Positions 1 through 64,000 of a stretch of 64,000 bases of DNA are shown here, one piece after another (the first letter of the stretch is position 1; each line of letters begins with the position of its first letter). The stretch spans positions 24,502,597 to 24,566,596 of the forward strand of contig CM046347.1 of the NCBI GenBank assembly GCA_025403435.1, given 5' to 3'. The notes below the pieces were generated by a model. The model had not been told where the DNA came from and did no database searches. It saw only the letters and a list, made by a program, of their open reading frames with translations. The DNA is from Artocarpus heterophyllus. Taxonomy: Eukaryota > Streptophyta > Magnoliopsida > Rosales > Moraceae. The translations under genes and the position numbers were made by a program.

Positions 1-861
1 TGAGAAGTTTTAAGTCTTTTAGAGTTATTATCATTCATCTCAGCATTAAGCAATAATTCCATTTTAGGTTTGATAAAATATAGATTATTTTACATCCATC
101 CAGAACAGATAAAAGATTTATTTTCATGAATCATCACTTTATTATTAAAAAAAACCAAATAGATGTAACGACCGAGAAAATCCAAAAATTAATAAACATG
201 ATTAATTAGGGATTTTTCCAAAATTACTTGGTTAAGTACTTGAAATGTTATGATAGTGCATTAAAATAGTTATTTTTAATGTGCTAAACTAAAAGTTTAT
301 GATCCATTAATTTCATGTATGAGTCATAGTGGTGGTAATTATAAGAATCTTAATTTAAAATATTTAGATTGAGATTATGTGATAAAAGTGGAATTTCACA
401 ACTTACCATGATTATGTGGAAATTCTTGTATGATATCAGTTCAGTGAGAATACATTAAGTGTACAGTTATGTGCACAGAAATTTCAAATTTGCGGATCAA
501 GAATTTGATCAATTCGACCACGACATAGTATAGATTTTTAAGACCAACAAAAACATCTTTAAACATTTAAAAAATGCAGCAAAATGAAAAAATCCATGTC
601 CTATTAACGGTGTACTATGCCAACGGTGAATCATGTGCTAAAAAATGCCAACGGTGAAAAAATCCATGTCCTATTAGAAGATAAATAGGGCACTCATTAA
701 ATTATTAACCAAAATCATGTGCTAAATGTAATTACAGAGGTTAAAAGAAATTAATACCTAGCTCTAGTTATAAGCATTTACTGTGGAGGGCCACAACCCA
801 CGGCGGACAACTGTATTGATGGAATTTGCTTCTTATGGAAAAATCTAGGTAATCTTATGGT

Positions 862-1020
862 TTATTTGGTAAAGTTGGTTAAAATCAACTTTTTGGTTCA
901 AAATATTGTAGTATGCAAGAGCTTTATACTGTAACAAATTTTTGTCTTGCATTATAGCATGTGAGAGATTTACATTATTCTTTAACTAAAAATGTTGGTT
1001 TTAACCAACTTTGTCAAACA
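862..1020. mobile_element. MITE-like inverted-repeat element inside the solo LTR
   Basis: About 25 bp at 865-889 (core AAAGTTGGTTAAAA) pair with 994-1018 (core TTTTAACCAACTTT) as inverted repeats around a 100 bp AT-rich core. Flanks sharing CTTAT on both sides could be remains of an 8 bp duplication, as made by hAT elements. No coding capacity. Exact ends are uncertain. Confidence 0.5.
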
Positions 1021-1889
1021 GCTTATTAGAGTACAACTTTGATTTCTTTAAGCGGCTCAGTACAAAGTTAATAACAATATATAATTTATTAATAGCTTAA
1101 TTGAGTTAAATATTAATTATTAAGACTTCGATTATATAGGTCCATTTTGTCCCTTCCTAACTCCATGATTCACTTGTTGATGGTCAAGATTCCATCTTTA
1201 AACAGAAAGCTCTCGACGAGATGAGTCCAACGGTGTACTATGCCGCCTGCAACGCCACTAGAGGAAGCCACACGCGCTGCCCATAGTGGCAGAGAAACCT
1301 AAAACTTTCTAGCAAGATATCTTTGTCATTCGATGTCCTATTAACGTGATTCTTGTTTCTACGCGACCATCATGATGAGAGGAATAAAATCCATCCTTGG
1401 TGGTAGCTCAACAACTGCCGAATTGCTCCACTTGTCTACCACCATCGTGCTCCGCTACAAAGCCCAAAAACTTTACAATTTTGGCCACCATTGAGGTCAA
1501 TTGACCTTACCACAATGCTCAGTGGATCAAGGGGAATGAATTCCCTCGATCAATTGCGCCAAAGGAGGCTGCCTCGCCAGACTTCCATGAACGTCACCGG
1601 CCACTGTCGTGGATGGTTGCATTTTCTTCAAATCCGATGGCTTCAGCTCAAATTGATGAGGGGAAACACTCAGAGGAGGATGGGTAGGAAAAGCCCTCAG
1701 ACAATTTCAGGCTACAACCACTAGAGCACCGCCGCCTAAGCCTCCATTTTTGGCCAAGATTGTGGTGTCTAACCTACTATGTTAGAGGTAGAATTTGGTG
1801 AAATTAACACTGTCATTGGACTCAGAAGAGTCAAATTAGGAAGGGTAGGCCCAAGCTTAGCTGCCAACGGAGTCCGGTCAATGCCGATC

Positions 1890-1933
1890 AAGTCGGTCAA
1901 CGGCTGGTCAATGTCGGTCAACGGCTGGTCAAT
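1890..1933 (+). repeat. Short tandem duplication, about 21 bp unit
   Basis: The phrase GTCGGTCAACGGCTGGTCAAT occurs twice in a row, near-identically, within the solo LTR. The related LTR at 60250-60290 has similar TTGACCG-rich sequence without the same clean duplication. Confidence 0.6.
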
Positions 1934-4900
1934 GGTGACTTTGGGATTTTATGATCTGGACCTCCAATCGAGGATCCGAGACCGCCTCCCAACTCATTTC
2001 GATGCTTTAAACGTGATGGTGACCTCCGTTCGAGCTAATTGCACTTTGGTGACCTCCGTTCAAGCTAATTGTACTTTGGTAAAAATCATCCGGTACCAAC
2101 ATACGTGGATCGAGGCGATTCAAACTGCAGTAACAGAGTCCAAAATGATATTTTCAGCAATGTATGATCTCTAGGAAGCATTCCTAGCCATTCATGGTTG
2201 CTTGAGAAGCACTGTAGAGGATGCTTTATATACTGTAAATACAACAAGGTATAACTGGACCTGTTTAGCTTGGAGTCTAGGTAAGTAGGAATCTCGCCTA
2301 TAGTATGAATCATTTTAAAATAAATTGTTTTAAATGCTTTCATAAAAATTTATGAAAATATATGATTAGTGATTGTTACACTGTTTTATGTTAGAATAGG
2401 TGTTATGTTATGATTTATTATGTTATGTTATGTCATGATATGATATGCTACGATGATGTTATGATTAATGTGTGACGAATGCAATATTTAAATCATATTG
2501 TTTAGTCACTGTCAAGTTAAGTATGTTTACGATTTATGATTTATGATTTACATAGTTGTGATGATATGTAGTGTTAAGTCATACTGCATTCAAACAATAA
2601 AGCAAGTGAAAGTGATAGGAAGTGTCGTACCAGCCTCCTTAATTGTGAGGTACTCAAAGTAAAGTTAAAATGACCTCGGAGTTTGATGGTCTTAAGTCTT
2701 CCACAAGGGAAGCATCTCAAGCCTTCCACAAGGAAAGCATCATGTTTATGATATCATGATTAATGATGTTGGTACAAACACTAAAATTATAAGATAAAGA
2801 AAGTTATGGAACAAAGATAAGAGTAAAAGAAAGAAATGAATGATTATAGGATGTTCATAATTAAGCATAAAACAAGATGACAAGACAATATAAAATGTTC
2901 ATGCATATTTTTATTAAAATAATTCTTAATTATGTTTTATGAGATTGATTTCCTACTTACTGAGCGAAAGCTCATTTAAGTATGTTCATGATATAGGTAA
3001 GAAAACCTGTGAGTAACATTTGTTGGGCGGTGGTTAGCAGTAGACAAATAGGGGAGTGGGTATGGATACCATTATGGTATGCTTCCGTTACCAAAAGAAA
3101 AGGTTATTCTTCCATTATTTGATATAGTACTTTTAAAGTTGAAGAAAGTCGAAGTTTTAAAAAATGTTTTCAAAGTTTAAGTTTTATTTTACCAAACATT
3201 TTATCTAATTGTAAAGTTAAGTTTTAAGCTATGTTTCGATTATTGTTTCTTATTAAGCTTTAAGAAACGAATTAAAAAGGGTTCTAAAGGCATTGGTTGA
3301 ACGAGGTCTCAACTTGAAATGCGACAATAGTCACCGCAGTTTTAAAGTATGTTTTAAGGAATGTTTTAAAGCAAGTAATTCATAAATAATTATCTTTATG
3401 TTTAAAAGAAAAGTTTTAAAGATATTGTATTATTATATGTTTTAAGAGATTAATGTTATGAGGTATGCAAAGGTTAAGTTTTTATGAATTATGATTACGT
3501 TAAATCGTAATGATTATTATGTGATTTTTTTTTCATGTTTGAGAAAGTAATGTTAATATGTTAGTTTACAAAATTATGTTTTGGGAAATACTTAATATTT
3601 CTTTCAAGATTATATGTTACGAATTCTTTATTATCAAAAATTCATTTGAAATAATTATGTTTAAAGTACTTTTGCATTTTGTTAATGCATAACATTTTAC
3701 AGTTTAAGTTACAAGTTTTATGTTTCATTTCTTATGCAATAAGTTTTAAAGAGAACAAGTTATGACTTGCAATTTGTTTGCAAATGTTATACAAGTTATT
3801 TTTAAAATATGTTTTCACTTGTTATGCATAAAATTATAAAGATTAAGTAAAGGTTTGCAATATATTTGAAAGAAAAATTTTTATTCCGTAATTTTCAGTA
3901 CTTTATGTTAAAGTATATTGAGATTATGATTATGTTCAAGTTAAGTAACGGCCACGTAGGTAGGTCGTCACAATAGGAGTCTTTCAATAAACAAGCTACA
4001 TAAATTAAATTCCTTTTAAATTTAGAAACATAAAAACAATCTAGAAAAATTAAATTCCTATAATTATCAAAATAATGATGGACGTCTCCCACTGTTTCTG
4101 CTAAGACCAAGGATCCATCGTCCATTCAAAGAAGTCTTTCAAAGTGTGAAGTCTTTATGAAGCAGACTTCTCGTTTCTTTGAACCCCTATAGAGAAATAC
4201 AAACATGATTAGTTGCACTGGAATCTATGGCCCAAATATCATTGGATTCCTTAACCAAACAAGTTTTAAAATATAGAAGATCACACCTACCTCATCGGGA
4301 AAGGAAGTCCTTTCAATTCTCCTTTATGTGCCCGACTTTCTCGTAGAAGAAGCACTTTAGCTTCTTTGGGTTCTTCTTTTTCTTCTTCTTACTCTTGGTG
4401 TTACCAAGAATAGAAGACTTTCCATTCTTGGCCTGTTGCTTTTTTCCATTCCCAGGGTTGGGATTGGAACCAAAAGCAACTGCCAAATTGGCCAAGCCAC
4501 CCGCAGGAGATTCCCTGATCAGCAGTTCGAACTCCTGTAACTATTTCCTCAACTCTGTTAAGGTCATATCCCGTCTATTGTTTAATTTAAAAGTAGCTCT
4601 AAACAGAATAAACTCCTTAGACAGAGTCTCAAAGACCATAGTCATTTGAGTTTTAGCATCGATGTCAGCTCCATTAGTTTGTGCCTTAATGAGGTAACCC
4701 ATGACCAACATCATGTGCTCCTTTACAGATGTCCCTAGTTTTTGTTTACAGTTAAGAAGTTTCTGAAGCATCCCTTGCTACTTTTTTAGGGCCTGGCTCC
4801 AAACATGTCTTCCCGATTATCCAAGATTTACTTAGCAGTCTCATAATCCTCATGTTGAGCCTGCAACATGTTGTTCATTCTACCCATAACGTAGCAGCGG

Positions 4901-5108
4901 ACTTGATCATTTGCATCTTTCGAATGATCATACGCTTGGATTTGATCGTTGGTGGAACGTCCCATAGGCTCGGGAGGACAAGGGTTTGTCAACACAAATT
5001 TTAGTTTCTCAAAGGAGAAGATGATATCCAGGTTTCGTTTCCAATCATTATAATTCTCTCTGGTTAATTCGTTTTTGTCAAGTATCGATGATAAGCGTTT
5101 TTAGGCAT

Positions 5109-6462
5109 TTTTAATCTACAATAAAGAATCATATACCAAACATAAGCAAATATACAATAATAATTTAGTAAGATGACACAATCATGTAAAAACATACAAA
5201 TGTGTTTATGTGTCAAAACCTTAAAAATATCACAACCTTACAACGATAATTCCCAACTCAGAATTCAACAAGTTCCTAGGGGAGTCATGCCAAATTCAAT
5301 TATGAACACGGACCCCCTCCCAATTAATATTTGCCATCTAGGACCCGTTTGATCCAGCATATATTAATAATCGTTTCTTTGGTCATTAATTTTATTAACA
5401 GAGCTCCTATGGGAGGTTAATAATAAAATTAACATGAACGAAGCTACAAGAAAAAAATAATAAATAACAGCAATATTATGGTTCCACCCTAGAGAATAGA
5501 AAATAAAGATTACAAGAGAATAATCGAAACATTTTATCGATTCTTCGTCCTTGAATCCTCAAGTTGTATTCTTATTCACATAATGCCTATATTTAAGTCT
5601 TCAATCCCATATGAATCAAATACTCCAAATTTTTGATCATATCCAAATTTAATGTTTCTCATAATTGTTCCAAAAATAAAATTAAAACTGGATCGAAAAC
5701 TGTACCTTTTTTGAAAAAATTTCTAGCTATTTGCTAACAAGCCGATCATACAGATTGGCCTACCCGTCATGACCCTCTGGCCTGCCGCTCATTTCAGGTC
5801 GGCCTGCTAGTTCATGACAAATCGGCTTGCCGAACCAAAAGTTTGGCCTGCCGCCAGAGCCATCTAATTTCTACCCCGTTTACGGCCTACCGAACTCGAA
5901 GTCTGACCTACTGATCCTGCAACCATCCGCCTACCGAACTGGAGAGTTTAGCATGCCGACCGAGCAAAAATTACCCCTTTCCAAAAAATATAATTTTGAT
6001 GCAATATATCAATTTTATTTCTAACAATTCAAAAACATAAAATTAGAGACTTTGAAAATACCTAGGAATGCCATCATTTATCTTCTAGATTCGCCTTCTA
6101 GATCCATCTTCTTCGAATGATTATGTAATTACAAAATTCTTACAAATTTAAAATTAAATAATAATTCTTAGACGGAGATGATAGTCCGCTATCTAATTAC
6201 ATGAAAAACCTAGATATACATTCTAACCTCTAAGGAACCATAACAAGTATAAATTAATTAATTATTAAATAATTAAATAACAATTTAATCAACCATAATT
6301 AATTAATAAACATTCACTATATAATCCATGACCACATAAAATATATAGAAACCTAGAGTGCCAACTCTTTATAAAATTAAATTCAAGCATAGGAGTGATC
6401 AAGATCACATAATTTACACATATAGCATGATCACAAACTCGTAAATTTACGTAAAAACAATG
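5109..6462 (-). mobile_element. Copia copy 1: 5' untranslated leader
   Basis: On the minus strand this is the leader between the primer binding site and the gag start. It aligns with 26930-28580 and 34600-36249 but lacks about 350 bp present there (equivalent to about 27254-27600). It contains a decayed array of the palindromic CGGC-NN-GCCG module at about 5746-5966. No gene is visible. Confidence 0.8.
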
Positions 6463-6474
6463 GCTCTGATACCA
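6463..6474 (-). other. Primer binding site of copia copy 1
   Basis: The minus strand reads TGGTATCAGAGC, complementary to the 3' end of initiator tRNA-Met. It is separated by two bases from the LTR beginning at 6477, the usual plant copia arrangement. Confidence 0.9.
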
Positions 6475-6476
6475 AT

Positions 6477-8498
6477 TGTTAAAAAAATAATACGCAGTGG
6501 AATTTTAAAATTTTTATATTAGAGTATTTTCTAAAACATAAGTTTGACATACTATATGCATAAATTAACCAAATCTTACTAACCTTTTGTGTGCTGAAAA
6601 GCTCCTACAATCAATAAAGAGAAGTAATATTCTAGAAGGATCTCAACCAACTGGCCTTCTTTGCAATTCTCTATCCACGATCGGAGTGAGTGTGGGCTCA
6701 CATTGTTCAACTTTTCCACTAGGTGATTCTTCTTCCATCCAATTAAGAGAACCCAAAGCTACAGTTCGTGATTTGTGAACAACAGCTCTCAGGGAGTTTC
6801 TATAGTCTCACCCACAGAGTCTCACCTTTAATCTCTCAACTGATCTAAATAACTTATGAGAATCACTCCCCTTTTATAGTGGTTGGGCCTAGGAGTCAAT
6901 CCTTATTAGATAAGGCCTCAGAATCAAATTTGGATCAATATCTGATGAAATCTGTGTGAAAACACATGATCTTTTTATCACGCGATCGGCATGCCTTTCT
7001 GTCTAGCTGGCATGCTGAACTTGCCCTATCAACAAGCCAAACCTAAGGATCAGCATGCCGACCCTGCGATAAAAATCCCAACGAATCTTTTATTCTCCAC
7101 CCGAGATTCTATAGGATAAAGTCTTTGTTTTAATTCAAATAACCCAATAGAGAAGTTATCTAATTAAAATAACTTTATCTAGATAATCACTAAGAAAATA
7201 AAGGAATTCCTGATAATTCTACAAGTTTTTTTATTTAATTTATTCAAAATTAAATCAACTGATAAACAGCTAAGAATTATCCGATCCTAAAAATTCAACA
7301 AGTTTATCTTGAATTAAATTTGTCACAAAATTAATTTAACCGATAAACAAACATGAATCGTTTGATTCTTTTGAATTTCAGCCAATTTGATAAATCTGAC
7401 ATAAGTCATCAATTATTGGGAAAACATGCCATATCATTATAGAATTTTTGTGAGCTAGCAAAGGGGACCAAATGGACCTATATAGTTCAAGCTCCTGATA
7501 ATTATGAAACCTAATATCCCAGATATACATTTCATAATTATCAACTCCAACGCTATTCCAGTAAAAGCTTAGAGCTGCACTCTCTTACTATATAGAATTA
7601 CAAAGCCTATATAGCAAAGTCTCCATTACATATCATAATGTATCGTATCCCTATAGGATTATCCCTAATCGGCTTAAGAACAAGTTCTGTCTTACCTTCT
7701 CGATTATTTTTATCTTACGTTCCATTATCTCACCATGGGAAAACTTACCATCCAAAGACAGTATACCATTCAGTTACACCTATATATCCAAATGGTTGAG
7801 TGCTCCAGTTTTTCAATTACTGGATAACATATATAAGAGGATATCACTACTCCTAAAGAGGAGCTATGGATTCCATATCTATGAATAATAGGTCTACGCT
7901 ATCTAGAGTCATGCCTCCAATGTATCGGCATGCGTACCACTATTAAAATATGGGTGTCACCCTTTGGTACATCAAAAGACACAAGTCAAGACAATGGACT
8001 AACTATTCATCTCAGGATTAAGATACAATACAAATGATTGTCTAAAGTGAATTAATTTGCTGAGACAAAATTATTAATCCAAATTAATTCACTTTATGTC
8101 CCGATCAAACATATCGTCACCTATGACAATGTGCAAGTGTTTCTATTCGTGAAGTCCACCTCCGATGGCCAAGACAAACCATCTCCCAATAGGGATATAG
8201 ACAACATAACAATCTTTGCATGAATAAAGCACCCAACTTTATTCCCTCGATTGTGGATCTTATGATTTAGACTATCATCTTAAGAATCGTGTCTTTCGAA
8301 TAATCTGTCCATCATATACCCAATTCTTAAAGATTTAGACATACAGTCTCAGACTGTTATTTGCTTAATATACATTCAACAAATATGAGCATAAAGAGGA
8401 CAAGATTTGGTATATAAATAATAAATAAATTCTTTATTGATAAAAATATCTCCAAAAACATATTACATTTTTAATCCTTAGGGCATACACATCCAACA
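6477..8498 (-). repeat. 5' LTR of copia copy 1
   Basis: Aligns along its length with the LTRs at 20894-22906 and 28595-30629 (about 2.0 kb each). The plus-strand left end is TGTT next to the primer binding site; the right end is degraded to ATCCAACA against ATGTCTAACA in intact copies. Many substitutions make this an older copy. Palindromic CGGC modules lie at about 6985-7062. Confidence 0.85.
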
Positions 8499-9445
8499 TT
8501 ATCAACTCTAACGCTACTTCATAAAAAGCTTAGAGCTATACTCTCGAACTATATAAAATTACAAAACTCCAACAAGCTAACCGTCCATGACATATCATAA
8601 TGTATCACATCCCCATAGGATATTTATAATTGGTTTAAGGATAAATTCTATTTTACCTTCTTAATTATTTTTATCTTACATTCTATTAGCTCACTATTGG
8701 AATACTTACCATTCATAAATAGTATACCATTCAGTTACAACTATATATCTAAATAGTTGAGTGTTCTAGTTTTCCAATTATAAGATAATGCATATAAGAG
8801 CATATTATTAACTCTACAAAAGAGCTATAGATTCTACATCTATGAATAACAAGTCTACATCAATAAGAGTCATGTCTCTAACGTACCAGTATACGTACCA
8901 GCATAAAATCAAGATATCACCCTTTGGTATATCAAATGACATAAGTCAAGAATACGACCCCATTCAAGATTAAGATACAACACATATGATTGTCTTAAGT
9001 GAATTGATTTAAATAAATGGAATTATTAACCAAATCAATTCAACTTTTTGTGTGGATCTAATATATCGTCGCCTATGACAATATACCAATGTTTCTACTC
9101 ATGAAGTCCTACTCTGATGACTAAGACAAGCCATCTTCCGTTAGATGTAGACAACATAACAATCTTAATATGAGCAAAGTGTCTAACTTTATTTCCTCGA
9201 TTGCGGATCTTATCATTTACACCATCACCTTTAATAATCATGTCTTCCATATAATTTGTCTATCATATGCACGATCTTAAATGTTTAGCTGACAATCTCA
9301 GACTTTTGTTTGCTTATAATATATTTAACAGAAATGAACATAAAGAGGACAACATTTGATATATGAATAATAAATAAACTCTTTATTAATAATGTCTCCA
9401 AAAACTTATTACAACATTTTACTCCTTAGGGCACCATGTCTAACA
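8499..9445 (-). repeat. Truncated second copia LTR fused to the first
   Basis: Immediately after the LTR ending at 8498, the sequence restarts in the middle of the same LTR (equivalent to about 21951) and runs to the LTR end ATGTCTAACA at 9445. About the first 1.06 kb of this second LTR is missing. It differs from the preceding LTR by many substitutions, so it is not a recent tandem copy. The flanking target duplication cannot be tested because the other end lies outside the window. Confidence 0.8.
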
Positions 9446-9570
9446 TGTTATATAATACATTATTTGGTTTTGCATAGCATTAATATGTTGTATTACATTA
9501 TATAATATTTCTTTACCACCGTATTCTATTGTATTAGTATTTAAACTTTAAATATAATAAATTTAAGTCA

Positions 9571-10700
9571 TGGTTCTAGGGTTGAAATTCAAGACCAGGT
9601 CAGGGTTATGATTTAGCATCGAGGTCAGGATGGGAATTTGGAACCAAGGATAGGGTTAAGATTCAAAACCTAGATCCAAGTCGAGATTTGGAACTAGGGT
9701 CGAAGTTGGGGCCAGGATTTGGAACTAGGGTCATGGTTGGGATTTGAGACTAGGGTAGGGTCAGGATACAAGGCCGAGGCCGGGGTCGAGATTTGGCACT
9801 AGGGTCAAAGTTGGGGTAGGGATTCATGTCTGGGGTCAGGGTCGAGATTTAGGCTCAAGGTCGAGGTATGGGGCTATGGTTGGGGACAAGGTCGAGATTC
9901 AAAACTGGGGTCAAGAATAGGTTTGGGACTAGAATCAGGGTCAAAATTTGCGCCTTGGGGTCAGGTTCAAGATTTGGGGTCAAGGTAGGGGTCAAGATTC
10001 GAGACCTCGATCAGGGTCGAGATTTAGGATCGAGTTCGACGTCGAGATTTAGGACCAAGATCGAGATTCTGGTACAGGATCCATGATTTGGGGTCTAGAT
10101 CAGGGTCGTGATTCAAACTAGGGTTAGGGTCGAGATTGGGGTCAAGATTTAGGATTCAAGGTCAAGGTCAGCATCGAGGTCACGATTCAAGACTAGGTTG
10201 GCGTTAGGGTCAGGATTTGGGATTTGAGGTCAGGGTTGGGGTTGGGGTTAAGATTCAAGACTACAAGATTCAAGAATAGGGTTGGGGATAGGGTCAGGAT
10301 TCAGGGTCGGAGTCAGGGTCAAGATTTAGGGTCATGGTTAGGGTCAAGATTTGAGACTAGTGTCGAGATCGAGTAGAGATTTGGGACTGGGATCGAGGTT
10401 GAGGTCTGGATTTAGGGTCGGGAATTGGATCGAGATCAAGATCAGGGTCAAGAATCGAGACCTGGGTTAGGGTCGAGATTTAGGACTGAGGGTGGGGCCA
10501 AGATCTAAGATTGAATCAGGATCGGGGTCGGGATCAAGGTTGGGAATCAGGATTGGAGTCAGGGTCAAGATTGAGACCTAGGTCAGGGTTGAGATTCAAG
10601 ACTGGTCAGGGTTAGGGTCAGGGTTAGGGTCGGGGACGGAGTCGAGATTCAGGATAGGAATTGGTGTCGAGATTCAGGATCGAGGTCAAGGTTGGAGATG
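9571..10700 (+). repeat. Degenerate minisatellite, G-rich arm
   Basis: About 1.1 kb of tandem repeats on the plus strand, built from GGGTC, GGGTT and GAGATTT words (typical phrase AGGGTCGAGATTTGGGAC), with a loose 20-30 bp period. Two telomere-like GGGTTAGGGTCA runs lie near 10600-10635. ORFs here (9868-10086) are repeat translations, not genes. Confidence 0.85.
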
Positions 10701-10722
10701 GAATTTGGAACAACAAAGATGA
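10701..10722. repeat. Strand-switch point of the minisatellite
   Basis: A short non-repeat spacer separates G-rich repeats on its left from C-rich repeats of the same family on its right. The two arms are therefore inverted and could pair with each other. Confidence 0.75.
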
Positions 10723-13700
10723 ATCCTGACCTTGGTCCCAAATCCTGACCCCAACCTCAACCCCGGTCCCAAATCCTGACCCTGAATTCGTCCTAAATCT
10801 TGACCCCAACCTTAACCCCGACTTGAATCTCGACTCTAACCTTGATCCCAAATCTTGACCCCAGTCTCAAATCCTGACTACGACCTCAATCTTGAATCCC
10901 AACCATGACCTCGATCTATGAATCTCGACCCCTACCTCGACCCGATCCTGAATCCCAACCTTGACCCACCCTGAATCTTGACCCTAACCTTAGTCCTAAA
11001 TCCTGAACCTGGTCCCAAATTCCATCCCCCACCTGGTCTGGAATCTTGACACCGACTCTGAATCTTGACCCCGGTTTCAAATCTAAAAACCTAAATCCTA
11101 AAATCGACCCTGGTTTTGAATCCTGACTTTGACTTCGACCCCAATCTTAGACCTGAATCCTAATCCTGAATCCCGATACTGACCTCAGTCTCAAACTCTA
11201 ACCCCAGTCCCAAATCCAAACCCCTACCTTGGTTTCAAATCTCGACCCTGACTCTGGCCCCAATCCTAGACTCAAATCCTGATCCTAAATCCTAACCCTA
11301 ACCTCGGTCTCAAATCCTGACTCTCACACCAATCTCTAATCTAGAGTCCAACCTTGGTCCCACCCTGACCTCGACCCCAAACCCAGTCACGAATCCCGAC
11401 CTTGACCCCAAATCGTGAATCCCAACCTTGACCTTGACCCTGGTCACGAATCCTGATCTTGATCCCAAACTCGAATCCTGATCCTTGTCCCAAATTCTAA
11501 CCTAACCTTACTCCCATATCCTAACCTTAACCCTAGCCCCAATCTCAACCGCAATCTTAACCTCAACTCTAGTCCTAAATCCTTACCCCGACTCTAATCC
11601 CTAATCCCTAATCATGGTCCTGAATCCTAACCCTGAATTCCAACCACGACCTTTGCATTGAATCCCAACCCTGACCCAAATCTCAAATCTCGACCCTGAC
11701 CTCGGTCCTAAATCCTAACTCTAAATTTTGACCCCGACTTTAGTCTTTATATCGATTTTGACCTTGACCTAGACCCCAAATCTTGACCCCTAACCCTGGT
11801 CCTAATTCCTGACCCCAACCTTGAATCCCAACCCTAACCTCAATCCTGAATCCTAGCCTTGTTCCTGAATTTTCACCTTGAATCTCTTCCCCAACCATAG
11901 TCCTATATCCTAACCCTAACCCCGACCTTGATCTCAATTTCAAATTCTAACCACAATCTCGACTCTAAATCCCAAACCTGATCCCAATCTTGAATCCTAA
12001 ACCTGAACCAAGTCCTAAATCCTAACCCTAACCTCGGTCCCCATCTTGATTCAGACCCTAACCTTGACCCTGAATCTCAAGCCTTACCCTGGTCCCAAAT
12101 CTTGATCCCAACCCTGAATCTTGACGTTGAATCCTGACCCCAACTTCAATCTTGAATCTTAGCCATACTCTAGAATCCTAACCCCTAATCCCATCCCTGA
12201 CCCAAATCTTAACATCGACTCCAAATCTTGGCCCTAATGCCAAATCTCAAAACCAAATCTTGGGATGGGGTTCAGAATCTCGACCTTGACCCCAGCCCCA
12301 ATTCCAAACCTAAATTTTGATTATGACCCTGACCTCAGTCCTAAACCCTGATCCCGACCCCAGTCTTGAATCTAGACCTCGATCCTTGTCTTGAATCTTG
12401 ACATTAACCTTGACACTGAATCCTGACCCTGACCCCAGTCCCAAATCAAGATCAGAATCCTAACCTTGAATTCTGACCATGACCCCAGCTCTGAATCCTA
12501 ACCCTGACCCCGATTCCAAATCTTGATCTTGACCTCTATCTTAAATTCTGACTCAAAATCCTAACCTCGACCTCAGTCCCCATCTTGATTCTGACCCTTG
12601 ACCTCGACCACAAATCTCAACCCTCACCCTAATTCTGAATCTCGACCCCTAACCTAGGTCTCGATTCTTGATTTTGATCTTGGTACTCAACCTCGACCCC
12701 GAATCCTGACCCTAGTCCTAAATCCCAACCTTGACCCAAGGCCCTAATTTCAACCTTGAATCCCAAATCCCAACCCCAAATCCCGTCTCCAACCTTAGTC
12801 TTGAATCTTGAGACTAATACTGAATCCTAACCCTGGTCCTGAATCCTGAAAATTGAATCCTAACACCGATCTTGGTTTTGAATCCTAACCCTAAACCTGA
12901 CACCAATCCTAGACTTGAACCCTAGTCTCAAACCCCAACCTCAACCCTAATCTCAAATCCATGCTCTGACCTTGGTCCCAAATTTTGACCCTGACCCCAA
13001 TCACGAATCCCCACCCCAACCCTCAATCTCGATTGACCCCAAATCGTGAATCATAACCTCGACCCCAACCTTGGTCTCGAATCCCAACCTCAAACTTGAT
13101 CCAAAACTTGAATCTCGATCTCGGTCTCGAATCCAGACCCTAACCTTGCTCCTATATCCCGACCCTGTCCTTCGTCCAGAATCTCAACCTTGATCTTGAC
13201 CTCGAATCCTGTTCCCGACCCCAACCCTAGTCCTAAATTCCAGTCTCAAATCCAAACCTTGAATTCTAACCACAACCCCTAACCTAAATTCCAACTCCGG
13301 CCTAGATCTCGAATCCCAACCCTAACCCTTATACTAAATACCGACTCTAAATCTCAACCAGACCTCGGTCCCCATCTCAATTCCCACCCCGACCCTTAGC
13401 CCTAAATCTCGGCCTTAACCTTGGTTCTGAATCCCGACCCAACCCTAGTCCCAAACCCAGACCCCTACCCCGGTCTTGAATCCTAACCATAACCCTAACC
13501 CTAACCCCTAATCCCATCAACGGGCCTAGTCTTGAATCTCGAGCCCCAACCCAGTTTTAAATTCTGACCTAGACCTTGAACAATCTCGGTCTTCAATCTC
13601 AACCTCGACATTGACCTTGAATCCTGATTGAGACTCCGGTCTCGAATTCTGACCTTGACCTCAACCTCAACCTCGACCCCATACCCTAGTCTTGAATCTT

Positions 13701-13826
13701 GACCCTGAACTTGGTTGCAAATCTTGACCTTGAATCCCAACCCTATCCATGAATGATGACCTTGACCTCGACCTTGATCCTAAATCCCGACCCCATTTCG
13801 AATGCCGACACCCCGATCGTGAATCT
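10723..13826 (-). repeat. Degenerate minisatellite, C-rich arm
   Basis: About 3.1 kb of the same repeat family inverted: words such as AATCCTGACCC, CCTAACCCTAACC and CCTCGGTCCC. The clearest telomere-like run (CCCTAACCCTAACCCCTAA) lies at 13493-13511. Open frames at 10624-10851, 11740-11943 and 13501-13740 are simply repeats read through and carry no domain. Confidence 0.85.
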
Positions 13827-14640
13827 CATTCTAAAACTTCAACTTATATATCAATTAATATGTTCTAAATATTTCATTTGTTTATTAATAAGCACTTTTA
13901 GTTTAAATTATACAATACGGTTTAAGACGGAAGTTTTTGATCGTATTTGATATCACGACATGTATTGCATTAATTTTTTATTTCGTACTAAATAATATAA
14001 TACATGAATGTCACCAAAGATTGTATTACTTTTAAATAATACAATACGGAGTGCTAATATGACGTAGCATACGTGCCGTAACTGTACTACATTATCATGC
14101 CTACATGGTAACCCATCTAATTAAAAGATGATATTTGAATTATTTTTTCATTTTAACTCTTTGTACTCATATATCTCTCCTAGTGTATGTTATATTACTT
14201 GCTTAGTGGTGTGGTGAATACTTAAACTCTTAAATTAATTAATTTTAAGTTTTAAACAAAAATGGTTAAAAAACTTACTTTCTACATGTACTCTTTTTCT
14301 TTTTAATAAAATAAACATTATCTATTCAGGAAATTCAAATACGCCTTTTTTGTTAAAAGGACTTACTTTCTACATGTAATCTTGTTTCTTTTTAATAAAT
14401 TAAACATTATCTACCTAGGAAGCTTAAATACGTCTAACTACTAGTATATTATTATTAATTAATTTTAACAAATATTTCCAATAATTTTTTTAAATTAAAA
14501 ACAATTTGTTAATGATAATTTAAGAACAAATATTTACAAAATAATTATTAAAATATATTGCTCTAGAGTTTTTTCTTTTTTAGAAATATTATAAAACTAT
14601 CCATAAATTTATGTTTTTTTTTTTTTTTCTAAAACAAACA
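13827..14640. repeat. AT-rich spacer with a 72 bp direct repeat
   Basis: No gene or known element is recognised. Bases 14273-14344 and 14361-14432 are near-copies of each other (period 88 bp), sharing ACTTACTTTCTACATGTA and TAAACATTATCTA. ACAATACGG occurs at about 13912 and 14040. Confidence 0.6.
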
Positions 14641-15595
14641 TACAATTTTGGGAGTGTTGGTTAAGGGATGGCTCATAGATGGAGATGAAATCTTGGGGGT
14701 CCTTCATTGCTATTTCTCAACTTTATTTTCTTCATTGAACCCCCCAACGAAGACCACAATGGGGTCACCTAGTGTGTGTGAATGGGAGGGTCAATGAGAA
14801 TGGAGGTTCTTTTTCGTTCGGCAAAAATGATGCGAAAAAAGCTCTATTTGCTATGAGGCCTACTAAGGCTCCTGGACTTGAAAGATTTCAAGTGATTTTT
14901 TTGCCAAAAACACTAGCCCTTTGTCAGAAGTGAGGTCACTTGAAAGTGTCTCAACGTGCTCGAATGGCGAAAATCGGCAGCAGGTTTAAAGAAAACAAAC
15001 CTGGTTCTCATGCCAAAGACAAAGAACCCATGCAAGGTTTCTAAGTATAGGCCAATAAGCCTAAGTAATGTCAATTTAAGATCATCACAAAGACGATTGC
15101 AAACAAAATCAAACGTTGCCTATTGTTGATTACCTAAACGTCAAAGTGCTTTTGATCCCCGTAGGGTTATTTCGGACAATGTGATTACTATCTTTGAGTT
15201 ATTACATTCTATTCGTAAGAAGGTAAATGGAGAAAAGGGCATCATGGCATTAGAACTCGACAAAAGCAAGACTTAAAATCGCGTCGAATGGGATTTCTTG
15301 AAAGCCATGCTAAGTCGGGTGGGCTTTGAATCCAGACTCATTTTAGTTATCATGGATTGTGTGACAACTCCAAAGTTAGCCTTTGTTATCGATGGGTTTC
15401 TATGCAGTCTTCTAGAGATTTAAGACATGGATGTCCTTTATCTCCATACCTATTCTTGATAAGCGCTCAGGGTTTATCAGCTTTGACTCGCCAATAGGAA
15501 CGATTGGGTCTACTTGAGTGGTTTGCTTATGCGAGGGGAGCACCAAAGCCACTTTTTTTTTTTATGATGATAGTGTAATTTTCTAAAGAGCCACG

Positions 15596-15937
15596 ATGGG
15601 TGATTGCAAAGCAATTAAAGAGGTACTTGGGCTTTATGAAGCTCCTTCAGGACAGGTGATAAACCTTGCTAAATGGTCGGTTTGTCTCTCACCAAACCTT
15701 GAGAAGGAAAACATGTTGGAACTTGACGATAAATTGAATCTTGGACCTGCAAAACAGATGGACTATATTTGGGCTTTACCAACTTTCGTTGGCCCAAACA
15801 AAAAAAGAGCATCCCAAATCATTAAGGAGAAGGTCAATTTTTCTCCTCAAAGTGGTACAAGCGGTCCGTACCTACAGAATGAGTGTCTTCCGCCTACCAT
15901 GCTCTCTCATCTAAGATCTCCAATCAATGTTGTCTAG
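15596..15937 (+). pseudogene. LINE A reverse transcriptase fragment
   Basis: The longest surviving open piece of LINE A (113 codons). It follows the YDDS core and includes the plant L1 pattern with SGQVINLAKWSVCLSPN and a downstream Y(I/L)WALPTFVG segment. Flanking reverse transcriptase motifs fall in other frames, so it is a remnant rather than a gene. Confidence 0.75.
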
Positions 15938-17064
15938 TTTTTGGTGGGGAGGAGGGAGGTCAAAACGGAAATTGCATTGGGTGAGATGGGACGTATTATA
16001 AAATGCAAAAGCGAGGGAGGCTGGATTTCAGAGATCTGGAATGCTTCAACCAGGCGCTTGTTGCTTGCCAGGCTTAGAGGATCATCCATAAATCAAAATG
16101 CCTAATGGTGGGGGTTCTCCGAGCTAAATATTTTCGAACCACAGGTTTTATTGAGGCACAGGTCAAAAGCAGTTATTCCTACATGTGGCGAAGCATTCTT
16201 TGAAAAATAAACTTATTCAGAAGGGTTTGTTGTGGCAAATCGACAGGTGTAGATTAAATGCTTTCGAAACCCCTTGGATCCTAAGAAATACTACTTTCAG
16301 ACTAATCAGACGTGCTACCGAAAATTCTAGAAACTTGTTTGTGGCAGAGCTAAGCGAAATTGGGCAGCGAAATATTGGTGAGATTAATGAAATTTTCTTC
16401 CGGTGGATCGTGAAGCAATCTCCAGTATCCCACCGAGCACCTTTGCTCAAGAAGACAGGCCTACGTGGTTTTAGGAGGAAAAAGGTTTTTTTTTTTCAAT
16501 AAGGTTAGGCTATAGACTTGTGATCGAATATAAATTTGAGACGTCTATGTGAACCGAAAGAAAGGAAAAGCCCTAGTGGAAACAGCTTTATAGTCTAAAA
16601 ATCCCAGGAAAAGTTGAGCACTTTATGTGGCGAGGTTTTAACAATGTTCTCCTGACGATGGGAAACCTAAGGAAAAGAGGCGTTGACTATCTTTCTTTTT
16701 GCCCTCATTGTGGCTTTTAATGAAGATGCTTTTCAGGCCATTTGGGAGCGTCCTCAATCACAAAAGGTATGGCTACATTCCCCAATACACAAGTGGACTG
16801 ATCGGTGTAATCAATGGTCTTTTAGCGGTGTCTACTTATTCTTACTCGAATCCATAGCTGCCAAGGAATTGGAATTGTTTTGTATGGTGGCGTGGATGAT
16901 ATTGAAATATAGGAATGCTCTTGTTCATGACAATGCTACCATATTTGTGGAAGACTTATTAGAGGCTGTTGGCTCTCACCTTGAAGAATTTCAGCGGTGT
17001 CAAGTTGTTAACTTGAAGCCTTGTAATCCAAGGCCAAATTTTGATCATTCTTGGAATGCCCCTT

Positions 17065-17272
17065 GTTGAGGGATTGGGTTTCCGGCCGAGCCTGGTTGGA
17101 TTAATGTCTAGGAAGCAACTAAAAACCTCTTATTCAAGAGGTTAAACGTTCGAACCCAGGGGACGCGTTCCCCCGCGAGAGGCAAATCTACGCAGAGACT
17201 CCCCAAGCAGCCACTTCGGCAATACATTCAAGGGACCCGCCAGGCTCCGGTAGAGGAACCCAATCCCTCAAC
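17065..17272. mobile_element. Short inverted-repeat element inside LINE A
   Basis: About 207 bp bounded by TTGAGGGATTGGGTTTCC at 17066 and its near-complement GGAACCCAATCCCTCAA ending 17271. Flanks TGCCCCTTG and CACCCCTTC share six of nine positions and may be a decayed 9 bp duplication. Removing the block joins the LINE segment WNAPC to CGELKLNVDAA, so it is an insertion. It contains a short hairpin (CCTCTT/AAGAGG) and a GTTCGAACCC box resembling a tRNA B box. Confidence 0.6.
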
Positions 17273-17721
17273 ACCCCTTCTTGCGGTGAGTTGAAGCTGA
17301 ACGTGGATGCTGCTATGGTGAACTCTCTCGGTTTTTTCTTTGTTGGAGGAGTGATCTGGGACTAAGAGGGAGTGGTTCTAGGAGCTTTTGCGAAATGTAT
17401 AAACAGCACTGTTACGCCTTTTGTTGCTTAATGTCATGCCATTCGTGAAGGTCTCCTCTTTGCGGCGGCAAATGGATATAGGATTAATACCACGAAGTCT
17501 GATGTCAGTAATCAATTTTGATAACAAGGAATGTGAACTCGGCATACATCGTGTTCTCATTGCTGACGCTGTCTGTGTACTGATTGACGTTGTAACCGTA
17601 ACAGTGCTTCTGTGCCCCGAGATGCTAATGGGGTAGCTCATCTTTTAGCAGAAGTGGTGTTGCTTATGGTGTTTCTACTTTCTGGACTAAGTCTTTGCCT
17701 AATTGGTTATACAGTGCTATT

Positions 17722-17775
17722 GTAACTGACTTTGTTTCTTATTAATGCGTAACTGACTTTGTTTCTTATTAATGC
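17722..17775 (+). repeat. 27 bp tandem duplication near the LINE A 3' end
   Basis: A 27 bp unit starting GTAACTGACTTTG occurs twice in direct succession just before the poly(A) tail. Confidence 0.9.
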
Positions 17776-18002
17776 AAGTGCAGCAAGTTTCCTATAAAAA
17801 AAAAAAAAAAAAAAAATCTAGCATACATGCATGTAGCATGGAATATCTAATAATATATAACGAAATAATGATACATCCCGACTCGTCTCAATAGTCTTAT
17901 GAATACAACAACATGACTTTGTAATTAAAAGCCACTAATTTCGAAGTAGGGAAAAACATTTCACACAAGGGTGATTTTTAAACATATTTTTTGGAAGGTT
18001 TT

Positions 18003-18063
<61 letters not shown>
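18003..18063. repeat. Compound (CA)n(TA)n microsatellite
   Basis: About ten CA units followed by about twenty TA units. The overlapping open frames on both strands at 17961-18191 are by-products of this repeat. Confidence 0.95.
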
Positions 18064-18068
<5 letters not shown>

Positions 18069-19660
18069 CATATTACTAATATATACACACCCGTATCTAA
18101 AATCTCTATTTTTTTTAAAGATCTCAATGTCGGCGAAAAAGGAAAACAAATGCAAACTCATACTAATTAAGGCGGAGTACAAATAACGCATGCTTGGTCC
18201 AATATCGGTGAAACATCATCTATTCCAACCAAGGGCAATTCACGAAAACAGGGTAACAAGCAAACATGATGAGTTCTCTCTAAGGTAAGCATCATGAGTC
18301 CGTGTTTAAAGTGTTAACTCCACAACTTTACAAAGCCTTAACTAAGGTCCTTACTATTGTTATCCAAATGCAACTGACCAAATTCTCTAAAAGATGTCAC
18401 CAGAGTTCTAAAGTAATCAAGTCTTAATGCGTTTTGAAACCTCTATTTAGAACGAAACTAATGATTTTAACTTTCAAACCCACTAATCTCTTGAGTAAAA
18501 TTAGAGTTTATCAATCTTCTATGACGAAGGTTTCGGCCTCTAATTCATATGTTTAGGATCATTTCAAGGGGCCAAGAGCATGTCCAAATATAATAGTCAA
18601 TCTACACATCAATTAGAGTTAAAAAGGAGACATTTGTGTACTTTCAGGTTACACCCAGTTGGCCAGTGGGGGACAAAGTAATCCGACAGCTTTACTAGCT
18701 TCTTACCAAACTTGTAAAATGCACAAAAAATCACTCACTTGTTAGAAATGGGCACATGCTAGTGCCTTGAAAAGCTCTAAATATTTAGTTTTCAAATATC
18801 TAATCCATTTTCCAAAATTCATTTCGTACAAGACTAGAATTCAATCAAAAAAGGGTTCTTCAAAGAGGGATTAATTTAACTGTCTTACTAAACTTGCAAA
18901 TTGCATAACTTAAGCTAGCCGAATCCTTTTCAAAAGATTCAAAGGGCAAACTGTCATTTAATATATCTCTGTTGAGTTAGAAATAAAGTCTAAAATCTAT
19001 TTTAACACAAATCCCAAATATTAAAACAATCATAAGATAGCTATTTGTCATTAGTCACAAAACTCAAAAACAAATTATTAATCTAAAAGGTATGCCTCTA
19101 AATCTCTATGTTACTCTGATTCAAGTTCTAATGAGATCAAATAGGGTCCCCAAACTCTTTTAAACAAGAACCTTCATCGGCATAAGTACTAGACAACCTA
19201 AACTACAATTTTTCATCTCCTTGGCATTTCATCAAATCTTATATATGCAAGCATGTGTGCTATTCATTCATACATCAACAATAAGCTTCTAAGTTTTCCA
19301 CGAGCAACTCTCAAATTATATAAGAAACAGATCCAACCATAAATCTTGAAGAACATAGCCAAGAAAAAGCAAAATATATAAATCCTTCAAAATCAATCAT
19401 AGATCCTCCATGTCTCATTAAACATAATTCACACTCGTCATCACCTTAACCCAATATTTCATAACGAGGATTTCATATATGCATGGCCGATTTACATAAC
19501 ACATACGGATGTCCTTTCGTTCTCCTCGTTGTTACGAACTCATAGAGATAAGAATCACTATATTTCAACTTGAAATGAGAGTGCTATGGAGTTTTGAACT
19601 TTAAACTTCCAAGGAGGAAAGAGAGAGAGCGAGAATCAATCACTAAGAGAGAGACGGGGA
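18064..19660. other. Unrecognised intergenic DNA
   Basis: AT-rich sequence with no convincing ORF, LTR end or known domain. GAGA-rich sequence lies at 19620-19660. It could be eroded transposon DNA or unannotated noncoding sequence. Confidence 0.4.
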
Positions 19661-19675
19661 GAGTGTGTCCATTAA

Positions 19676-20800
19676 GTGAAGGATTGGGGAGAAAAGGAAC
19701 CGTCCCAGACTAAAAGTGGGTGGAACTTCGTGTGGCAACTTCCGCTTCCTTCCAGGATTAAGATTTTTCTATGGAGGTGTTTTCATGATTTTCTTCCTAC
19801 TAGAGTCAACCTTCACAATCACCAGATTAAGTGCATCAAGGTATGCCCGAGACTCTAGGAGGCTTCTGAAACGTGATGCTATCGGTGATGTCTGAGATAT
19901 CTGTCAATTTGCTGCTCAATTTTGAGGTAATTCATGTCGTGATTTCCTGATGTTTATGTTCGGAAGTTGAAAATGAGGAATTTGCGGATCTAGCTACCTT
20001 GTTGTGGGTCTTTGGCACGAACAAAACAAATTTCTACATGGGGGGAGGCTGAAGAAAGCTGAGGACGTGTTCGAAGACGCAGGTCTTTGGTTGTACGATT
20101 TCCAAACGGCCCAACGCCGTGAGAAAGTCCGAAGCTGGGTTGATTGGGTTTTTGAAATTTTTAATCCACCCAACAAAATTTTGGATGAGTTGATTGTTAA
20201 TTGAAACCGGCCAGTCAACCTAAATTTTAAAATCAACTAACCCATAATTAAAGTTTGGACGAGTTGATTGAGTTGAAGATTATTAAAAATGAAAAAAAAA
20301 GTCAAAACCAACAATTTAACTCAAAATAAATCAAAACGCTGAATCAATAACATATTGCTTTTATAAAGCTTCAACATTGCCTCGGTAAGTCATAAACAAA
20401 TATAAAGACAGGCAATTCACAACACAAGTTCAAGCACGTTAAATCATAAATTAACAAATAAATCATAATAAAAACTTATACAATAAAAATACTATGAATC
20501 ATTAACAAATATAGTGTAAAATTGTCAATTTTCAACTCCAACGTAGTGCTTTAATATATAAAATATATATTTTATATATTTTACTCTTTATATAAATAGT
20601 TTGAGATGCATTGTGAAAATCCCAACCTAAAACCACCCAATGAATTCATAGGTTGGATTAGGTTAACTCAAACTAGTTGTTGGGTTCAGGTTAACTCGGG
20701 TTAGATTGGACAAGTTAATTAGGTTCATCGGGTTTTTTGTTCACCCCTAAGGCCCAAGATTCAATTAGACAAGAAGTGTACAAGTGGGCTCCTCCCTGCT
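19676..20800 (+). mobile_element. LINE B, left part (zf-RVT to the start of RNase H)
   Basis: The frame at 19676-19858 shows the zinc-binding reverse transcriptase tail domain (pattern WNFVWQLPLPSRIKIFLWR). A second piece at 20004-20130 has the LWHEQNKFLHGG-type linker of plant L1 elements. After an unrelated insertion (about 20138-20748) the LINE resumes in frame with a QEVYKWAPPC segment ending 20800. The element continues at 49802, where RNase H begins. Many stops; a pseudogene. Confidence 0.75.
20138..20748. mobile_element. Unclassified repeat inserted in LINE B
   Basis: AT-rich block interrupting the LINE frame, rich in GGGTTNNGTTGGGTT-like words at its right end and ending near GTTCACCCCTAAG. 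Such TTGGGTT-rich, CACCCCTA-ended sequences are common in small plant repeats. No matching inverted end is visible on the left, so the class and exact ends are unclear. Confidence 0.4.
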
Positions 20801-20893
20801 TGTCACGCACTAGGGTACGGAATGTGACGCGACGGTTAATTAAGATAATTTAATAAGAATTTTACTAAAAACGTAAGTTTAAGCATTTAGACT

Positions 20894-22906
20894 TGTTGGA
20901 AACACGGTGCGTAGCAGAATTTTAAAATTTTTCATCAGAGTTATTTCCAAAACACAAGTTTGACATGCTATATGTATAAATTATATAGATCTTACTAACC
21001 TTTGTGTGAAGAACCTCTGCAACCTGTGTAGAGAAGTAACGTTCCAGAAGAGCCTCAATCAACTGGTCTTCTTTGCTATTCTCTATCCATAACCGGAGTG
21101 AGTGTGGGTTCACACGTTCAGCTCTTCCACCGATGACTTTCCTTCCAACCAAGAGAGAAAACCCAAAGCTAGTGTTTGTGATTTGTGAACAAAAGCTCTC
21201 AGGAAGTTTTTAGATGCTCACTAGAAGAGTATCACTCTTAATCTCTCCATTGATCTGCGTAAATCATGAGACTCACTCCCTTTTTTTATAGCCATCGGTC
21301 CTGGGGTCAGTCCTTATCAGATTAGGTCTCAAAAACTCAAAACAGAATCAAGTTCGGATCAATATCTAATAAGATCCGCGTGAAAACGCGTAATCTTATC
21401 GCTCGCTGATCGGTAGAAAGAACAGCCTGATCGACAGGCCAAACAGGCCCCATCAGCAGGCCGAACTCCCGTGAAAAAATCTCCGTGAATCTTTTATTTT
21501 CCACCCGAGATTCTATAGGATAAAGTCTCAGTTTTGATTCAAATAACCCAATAGAGAAGATATCTGATCAAAACAAACTTTATCAAGATAATCTCTAAGA
21601 AAATAAATCAATTCACAATAATTCTACAAGTTTATCTTGATTTAATTTATCCAAAATTAAATCAACTGATAAACAGGCAAGAATTATTTGATCCCAAATA
21701 ATTCAACAAGTATATCTTAAATTAATTTTATTACAAAAATTAATTCATCCAATAAACAAACATGAATTATTTGATTCTTACAAATTTTAAACCAATCTGA
21801 TAATTCTGACATAAGTCACCAATTATTGGAAAAGCACGCCGTGTCGTTACAGGATTTTGTGAGCTAGCAAAGGGGACCAAAATGGACCTATAAAGTTCAA
21901 GCTCACGATAATTATGAAACCCAATATCCCAGATATACATTTCACAATTATCAACTCCAACGCTACTCCACTAAAAGCTTGGAGCTGCACTCTCGAACTT
22001 TATAGAATTACGAAGCTCGTGTAGCTAAGTCTCCATGACATATCATAGTGTATCGCATCCCCATATGATCATCCATAATCGGCTTAAGGACAAGTTCTGT
22101 CTTACCTTCCCGATTATTTTTATCTTACGTTCCATTGTCTCACCATTAGAAAACTTACCATCCAAAGATAGTATACCATTCGGTTACACCTATGTATCCA
22201 AATGGTTGAGCGCTCCAGTTTTCCAATTACAGGACAACGCATATAAGAGGATATCATTACTCCTAAAGAGGAGCTATGGATTCCATATCTATGAATAACA
22301 AGTCTACGCTATCAAGAGTCATGCCTCCAACGTACCGGCATGCATGCCACTATAGAGATGTGGGAGTCACCCATTGGTACATCAAAAGACACAAGTCGAG
22401 ACAACGGGCCCATTATTCATCTCAGGATTAAGATACAATACAAATGATTGTCTAAAGTGAATCGATTTGCCAAGACAGAATTATTAATCCAAATCAATTC
22501 ACTTTATGTCCCGATCCAACACATCGTCACCTATGACAACGCGCCAATGTTTCTATTCACGGAGTCCAACTCCGATGGCCAAGACAAACCATCTCCCAAA
22601 AGGGATATAGACAACATAACAATCTTTACATGAATAAAGCGCCCAACTTTATTCCCTCGATTGCGGATCATATATTTTAGACCATCACCTTAAGAGTCGT
22701 GTCTACCGCATAATCATCCCATCATATGCCCAACTCTTAAGGTTTAGACTGACAGTCTCAGACTACTGTTTGCTTATCATACATTCAACAAATATGAACG
22801 TAAAGAGGACAATATTTGGTATATATAAATGAATAAATTCTTTATTGATAAAAATGTCTCCAAAAACGTATTACATTTTTACTCCTTAGAGCATACATGT
22901 CTAACA
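20894..22906 (-). repeat. Copia LTR1 (3' LTR of internal 1), chimeric
   Basis: Starts TGTTGGAAACA and ends ATGTCTAACA. To about 21810 it shares variants with LTR4 (for example TTTAATTTATCC where LTR2 and LTR3 have TTCTAATTGTCC). From about 21910 to the end it is nearly identical to LTR2 and LTR3. It therefore appears to be a recombinant of two LTR lineages. Confidence 0.85.
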
Positions 22907-22921
22907 ATCTCCCACTTGCAC
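22907..22921 (-). other. Copia polypurine tract (internal 1)
   Basis: The minus strand reads GTGCAAGTGGGAGAT directly before the 3' LTR start TGTTAGACATG, the position where plus-strand DNA synthesis is primed. The same tract occurs at 30630-30644. Confidence 0.8.
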
Positions 22922-25900
22922 TAAGTGAGTAAATACTGCAAATTTCGCATCCCCATAGCTTCCACATGCCTTTCGAAGACTCTCCCAGAAAGTGTCTTCG
23001 TAAATGGATCAGCTAAATTGTCCTCTGACGCGATCTTGCACACCGTGACATGCCCGCTCTCAACGAAGTCCTTTATCACATGATACTTCCGATCAATATG
23101 CTTACTCTTCTTGTGAAATCTTGGTTCCTTAGCATTAGCTACCGCCGCACTGTTATCACAGTACAGTGATACCGCTTTATCCATACCAGGAACTACCTCA
23201 AGATCCCCAAGGAACTTGCGGAGCCACACTGCTTCTTTCGAAGCATCACTAGCCGCCACATACTCGGCCTCCATCGTTGAATCCGAAGTGCAATCTTGCT
23301 TCGCACTTCTCCAACTGATGGCACCGCCACCCAGAGTAAACACAAACCCCTGAAGTCGATTTCCTAGAATCCAGGCAGGATTGAAAATCCGAATCAGTGT
23401 ATCCTAGAGGAGTTAAATCCTCACCCGAATACACAAGCATATACCCTCGAGTCCTTCTCAGGTACTTGAAAATATGCTTTACCGCAACCCAATGGTTCGG
23501 TCCTGGATCCGCCTGAAATCGACTCACAATCCCGACCGCATAGCTAATATCCGGTCGAGTGCAAAGCATGGCATACATGAGACTACCCACTGCCGAAGCA
23601 TAAGGCACCTTCTTCATGTATTCTCTTTCTTCATAAGACTTTGGAGAGTCTTTCTTAGAAAGAGTAATTCCAGACCTAGATGGTTGCCCACCTTTCTTGG
23701 AATCCTGCATTGCAAACCTCCTGAGAATTTTATCTATGTAGCCGGCCTGTGACAAAGCTATCATTTTGTTCTTCCTATCCCGAAAGATCTGGATACCGAG
23801 AACAAAATTAGCCTCACCCAAGTCCTTCATGTCAAACTGCTTGGTCAACCATAATTTGACCGATGACAACGCCCCAACGTCATTGCCAATTAGCAGAATG
23901 TCATCTACATAGAGTAGTAGAAAAACCACCTTCCCATTCTTAATGTGTTTGTAAACACATGGTTCATCCACATTTTGTGAGAACCCATAAGTCTTGATCA
24001 CTTGATCAAATCTTATGTTCCAAGAACGAGAAGCCTGCTTAAGTCCATAAATAGACTTTAGCAACTTACAAACCTTACCCTCTTGACCCGTGACCTTGAA
24101 CCCGTCTGGTTGTTCCATATAAATGGACTCATCAAGATAGCCATTCAGAAAAGCCGTCTTGACATCCATCTGCCAAATCTCGTAGTCGAGAGCGGCAGCT
24201 ATGGACAAGAGAATCCGGATGGACTTAAGCATGGCTACAGGCGAAAAGGTTTCCTCATAATCGATTCCTTCCTTTTGCGTATAACCCTTAGCTACCAGTC
24301 TAGCCTTAAAGGTTTCGACCTTTCCATCCACTCCTCTTTTCCTCTTGTAGATCCACTTACACCCTATGGGTTTTACCCCTTCGGGAAGATCCACAAGCTC
24401 CCAGACCCGATTAGTCTCCATAGACTTCATCTCAATGTTCATGGCCTCTGTCCAGAGTCTTGAATCAACATCCTCCATAGCTTCTGCGTAAGTATAAGGA
24501 TCCCTGTCATGTTCATCCGGTTCAGCCAAAAAGACCTCCCCATTGAACATATACCTCTCAGGTTGACGCCCGATCCTCCCACTACGCCGAAGCCCCTGAG
24601 GTTGTTGTTCAGGTTTGTTTGGTTTTTCTACACCGATCGGAATGGTTTCGTTCGGAACCTCCGGAGTAAACGGATTACCCCTCAACTCCTCAAGCACCAC
24701 TTTGCTTTGAGGTTTAAAGTCGTTCATGTAACTCTCCTCAAGGAAAGTTGCATTAGTTGAAACCACGACTTTATTTTCCTTTGGGTTATAAAAATAACCC
24801 CCTTTAGTCCCTTTTGGATATCCTACAAACACGCAAACTTCTGAACGTGCTTCCAACTTATTCGGATCCTTAAACAGGACATGAGCTGGACATCCCCATA
24901 TGCGAATATGGTTTAAGGATGTCTTCCGTCTTGTCCACAACTCGTGAGGAGTTTTAGGAGTATGGTTTAAGGATGTCTTCCGTCTTGTCCACAACTCGTG
25001 AGGAGTTTTAGGGACCGATTTTGAAGGCACATTGTTCAAAAGATAACATGCGGTTTGTAGTGCATATCCCCAAAAGGATAAAGGCAATGATGAATAACTC
25101 ATCATGGACCGAATCATGTCCAACAAAGTCCTATTCCTTCTCTCTGCTACGCCATTCTGCTGCGGAGTGCCCGGCGCAGTCAAATGGGATAAAATCCCAT
25201 TCTCTAACAAGTGTCCCAAGAACTCATCAGAAAGGTATTCCCCACCTCGATCAGATCGAAGTGCCTTTATGGGTCTACCCAATTGCTTTTCCACTTCAGC
25301 CCGAAACTCCCTGAACTTATCATAAGTTTCGCTTTTGTGGTGCATTAGGTACACATACCCATATCTTGAGTAATCGTCAATAAAAGTAACGAAGTACTCA
25401 TACCCTCCTCGTGCCCGGATGTTCATCGGTCCGCAAACATCACTATGCACAAGTTCTAGAACCCCTTCGGCCCTATTGCCCTTAGACCCGTATGGTCTTT
25501 TGGTCATTTTACCCTCCAAACAAGACTCACATTGAGGTATAGATTCCACCTTTAAGTGACTTAAAGGTCCATCCCTTACCAACCTTTGAATCCTATTTAG
25601 GTTAATATGGCCAAGGCGCAAATGCCAAAGATAAGTCTTATTAGAGTGAGAAGTTTTAAGTCTTTTTGAGTCATTATCATTTATCTCAGCATTAAGCAAT
25701 AGGTCCATCTTAGGTTTGATAAAATATAGATTATTTTGCATCCATCCAGAACAGATAAAAGATTTGTTTTTACGAATCACCACTTTTTCATTAAAAGATA
25801 CCACGTAGGAGTCTTTAAATAAAGAAGATACAGAAATTAAATTCCTTTTAAATTTAGGAACATAAAAACAATCTCGCAAAATTAAACTCCTATAATTATC

Positions 25901-26929
25901 AAAATAAAGATGGACATCTCCCACTGCTTCCGCTGAGACCAAGGATCCATCGCCCATCCGAAGCGTTAAGTCTTCACGAAGTAGACTTCTCGTTTCTTTG
26001 AATCCCTGCAGAGAAACACAAACATGATTAGTTGCACCAGAATCTATGACCCAAATGTCACTGGATTCCTCAACCAAACAAGTTTCTAAATATAGAAGAT
26101 CACACCTACCTCCCTTGGAAAGGAAGTCCTTGCAATGCTTCTTTATATGCCCGACCTTACCACAAAAGAAGCACTTAAGCTTCTTTGGGTTCTTCTTCTT
26201 CTTCTTCTTGCTCTTGGTAGCAATAGGAATAGAAGACTTCCCACTTTTGGCCCGTTGCTTCTTTCCATTCCCAGAGTTAGGATTGGAACCAGAAGCAGCT
26301 ACCATATTGGCCTCTCCACCAGCAGGAGACTCCCTGATCAGCAGTTCAAACTCTTGTAACTGTTTCATCAGTTCTGTCAAGGTCATATCCCGTCTATTGC
26401 TTAGATTAAAAGTAGCTCTAAACGGAATAAATTCCTTAGACAGAGTCTCAAAGACCATAGTCATCTGAGTTTCAGCATCGATGTCGGCTCCATTGGTTTG
26501 AGCCTCAGCGAGGTAACCCATGACCAACATCATGTGCTCCTTTACAGATGTCCCCGGTCTCTGTCTACAGTTTAAGAGTTTCCGAAGCGCCCCTTGCCGC
26601 TTTGTTATGGCCTGGCCTCCAAACATGTCCTCAAGATTATCCAAGATCTGCTTCGCAGTCTCATAATCCTGATGTTGAGCCTGCAGCACGTTATTCATGC
26701 TAGCCATAACATAGCAGCGGGCCTGATCATTAGCATCTTTCCAGCGTTCGTACGCTTGGAATTGCTCATTACTTGAGTCTCCCGTAGGCTCGGGAGGACA
26801 AGGAGTTGTCAGAACATATTTCAGTTTCTCAAAGGAAAGGACGATGTCCAGGTTCCGTTTCCAATCATTATAGTTCTCACCGGTTAATTGGTTTTTGTCA
26901 AGTATCGATGATAAAGCGTTTTTAGACAT
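22921..26929 (-). pseudogene. Copia gag-pol of internal 1, nearly intact
   Basis: A single minus frame runs from the Gag start [10 protein letters not shown] (26929) to about 23343, then shifts once. In order: UBN2 Gag with [14 protein letters not shown]; zinc knuckle [14 protein letters not shown] (about 26131-26175); aspartic protease DSGA (about 26035); GAG-pre-integrase WHLRLGH; integrase core with [15 protein letters not shown] and NGVAERRN; reverse transcriptase with [11 protein letters not shown] and YVDD (about 23900); RNase H with [15 protein letters not shown] and the closing NLADPFTKTL. The frame breaks at STSG near 23341 through an extra G in a G run; the sequence resumes at [14 protein letters not shown] 54 bp in-frame duplication (24907-25014) repeats an 18-residue integrase segment. 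Close to functional, but needs the frameshift bypassed. Confidence 0.93.
24907..25014 (-). repeat. 54 bp in-frame tandem duplication in copia integrase
   Basis: Two adjacent 54 bp copies (24907-24960 and 24961-25014) differ only at the last bases. They duplicate an 18-residue integrase segment containing [14 protein letters not shown]. Internal 2 has one copy (about 32635-32690), so the duplication arose after the two copies separated. Confidence 0.95.
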
Positions 26930-28580
26930 TTTCAATCTACAATAAAGAATCATATACCAAACATAAGCAAACATATATAATAATTTAGTAAGATAACACA
27001 ATCATGTAAAATCATACAAATGTGTTTATGTGTCAAAACCTTGAAAATATCACAACCTTACAACGATAATTCCCAACTCAGAATTCAACAAGCTCCTAGG
27101 GGAGTCATGCCAAATTCAATCAGGAACACGGATCCCCTCCTGATTAATATATGCCATCCAGGACCCGTATGATCCAGCATATACTAATAATCGTTTCTTT
27201 GGCCATTAATTTTATTAACAGAGCTCCTAGGGGAGGTTAATAATAAAATTAACGTGAGTGTATAACCACCGTTTTAATATTTTATCCATGATTTATAATC
27301 ACCACCTAGGGGTGTGCAACCATAAATCATACTAAAATACCTTATCCTTTCAGAGATCCAATCTGGTACATGATAGAAATCCCTTCCTAGGGGTTGGGAC
27401 CATCATGTTCTTCCTATGGACCAACGATGGAGGCCTTAGGTTCTCTCTTCGAAAACCTTCTCCCACTCAATCTTTTGAAGTCAAGGTTTTATTTTAAAAT
27501 TATGCATGAACAATTTTAATATGAGCGGCACTCCCTATTCTATATGACATGTTATCAATATACATGGTAAATCATATTATAATGCAGACAAGCAAAGCAA
27601 TCAAGCAAAGCTACAAGCATAATAATAATAACCGTAATATTATGGTTCCACCCTAGAGAATAGAAAAAACTAAGATTACAAGAGAATAATCGAGACATTT
27701 ATCGATTCTTCATCCTTGAATCCTCAAGCTGTATCCTTCTTCATGTAATATCCATCTTCAAGTCCTCAATCCCGTATGAATCGAACACTTCATATTTCCG
27801 GTCATATCCAAATTTAATGTTTCTCAGAATCGTCCCAAAAATAAAATTAAAACTGCACTGAAAAATCGCACCTTTTCTGGACACCTGGCATGCTCTCGGT
27901 CGGCAGGCCGATCTGGGTGATCGGTCTGCCGATCATGGTGGTTCGGCCTGCCGAACATGAAGGTTCGGCCTGCCGGCAGAGCACCAAAATTTCTGCCCCA
28001 CTGTCGGCCTGCCGGACCGTACGTCCGGCCTGCCGATCTGTGACCTTCGGCCTGCCGAACTGTGAGGTCCGGCATGCCGACCGAGCAGAAAACCCTCAAT
28101 CCAGAAAATACAATTTTAATGCAATTCATCAATTTTATTTTCAACAATTCAAAAACATAAAATTAGAGACTCAGGAAATACCTGGAGGCGCCATCATCTA
28201 ATCTTAAGATTCCGACTTCTCGTTCCGTCTTCTCCGAATAATTATTTAATTACAAAATTCTTACAAATTAAAATTAAATAATAATTCCTAGACGGAGATG
28301 ATAGTCCGCCATCTAATTACATGAAAAACCTAGATACACATTCTAACCTCTAAGGAACCATAACCGGTATTAATTAATTAATAAATAATTAAACAACAAT
28401 TTAATCAACCATAATTAATTAATAAACATTCACCATATAATCCATGACAACATATATATTATATAGAAACCTAGAGTGCCATCTCTCTATAAAATTTAAT
28501 TCAAGCATTGGAGAGATTAAGATCACAAAATTTATGCATATAACATGATCACAAACTTGCAAATTTATGTAAAAACCTCG
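26930..28580 (-). mobile_element. Copia internal 1: 5' leader
   Basis: About 1.65 kb between primer binding site and gag start, with no coding domain. It includes a run of near-palindromic CGGC-NN-GCCG modules at 27893-28085 at about 22 bp spacing. The open frames there on both strands (27824-28147 and 27890-28201) come from the repeats. Confidence 0.85.
27893..28085. repeat. Palindromic CGGC-NN-GCCG array, copia leader
   Basis: At least eight copies of a module whose full form is TTCGGC-CT-GCCGAA, with CT, AT or AG in the centre, spaced about 20-25 bp. Equivalent arrays occur at 5746-5966 and 35567-35755. Each unit is a perfect or near-perfect palindrome. Confidence 0.85.
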
Positions 28581-28592
28581 GCTCTGATACCA
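28581..28592 (-). other. Primer binding site, copia internal 1
   Basis: Minus strand TGGTATCAGAGC, complementary to initiator tRNA-Met, two bases from LTR2. Confidence 0.92.
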
Positions 28593-28594
28593 AT

Positions 28595-30629
28595 TGTTGG
28601 AAACAAAGTGCGCAGCGGAATTTTTAAAAATTTTTCATCAGAGTATTTTCCAAAACACAAGTTTGACATGTTATATGTATAAATTAAACAGATCTTACTA
28701 ACCTCAGTAGTGCCGAAGAACCTCCGCGACCTGTGTAGAGAAGTAACGTTCCAGAAGAGCCTCAACCAACTGGTCTTCTTTGCTATTCTCTATCCACAAC
28801 CGGAGTGAGTGTGGGCTCACACGTACAGCTCTTCCACCGGTGACTCTCCTTCCAACCAATAGAGAGAACCCAAAGCTAGTGTTCGTGATTTGTGAACAAA
28901 AGCTCTCAGGGAGTTTTCAGATGCTCACTAGAAGAGTATCACTCTTAATCTCTCAAATTGATCTGAGTAAATCATTAGACTCACTCCCTTTTTATACCTA
29001 TTGGTCCTTGGGGTCAGTCCATATCAGATTAGGTCTCAAAAATCGAAACAGAATCAAGTTCGGATCAATATCTGATAAGATACGCGTGAAAAACGCGTAA
29101 TCTTAGCTGTCGCGGTCGGCATGCCGAACTGTGAGATAGGCAGGCCGAACTGGCCAGTTCGGCAGGCCGAACACGTCATCCGGCATGCCGAACTGCCGAG
29201 AAAAAATCTCCGCGAATCTTTTATTTTCCACCCGAGATTCTAAAGGATAAAGTCTCAGTTTTGATTCAAATAGCCCAATAGAAAAGATATCTGATCAAAA
29301 CAAACTTTATCAAGATAATCTCTAAGAAAATAAATCAATTCACAATAATTCTACAAGTTTATCTTGTTCTAATTGTCCAAAATTAAAACAACCGATAAAC
29401 AGACAAGAATTATCCGAACGCCATAATTCAACAAGTTCATCTTGAACTAATTTCTTACATAATTAATTCAACCGATAAACAGACATGAATTATTTGATTC
29501 TTATAAATTTTAAACCAATCTGATAAATCCGACATAAGTCACCAATTATTGGAAAAGCACGCCGTGTCGTTACAGGATTTTGTGAGCTAGCAAAGGGGAC
29601 CAAAATGGACCTATAAAGTTCAAGCTCATGATAATTATGAAACCCAATATCCCAGATATACATTTCACAATTATCAACTCCAACGCTACTCCACTAAAAG
29701 CTTGGAGCTGCACTCTCGAACTTTATAGAATTACGAAGCTCGTGTAGCTAAGTCTCCATGACATATCATAGTGTATCGCATCCCCATATGATCATCCATA
29801 ATCGGCTTAAGGACAAGTTCTGTCTTACCTTCCCGATTATTTTTATCTTACGTTCCATTGTCTCACCATTAGAAAACTTACCATCCAAAGATAGTATACC
29901 ATTCGGTTACACCTATGTATCCAAATGGTTGAGCGCTCCAGTTTTCCAATTACAGGACAACGCATATAAGAGGATATCATTACTCCTAAAGAGGAGCTAT
30001 GGATTCCATATCTATGAATAACAAGTCTACGCTACCAAGAGTCATGCCTCCAACGTACCGGCATGCATGCCACTATAGAGATGTGGGAGTCACCCATTGG
30101 TACATCAAAAGACACAAGTCGAGACAACGGGCCCATTATTCATCTCAGGATTAAGATACAATACAAATGATTGTCTAAAGTGAATCGATTTGCCAAGACA
30201 GAATTATTAATCCAAATCAATTCACTTTATGTCCCGATCCAACACATCGTCACCTATGACAACGCGCCAATGTTTCTATTCACGGAGTCCAACTCCGATG
30301 GCCAAGACAAACCATCTCCCAAAAGGGATATAGACAACATAACAATCTTTACATGAATAAAGCGCCCAACTTTATTCCCTCGATTGCGGATCATATATTT
30401 TAGACCATCACCTTAAGAGTCGTGTCTACCGCATAATCATCCCATCATATGCCCAACTCTTAAGGTTTAGACTGACAGTCTCAGACTACTGTTTGCTTAT
30501 CATACATTCAACAAATATGAACGTAAAGAGGACAATATTTGGTATATATAAATGAATAAATTCTTTATTGATAAAAATGTCTCCAAAAACGTATTACATT
30601 TTTACTCCTTAGAGCATACATGTCTAACA
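28595..30629 (-). repeat. Copia LTR2, shared by both internal regions
   Basis: Full 2035 bp LTR with ends TGTTGGAAACA and ATGTCTAACA. To its left is the primer binding site of internal 1; to its right the polypurine tract of internal 2. It therefore acts structurally as 5' LTR of one copy and 3' LTR of the next. Palindromic modules lie at 29110-29203. The 87-codon frame at 29758-30021 recurs in LTR1 and LTR3 because the LTRs are near-identical, not because it is a gene. Confidence 0.92.
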
Positions 30630-30643
30630 ATCTCCCACTTGCA

Positions 30644-33600
30644 CTAAGTGAGTAAATACTGCAAATTTCGCATCCCCATAGCTTCCACATGCCTTTCGAA
30701 GACTCTCCCAGAAAGTGTCTTCGTAAATGGATCAGCTAAATTGTCCTCTGACGCGATCTTGCACACCGTGACATGCCCGCTCTCAACGAAGTCCTTTATC
30801 ACATGATACTTCCGATCAATATGCTTACTCTTCTTGTGAAATCTTGGTTCCTTAGCATTAGCTACCGCCGCACTGTTATCACAGTACAGTGATACCGCTT
30901 TATCCATACCAGGAACTACCTCAAGATCCCCAAGGAACTTGCGGAGCCACACTGCTTCTTTCGAAGCATCACTAGCCGCCACATACTCGGCCTCCATCGT
31001 TGAATCCGAAGTGCAATCTTGCTTCGCACTTCTCCAACTGATGGCACCGCCACCCAGAGTAAACACAAACCCCTGATGTCGATTTCCTAGAATCCAGGCA
31101 GGATTGAAAATCCGAATCAGTGTATCCTAGAGGAGTTAAATCCTCACCCGAATACACAAGCATATACCCTCGAGTCCTTCTCAGGTACTTGAAAATATGC
31201 TTTACCGCAACCCAATGGTTTGGTCCTGGATCCGCCTGAAATCGACTCACAATCCCGACCGCATAGCTAATATCCGGTCGAGTGCAAAGCATGGCATACA
31301 TGAGACTACCCACTGCCGAAGCATAAGGTACCTTCTTCATGTATTCTCTTTCTTCATTAAGACTTTGGAGAGTCTTTCTTAGAAAGAGTAATTCCAGACC
31401 TAGATGGTTGCCCACCTTTCTTGGAATCCTGCATTGCAAACCTCCTGAGAATTTTATCTATGTAGCTGGCCTGTGACAAAGCTATCATTTTGTTCTTCCT
31501 ATCCCGAAAGATCTGGATACCGAGAACAAAATTAGCCTCACCCAAGTCCTTCATGTCAAACTGCTTGGTCAACCATAATTTGACCGATGACAACGCCCCA
31601 ACGTCATTGCCAATTAGCAGAATGTCATCTACATAGAGTAGTAGAAAAACCACCTTCCCATTCTTAATGTGTTTGTAAACACATGGTTCATCCACATTTT
31701 GTGAGAACCCATAAGTCTTGATCACTTGATCAAATCTTATGTTCCAAGAACGAGAAGCCTGCTTAAGTCCATAAATAGACTTTAGCAACTTACAAACCTT
31801 ACCCTCTTGACCCGTGACCTTGAACCCGTCTGGTTGTTCCATATAAATGGACTCATCAAGATAGCCATTCAGAAAAGCCGTCTTGACATCCATCTGCCAA
31901 ATCTCGTAGTCGAGAGCGGCAGCTATGGACAAGAGAATCCGGATGGACTTAAGCATGGCTACAGGCGAAAAGGTTTCCTCATAATCGATTCCTTCCTTTT
32001 GCGTATAACCCTTAGCTACCAGTCTAGCCTTAAAGGTTTCGACCTTTCCATCCACTCCTCTTTTCCTCTTGTAGATCCACTTACTCCCTATGGGTTTTAC
32101 CCCTTCGGGAAGATCCACAAGCTCCCAGACCCGATTAGTCTCCATAGACTTCATCTCAATGTTCATGGCCTCTGTCCAGAGTCTTGAATCAACATCCTCC
32201 ATAGCTTCTGCGTAAGTATAAGGATCCCTGTCATGTTCATCCGGTTCAGCCAAAAAGACCTCCCCATTGAACATATACCTCTCAGGTTGACGCCCGATCC
32301 TCCCACTACGCCGAAGCCCCTGAGGTTGTTGTTCAGGTTTGTTTGGTTTTTCTACACCGATCGGAATGGTTTCGTTCGGAACCTCCGGAGTAAACGGATT
32401 ACCCCTCAACTCCTCAAGCACCACTTTGCTTTGAGGTTTAAAGTCGTTCATGTAACTCTCCTCAAGGAAAGTTGCATTAGTTGAAACCACGACTTTATTT
32501 TCCTTTGGGTTATAAAAATAACCCCCTTTAGTCCCTTTTGGATATCCTACAAACACGCAAACTTCTGAACGTGCTTCCAACTTATTCGGATCCTTAAACA
32601 GGACATGAGCTGGACATCCCCATATGCGAATATGGTTTAAGGATGTCTTCCGTCTTGTCCACAACTCGTGAGGAGTTTTAGGGACCGATTTTGAAGGCAC
32701 ATTGTTCAAAAGATAACATGCGGTTTGTAGTGCATATCCCCAAAAGGATAAAGGCAATGATGAATAACTCATCATGGACCGAATCATGTCCAACAAAGTC
32801 CTATTCCTTCTCTCTGCTACGCCATTCTGCTGCGGAGTGCCCGGCGCAGTCAAATGGGATAAAATCCCATTCTCTAACAAGTGTCCCAAGAACTCATCAG
32901 AAAGGTATTCCCCACCTCGATCAGATCGAAGTGCCTTTATGGGTCTACCCAATTGCTTTTCCACTTCAGCCCGAAACTCCCTGAACTTATCATAAGTTTC
33001 GCTTTTGTGGTGCATTAGGTACACATACCCATATCTAGAGTAATCGTCAATAAAAGTAACGAAGTACTCATACCCTCCTCGTGCCCGGATGTTCATCGGT
33101 CCGCAAACATCACTATGCACAAGTTCTAGAACCCCTTCGGCCCTATTGCCCTTAGACCCGTATGGTCTTTTGGTCATTTTACCCTCCAAACAAGACTCAC
33201 ATTGAGGTATAGATTCCACCTTTAAGTGACTTAAAGGTCCATCCCTTACCAACCTTTGAATCCTATTTAGGTTAATATGGCCAAGGCGCAAATGCCAAAG
33301 ATAAGTCTTATTAGAGTGAGAAGTTTTAAGTCTTTTTGAGTTATTATCATTTATCTCAGCATTAAGCAATAGGTCCATCTTAGGTTTGATAAAATATAGA
33401 TTATTTTGCATCCATCCAGAACAGATAAAAGATTTGTTTTTACGAATCACCACTTTTTCATTAAAAGATACCACGTAGGAGTCTTTAAATAAAGAAGATA
33501 CAGAAATTAAATTCCTTTTAAATTTAGGAACATAAAAACAATCTCGCAAAATTAAACTCCTATAATTATCAAAATAAAGATGGACATCTCCCACTGCTTC

Positions 33601-34599
33601 CGCTGAGACCAAGGATCCATCGCCCATCCGAAGCGTTAAGTCTTCACGAAGTAGACTTCTCGTTTCTTTGAATCCCTGCAGAGAAACACAAACATGATTA
33701 GTTGCACCAGAATCTATGACCCAAATGTCACTGGATTCCTCAACCAAACAAGTTTCTAAATATAGAAGATCACACCTACCTCCCTTGGAAAGGAAGTCCT
33801 TGCAATGCTTCTTTATATGCCCGACCTTCCACAAAAGAAGCACTTAAGTTTCTTTGGGTTCTTCTTCTTCTTCTTCTTGCTCTTGGTAGCAATAGGAATA
33901 GAAGACTTCCCACTTTTGGCCCGTTGCTTCTTTCCATTCCCAGAGTTAGGATTGGAACCAGAAGCAGCTACCATATTGGCCTCTCCACCTAGCAGGAGAC
34001 TCCCTGATCAGCAGTTCAAACTCTTGTAACTGTTTCATCAGTTCTGTCAAGGTCATATCCCGTCTATTGCTTAGATTAAAAGTAGCTCTAAACGGAATAA
34101 ATTCCTTAGACAGAGTCTCAAAGACCATAGTCATCTGAGTTTCAGCATCGATGTCGGCTCCATTGGTTTGAGCCTCAGCGAGGTAACCCATGACCAACAT
34201 CATGTGCTCCTTTACAGATGTCCCCGGTCTCTGTCTACAGTTTAAGAGTTTCCGAAGCGCCCCTTGCCGCTTTGTTATGGCCTGGCCTCCAAACATGTCC
34301 TCAAGATTATCCAAGATCTGCTTCGCAGTCTCATAATCCTGATGTTGAGCCTGCAGCACGTTATTGATGCTAGCCATAACATAGCAGCGGGCCTGATCAT
34401 TAGCATCTTTCCAGCGTTCGTACGCTTGGAATTGCTCATTACTTGAGTCTCCCGTAGGCTCGGGAGGACAAGGAGTTGTCAGAACATATTTCAGTTTCTC
34501 AAAGGAAAGGACGATGTCCAGGTTCCGTTTCCAATCATTATAGTTCTCACCGGTCAATTGGTTTTTGTCAAGTATCGATGATAAAGCGTTTTTAGACAT
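30644..34599 (-). pseudogene. Copia gag-pol of internal 2, four frameshifts
   Basis: Near-identical to internal 1 and with the same domains. Gag starts at 34599. Breaks, from 5' to 3': an extra base at about 33987 in Gag; a lost base at about 33829 that splits the zinc knuckle after its first half; an extra base at about 31357 between reverse transcriptase and RNase H; and the same extra-G break in RNase H as internal 1 (about 31064). The main open segment, 31357-33843, holds protease, integrase and reverse transcriptase. The integrase lacks the 54 bp duplication of internal 1. Confidence 0.92.
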
Positions 34600-36249
34600 T
34601 TTCAATCTACAATAAAGAATCATATACCAAACATAAGCAAACATATATAATAATTTAGTAAGTTAACACAATTATGTAAAATCATACAAATGTGTTTATG
34701 TGTCAAAACCTTGAAAATATCACAACCTTACAACGATAATTCCCAACTCAGAATTCAACAAGCTCCTAGGGGAGTCATGCCAAATTCAATCAGGAACACG
34801 GATCCCCTCCTGATTAATATATGCCATCCAGGACCCGTATGATCCAGCATATACTAATAATCGTTTCTTTGGCCATTAATTTTATTAACAGAGCTCCTAG
34901 GGGAGGTTAATAATAAAGTTAACGTGAGTGTATAACCACCGTTTTAATATTTTATCCATGATTTATAATCACCACCTAGGGGTGTGCAACCATAAATCAT
35001 ACTAAAATACCTTATCCTTTCAGAGATCCAATCTGGTACATGATAGAAATCCCTTCCTAGGGGTTGGGACCATCATGTTCTTCCTATGGACCAACGATGG
35101 AGGCCTTAGGTTCTCTCTTCGAAAACCTTCTCCCACTCAATCTTTTGAAGTCAAGGTTTTATTTTAAAATTATGCATGAACAATTTTAATATGAGCGGCA
35201 CTCCCTATTCTATATGACATGTTATCAATATACATGGTAAATCATATTATAATGCAGACAAGCAAAGCAATCAAGCAAAGCTACAAGCATAATAATAATA
35301 ACCGTAATATTATGGTTCCACCCTAGAGAATAGAAAAACTAAGATTACAAGAGAATAATCGAGACATTTATCGATTCTTCATCCTTGAATCCTCAAGCTG
35401 TATCCTTCTTCATGTAATATCCATCTTCAAGTCCTCAATCCCGTATGAATCGAACACTTCATATTTCCGGTTATATCCAAATTTAATGTTTCTCAGAATC
35501 GTCCCAAAAATAAAATTAAAACTGCACTGGAAAAATCGCACCTTTTCTGGACACCTGGCAGCTCTCGGTCGGCAAGCCGATCTGGGTGATCGGTCTGCCG
35601 ATCATGGTGGTTTGGCCTGCCGAACATGAAGGTTCGGCCTGCCGGCAGAGCACCAAAATTTTTGCCCCACTGTCGGCCTGCCGGACCGTACGTCCGGCCT
35701 GCCGATCTGTGACATTCGGCCTGCCGAACTGTGAGGTCCGGCATGCCGACCGAGCAGAAAACCCTCAATCCAGAAAATACAATTTTAATGCAATTCATCA
35801 ATTTTATTTTTAACAATTCAAAAACATAAAATTAGAGACTCAGGAAATACCTGGAGGCGCCATCATCTATCTTTAAGTTTCGACTTCTCGTTCCGTCTTC
35901 TCCGAATAATTATTTAATTACAAAATTCTTACAAATTAAAAATTAAATGATAATTCCAAGACGGAGATGATAGTCCGCCATCTAATTACATGAAAAACCT
36001 AGATACACATTCTAACCTCTAAGGAACCATAACCGATATTAATTAATTAATAATTAATTAAACAACAATTTAATCAACCATAATTAATTAATAAACATTC
36101 ACCATATAATCCATGACAACATATATATTATATAGAAACCTAGAGTGCCATCTCTCTATAAAATTTAATTCAAGCATTGGAGAGATTAAGATCACAAAAT
36201 TTATGCATATAACATGATCACAAACTTGCAAATTTATGTAAAAACCTCG
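34600..36249 (-). mobile_element. Copia internal 2: 5' leader
   Basis: Near-identical to 26930-28580, including the palindromic array at 35567-35755. The adjoining primer binding site at 36250-36261 has one change at its inner end (minus strand TGGTATCAGAGA). Confidence 0.85.
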
Positions 36250-36263
36250 TCTCTGATACCAAT

Positions 36264-37658
36264 TGTTGGAAACAAAGTGCGCAGCGGAATTTTTTTTCAA
36301 CAATAGAAAAGATATCTGATCAAAACAAACTTTATCAAGATAATCTCTAAGAAAATAAATCCATTCACAATAATTCTACAAGTTTATCTTGTTCTAATTG
36401 TCCAAAATTAAAACAACCGATAAACAGACAAGAATTATCCGAATGCCATAATTCAACAAGTTCATCTTGAACTAATTTCTTACATAATTAATTCAACTGA
36501 TAAACAAACATGAATTATTTGATTCTTATAAATTTTAAACCAATCTGATAAATCCGACATAAGTCACCAATTATTGGAAAAGCACGCCGTGTCGTTACAG
36601 GATTTTGTGAGCTAGCAAAGGGGACCAAAATGGACCTATAAAGTTCAAGCTCATGATAATTATGAAACCCAATATCCCAGATATACATTTCACAATTATC
36701 AACTCCAACGCTACCCCACTAAAAGCTTGGAGCTGCACTCTCGAACTTTATAGAATTACGAAGCTCGTGTAGCTAAGTCTCCATGACATATCATGGTGTA
36801 TCGCATCCCCATATGATCATCCATAATCGGCTTAAGGACAAGTTCTGTCTTACCTTCCCGATTATTTTTATCTTACGTTCCATTGTCTCACCATTAGAAA
36901 ACTTACCATCCAAAGATAGTATACCATTCGGTTACACCTATGTATCCAAATGGTTGAGCGCTCCAGTTTTCCAATTACAGGACAACGCATATAAGAGGAT
37001 ATCATTACTCCTAAAGAGGAGCTATGGATTCCATATCTATGAATAACAAGTCTACGCTACCAAGAGTCATGCCTCCAACGTACCGGCATGCATGCCACTA
37101 TAGAGATGTGGGAGTCACCCATTGGTACATCAAAAGACACAAGTCGAGACAACGGGCCCATTATTCATCTCAGGATTAAGATACAATACAAATGATTGTC
37201 TAAAGTGAATCGATTTGCCAAGACAGAATTATTAATCCAAATCAATTCACTTTATGTCCCGATCCAACACATCGTCACCTATGACAACGCGCCAATGTTT
37301 CTATTCTCGGAGTCCAACTCCGATGGCCAAGACAAACCATCTCCGAAAAGGGATATAGACAACATAACAATCTTTACATGAATAAAGCGCCCAACTTTAT
37401 TCCCTCGATTGCGGATCATATATATATTTTAGACCATCACCTTAAGAGTCGTGTCTACCGCATAATCATCCCATCATATGCCCAACTCTTAAGGTTTAGA
37501 CTGATAGTCTCAGACTACTTTTTGCTTATCATACATTCAACAAATATGAACGTAAAGAGGACAATATTTGGTATATATAAATGAATAAATTCTTTATTGA
37601 TAAAAATGTCTCCAAAAACGTATTACATTTTTACTCCTTAGAGCATACATGTCTAACA
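36264..37658 (-). repeat. Copia LTR3 with internal deletion
   Basis: Keeps the LTR start TGTTGGAAACA for about 30 bp, then jumps to sequence equivalent to about 29275 of LTR2, a loss of roughly 640 bp with a short filler at the junction near 36294-36303. The rest matches LTR2 closely and ends ATGTCTAACA at 37658. Confidence 0.88.
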
Positions 37659-39594
37659 ATATGTATAAATTATACAGATCTTACTAACCTTTGTGTGAAG
37701 AACCTCCGCAACCTGTGTAGAGAAGTAACGTTCCAGAAGAGCCTCAACCAACTGGTCTTCTTTGCTATACTCTATCCACAACCGTAGTGAGTGTGGGCTC
37801 ACATGTTCAGCTCTTCCACCGGTGACTCTCCTTCCAACCAAGAGAGAGAACCCAAAGCTAGTGTTCGTGATTTGTGAACAAAAGCTCTTAGGGAGTTTTT
37901 AGATGCTCACTAGAAGAGTATCACTCTTAATCTCTCAATTGATCTGCGTAAATCATAAGACTCACTCCCTTTTTTTATAGCCATTGGTCATGGGGTCAGT
38001 CCTTATCAGATTAGGTCTCAAAAACTCGAAACAGAATCAAGTTTAGATCAATATCTGATAAGATCCGCGTGAAAACGCGTAACCTTATCGCTCGCTGATC
38101 GGCAGGCCGAACAGGCCCCATCGGCAGGCCGAACACGTCATTCGGCAGGACGAACTCCCATGAAAAAATCTCCGCGAATCTTTTATTTTTCGCCCGAGAT
38201 TCTATAGGATAAAGTCTCAGTTTTGATTCAAATAACCCAATAGAGAAGATATCTGATCAAAACAAACTTTATCAAGACAATCTCTAAGAAAATAAATCAA
38301 TTCACAATAATTCTACAAGTTTATCTTGATTTAATTTATCCAAAATTAAATCAACCGATAAACAGACAAGAATTATCCGATCCCAATAATTCAACAACTT
38401 TATCTTAAATTAATTTTATTACAAAAATTAATTCATCCAATAAACAGACATGAATTATTTGATTCTTACAAATTTTAAACTAATCTGATAATTCTAACAT
38501 AAGTCACCAATTATTGGAAAAGCACGCCGTGTCGTTACAAGATTTTGTGAGCTAGCAAAGGGGACCAAAATGGACCTATAGAGTTCAAGCTCACGATAAT
38601 TATGAAACCCAATATCCCAGATATACATTTCACAATTATCAACTCCAACGATACTCCACTAAAAGCTTGGAGCTGCACTCTCAAACTTTATAGAATTACG
38701 AAGCTCGTGTAGCTAAGTCTCCATGACATATCAAAGTGTATTGTATCCCCATATGATAATCCATAATCGGCTTAAGGACAAGTTCTGTCTTACCTTCCCG
38801 ATTATTTTTATCTTACGTTCCATTGTCTCACCATTAGAAAACTTACCATCCAAAGATAGTATACCATTCGGTTACACCTATGTATCCAAATGGTTGAGCG
38901 CTCTAGTTTTTCAACTACAAGACAACGCATAAAAAAGGATATCATTACTCCTAAAGAGGAGCTATGGATTCCATATCTATGAATAACAAGTCTATGCTAT
39001 CAAGAGTCATGCCTCCAACATACCGGCATGCATACCACTATAGAGATGTGGGAGTCAGCCATTGGCACATTAAAAGACACAAGTCGAGACAACGGGCCCA
39101 CTATTCATCTCAGGATTAAGATACAATACAAATGACTGTCTAAAGTGAATTGATTTGCCAAGACAGAATTATTAATCCAAATCAATTCACTTTATGTCCC
39201 GATCCAACACATCATCACCTATGACAACATGCCAATGTTTCTATTCACGAAGTCCAACTCCGATGGCCAAGACAAACCATCTCCCAAAAGGGATATAGAC
39301 AACATAACAATCTTTACATGAAGAAAGTGCCCAACTTTATTCCCTCGATTGCGGATCATATGTTTTAGACCGTCACCTTAAGAATCGTGTCTTTCACATA
39401 ATCAGTCCATCATATGCCCAATTCTTAAGGTTTAGACTGACAGTCTCAGACTACTGTTTGCTTATCATACATTCAACAAATATAAACGTAAAGAGGACAA
39501 GATTTAGTATATATAAATGAATAAATTATTTATTGATAAAAATGTCTCCAAAAACATATTACATTTTTACTCCTTAGGGCATACATGTCTAACA
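37659..39594 (-). repeat. Copia LTR4, lacking its first 76 bp
   Basis: Starts abruptly at the equivalent of LTR1 position 20970 and runs to the true LTR end at 39594, followed by the AGACT target duplication. It is clearly more diverged from LTR2 and LTR3 and matches the left half of LTR1, so it represents the older lineage in the array. Confidence 0.88.
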
Positions 39595-40418
39595 AGACTA
39601 ATTAAGAAAATGCGGATAATTTTAAAGCCGTTTTTAGAACAAGCATTTATAATAATTTGAACGAGTGAGAACATTAAAGTAAATAATTAGAGGGTGCAAA
39701 GGAATAAAAGAAACGAGAATGGGTCCCACTGACACACATCTTGTGCACACACATAGTACTGACAATATTATATTACAACCACAGTCCAAGTAAAGAGAAA
39801 GTTAAAATGTTACATGCCTTGATATTATAATTTAAATAACCTACTAGGTCCTTCTATTGTTCCTGAGTCCTATCTGTGGAATCCTCTCTAAACCTAAGCT
39901 GAAATCCACCTAGAAGGGGGGAAAAGTTTGAAAACAAATAAAATATGAGCGAAAGGCTTAGTAGGACTATATTTTAAGAAACATTAAATTTTAGAAAGAA
40001 ATTTCATTATTTAGGAAATTACTTAAGACAAGACTTGATTAAATAAAATCAAACAAAATCGGTCTTACCCAAAACAGTTTATAGGTCGACCAGAAAGAGC
40101 ACCATTTTCTTTTTCCTAGGCAAACCATATATATAACACCACCGTAGTGGCCCAGCTGGGTTTCGGGACCTGCCCTCAAGGTCACGCTACACGACCCGAT
40201 CTCTGTTATGGCATCATACCCTTATATTCCTTTCTATCAATTATTTAAAACTCATTTACTAGGTATTTACATTTACATTCATTATGGGGTTCATTGTGAA
40301 ATTCACCTCAATCCACGGTTTACAAAAATAACCGATAAAGTATCCTTTTTCAATCAACCATTGAAAACATTTTGATAAAAACCCTTTTTAAGGCTAAATT
40401 ATTTGAAACTGGGTTATC
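39595..40418 (-). mobile_element. Middle piece of the solo LTR
   Basis: Non-coding remainder of the 20801-49801 LTR between its two insertions. It includes an AGCGAAAG box at 39947-39955, like that in the other gypsy-type LTRs here, and ends with TTATC (40414-40418), one half of the next element's target duplication. Confidence 0.65.
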
Positions 40419-42391
40419 TGTAACGCCCCTATGTGGGGGTTAACAGTTTTTAATGAGATAAAATAAAAATAAATAATAAAAGTAAAACCTTAAAAATAAA
40501 ATTTGCCCGGGACTTAAATGAAAACTCTCAACTCAAAAATAAAAATATAAACGACAAATAAACCACAGTTTAATGTAGCACCTTAAATTTAATAATATAA
40601 ACTGTTGTCATCATCATTTTAACCCTCAACACATTGTAATACAGTCACAGAAAGTAACAATTGATGCTTACATTATCATGAAGAACATTCTTTACAATTG
40701 AGCAGTCCCAATGTAATATAGTTACATCACTTCCTCAACTATATTTCTCGTAGCCACCTCACACTTAATGAGTCCTGAAAAGATATAAACATAAGGGAAT
40801 GAGCGACACTATGCTCAGTAGAGAAAGCCATTACTCACCTTTAGGTTTTTATCATTACCACATTAAAATCTGCATGGTTAGTAGGTTACATCATATTCCA
40901 GATTATGAGGTTTATTATGATCACATCTTATGGATACCGTAGTTAATCATTACCAAGTGTCATAATTACACATTTATACAAATATTACCAATCATCATTG
41001 TTCCTAGGTATCCATGTTAAATTGAGTATCACTCAACTCATCGAAACCCAAATGGGCGCACTTGATCACCCTATAAACATTCCAAGGGTGTTCCGGTGAG
41101 GGGACATCAAGCCCCGAGTCCTCACCAAATCGATTCCTGTACAGTGTGTTCTGGGACTTTCAACCCAAGGAAGCGTCATCGCCTTCCCCCTACTTTACCT
41201 TTTAGGGTATTCATGCCCAAGGACGTAACCGTCGCCCTCTTCATGTCTCACAATTTCTCTATATTGAATCATTATCAATAGAGTTAGTTTTCCTAACCAT
41301 GCTTCTCAATTTATAATATGTGTCAATTCATTATGTTCCTCGCCGTACAATACAAGACGAGTCCATGTCATAGTTTCATATGTGATAATCATATAATATC
41401 AGTTCAACATAGATATATATATATTGCGGCAAAACAATCAATTTTAATTCTATAAAAACCTCACAAAAGATGAGTAATAGAATCCCTACCTTTTAAGCTT
41501 ATCAACAGTCTCTTAATCCTGGAATCAGTTAACGTTAGCTCCATACTCCCTTGATCCTAAGGCGTGCATAAGGACAATTAAAACTAAAGCACAACATACA
41601 ACTACATTCATAAAATTTATTTTAATTTAATCTTAGAATTTCAAGAAATAACCACTGCCCATAGAGGTATTATAAAGTTTAACAATATAAATTTTCTGTC
41701 TAGGGCATATACACTTAGACTTCATACATATGCTCCAAAATAGCAACAAACATATACTTAGGTTTAAGAACGCAAATTTGAATAATCCTTTAGTATAAAA
41801 GAAAATTTATAAATGAAAGACTAAATTTGTTCATAAGATTCTAACCTCGGATTATGGTTAGTTGGAAGCTTAAAATGGCTTCAAAACAGGTTCCTTTAGT
41901 TCGGTATGACTGAAATTCTTGCTCAAATGGAGGTGATGGTGGCTGATTTTTATGGCTGCCTTGAAGAAGTTCTCTAAGTATTTTGCTTCAGCAAAGAAAT
42001 GAGAAGAAGAGTGTGGGAACCGTGGAAGAGAAAGGAAGAAAAGATGAAGTCTTTGAAGAGAAGTGATAGAAACAATTATAGAGGAGACATGTTGAAGCAT
42101 GTCACGGAGGAAATAAAGAAAATGAGGGTCAAGAGTAGTTGGAAAAGATATCCTTATGTCTCATCTAAAGACTTTAACACACATAATGCCAATATGACAT
42201 TTTTGAGATTTATTAGAAGTTCTAAGGCTTTTTAGTAATCATACTAAATAAATATAGGAGAATTTTAGAAAACTTAAAAATAGATAAAAATAAATATTAT
42301 AAAATAAATTTAAATGAAGCAATTTTTTTTTTATACATTAAAAATTAATTTAATTACCTCAATACCCGTTAGGAGAATAACGGGTGTCACA
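40419..42391 (-). repeat. 3' LTR of the LOG element
   Basis: Plus-strand ends TGTAACGCCCC and GGGTGTCACA. Both ends carry a hairpin: CCCC-TATGT-GGGG at the left and ACCCGTTA-GGAGAA-TAACGGGT at 42364-42385. A GAGC...GCTC stem lies at about 40793-40808. The ORFs at 41096-41281, 41870-42100 and 41999-42235 recur unchanged in the other LTR only because the LTRs are duplicates. Confidence 0.93.
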
Positions 42392-42430
42392 GCTCTACCC
42401 CCCTTAAAGAAATTTCGTCCTCGAAATTTC
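42392..42430 (-). other. Polypurine tract and pol C-terminal vestige
   Basis: Minus strand AAGGGGGGTAGAGC abuts the 3' LTR. Immediately upstream, one frame reads NFEDEIS then leucine and arginine, the usual closing residues of plant Ty3/gypsy pol. This ties the element's origin to that superfamily although the rest of pol is gone. Confidence 0.8.
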
Positions 42431-43345
42431 AATTCTAGCAATACTAGTAAAAATTTTAATTCCATTATGATTCCAATTCCGAGTCTAAACCGTTAATGTT
42501 GTTTGTCCTCCAAATTTAAGTTATCGTATCTCCACTCATTTACTTGCATAATAAATCTTACTCCTAAATCCCTCAATGAGAGTATTTCTGACAAGTTTCA
42601 ACTTATAACACCGTGTAATAGTCTAAGAATCTGATCAGGCATACATATTGACCATACCATGATTCCAGTCCTTCATTGTCCATGGACTGTGATTTACAAT
42701 CACATTTAAGGAGATTGCCAGAGAAATTTTATATACTTCATCTTTAGGTTCCTTTTCCTTTTTGAGTAAGGAAAAGTCAAATATATTTGATTTCATACCT
42801 CAACTAATAATCTAAAACATAATCATAAAACATATATCACAAACACTTTTATTCAAAACTATACATTAAACTTATTCATAGAGATATTAAACGGAATCTC
42901 TGGTTGCAAACATACCCGACATATTTTTCATTAAACAGCTATCCTCATGACACAAACATTCAACCCAAATAATATACTCATATTTCATATGGAATATCCC
43001 CATAACTGACTCTGGTACTTCCACATAATATTAACAGAATATTACACATTACAAACATGATACGGATACGTTTCGAGAGTACAAGGCACTCCGTATACCA
43101 GCTATCCATATCATGCATGCTTATAGGATACAAAAACATCGATAAACAAAAGATCGGACCTTAAGAAGGATGCGTTTCGAGAGCATCAAGTACTCCGTAT
43201 CCAGCCATCCCGGCATTAGGCTCAATGAATCTAAAAGATTGAACAACAACGTACCACAAGAAACACAGAATACAAGGCAAACGGTTATTCGTAACACACG
43301 AAATACGGACACACATGCCTACATGCCAAAGATAAAACAAAAAGA
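42431..43345 (-). other. 3' untranslated part of the LOG element
   Basis: No ORF with recognisable content. A near-direct repeat of about 43 bp occurs at about 43065-43107 and 43168-43210 (shared words GTTTCGAGAG and ACTCCGTAT). Confidence 0.55.
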
Positions 43346-44035
43346 TTACAGATGGAGATTCAAATCAATTGGCCGCTCCCGGCTTTCCCTTTCCCATTCA
43401 AGCTTGGATGTTGCAGTGTCGGATTCTGGATGTATGATTTGCATTTTATCTATCAATTCCTCAGCTGTTGAAGCAGTAACAAAGATTTGTCTCTCCGATT
43501 CTGTAGTGATGTTTTCTTCCACAGCGTAATCTAGAAATTTCAAAAGACCGTCATAAAAACCCTTTACGTTCAGCAGTCCCAAAGGTTTGGAATAAAAGCC
43601 CAACAATTGCCCACAAGCAACTATAAATATTTCCTCAAGAGTACCTAGACCACCAGGTAATGCTATAAAAGCATCAGAATTATAGATTATGTCTTTAAAA
43701 TTTATAGGGATACTCCTGACTCCTTCTCCCTTACCTATGGCTTCCTTACAAAGGTTTCCTTCAACTGGAATATGAGGCCAAATTCTTACATCAGTAGCGT
43801 CGCTAGACCTAGCTGCTAGTGCCATATTTACCATCATTTTTATACTACCACCCCCATAGATTATGTTAATCTTCTTGCGTGCTAGGACTTGCCCTAAGTG
43901 ATTTGCAGCTTCTAAATAAGCTTTATCTTTTCCAAGGCTGGAACCACAAAAGACACAGACATTCTTTATTTTCTTCGTGGACTGGGAGGTAGACATATTT
44001 GGTTTATATAAGTGGTTGCTTAATGTCTGCTCCAC
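43346..44035 (-). CDS. LOG-like cytokinin-activating phosphoribohydrolase ORF captured in a retroelement
   Basis: LOG enzymes release free cytokinin bases from cytokinin riboside 5'-monophosphates in the cytosol. This intronless 229-residue ORF has the Rossmann-like start CVFCGSS (27-33), YGGGSI (60-65), PGGLGTLEE (127-135) and the KPLGLLNVKGFYDGLL segment, so family membership is clear. Length is near the usual 210-230. Plant LOG genes normally have several introns; their absence, and the location between two LTRs in element sense, point to capture from spliced RNA. The MxxRK motif expected at about 108-113 reads SIPINF, so the catalytic arginine appears replaced by Asn112, and the conserved GLMG after YGGGSI reads KMMV. 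The glutamate in TLEE remains. Activity is doubtful; a regulatory or dead copy is possible. M14 is an alternative start. The C-terminus ends LNLHL. Confidence 0.88.
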   Translation of the reverse strand: MEQTLSNHLYKPNMSTSQSTKKIKNVCVFCGSSLGKDKAYLEAANHLGQVLARKKINIIYGGGSIKMMVNMALAARSSDATDVRIWPHIPVEGNLCKEAIGKGEGVRSIPINFKDIIYNSDAFIALPGGLGTLEEIFIVACGQLLGFYSKPLGLLNVKGFYDGLLKFLDYAVEENITTESERQIFVTASTAEELIDKMQIIHPESDTATSKLEWERESRERPIDLNLHL

Positions 44036-44639
44036 TTAGACTTCGGGTTCTACATGAGATTTTAAAGATGAGAAATATACAAAAAGGGCTAAAGAGATAG
44101 ACGAGTAGGTAATAAAAAGGTAATCCAAAGATTTAAACAAAATCTTGTGCGGATAAGAAAGTAAGATAAGGTGATTGATAGTTTACAGAAAATCTGATTC
44201 ACTTTTTGAAAAAGATTAGACTCTAATTGTATAACTTTTGACAATTGAGAACAATTCGACAAAAGACCCTCTTGACACAACTGTAGACTTTTTGACAAAT
44301 ATACACCAAGTCTAGAAATTTAATATAAACGACAAATACTATAGAACTTTTGAAATTTGAGACACAAATCTTGAAATATCTGGATAAGCTTTTCAAAATT
44401 CAAACATATTACTGTACCGTATGTAACGTGTCTAATAAGATAATATATTTTATTATATATATATTTAAGAAAATCATAAATTAAATAAGATATTAACACT
44501 TACTGTATCAATCTAATAATCACAATTATTTCAAACACAAAAGCAAATATTCTGAGTAAAAGAAAAACACAAATTGTTGAACATCAGCTAAAACTGCTTC
44601 AAATAAGTAAAGACTAAATAACCTTTATAGAGCGATGAC
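44036..44639 (-). other. Spacer between ORF1 and the LOG ORF
   Basis: AT-rich, about 600 bp. The 69-codon frame at 44089-44298 shows no recognisable domain. It could hold the untranslated leader of the captured LOG transcript or an internal promoter; neither is demonstrable by eye. Confidence 0.4.
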
Positions 44640-45161
44640 TTATTCTCCATCCAGTTTTCTTATGGCTTGGCAAACAGGATCTAGAAATACCATATTCCTG
44701 AGGCGTTGTCTTTCTGTATAAAATTTAGGCCAGAGTTTAAAAATAGCTCCTTGAACATATCCACTAGGGTGACTGTGGAGAGGAGGATGAATGCTATCCA
44801 AGTTCTCCTTTGAAAGTCCATTCCTACAAAACCTTATTTTATCCTCTCTATTCGTAGACATATAACCAGGTGAAGTACATTTACCGTTACAATTTTGTCT
44901 TCCACATTTGTTACAAGTGACCACGATGGCACGAGCTCTTCTTTTCATTGCACTACGACTGGTACCCGTTCCTGGTAAACCGACATCTTGACTAAAGTCA
45001 CTCGGACGGATTTTCCCCTCTATCAACATTCTCACATCACAAGGGATGCCAAAACGCATAAGAATCCACAACCGAGTAATTCTAGCCTTGTATTTCTTTC
45101 TGAGAATCTTTTGGGAGAATGATGGGAAATACTTTCTCAGATGTTGGTACTTTGGGTCCAT
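44640..45161 (-). CDS. ORF1 of the LOG element: basic protein with four-cysteine cluster
   Basis: 173 residues, not confidently recognised. A lysine/arginine-rich N-terminal region (residues 9-30) is followed by a KRRAR stretch at 73-77 and the cluster C83-x2-C86-x4-C91-x3-C95, which could bind zinc and nucleic acid. It is not a standard Gag knuckle (CX2CX4HX4C). The order short helical segment, RRAR-type basic motif, then CxxC finger is loosely reminiscent of the small nucleic-acid-binding proteins of betaflexiviruses, but this is from memory and weak. It lies about 1.4 kb downstream of the primer binding site, where Gag would start, and upstream of LOG in the same sense. It could be a diverged Gag substitute, a captured host gene or a captured viral gene. 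Confidence 0.55.
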   Translation of the reverse strand: MDPKYQHLRKYFPSFSQKILRKKYKARITRLWILMRFGIPCDVRMLIEGKIRPSDFSQDVGLPGTGTSRSAMKRRARAIVVTCNKCGRQNCNGKCTSPGYMSTNREDKIRFCRNGLSKENLDSIHPPLHSHPSGYVQGAIFKLWPKFYTERQRLRNMVFLDPVCQAIRKLDGE

Positions 45162-46600
45162 GATGAGATGAAAGAAGAGTAAATAGAAAGGAAAAATTAA
45201 GATAGTAAATTGCAGAATCCTAGAATTCCTTCTTCTTTTAGAGAAAAAGAAGAATTTTTAATGAAAAAGAAGAGGATTTGCGATTTAGAGAGAAAATAAC
45301 AAATTAAGAGAGAAAAAGTGAACTCGGAGAAATAAGCTCCTATGCACAGTAAACGTATATGTAAACAATGATTAAACCACTGTATATGACACGTATAGAA
45401 ACCACGTGGGAGAGACAGTGTGAATCAAACTGATTTAAGATTTGAACTAGGCCCAAATGTTCTTAGTTGAAAATGGTCAGGTTGTTTCGGGCCTTAACAC
45501 ATTTAGAACGAGTTAAATAACAAACATAAAATTGAAAACCAATTCGTATGAATCTTAAACCCAATTCAAAGCCCACTATAGATAAAGTTAATTATGAACA
45601 ACAAATCTAATTTAACGACAACAAGGATCTTCCTGAATGATCCAGCAACTCAAATAATTTTGTTTTAATCAAAACCTTATTGAACAATACATACACCCAT
45701 ATGTTATTCCTAATACTCAACATCTATCAATGGATTCATCATCATTACTACCAAGGGTTTAGAATGTGACTAACCTTGAAATCAATACGATTTACGTCTT
45801 TCAACATAGACCATATCAATGAACAAAGACACTTGATGTTACTACTTAAGAACATCTACAATCCCCACAATTCTACTTATACAATATCGAATTTCCTCAT
45901 ATAACAAAATCTTAGGTAACCAAAAGATTCACTGATACACTTAAATACAATGTACGTAACGAAATATTCCAATTTTGAGATTCATGCATTCTAGACTTTA
46001 CACAGTCTCAACAGACCAAAAGTCTAACATTTATCTCTCTCAAGATTCAATACCATGATTCCCAACTTATATCATATTCCTCAAATAAATAGAACTTTCA
46101 AGAAAAGATATTGACACTTATGTGCTCCATCGAATCCACACATAATCATTACTTAGGTTTGAATCAATTACGAAAAATTTGGCATATCTATGTCAAACTT
46201 TAAAATCAATAAATCAAGCCTTATATTTCTTATTGTTTTTCACGAGACAAAAGGCTCTTAAATCCTCGTATCTATACGAATTTCTCATCGTTTATACGAA
46301 TTAAATATGCTTAGAGATCCAAATATTATACGAATCTCTCATAAGCATTCTACTTATAAACTCATTTCATATAATTATCATTCCCTCATAACTATTAATA
46401 CTTTCCTTCTATATAATTATTGTACTCATATAACCATTAGTATTTTCATTCTATGGCCTTTCCATGTTACATCCTTCTAAACTGTATAAATCAATGTGAA
46501 GGTTCATTTTGATGATGACACTGAAAATTCAACTTCAAAACCATCTCAAAAATATATTTTTTTAAAGTGGTGCTACACTCCCTAGGTTAACCGAACCTAG
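45162..46600 (-). other. 5' untranslated leader of the LOG element
   Basis: About 1.4 kb between the primer binding site and ORF1. AT-rich, no ORF of note. Such a region could hold packaging signals; nothing specific is visible. Confidence 0.6.
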
Positions 46601-46612
46601 GCTCTGATACCA
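46601..46612 (-). other. Primer binding site of the LOG element
   Basis: Minus strand TGGTATCAGAGC, complementary to initiator tRNA-Met, seven bases from the 5' LTR beginning at 46620. Confidence 0.9.
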
Positions 46613-46619
46613 AAAATTC

Positions 46620-48592
46620 TGTAACGCCCCTATGTGGGGGTTAACAGTTTTTAATGAGATAAAATAAAAATAAATAATAAAAGTAAAACCTTAAAAATAA
46701 AATTTGCCCGGGACTTAAATGAAAACTCTCAACTCAAAAATAAAAATATAAACGACAAATAAACCACAGTTTAATGTAGCACCTTAAATTTAATAATATA
46801 AACTGTTGTCATCATCATTTTAACCCTCAACACATTGTAATACAGTCACAGAAAGTAACAATTGATGCTTACATTATCATGAAGAACATTCTTTACAATT
46901 GAGCAGTCCCAATGTAATATAGTTACATCACTTCCTCAACTATATTTCTCGTAGCCACCTCACACTTAATGAGTCCTGAAAAGATATAAACATAAGGGAA
47001 TGAGCGACACTATGCTCAGTAGAGAAAGCCATTACTCACCTTTAGGTTTTTATCATTACCACATTAAAATCTGCATGGTTAGTAGGTTACATCATATTCC
47101 AGATTATGAGGTTTATTATGATCACATCTTATGGATACCGTAGTTAATCATTACCAAGTGTCATAATTACACATTTATACAAATATTACCAATCATCATT
47201 GTTCCTAGGTATCCATGTTAAATTGAGTATCACTCAACTCATCGAAACCCAAATGGGCGCACTTGATCACCCTATAAACATTCCAAGGGTGTTCCGGTGA
47301 GGGGACATCAAGCCCCGAGTCCTCACCAAATCGATTCCTGTACAGTGTGTTCTGGGACTTTCAACCCAAGGAAGCGTCATCGCCTTCCCCCTACTTTACC
47401 TTTTAGGGTATTCATGCCCAAGGACGTAACCGTCGCCCTCTTCATGTCTCACAATTTCTCTATATTGAATCATTATCAATAGAGTTAGTTTTCCTAACCA
47501 TGCTTCTCAATTTATAATATGTGTCAATTCATTATGTTCCTCGCCGTACAATACAAGACGAGTCCATGTCATAGTTTCATATGTGATAATCATATAATAT
47601 CAGTTCAACATAGATATATATATATTGCGGCAAAACAATCAATTTTAATTCTATAAAAACCTCACAAAAGATGAGTAATAGAATCCCTACCTTTTAAGCT
47701 TATCAACAGTCTCTTAATCCTGGAATCAGTTAACGTTAGCTCCATACTCCCTTGATCCTAAGGCGTGCATAAGGACAATTAAAACTAAAGCACAACATAC
47801 AACTACATTCATAAAATTTATTTTAATTTAATCTTAGAATTTCAAGAAATAACCACTGCCCATAGAGGTATTATAAAGTTTAACAATATAAATTTTCTGT
47901 CTAGGGCATATACACTTAGACTTCATACATATGCTCCAAAATAGCAACAAACATATACTTAGGTTTAAGAACGCAAATTTGAATAATCCTTTAGTATAAA
48001 AGAAAATTTATAAATGAAAGACTAAATTTGTTCATAAGATTCTAACCTCGGATTATGGTTAGTTGGAAGCTTAAAATGGCTTCAAAACAGGTTCCTTTAG
48101 TTCGGTATGACTGAAATTCTTGCTCAAATGGAGGTGATGGTGGCTGATTTTTATGGCTGCCTTGAAGAAGTTCTCTAAGTATTTTGCTTCAGCAAAGAAA
48201 TGAGAAGAAGAGTGTGGGAACCGTGGAAGAGAAAGGAAGAAAAGATGAAGTCTTTGAAGAGAAGTGATAGAAACAATTATAGAGGAGACATGTTGAAGCA
48301 TGTCACGGAGGAAATAAAGAAAATGAGGGTCAAGAGTAGTTGGAAAAGATATCCTTATGTCTCATCTAAAGACTTTAACACACATAATGCCAATATGACA
48401 TTTTTGAGATTTATTAGAAGTTCTAAGGCTTTTTAGTAATCATACTAAATAAATATAGGAGAATTTTAGAAAACTTAAAAATAGATAAAAATAAATATTA
48501 TAAAATAAATTTAAATGAAGCAATTTTTTTTTTATACATTAAAAATTAATTTAATTACCTCAATACCCGTTAGGAGAATAACGGGTGTCACA
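46620..48592 (-). repeat. 5' LTR of the LOG element
   Basis: Same length (1973 bp) as the LTR at 40419-42391 and apparently the same sequence throughout, including the terminal hairpins. The TTATC target duplication follows at 48593-48597. Confidence 0.93.
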
Positions 48593-49801
48593 TTATCAAA
48601 GAAAAGGGGTAGAAGTCCTACCTCAATACTCATGCCGATATCCCTCACCGTAATCTCGATCCGCTATACGTTAGCTCCGCGGAGCCCCAAACGACCTTAA
48701 ACAAAACTAGGTCTATCAGTATCTAATTTAAGATATCATATGTTGCTAAACTAGTTCATGGTGTCTTAGTGTGCCATTTGTATTCATAAAGTCATTTTAT
48801 AAAGTTGAAATTTCAATCGGGGTTTAAAACAGTAAAAATGGATTAAGAATCACAAAATCTCATCATACTTGATCGGTCTGTCGGTTACCCTGGTTTGGCC
48901 GGCCAAACTATGCAGTTCAGCCTGCTGGAGAATCGGTCCGGTCGGCCAAACTTTTTCTAGGTTCGGCCTGCCGGACATATGAATCCGGCTTGTCGAACCC
49001 ATGAATCCGGTCTGCCGAACTGGAAAATTTTAAAATTTTTCAGGCACAGGTTCTCAACCTCCCGAGCCCCAATTCTCATTTCAACTTGTTTTTCTCAATT
49101 CTCAGGCATGGAAATCAATCATAGATAATAGAAAAACATAATAGGACACTTTTAAACTCATTTAAACAAGATTTGCACACAAAATCCAAGAAAATCCAAA
49201 AAATAGAGAAAAATAAAAAATCTTTATTCAAATTCATTTTTCTTCAAACAAAGTTTAGATTCTAGTTGTTCTAAGTTTCCCTAACTTAGATAAAAGGTTT
49301 TCTAAGTTCAAATAAGCTTAAATTTCAAAATGCAAGAAAAATTGAAAATTTGAAAACTAACCTTGGATTAAGCTTTGAATCGTGTTTTTGGTTGCTCAAT
49401 CACGTTCCCGAGCCTCCAATCTACTAAACCGAAGCTTGTGCTCGCCTTTTTCACTCAAAAATTTGAGAAAGGAAGAGAGGGAAAGAGAGTTGAGAGAGAG
49501 TGAATGAGAGGAAGAGAGGGAGAGGGGAAAATAAATAGAGAAAGACGGTTTTGCTGCAAGAAAACCGTGTGCAGCAACCGTTTTCAAATGGGACATACTT
49601 GGTATTTGACAAATTGTTTTTTTTTAAATTCAAAATAACAATTTAAAAAATTAGAAACAATTAGAAATAATTAAAATAATAAAAACAACTTTGAATTCAA
49701 AATTTCACCAAATGATCAACTTAAGTTTAAAATATTCATTATAGTACACTAATCCACCATTTTACATTCTAATATTATTTAATTAATTTCAGGACGTTAC
49801 A
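48593..49801 (-). mobile_element. Right piece of the solo LTR
   Basis: Ends GGACGTTACA at 49801 followed by CTACT. Holds an array of CGGC-NN-GCCG-type palindromes at 48871-49020 similar to those in the copia elements. GA/CT-rich sequence occurs near 49465-49530. Short open frames (for example 49396-49596) are low-complexity. Confidence 0.65.
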
Positions 49802-50298
49802 CTACTCACGTCAGTTGAAGCTTAACGTTGACGACTCAGTGCTTGCAGAAGTCAAAGGCCTGGGCTTAGGTGCATTAATTCGGGTCGGTCGTGGTTTTGT
49901 GACGGGGGCCACGTTGAAAAGTTTTGAAAGTTTTTATTTTCTGCTTATGGCAACGTACATTGCAATCAAGGAAGGATTACAATGCTTTGGACCGCGGCCT
50001 GAAGGTTCAAATGATCGAGAGCGGTGCATTACTCGCTATTAGGAGTAATTTTCATCCCGACAACTTAGCTCCTGTTGATCCCTTTTTTCTTTTTTTGGTA
50101 TTCTTAGTTAGCAAGGCATGGTGGTTGTTCTTCTTGTTTCATTTCGGGATTAGCGAATAAAGCAACCCACTCACTAGCTCGTTTTGCTTTATCTCGTAAT
50201 ACTAAGTACCGGAGGAAATACATGATTGTATTTGAAGTTTTGTAATTGATGACATGTCTTCATGATCAATGCAATTCAGCCTTTGCATTAAAAAAAAA
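49802..50298 (+). mobile_element. LINE B, right part (RNase H and poly(A))
   Basis: Resumes the LINE in frame after the solo LTR: QLKLNVDDS, then GLGLGALIRVGRG and further RNase H (RVT_3) pieces in shifted frames (49815-50160), with a closing THSLARFAL-like segment near 50170. About nine A follow at 50288-50298. Together with 19676-20800 it makes one L1-type LINE split by about 29 kb of nested insertions. Confidence 0.8.
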
Positions 50299-50368
50299 AT
50301 ATATAGATGTCCCATTTTATGAGCAAGCAATTTATGTTAAAAATAACATGAGAGCATATTACAAATAT

Positions 50369-50468
50369 GGTGTTTAGGAACAGTTTAAAACTTACATGTT
50401 ACAGTGTAAAGGTTTCACAAACTACAATGTACGGTTCAAACTTTAGAGCTGGAACCTCTCAAACACCA
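50369..50468. mobile_element. Small MITE downstream of BSH
   Basis: Imperfect inverted ends GGTGTTTAGGAACAG and the complement of GGAACCTCTCAAACACC enclose about 100 bp. Its ends resemble those of the element at 54704-54872. The surrounding 50299-50862 contains no other feature seen. Confidence 0.5.
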
Positions 50469-50862
50469 AAAAAAAAGTGTATAGACTAGGGGCCACTTTT
50501 TGATAGATACCCACATAAAGCCACTTAATTGTTAATTTGTTTGTAACACAAATGTCGTTTACACAAGGAGATGTGGAGCGCCCTCATTATAAAATAAATA
50601 AAAATTAAAAAAAAAGAAGTTAAAAAAAAAAGATCTTGGGTTTGTTGTTCCTAACTGTGAGAAGAAGCTGCTACCATTTTCATGTTGAAGTTTGTGCAAA
50701 GAAGCGGCTACCATTTTCCAAGCGCATTAGAAAAAACTGAAGGTCGTACAGTATACCAAATTGGTTCAAAAGGCCCTAAGATTAACAGGTCACTGAAAAT
50801 TATCTAGTTTCCTAGCCAGTCAGGGGATGACCTACACACTTTGAAATACGCGTAAAACCGAG

Positions 50863-53266
50863 TCACCGAGCATTCCTCTCTTCTCTGGCTTCAAGAGCAT
50901 CCACCTCCTCATTGGATAGAATATCGACAATTGGTTCATAAATGTCCCATTCTTTCCTCTTCCTGTTATTTGGGAATAAGAAGCAGACCATGATAAGTAT
51001 CAATCTTAATTTTCTGCAACTGATCCTCAAGCAAAACCTCTTATTCAAATTGTACAAGGAATAATGGAAATGATAGTGACAAGATAATTTCACAGAAAAA
51101 AGGAGGGTCACACTACTCTAGCAAAATAAAGAAGCTTGTTATTGTCGGGTTCTTTAAGAGCTCCAAAGAGAAAAAGCAAGCCAGCTTTCATTTCTTCTGC
51201 TCTTATCAATACAGACAAGCTAATTACCCTGCTTTTTAAGAAATTTCATACTCTAAAGTAAATCAGATCAAGAGTGTGTTGATACTAGGCAAAGGTTGCT
51301 GATATAATGTCATTAGAAGCAGCTCTTAGATATGGAATGGGAACACTCATTTTTTCTCCCCCAGAAAAGTAACCTTAGGGTGCCTTGGCAAAGCCAACAG
51401 CAGGAAGAATGGAAGAAAACAATTGAAATAAGACTTTCTTAACTTCTAATGTTGAAGGATCCCTTGGTTCTGTTAACAAAGTTTTGGTCTCTTTTAAGGT
51501 TCCATTTAGGATGAAAGACTAAAAGAAGCAGTGAAAATTGGGGCTTTTTCTGGTGCATTGTCTTTGCACCATGGCAAAACACCGGCGGGGGTGGTGGGGA
51601 AGGCCTTGGCTCAGGTGTTCATTTAAGAAAGGGGTTAAACTTTAAAGTCAGATGCTGGGGAGAGTGATGTTCGTAGTGGTTAGTAACAATTTGTTATAAG
51701 CTTCAGAAACATATTGGAAAACATACCGAACCACACTGGATCTATGACCAAATAACTTCACGAGGTCCACCACAGTGCCACCTACTTTACTGTGAGAAAT
51801 TCATATTGTGTTAGTCACATATTCGCATCCGTATACTATAATGTTTGTTGATAAGCTACAAATACAACCTGGCTGGTGTATGGTCGGCACCTCGACGACT
51901 TTTCTTGCTTATTCTGCTTTCTCTTGCTGAAGCTACACTTTGAATTGCAATCTAGAACGTGGCATGTGAAGAAATTAGCCCCACTTAATTCAAACAACGT
52001 AAAGATGGAAAAACAAAGACGAAAAAAGAAAAATGTGGAACCCAAGCTACCATTTAGTTCAAAATTAATGGATGAAAAAAAACAAAATAGCTGAAAAAAT
52101 CATTGGAATCTAACCTCATATAATTGTTCTCTGATTGCAAAAGCAATTGCAGGCTGAAAAAAAAAATGCATTCTTTGTCAGGTTCCAGAATGTCATGGAA
52201 GGATCCAAGCAAGGCCAAGAAAAGTAAATTTTGAGAACTCAATAGTCTCATTTAATAAAGACAATCCTGAATTCTAGAGCCAATTTTTCTCTTTCCACCC
52301 TTTTCACTTTATAATCACCTTTCGCCTCAAATTCTAACACTCTATGCCATCGAGTCCTTCCTAGGATACAGAAGGAACAAAGCGAGAACTTGAAGCGTGT
52401 CGAAGAGAAGTATGTCAATTTACTAAAAAGTGGAAAAATCAGTCAGTTTGCTAACGAGTGTAACACAATGGCTACCACTTACAGCAACTTCAGGGTCTTC
52501 AACGCCTAAATCTTTGCAAAAGTTTTTAGCAAACTCTTCAGGATCACTCTCGAAGTTGTTCATGTCCTGGAAATCCATCAAAGCGGGATTCTCAAAAAAG
52601 GAATTCAATGATTTAAAAGAAGGAATGGAGCAAAATATGAAGAGCTAAGAACGTGCATATCTAAAGCATTACACAGAATAACCAATCTTCCAGCTTACCC
52701 ACAAAAATTGGTCCCTTATGAGAGTGTGGTTTACACGGAGATCAAGCTGAGTAGAAGAGGCAAGGATACTCTTGTTAATGCCTCAGCATTCTAGTAAGTT
52801 AGAGTAAATTCATCTCTAGGTTTAAGAGTGAGAGACAGACCTTAATAGGAACTATCTTCTCGCCAGCATGCATCTCTTGTCCTTCAAATGAACGAAAGTC
52901 GGCCAACTGAGACTGATTATGCAAATTCAACAAAGTAAGAGGGAAAAAAGTCCAATAAAATTGGAAAAAAAGGAAAAAAAAAAAAAAAAAAAAAGGAAAG
53001 GAAAAGGGTCAATCAAATTGACTCTCCTGCTAAGAAAAGATCATCCTACTAATACTATGCAGGAAGTTAGAATAACACTGGTAATCAGTTACAATCAGAA
53101 ACCACTCGATTTATGTAATTAAAAAAAGGGTTTCGACTTAATCCATTGCAGCCAGTTACACTAGAATTTATAACTTTTTTAAATAAGACATTGTTTTTAA
53201 TCTAAAATAAGAAAAACCCAAAAAGAAAAGAAAAGGATTATTCAAAGTGAGTCCATCACTAAAAAG

Positions 53267-53308
<42 letters not shown>

Positions 53309-53980
53309 CTATCATTCGATTATACCCTTGTAACCAGTTATAATGGGAAACCAGTCAATCATTATTATTACTAAAAAAATTATGACACCAGAATTTTCCT
53401 CAACAAAGAATGTCATCTTTTCATTTACATGCACACAGCATAAATAAGAAAGTAAAGGAGGGTTGTGGAAGTTAGTTGCCTGAATGGAGGAAGCAATGTG
53501 AGTGATGAATACCGGAGGGAGCTTTAAGTCTTTCACAGTCCTTTTGGCAAACACCACTATTTCGGAATCAGGATCTATCAATCAAAAACGTTGACAAACA
53601 GAAAACGAAACGAAAAGAAAAAAAAAAAAACAAAAAAACAAAATCACAACCCTTGAACTAGAAACAAAACCAAAAAAAAAAATGATGAAAAAAAGAGAGT
53701 TGATATTGAGGCCATAAATAAAAATACCAGAAGGGTTCCAAGTGAAAGCGTCTTTGAACCTCTGGCCATCCACTTCGATGTCCAATCTTATTGGAACTAA
53801 ATTCTCCGCTGTTGGGCTGCCATTATTATTATTTTTTTCATTCATTATTCATATATATCCACAACGCGAAATCAATCCCAATTCCCAAAGAACAAAAACA
53901 ATTGGGGAAAACGAAAAAAAACCTTACATTCTGAACTTCACGGCTGAGCCCTTCCATGAAGCTGAAGCCTGCCCTTTCAT
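50863..53980 (-). CDS. BSH: BSH / SNF5 (INI1) subunit of SWI/SNF chromatin remodelling complex
   Basis: Nuclear core subunit of SWI/SNF complexes that reposition nucleosomes. Ten coding exons were fitted by splice sites and reading phase: 53928-53980, 53728-53816, 53480-53574, 52841-52912, 52699-52746, 52483-52566, 52115-52153, 51869-51951, 51727-51789 and 50863-50962. They sum to 726 nt (241 residues), close to the roughly 240 of Arabidopsis BSH. The two SNF5 repeats are visible: ENLVPIRLDI (22-31) with FTWNPSDPDSEIVVFAKR, and EKIVPIKLDL (97-106) with QFLW and NNFESDPEEFA. The C-terminus has YEPIVDILSNEEVDALEARE. All introns are GT-AG except the third, which is GC-AG. The start at 53980 gives MKG, matching the family N-terminus as I remember it. 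No stop or frameshift is found, so it looks functional; it is the clearest host gene here. Confidence 0.93.
52913..53479 (-). other. GC-AG intron of BSH with AT microsatellite
   Basis: The donor reads CAG|GCAACT and the acceptor AATCAG|TCTCAG. No GT donor keeps the SSIQ-SQLADF junction in frame. The intron holds a poly(A) run (about 52975-52995) and an (AT)n tract at 53269-53303. Confidence 0.8.
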
Positions 53981-54920
53981 AATTACTCAATTTTCTTTGC
54001 TTTGCTTTGCTTTTCAGACCAACGTTTAAGAATTTTTTTTTTTACCTTTGTCTTTTTCTATCGTTAATGAAGAACTAGGATTCAGCTTTCCCAATCGGTT
54101 TTTTTTTTAAAAGACCCTATTGACCAGCATATATAGGGCCTGAAAAAAAGAAATTATTTTGAGACATTAGGTACGTCTCTGTTTCTTAAAAAAAAAAAAA
54201 AAATCGCATGACACATATTTTTTTAAACTAGGCAAATAATTCTTCTTTATTGATTGAAAAATAAAATTACAAAAATAATATTCATAATTATTAATTAAAA
54301 TAATGTTCACAGCACTTTAGATGGCTGACTTGATGGAGTGTGATGACGACAATATCTAAAAATATTACGCAAACATAGGGAGAGAGAAGATATAAAGCTA
54401 AGGTTTGAGTTTTTTTAAGGTTTATTATTTACGTATTTATTAATAATAAATTCAATAAATAGTGTGACACCAAGAAGTTTGAAGATGGTGTAGTGAGAGA
54501 AGAGAGATGAAAAAAAGTTAAGGTACTAGGTTTTTTTAAGATTTGTTACTTACGAATTTATCAATAATAGAATTAAATTTATCATTAATAAACTATATTT
54601 AATTAATATTTTTATCATTTTAAATTTGCAAATAATAAGAAGGATCATTCATCTAATTTTTTTTTAAAAAAGTATACCATTTATTTCAAAAAGACACTTA
54701 TCGACTGTTTAGATAAGTAGTGGGAACCGTTTTCCACCACTATTTTAATTATAAACAGTGTAAAGCTCTCATATGTTACAGTAACAATAAAAAAGTCATT
54801 ACAGTGTAAAACTCTCACATGCTAAAATAAAAGTGGTTTTAACTAACAATTCTTACCACCTTTCTAAACACCTTTTTAAAAAGGCCATTTGTTTTTATGT
54901 CCCATTTATTTTTTATTTTT
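53981..54920. other. Upstream region of BSH
   Basis: Presumed 5' flank of the minus-strand BSH gene. AT-rich with several A or T homopolymers. Two imperfect direct repeats lie at about 54380-54460 and 54500-54585 (shared GGTTTTTTTAAG-type core), and a MITE-like element at 54704-54872. No promoter element can be assigned with confidence. Confidence 0.5.
54704..54872. mobile_element. MITE-like element upstream of BSH
   Basis: Ends TGTTTAGATAAGTAGTGG and the complement of CCACCTTTCTAAACA form imperfect inverted repeats around about 140 bp that include TACAGTGTAAA-type words also present in the element at 50369-50468. Confidence 0.5.
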
Positions 54921-55023
54921 TCAATGAATTTTTATTATTAAATGACCAAAAACACCCTCACTTAAACAAAAGTCCAAATCCCTAATTCCCAATTCACAAC
55001 CCTTCCCCTTCCCCTTCCCACAC

Positions 55024-55272
55024 GTGATTCTCTTTCTGGACTCCCTCTTTGCTGCTCTCACTGCTGCATCCAGAGCTGTCATCACGACCCAAGCAACGCC
55101 GGTTAGACCGGTACGACTGTCATTCTCGTCGCCGTCGAAGACGTCGGAACTCCGACGGTGCTCCTCAAGAACGACACCAACGTCGAGAAATGGAGAGCAG
55201 GGTTGGCTAAAGCTGCTAGGTTTTCTGGCTTTCACTTGCATAGTATACCCGACAGTAATAATCCCATCATGA
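55024..55272 (+). CDS. Possible exon of an unrecognised gene
   Basis: A GC-richer, CpG-containing 82-codon frame amid AT-rich DNA, following a CCTTCCCC-rich stretch and a CACGTG box at 55021. The antisense frame at 54921-55367 (148 codons) is also open, so coding strand is uncertain. No domain is recognised. A second GC-richer patch at about 56826-56980 could be another exon or unrelated. This may be a real plant gene start, a pseudogene or noncoding RNA. Confidence 0.25.
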   Translation: MILFLDSLFAALTAASRAVITTQATPVRPVRLSFSSPSKTSELRRCSSRTTPTSRNGEQGWLKLLGFLAFTCIVYPTVIIPS

Positions 55273-55367
55273 CCATTTCTTTTGTGTTCCTTAGCTTGTA
55301 GTTTCCTTTTTTTTTTTTGTCCCTCTTGCTTGGTAGTCTCTGCATGCACAATTTCACTATCCCACAA

Positions 55368-56990
55368 AGAAAACCATTATTTTGTTTCACTTAATTGCCA
55401 TTTTCTTATCTAACATTGCTTTTGTCTAATTGAATACAAGGAGGTACGCCCCTCCCAATGCTACTATTTGTGGTTTTTTCCTTTTTTTTTTTTTTTTGAT
55501 GTGATGTTAAGACAGGCTTGGGTTGATTAACCAAAATTGGGTTTATTGGAGGTTCAGATTGATTAAAAGATTTTTTATGCTTGTTTACAGTTTTAGTTTG
55601 GGGAACTATGTATGGGACAAAAATTGAAATTCTAGTGCAGAGTATGAAAAGAATAATTTAGCAAAAGTATTAGATTATAAAACGTTTTATAATTTAGCAT
55701 ACAACAGTTTTGACTACAACTTCCTGAGGCCAACGGCACCACCAGGTGCGCACAGACACAATTCTACCACAGGCAGGGCTTGTAGGATAGCAGGACTTGA
55801 TCAATTTGGGTGTTTTAATGTATCGAGCTATCGTATGTAATCAAAGTTGTGGGTGGAATGGAATGAGTGGTTGTCTAGTCTCTTTGTTTTTTATTTGTTT
55901 GGAGGAGTGATGATAACTCTCACATTCCGCTGGCAGGCATTGCTGTATTGTATTTGGGGGGATATACATAGACAGAGATAAAAAGGAGACAAAAAAATAG
56001 CAGGGAGGATATGGAGGTAGAGGATGGTACTTATTCCATTATCACCAGTTGGCTTCCCTTGATTGCCTTCTGTAATACGAATTAGTGTATTTTGCTGGAG
56101 TGACACATTATTCTGTGTTTTGCTTTCATGTTTAGGCTCGGGAGTTTTGTTTATTTGTGTGAATGTAGAGTTTGTCACTTAGAGATTCGTATAGTATAGC
56201 ATATTTAAGCAAAACATAAGCAGAAGTGCTAATATGTATTACCATATGTGTGTATATTACTATATGTGCTAATTTTGTCCTTATTTTTAGCAAATTTATT
56301 GAATAAAATTGAAGTGAAAGAAAAACATAACCTTGTTAATTTCATTTTTTATCTTTTTTTTTTTTGACCTTTTTTGTTCTTTAGTACTATGTCCATATCG
56401 ATTTTGGTTGACAAGAAAGTCCCAATGGTGGAATTTGCTTCTTGAATTGACATAAGATAGTGTGTTCTACCGTTTACCATAAAAAGACTGCTTCGATTTA
56501 TGTATACCACTATATTCTTTTTTCATTTAGTAGGTAATTTGTTTAATTGGTGTTTATTGCTTAATTAAGAGTCCATTTAGCAAAACAACCGTACAATTTG
56601 CAAAGATAAGGTCGTTAAGTTTTGGGATGTTTTATTTACGACACCATTCTAATTTTTTTTCCTAATGACATTGCTAAAATTAAAAGGAATTTGCTATTGT
56701 TGTTGCTTCTAATGTTTTCTAATTCATTTGTTCTCTATTGTCTCTATGTAGTCATGCAATTTCAATTAACAAATAATTTTTTAAATTTAGGTCTCTTATG
56801 TTTGTTTCTTGTTATGGCATAAAGCCGAACTTCACAGCGGTGCTCTTCTTGCCCCACTCAACAACGTCGATTGCTGGAAACTTTGGAGACAAACTCAGAA
56901 AAAGACTCCGAAGAAGGAAGCGGGACTTTGCCCCAACGACCGAATGAGAATAAGCCATCCAACACTCCGTCTTATGGTCCGTTTGGTTTG
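55368..56990. other. AT-rich region without recognised genes
   Basis: T-rich sequence resembling intron or intergenic DNA. The GC-richer patch at 56826-56980 encodes unrelated open frames on the plus strand with no domain I know. Confidence 0.4.
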
Positions 56991-57037
56991 AGTACTCATA
57001 TGATTGAATGGACTCAAGTCCAGATTTGAGTACTATT

Positions 57038-58164
57038 GTTACAACCGCCCTTTTTTGGGCTATGATAAAGCACTTTTTTTATTTACCTATAAATAAAAAA
57101 CTTGGGAATACTTTTTTTTAATATATAGATATATTTACATAAACAAATTTTCTTTTACAATATTGTTTGCTAAATATTTTCAAGAGAGGTTTTGTCTTAC
57201 TTAACCATGTTATAGCTTTCATACAATACGCTTCAAAATAACTTAAAATATATTACTGCGAAAATATGTCGGTGGCGGCATCTATACCTAGTTCTGCACA
57301 TTACTCATATTCCTCCGCCAGCTCATCAATGAATTTATTCTGACTTTTTAGTGGTAATACTTACAACATGAAATATTAAGTGAGCTTAAGCTCAGTAAGT
57401 ACCAACACAGCCTACATGCCATATTCACTAAAATGCATAATTTAGTTATGCTTTCTTATGAACATTCTTTATTTTTATCATGTGTTATCATGTGTTATCT
57501 TTAGTTAGGGTCTAAGTGTTCATACCATTGTGCACATTGGTCTACGTAACACCGAGACTATACTATAACATTAAACTTCCCTTGAGTCAAGAGTTGATAC
57601 GACATTCTTCTTTAATTCTAGTGGTGTATTTACCAGTCCAATAATTATGGTTATCATACCGTGCATGAAGTCATATTCACATGTTATACACAAAACATAA
57701 ATACTCTTCAACTGTATAGTGCACACAAGTACGTATTTTATATACTCACAGGTACACATCAATATACATATAGGTATATGACATAATATACTCACAGGTA
57801 CTTATTTTGTATACTCACAGGTATACATTAATATACTCACAGGTACATATATTATTGTACACATATAGGTATACACCCTGATATACACACAGGTATATAT
57901 TTATATATATATATATATCAAATTCTATACCTACATTTTCATACAGTAAGTGGGGTTGGTACTTACTTGTTCTGGTTGCTATGCAAGTCAACTTTAGTCC
58001 TCTTTTTCCTAATCTTCTAGGGTCCTGCTTAGCCAATTACAACGCTATTAGCCGAATTTTCAATACTTCTTGTATGTGTCAATACAAAACGATTGTTAAT
58101 TAATAGATCGAGTTGTATAATTGTATACAACTCTGATAATCACGGATTCTCTTACTCCTATCTT
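57038..58164 (-). mobile_element. Partial gypsy-type LTR interrupted by a LARD
   Basis: Starts TGTTACAACCGCCC with a CCGCCC-loop-GGGC hairpin, as in the other gypsy-type LTR ends here. TGAGC-TTAA-GCTCA at 57382-57395 matches the shared LTR hairpin position. A minisatellite of ATACTCACAGGTA-like units fills about 57740-57900. The sequence is cut at 58165 by the next element; its other half would lie beyond 64000. Confidence 0.5.
57740..57900. repeat. Minisatellite of (T)ATACTCACAGGTA units
   Basis: At least six imperfect copies of a 13-25 bp unit ending CACAGGTAYA within the partial LTR. Confidence 0.7.
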
Positions 58165-61100
58165 TGTGACGACTCGCCTTTTTGGGTAGTCACTTTACTT
58201 TCTTAAACATTGTTTCATAAATAGTAATCTTACTTACTTAGTAAGAAAAATACTGAAATAATTTTTTTTTTCTTTAAACGTTCTTTAAAAGTTCTTTAAA
58301 ACTGATACGATTTCTGTCGCATTTCAAGTTGAGAACTCGCTCAACATTTTCTCTTAAAATCATTTCAAATCGTTTCTTAAAACTTAATAAGAAACATTTA
58401 TTAAATCATAGCTTAGAACTTTACTTTATAATTACATAAAATATCTTAAAACTTTGAGTACAATTCTTAGAACTCTGATTTTCTTAAAACTTCACAAACA
58501 CTACATTAAACAATGGAAAATCTTTTCTTTGCATAGCGGAAGCAAACAGTGATGGTATCAATACCCAAATCTTTACATCTGTCCTCCGCAGCACCTAGCT
58601 CTTCTAACGGGTCTTATTGGTCACCCATAAATTACCTATAGCATGAAAAACTTTTAATGAGCTTTCGCTCAGTAAGTTTAAATATAAACTCACAAATCAT
58701 TTAATCATGCTTTAAAACTTTTCTCATAAAAACCTTCCTCTTGAAACATTTTACACAAACGTTTTCCATAAACATTTCTAAAAACGTTTTTCATAAAACA
58801 TTTTTGAAACGTTTTGCATAAACGTTTTTCGTAAAACATTTCTTGAACGTTTTTCTTAAAACGTCGTTCATAAACCTTTTCTTGAAAATATGAAAATATT
58901 TTTCATAAATATTTATCATAAAACATTTCTCTGAATGTTTTCCATAACATAACATATAAATATTTCATAAAAATGCATTCAAGCAACATCAGAATGCATG
59001 ACTCTAATTATGCTCAATTATTAACTTCAATTATGAGCATTTTATAAACATTTTTTTTCTTAGTTTAACTTTCTATCTTAGTTTTTAACTTTCCTTACTT
59101 TATAACCTTTAGTGTTCGTCCCAACATCTTTAATCATGAGATCATAAACGTGATGCTTCCCTTGTGGAAGACTTAGACCATCGAACATCGAGGTCATGTA
59201 CCTCACATCTGGGAGGTTAAACTTTAATTTTACTTTCATTACCTCACAACGAGAAAACTGGTATGACACTTTCTTTTCACTTTACGTTACCTTCTTATTA
59301 ACTTTAGTGAACATTCCAAATGCAATCACATCATATGCCAACACACTTGCAATTCATCGCTTGTACTATAAAACCTATTGCATAACAAATGCAACATATT
59401 GCTTAACAAATGCATCATAAAAGGCAAACACATTTTGCAAATCATAACTTGTATTCTAACACTTATTGCATAACAAATGCAACATATAACGAAATCACAT
59501 TTTGTAAATTATAACTTTTATTCTAAAACTTATTGCACAACAAATGCAACTTATTGCATGACATATGCATCATGAAACCTATAACTTAAATTATAAAACA
59601 TTATGCATTGTCATAATGCAAAACATACTTTAAATACTTCGAATATCATAACTTAAACTTTTAAAAAACGTTATGTATATCAATATGCAAATAAACCTTT
59701 AACATAACGGTTGCAAATTTATTGCAATTCTTTTTCTTGAACTTTAAAACTTTTTGCACAATAAATGCAAACATACTTTAAAAGAAACTTGCATAATAAT
59801 TGCAAACTCATTTGCAAATTATATAAATAAGCATTTAAAAATAATTTATTTCATGCTGTAGGTGAGATTTGAACTTACCCGAACTATGCTCTAGCGTTCT
59901 CTATTCCGTTCCTTTTCCTTGCATTAGTCGGCCTCTGTGTCTTGGACTCCAAGCTAAGTAGATCCAGTTGCATCTCGTTGCATCTACAATATGCAAAGCA
60001 TCCTCTGCAGTGCTCCTCGAGCAACCATGAATGGCTAGTAATGCTTCCTAGAGATTGTATATTCTTGGAACTGTCATTCTAGACTCCGTTACTGCAGTTT
60101 GAATCGCCTCGATCCGTGTGCAGTTAGTACCAGATGATTTTCACCAGAGTGGAATTAGCTCAAACGGAGGTCACCATTGCATTCAGAGCATCGAAACGAG
60201 TCAGGAGGCGGTCTCGAATCTTCAATCAGAGGTCCGAATCACAAAATCCTAATTTAACGGTTGACCGCCGTTGACCGGCAACGATTGGCTCCGTTAGGGG
60301 CTGAGCTCGAGCCTATCCCTCTTAATTCGACCCTCTTGAGTTGATTGGTGGGGTCAATTTTACCCAATTTGGCCTCCATATGCTCAAATTGAAGCTCAAA
60401 GTCGGCGGTCAAAAGTGGAGATTCCAATCATCTCCCTCCGGCGAAGCTTCCGTGCAATTAAGGTGGGGGTTTTGTTCCCTGACCTCCTTCTAGCATTTTC
60501 GTGCCATCAATTTGGCACGAAAGCATCGGGGATGGTGAACCTGATTCTCCCACGACGGCGAGGATGGGCCTCGCCGTTCTCTGACGATCGGCAGCTCAGT
60601 GACAGAATTGACCGAGGCAAATCGTTCCATGCAAGGCTCTGAATGTTTTCCCCCTTTCAAGTTGGGATGCAATAGTTAAAAACACCTTCATCGACGTCTC
60701 ACGCGGTGACGACGGCAGACGTTTTCGATCTCCGGTGGCCAGCAACACCACGGCCAAATTGATTGAGGTGTTTTACTTACCTCCACCTTCTGAACATAAT
60801 GGCAGTGGCGGTGTCGATCACCGCTACCGGTGGCGGCAAGATTAGGTGGAGGCATAGCGACGAAGGCGAGGCAACTCCGTTGAGCCGCTCCAGCTGGAAT
60901 TGAGCTGGGAGATTGGTACCATCTTGCTCCTTTCCTCATGCTGAGTCCATAGACACCAAGATCACGTCGATTGGTTGTCGGACGGCGGAGAAATCACGTC
61001 GGGAAGAAATGGGATTCTTTGTCACTTTGGGCCGTGCGTGTGCCTTCCTCCAGCGACGTTTTGGGTGGCACGGCACCTCGTTAGACTCAGCTCGTCGAGA

Positions 61101-61419
61101 GCTTTTCATTGGCGTAGGAGGTGTCAAAATCGGACGCCAAAATCTCGAACGAGATTTGAGGAGAGAGAAAGAGAATATAGAGAGAGAAAGTAGAGAGAGA
61201 GAGCCAAATTTTTTTTTATTTTTCTCTTTTTTTCTTTCTTTTTGCACTTTTATAAAAGAAATTGTGGTCCACACAATTCAATTCTTATACTGCATTGCTC
61301 TAATACTGTATAATTTTCTATGTTATTATACAGTATTTTTCATTAAACTGTACTTTTTATCTTAATATAATCCTTAACTTAATGCATTTTTAATGCATTA
61401 AAAATTCTCGGGTGTTACA
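58165..61419 (-). repeat. 3' LTR of the LARD
   Basis: Plus-strand ends TGTGACGACTCG and CTCGGGTGTTACA. It contains ACGTTTTTCATAAAAC-type tandem repeats (about 58740-58940), TTGCATAACAAATGCAAC-type repeats (about 59380-59830), a TGAGC-TTTC-GCTCA hairpin near 58662-58675, and a GC-richer stretch at 60240-61150. Open frames here (for example 59078-59269, 60913-61365) do not encode known proteins. Confidence 0.85.
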
Positions 61420-62495
61420 ATCTACCCTCAACAATTTTCGTCCTCGAAAATTAGTACTTTTATAGGTAGTTTATCTCCCTTGTCATCCTTTTTCGTTCTT
61501 AACATGCTTCCTTGATCACTACTTTTTCACTAATATTGAGCCTGCATCTTGGAACTTCAACAATTTTTATCATATTACTGACATATTCCTTTAAATTGTA
61601 CACCACACTTTTGCTGCGCAACTTTAATCCTTCAACATTTCAGCGCGGTTTCCATTCATCTAAAGGTTTAGCATTCTACATTTGAATGTCTATTCTCGAA
61701 AATAGGGTTTATTTCTATTCTAATTTCATCATTTCTATCTAAAGATCAGGATCATCCGACCACAAAATCAATAATTTTCGGTTCTATTTTTATTCTAAAA
61801 TTGCATTTTCCTGTAATTTTCCTCATAACGTATAAATTTCCAGCTTCCATCCTCCAATCTGTGAGGTTTCTGCTGCTAGATTGGGCATCATTGTCTTGAT
61901 CGTATTTTCCATCCAGGCAGTTACGAGCTCATTCGCATGTCTCAACTCAGATAAGGAGTGCTTAAGCTCGATCAAATCACATAATTAGTCATCTAACGTC
62001 TGGTTGCTCTCAGGCACTCTCATTCCATAGAACACTGAAAATCACTTCAGACCTTCATTATTCCGTTATCTTGATCCACTTTTCCTCGTTATACGTGTAG
62101 CCAATACAGAATAACTCCAATAGAGTAAGATTTGCTCATACGAAAACACTATTATGCGCCTAAACATCATAACGTGTCACAAGCTCATCTTCTTGATTTT
62201 GAGCCGTCAGCCATCTGTTGACCATCATTGACCACGTTTTGTCATCGTTCACTTGACCTCGCTAATAGACGACAACTACTGTCGACTTGCGAGGACATTC
62301 TAGCATATATCATCACGTTCATCCTTTGACCCTTACCTTCTCGTTGCTCATCTAGGTGTGCCGATATCAAAGACTACGCCCAACAATAACACGTATTCAT
62401 TAAATTCTGACTTTTCTTCCTACTTAACTTAACTTACTTACTTGAGCTATGGTGTAGCGAACCTATGACAGTGCGAGATGGGATGACAGGATATT
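61420..62495 (-). other. Interior of the LARD
   Basis: About 1.08 kb with no significant ORF. The only protein trace is the FEDE vestige at about 61432-61455. Presumed polypurine tract sequence (minus-strand GAGGGTAGAT) precedes the 3' LTR. Confidence 0.7.
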
Positions 62496-62507
62496 GCTTT
62501 GATACCA
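62496..62507 (-). other. Primer binding site of the LARD
   Basis: Minus strand TGGTATCAAAGC, one mismatch from the usual initiator tRNA-Met complement, two bases from the 5' LTR that starts at 62510. Confidence 0.85.
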
Positions 62508-62509
62508 CC

Positions 62510-64000
62510 TGTGACGACCCGCCTTTTCGGGCAGTCACTTTACTTTCTTAAACATCGTTTCATAAATAGTAATCTTACTTACTTAGTAAGAAAAATACTG
62601 AAATAATTTTTTTTTTCTTTAAACGTTCTTTAAAAGTTCTTTAAAACTGATGCGACTTCTGTCGCATTTCAAGTTGAGACCTTGCTCAACATTTGCCCTT
62701 AAAATCATTTCAAATCGTTTCTTAAAACTTAATAAGAAACATTTTTTAAATCATAGCTTAGAATTTTACTTTATAATTACATAAAATATCTTAAAACTTT
62801 GAATACAATTCTTAGAACTCTGATTTTCTTAAAACTTCACAAACACTACATTAAACAATGGAAAACCTTTTCTTTGCATAGCGGAAGCAAACAGTGATGG
62901 TATCCATACCCAAATCTTCGCATCTGTCCTCCGCAGCACCCAGCTCTTCTAACGGGTCCTATTGGTCACCCATAAATTACCTACAGCATGAAAAACTTTT
63001 AATGAGCTTTCGCTCAGTAAGTTCAAACATAAACTCACAAATCATTTAATCATGCTTTAAAACTTTTCTCATAAAAACCTTCCTCTTGAAACATTTTACA
63101 CAAACGTTGTCCATAAACATTTCTGAAAACGTTTTTCATAAACGTTTTTCATAAAACATTTTTGAAATGTTTTGTATAAACGTTTTTCGTAAAAAATTTC
63201 TTGAACGTTTTTCTTAAAACATCATTCATAAACCTTTTCTTGAAAACATGAAAATATTTTTCATAAAACATTTCTCTAAATGTTTTCCATAACATAACAT
63301 ATAAATATTTCATAAAAAGGCATTCAAGCAACATCAGAATGCATGACTCCATTTATGCTCAATTATTAACTTCAATTATGAGCATTTTATGAACATTCTT
63401 TTCTTAGTTTAACTTTCTATCTTCGTTCTTTAACTTTCCTTACTTTATAACCTTTAGTGTTTGTACCAACATCTTTAATCATGAGATCATAAACGTGATG
63501 CTTCCCTTGTGGAAGACTTAGACCATCGAACATCGAGGTCATGTACCTTATATATGGGAGGTTAAACTTTAATTTTACTTTTATTACCTCACAACGAAGA
63601 GGCTGGTACGACACTTTCTTTTCACTTTACGTTACCTTCTTATTAACTTTAGTGAGCATTCCAAATGCAATCACATCATATGCCAACACACTTGCAATTC
63701 ATAGCTTGTATGATAAAACCTATTGCATAACAAATGCAACATATTGCTTAACAAATGCATCATAAAACGCAAATACATTTTACAAATCATAACTTATATT
63801 CTAACGCTTATTGCATAACAAATGCAACATATAATGAAATCACATTTTGTAAATTATAACTTTTATTCTAAAACTTATTGCACAACAAATGCAACTTATT
63901 GCATGACATATGCATCATGAAACCTATAACTTAAACTATAAAACATTATGCATTGTCATAATGCAAAACATACTTTAAATACTTTGAAAATCATAACTTA
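62510..64000 (-). repeat. 5' LTR of the LARD (partial, window edge)
   Basis: Aligns with 58165-59650. Plus-strand end TGTGACGACCCGCC folds with CGGGCAGTCAC into a hairpin (GTGAC/GTCAC and CCCG/CGGG). The same internal tandem repeats occur at about 63095-63300. Confidence 0.85.

What the first reader, a model, noticed from the sequence alone, without database searches (positions are those of the whole stretch)
40419..48592. LTR retrotransposon that has captured a cytokinin-activating LOG gene
Seen: two apparently identical 1973 bp LTRs, perfect TTATC target duplications, a tRNA-iMet primer binding site and polypurine tract, and between them an intronless LOG-family ORF in element sense, with no protease, reverse transcriptase or integrase. 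Known: LOG makes active cytokinin, and plant LOG genes have introns. Inferred: a gypsy-derived element took up a spliced LOG mRNA and moved recently. A mobile, LTR-driven copy of a hormone gene could spread altered cytokinin control, or produce transcripts that interfere with host LOG genes.
Basis: partly seen in the sequence, partly recalled or inferred. Interest (0 to 1): 0.92.

Follow-up and report, generated by a model that had tools for sequence, protein, structure and literature searches.

The report
Young retrotransposon carrying inactive-looking hormone gene
A recently inserted plant jumping gene that has lost its own copying machinery carries a copy of a cytokinin-activating (LOG) gene, but that copy lacks the residues thought to be needed to make the hormone, and LOG genes inside such elements have been reported before.

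Summary
The anatomy holds. An 8,174-bp LTR retrotransposon lies on the minus strand at 40419-48592: LTRs identical over 1973/1973 bases, TTATC target duplications, a tRNA-Met-type primer-binding site, a purine run, and no gag, protease, RT or integrase domain in six frames of the internal region. A gap-free, intronless LOG-family ORF (216 aa from ATG) lies in element sense.

The hormone inference does not hold. At CgLOG numbering, catalytic Arg99 is Asn, all five proposed prenyl-pocket residues are replaced, and 21 of 52 residues invariant in four LOGs are lost. The PGGxGTxxE motif survives.

Its likeness to plant-virus cysteine-rich proteins is below Pfam's cut-offs, differs in Cys spacing, and one of nine shuffles scored a better chance hit.

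LOG domains in plant Gypsy elements are in print for Citrus and poplar. New here: a non-autonomous carrier with a tRNA-Met primer site, a LOG copy that looks catalytically dead, and the paired second ORF. Host, donor gene and other copies could not be examined.

The parts
40414..40418 (.). target site duplication TTATC, left
40419..42391 (-). 3' LTR (element sense), 1973 bp, starts TGTGACACCC and ends GGGGCGTTACA on the minus strand
   Evidence: identical to the other LTR, 1973 of 1973
42398..42405 (-). purine run AAGGGGGG (polypurine tract), 6 nt from the 3' LTR
43346..43996 (-). LOG-family ORF, 216 aa from first ATG (229 aa from GTG at 44035); intronless and gap-free against LOGs; catalytic Arg and prenyl-pocket residues replaced
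44640..45161 (-). second ORF, 173 aa (205 aa stop to stop), basic stretch beside C83-X2-C86-X4-C91-X3-C95; identity unknown
46600..46612 (-). primer-binding site TGGTATCAGAGCC (tRNA-Met type), 7 nt from the 5' LTR
46620..48592 (-). 5' LTR (element sense), 1973 bp
48593..48597 (.). target site duplication TTATC, right

Best explanation
This is a young, non-autonomous plant LTR retrotransposon, probably derived from a Ty3/gypsy chromovirus, moved in trans by an autonomous relative that recognises its LTRs, PBS and purine tract. At some earlier time its lineage took up a spliced LOG mRNA by template switching and lost gag-pol. The LOG copy has since diverged into a pseudoenzyme: full length, open reading frame, LOG family, but lacking the catalytic arginine and the isoprenoid pocket, so it most likely makes no cytokinin. 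It is carried together with a second sense ORF of unknown origin. Shown: the two-LTR structure, the near-zero age, no gag-pol domains, an intronless gap-free LOG ORF, the residue losses. Inferred: chromovirus origin, trans-mobilisation, mRNA capture, lack of enzyme activity, and that an intact frame was favoured for part of its history.
For: Identical LTRs, target duplications, PBS, purine run. tRNA-Met primers occur in Copia and most chromoviruses and not in non-chromovirus Gypsy (PMC6317226, passages). No retroelement domain in six frames. LOG homology: 2a33 (AtLOG3) E 7e-43, one 201-aa alignment without gaps at 40.8% identity. Losses at CgLOG numbering (5its aligns 9-190 to 9-190): R99N, M96I, H97P, K100F, E125I, W129G; kept: S19, G116, G118, T119, E121, E122. 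In CgLOG, alanine at the AMP-binding and catalytic residues nearly abolished activity, S19A excepted (PMC4979012, passages). Of 52 residues invariant in four aligned LOGs, 21 are lost, and in residues 49-104 only 4 of 17 are kept. Neutral substitution to 66% identity with an ancestor leaves a 216-codon frame open in 2.3% of 1000 runs, to 55% in 0.2%.
Against: No RT, so the lineage rests on PBS type and a recalled pre-PPT motif. The PBS lies 7 nt from the LTR and the purine run 6 nt from it, whereas beet chromoviruses have up to 3 nt and an immediately adjacent tract (PMC3605345, passages). No poly(A) trace or flanking duplication marks a capture. The donor gene and other copies were not seen, so the losses may predate capture. 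Residue loss predicts but does not prove inactivity; PGGxGTxxE is intact. The simulation ignores indels and assumes a mutation bias and an ancestor.
Confidence: 0.73

Rival explanations
1. The element carries a working cytokinin-activating LOG gene driven by the LTR.
For: LOG family above curated cut-offs; open frame; PGGxGTxxE kept; identical LTRs.
Against: Proposed catalytic Arg99 and all five proposed prenyl-pocket residues replaced; GLMG and MHxRK stretches lost; the bacterial LOG equivalog model scores 84.2 against a cut-off of 300 (no plant LOG was run as a control).
Confidence: 0.05
2. The LOG ORF is a retained accessory protein of the retroelement: a LOG-fold nucleotide binder without hydrolase activity, kept because it helps the element.
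For: Full-length frame without stop or gap despite 41% identity to AtLOG3; neutral decay rarely keeps such a frame; PGGxGTxxE and most C-terminal invariants kept, 17 of 23 in residues 105-216; LOG domains recur in other plant Gypsy elements.
Against: No second copy was available, so dN/dS is untested; the donor may already have been divergent; the fold could not be modelled (mean pLDDT 41.0).
Confidence: 0.3
3. Neutral passenger: a recently captured copy of a host LOG-like gene that was already divergent and inactive.
For: Identical LTRs fit a short history; retro-transduced genes are usually in one or few copies (PMC7264820, parts 1 and 2 of 3).
Against: Needs an intact divergent host donor, not seen here.
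Confidence: 0.35
4. Assembly or structural artefact: a host LOG retrocopy lying between two separate insertions of one LTR.
For: Only the assembled sequence was seen; identical LTRs can arise from collapse.
Against: Matching TSDs outside both LTRs, PBS and purine run inside them in one orientation; no N in the window.
Confidence: 0.03

Closest known systems
LOG (YgdH) extra domain in Gypsy elements of Citrus and Populus (PMC9289625, section 12; it cites Steinbauerova et al. 2011, which I did not see; that two Athila-like elements resembled LOGL4 is recalled)
   Same: LOG-family domain inside a plant LTR retrotransposon.
   Different: That survey found elements by their RT domain; this one has no RT. 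The tRNA-Met PBS excludes Athila-type priming. Catalytic state of the Citrus and poplar domains was not seen.
LOG3 of Arabidopsis (2a33) and other LOGs
   Same: Same family, gap-free over 201 residues, PGGxGTxxE kept.
   Different: 40.8% identity; catalytic Arg and prenyl pocket replaced.
Maize Bs1 and other gene-transducing LTR elements (PMC7264820, parts 1 and 2 of 3)
   Same: Element carrying host-gene sequence in element sense.
   Different: Bs1 is described there as carrying sequences of several host genes; here one whole LOG frame plus one unidentified ORF.
Orchid Gypsy element with an AlkB RNA demethylase (PMC9289625, passages)
   Same: Captured host-type enzyme domain in a plant Gypsy element.
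   Different: The AlkB protein keeps its cofactor residues and was active in vitro; the LOG copy here has lost key residues.
Carlavirus cysteine-rich protein (PMC10141686, PMC3689765, passages)
   Same: Basic stretch next to a Cys cluster.
   Different: Cys spacing CX2CX9-12CX4C there, CX2CX4CX3C in the second ORF; scores below cut-off.

Membership tests
LTR retrotransposon | paired direct LTRs with target duplication | tested here: met
   1973/1973 identical; TTATC on both sides
LTR retrotransposon | PBS and polypurine tract in one orientation | tested here: met
   minus strand, 46600-46612 and 42398-42405; 7 and 6 nt from the LTRs
Autonomous element | gag-pol | tested here: not met
   six frames, no retroelement domain at E<=1
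Ty3/gypsy chromovirus | tRNA-Met PBS | tested here: met
   also typical of Copia, so not diagnostic
Ty3/gypsy chromovirus | RT phylogeny and chromodomain | not testable with these tools
   no RT or chromodomain in the element
Athila-like LOG-carrying elements | non-chromovirus type PBS | tested here: not met
   PBS is tRNA-Met type; non-chromoviruses do not use tRNA-Met
LOG family (fold and sequence) | PF03641/TIGR00730 above curated cut-off, PGGxGTxxE | tested here: met
Active LOG phosphoribohydrolase | catalytic Arg99 and Glu122 (CgLOG numbering) | tested here: not met
   Asn at 99, Glu at 122 (residues)
Active LOG phosphoribohydrolase | prenyl-pocket Met96, His97, Lys100, Glu125, Trp129 | tested here: not met
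   Ile, Pro, Phe, Ile, Gly (residues)
Active LOG phosphoribohydrolase | enzyme activity | not testable with these tools
   needs an assay
Plant-virus cysteine-rich nucleic-acid-binding protein (second ORF) | Pfam PF05515 or PF01623 above gathering score | tested here: not met
   16.2 against 23, 12.9 against 20.9; in the read-through frame only PF01623, 14.4
Plant-virus cysteine-rich nucleic-acid-binding protein (second ORF) | basic motif beside CX2CX9-12CX4C finger | tested here: not met
   basic stretch present, spacing CX2CX4CX3C

The most novel reading that the evidence does not exclude
The element has replaced gag-pol with a two-gene accessory cassette: a LOG-fold pseudoenzyme that binds nucleotides without hydrolysing them, and a basic Cys-rich protein taken from a plant RNA virus that counters RNA silencing, so that a non-autonomous retroelement carries its own anti-silencing and nucleotide-handling genes.
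Probability: 0.07. Interest if true: 0.85.

Novelty: new variant of a known kind. Interest (0 to 1): 0.36.

Why it matters
Captured genes in LTR elements are mostly judged by family name alone. Here the name suggests a mobile hormone gene, while the residues suggest a LOG relative that kept its frame and nucleotide motif but lost its cytokinin chemistry. If other copies show purifying selection, LOG would be a recurrently recruited retroelement accessory protein with a non-hormonal role, which is testable in the Citrus and poplar elements already reported. If not, it is an ordinary passenger and a warning against reading hormone effects from domain hits.

Tried and rejected
Protein homology search against the large protein set could not be made (database switched off). 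Scans of viral contigs with each ORF found no relative. Structure predictions without an alignment were too poor to use (mean pLDDT 34.8 and 41.0), so no fold search was run. No Rfam family reaches its gathering score in the window.

Hidden frameshifts as the cause of the LOG residue losses were considered and not supported: the best tblastn alignment of each of four LOGs is a single frame without gaps over the whole stretch. A local one-residue shift around Trp129 would spare Gln131 but not Trp129 (inspection).

Second ORF as a captured plant-virus cysteine-rich protein: two related Pfam models touch residues 63-118 at E 0.011 and 0.11. Against it: scores under the cut-offs; one of nine composition-preserving shuffles drew an unrelated hit at E 0.0039 (none of the nine drew these two models); an unrelated dehydrogenase model matches the same stretch at E 0.006 and a dehydrogenase chain at E 0.28; Cys spacing differs. 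Kept only as the novel case.

Literature: six of the ten searches bear on prior reports of captured or extra ORFs in LTR elements (for lineage marks, 66); one search asked for five of six terms and found none. Only the open-licence library was searched.

Full report
Observation. The element is real at the stated coordinates and complete in outline. The LTRs at 40419-42391 and 46620-48592 are identical over 1973 of 1973 bases, and TTATC flanks them on both sides. Orientation is minus: TGGTATCAGAGCC lies 7 nt inside the LTR at 46620 and the purine run AAGGGGGG lies 6 nt inside the LTR at 42391. The element is 8,174 bp. No difference in 1973 sites gives a 95% upper age of about 58,000 to 109,000 years with substitution rates of 1.3e-8 and 7e-9 (the rates are recalled), unless gene conversion or assembly collapse made the LTRs alike.

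Type of element. Six frames of the internal region, with stops as X, show only the LOG models and a sub-threshold Carla_C4 match at E<=1: no gag, protease, RT, RNase H, integrase or chromodomain. A tRNA-Met primer is used by Copia and most chromoviruses and not by non-chromovirus Gypsy (PMC6317226, passages). The sequence just before the purine run, found intact here and once more in the window with one mismatch at 61433-61449, resembles the tail of Tekay chromoviruses as I recall it; no call tested that. Against a chromovirus origin, the beet chromoviruses have the PBS within 3 nt of the LTR and the tract directly beside it (PMC3605345, passages). I therefore call it probably chromovirus-derived, and surely non-autonomous as it stands.

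The LOG ORF. The frame 43346-43996 (216 aa from the first ATG) passes the curated cut-offs of PF03641, PF18306 and TIGR00730 and matches 14 distinct PDB sequences at E<=0.001, best 2a33, AtLOG3, at E 7e-43 (the name from PMC4979012, passages). The best tblastn alignment of 2a33 to the internal DNA is one frame, 201 residues, 0 gaps, 40.8% identity, so there is no intron over the conserved length. That plant LOG genes have introns is recalled. No poly(A) run of seven or more follows the ORF inside the element.

Why it probably makes no cytokinin. 5its, which is CgLOG, aligns to the ORF at the same numbers, 9-190 to 9-190. In CgLOG the proposed catalytic residues are Arg99 and Glu122, the adenine site is Met96, Lys100 and Glu121, and the prenyl pocket is Met96, His97, Lys100, Glu125 and Trp129; alanine at the AMP-binding and catalytic residues nearly abolished activity, except S19A (PMC4979012, passages). 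The ORF has Asn99, Ile96, Pro97, Phe100, Ile125 and Gly129, and keeps Ser19, Gly116, Gly118, Thr119, Glu121 and Glu122. Of 52 residues invariant in four aligned LOGs it keeps 31; the losses cluster in residues 49-104, where 4 of 17 are kept, against 10 of 12 before and 17 of 23 after. This is prediction from residues, not an assay.

Passenger or accessory. AtLOG3 and the other Arabidopsis chain, 1ydh, are 68% identical to each other (135 of 198). If the captured gene was about as close to AtLOG3 as that, most divergence came later, and neutral substitution to 66% or 55% identity with an ancestor leaves the frame open in only 2.3% or 0.2% of 1000 runs. So either an intact frame was favoured for part of the time, or the donor was already divergent. 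Without a second copy I cannot choose between them.

The second ORF. It is 173 aa at 44640-45161, upstream of LOG in element sense, 643 bases apart. At 205 aa stop to stop it exceeds the longest ORF of 2000 simulations, 189. It has 34 Lys/Arg against 13 Asp/Glu and a basic stretch before C83-X2-C86-X4-C91-X3-C95. PF05515 and PF01623, both plant-virus nucleic-acid-binding families, touch residues 63-118 at E 0.011 and 0.11, under their cut-offs. The controls weaken this: one of nine shuffles drew an unrelated model at E 0.0039, an NCBIfam dehydrogenase model hits the same stretch at E 0.006, and carlavirus fingers are spaced CX2CX9CX4C or CX2CX12CX4C (passages). I treat its origin as unknown.

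Prior knowledge. A survey of 121 angiosperm genomes reports the YgdH domain, as in LOG proteins, in Gypsy consensus sequences of two Citrus species and, with a filter off, Populus trichocarpa, in line with Steinbauerova et al. 2011 (PMC9289625, section 12). I did not see the 2011 paper; from memory it describes two Athila-like elements resembling LOGL4. A review describes additional ORFs in plant LTR elements and gene transduction as a source of some (PMC7264820, parts 1 and 2 of 3). So LOG in an LTR element is not new in kind. The tRNA-Met carrier without RT, the loss of catalytic and prenyl-pocket residues, and the second ORF are the new points; I found no report of these in searches, which cover open-licence papers only.

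Verdict. Observation confirmed; the mobile-hormone-gene reading is not supported; a new variant of a known kind, of moderate interest.

Noticed in passing
20893-39595: Copia-type elements in tandem: 28594-32682 repeats 20893-24958 at 97.0% and 32628-36294 repeats 24958-28625 at 99.2%, with further LTR-like blocks at 36301-37660 and 37659-39595; the first unit has a 1250-aa open frame at 23249-27001.
   Followed up: partly
53732-53809: Minus-strand match to the first 30 positions of the SNF5/SMARCB1 family (PF04855, E 2.9e-08), preceded by an in-frame Met. No further SNF5 stretch was found in the minus frames scanned (20893-39595, both LTRs and 57000-64000 were not scanned). The LOG element lies downstream of it on the same strand and could lie in its intron.
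   Followed up: partly
58165-59655 and 62510-64000: Direct repeats of about 1.5 kb at 94.2% identity, the second running off the window: probably LTRs of another, older element.
   Followed up: no
61433-61449: Second copy, one mismatch, of the motif that precedes the purine run of the LOG element, not beside an LTR end seen here.
   Followed up: no
43060-43230: Two similar stretches ending in 'cgtttcgagagNNNcaagNactccgtat', 3' of the LOG ORF in element sense, look like a short diverged direct repeat (by eye).
   Followed up: no
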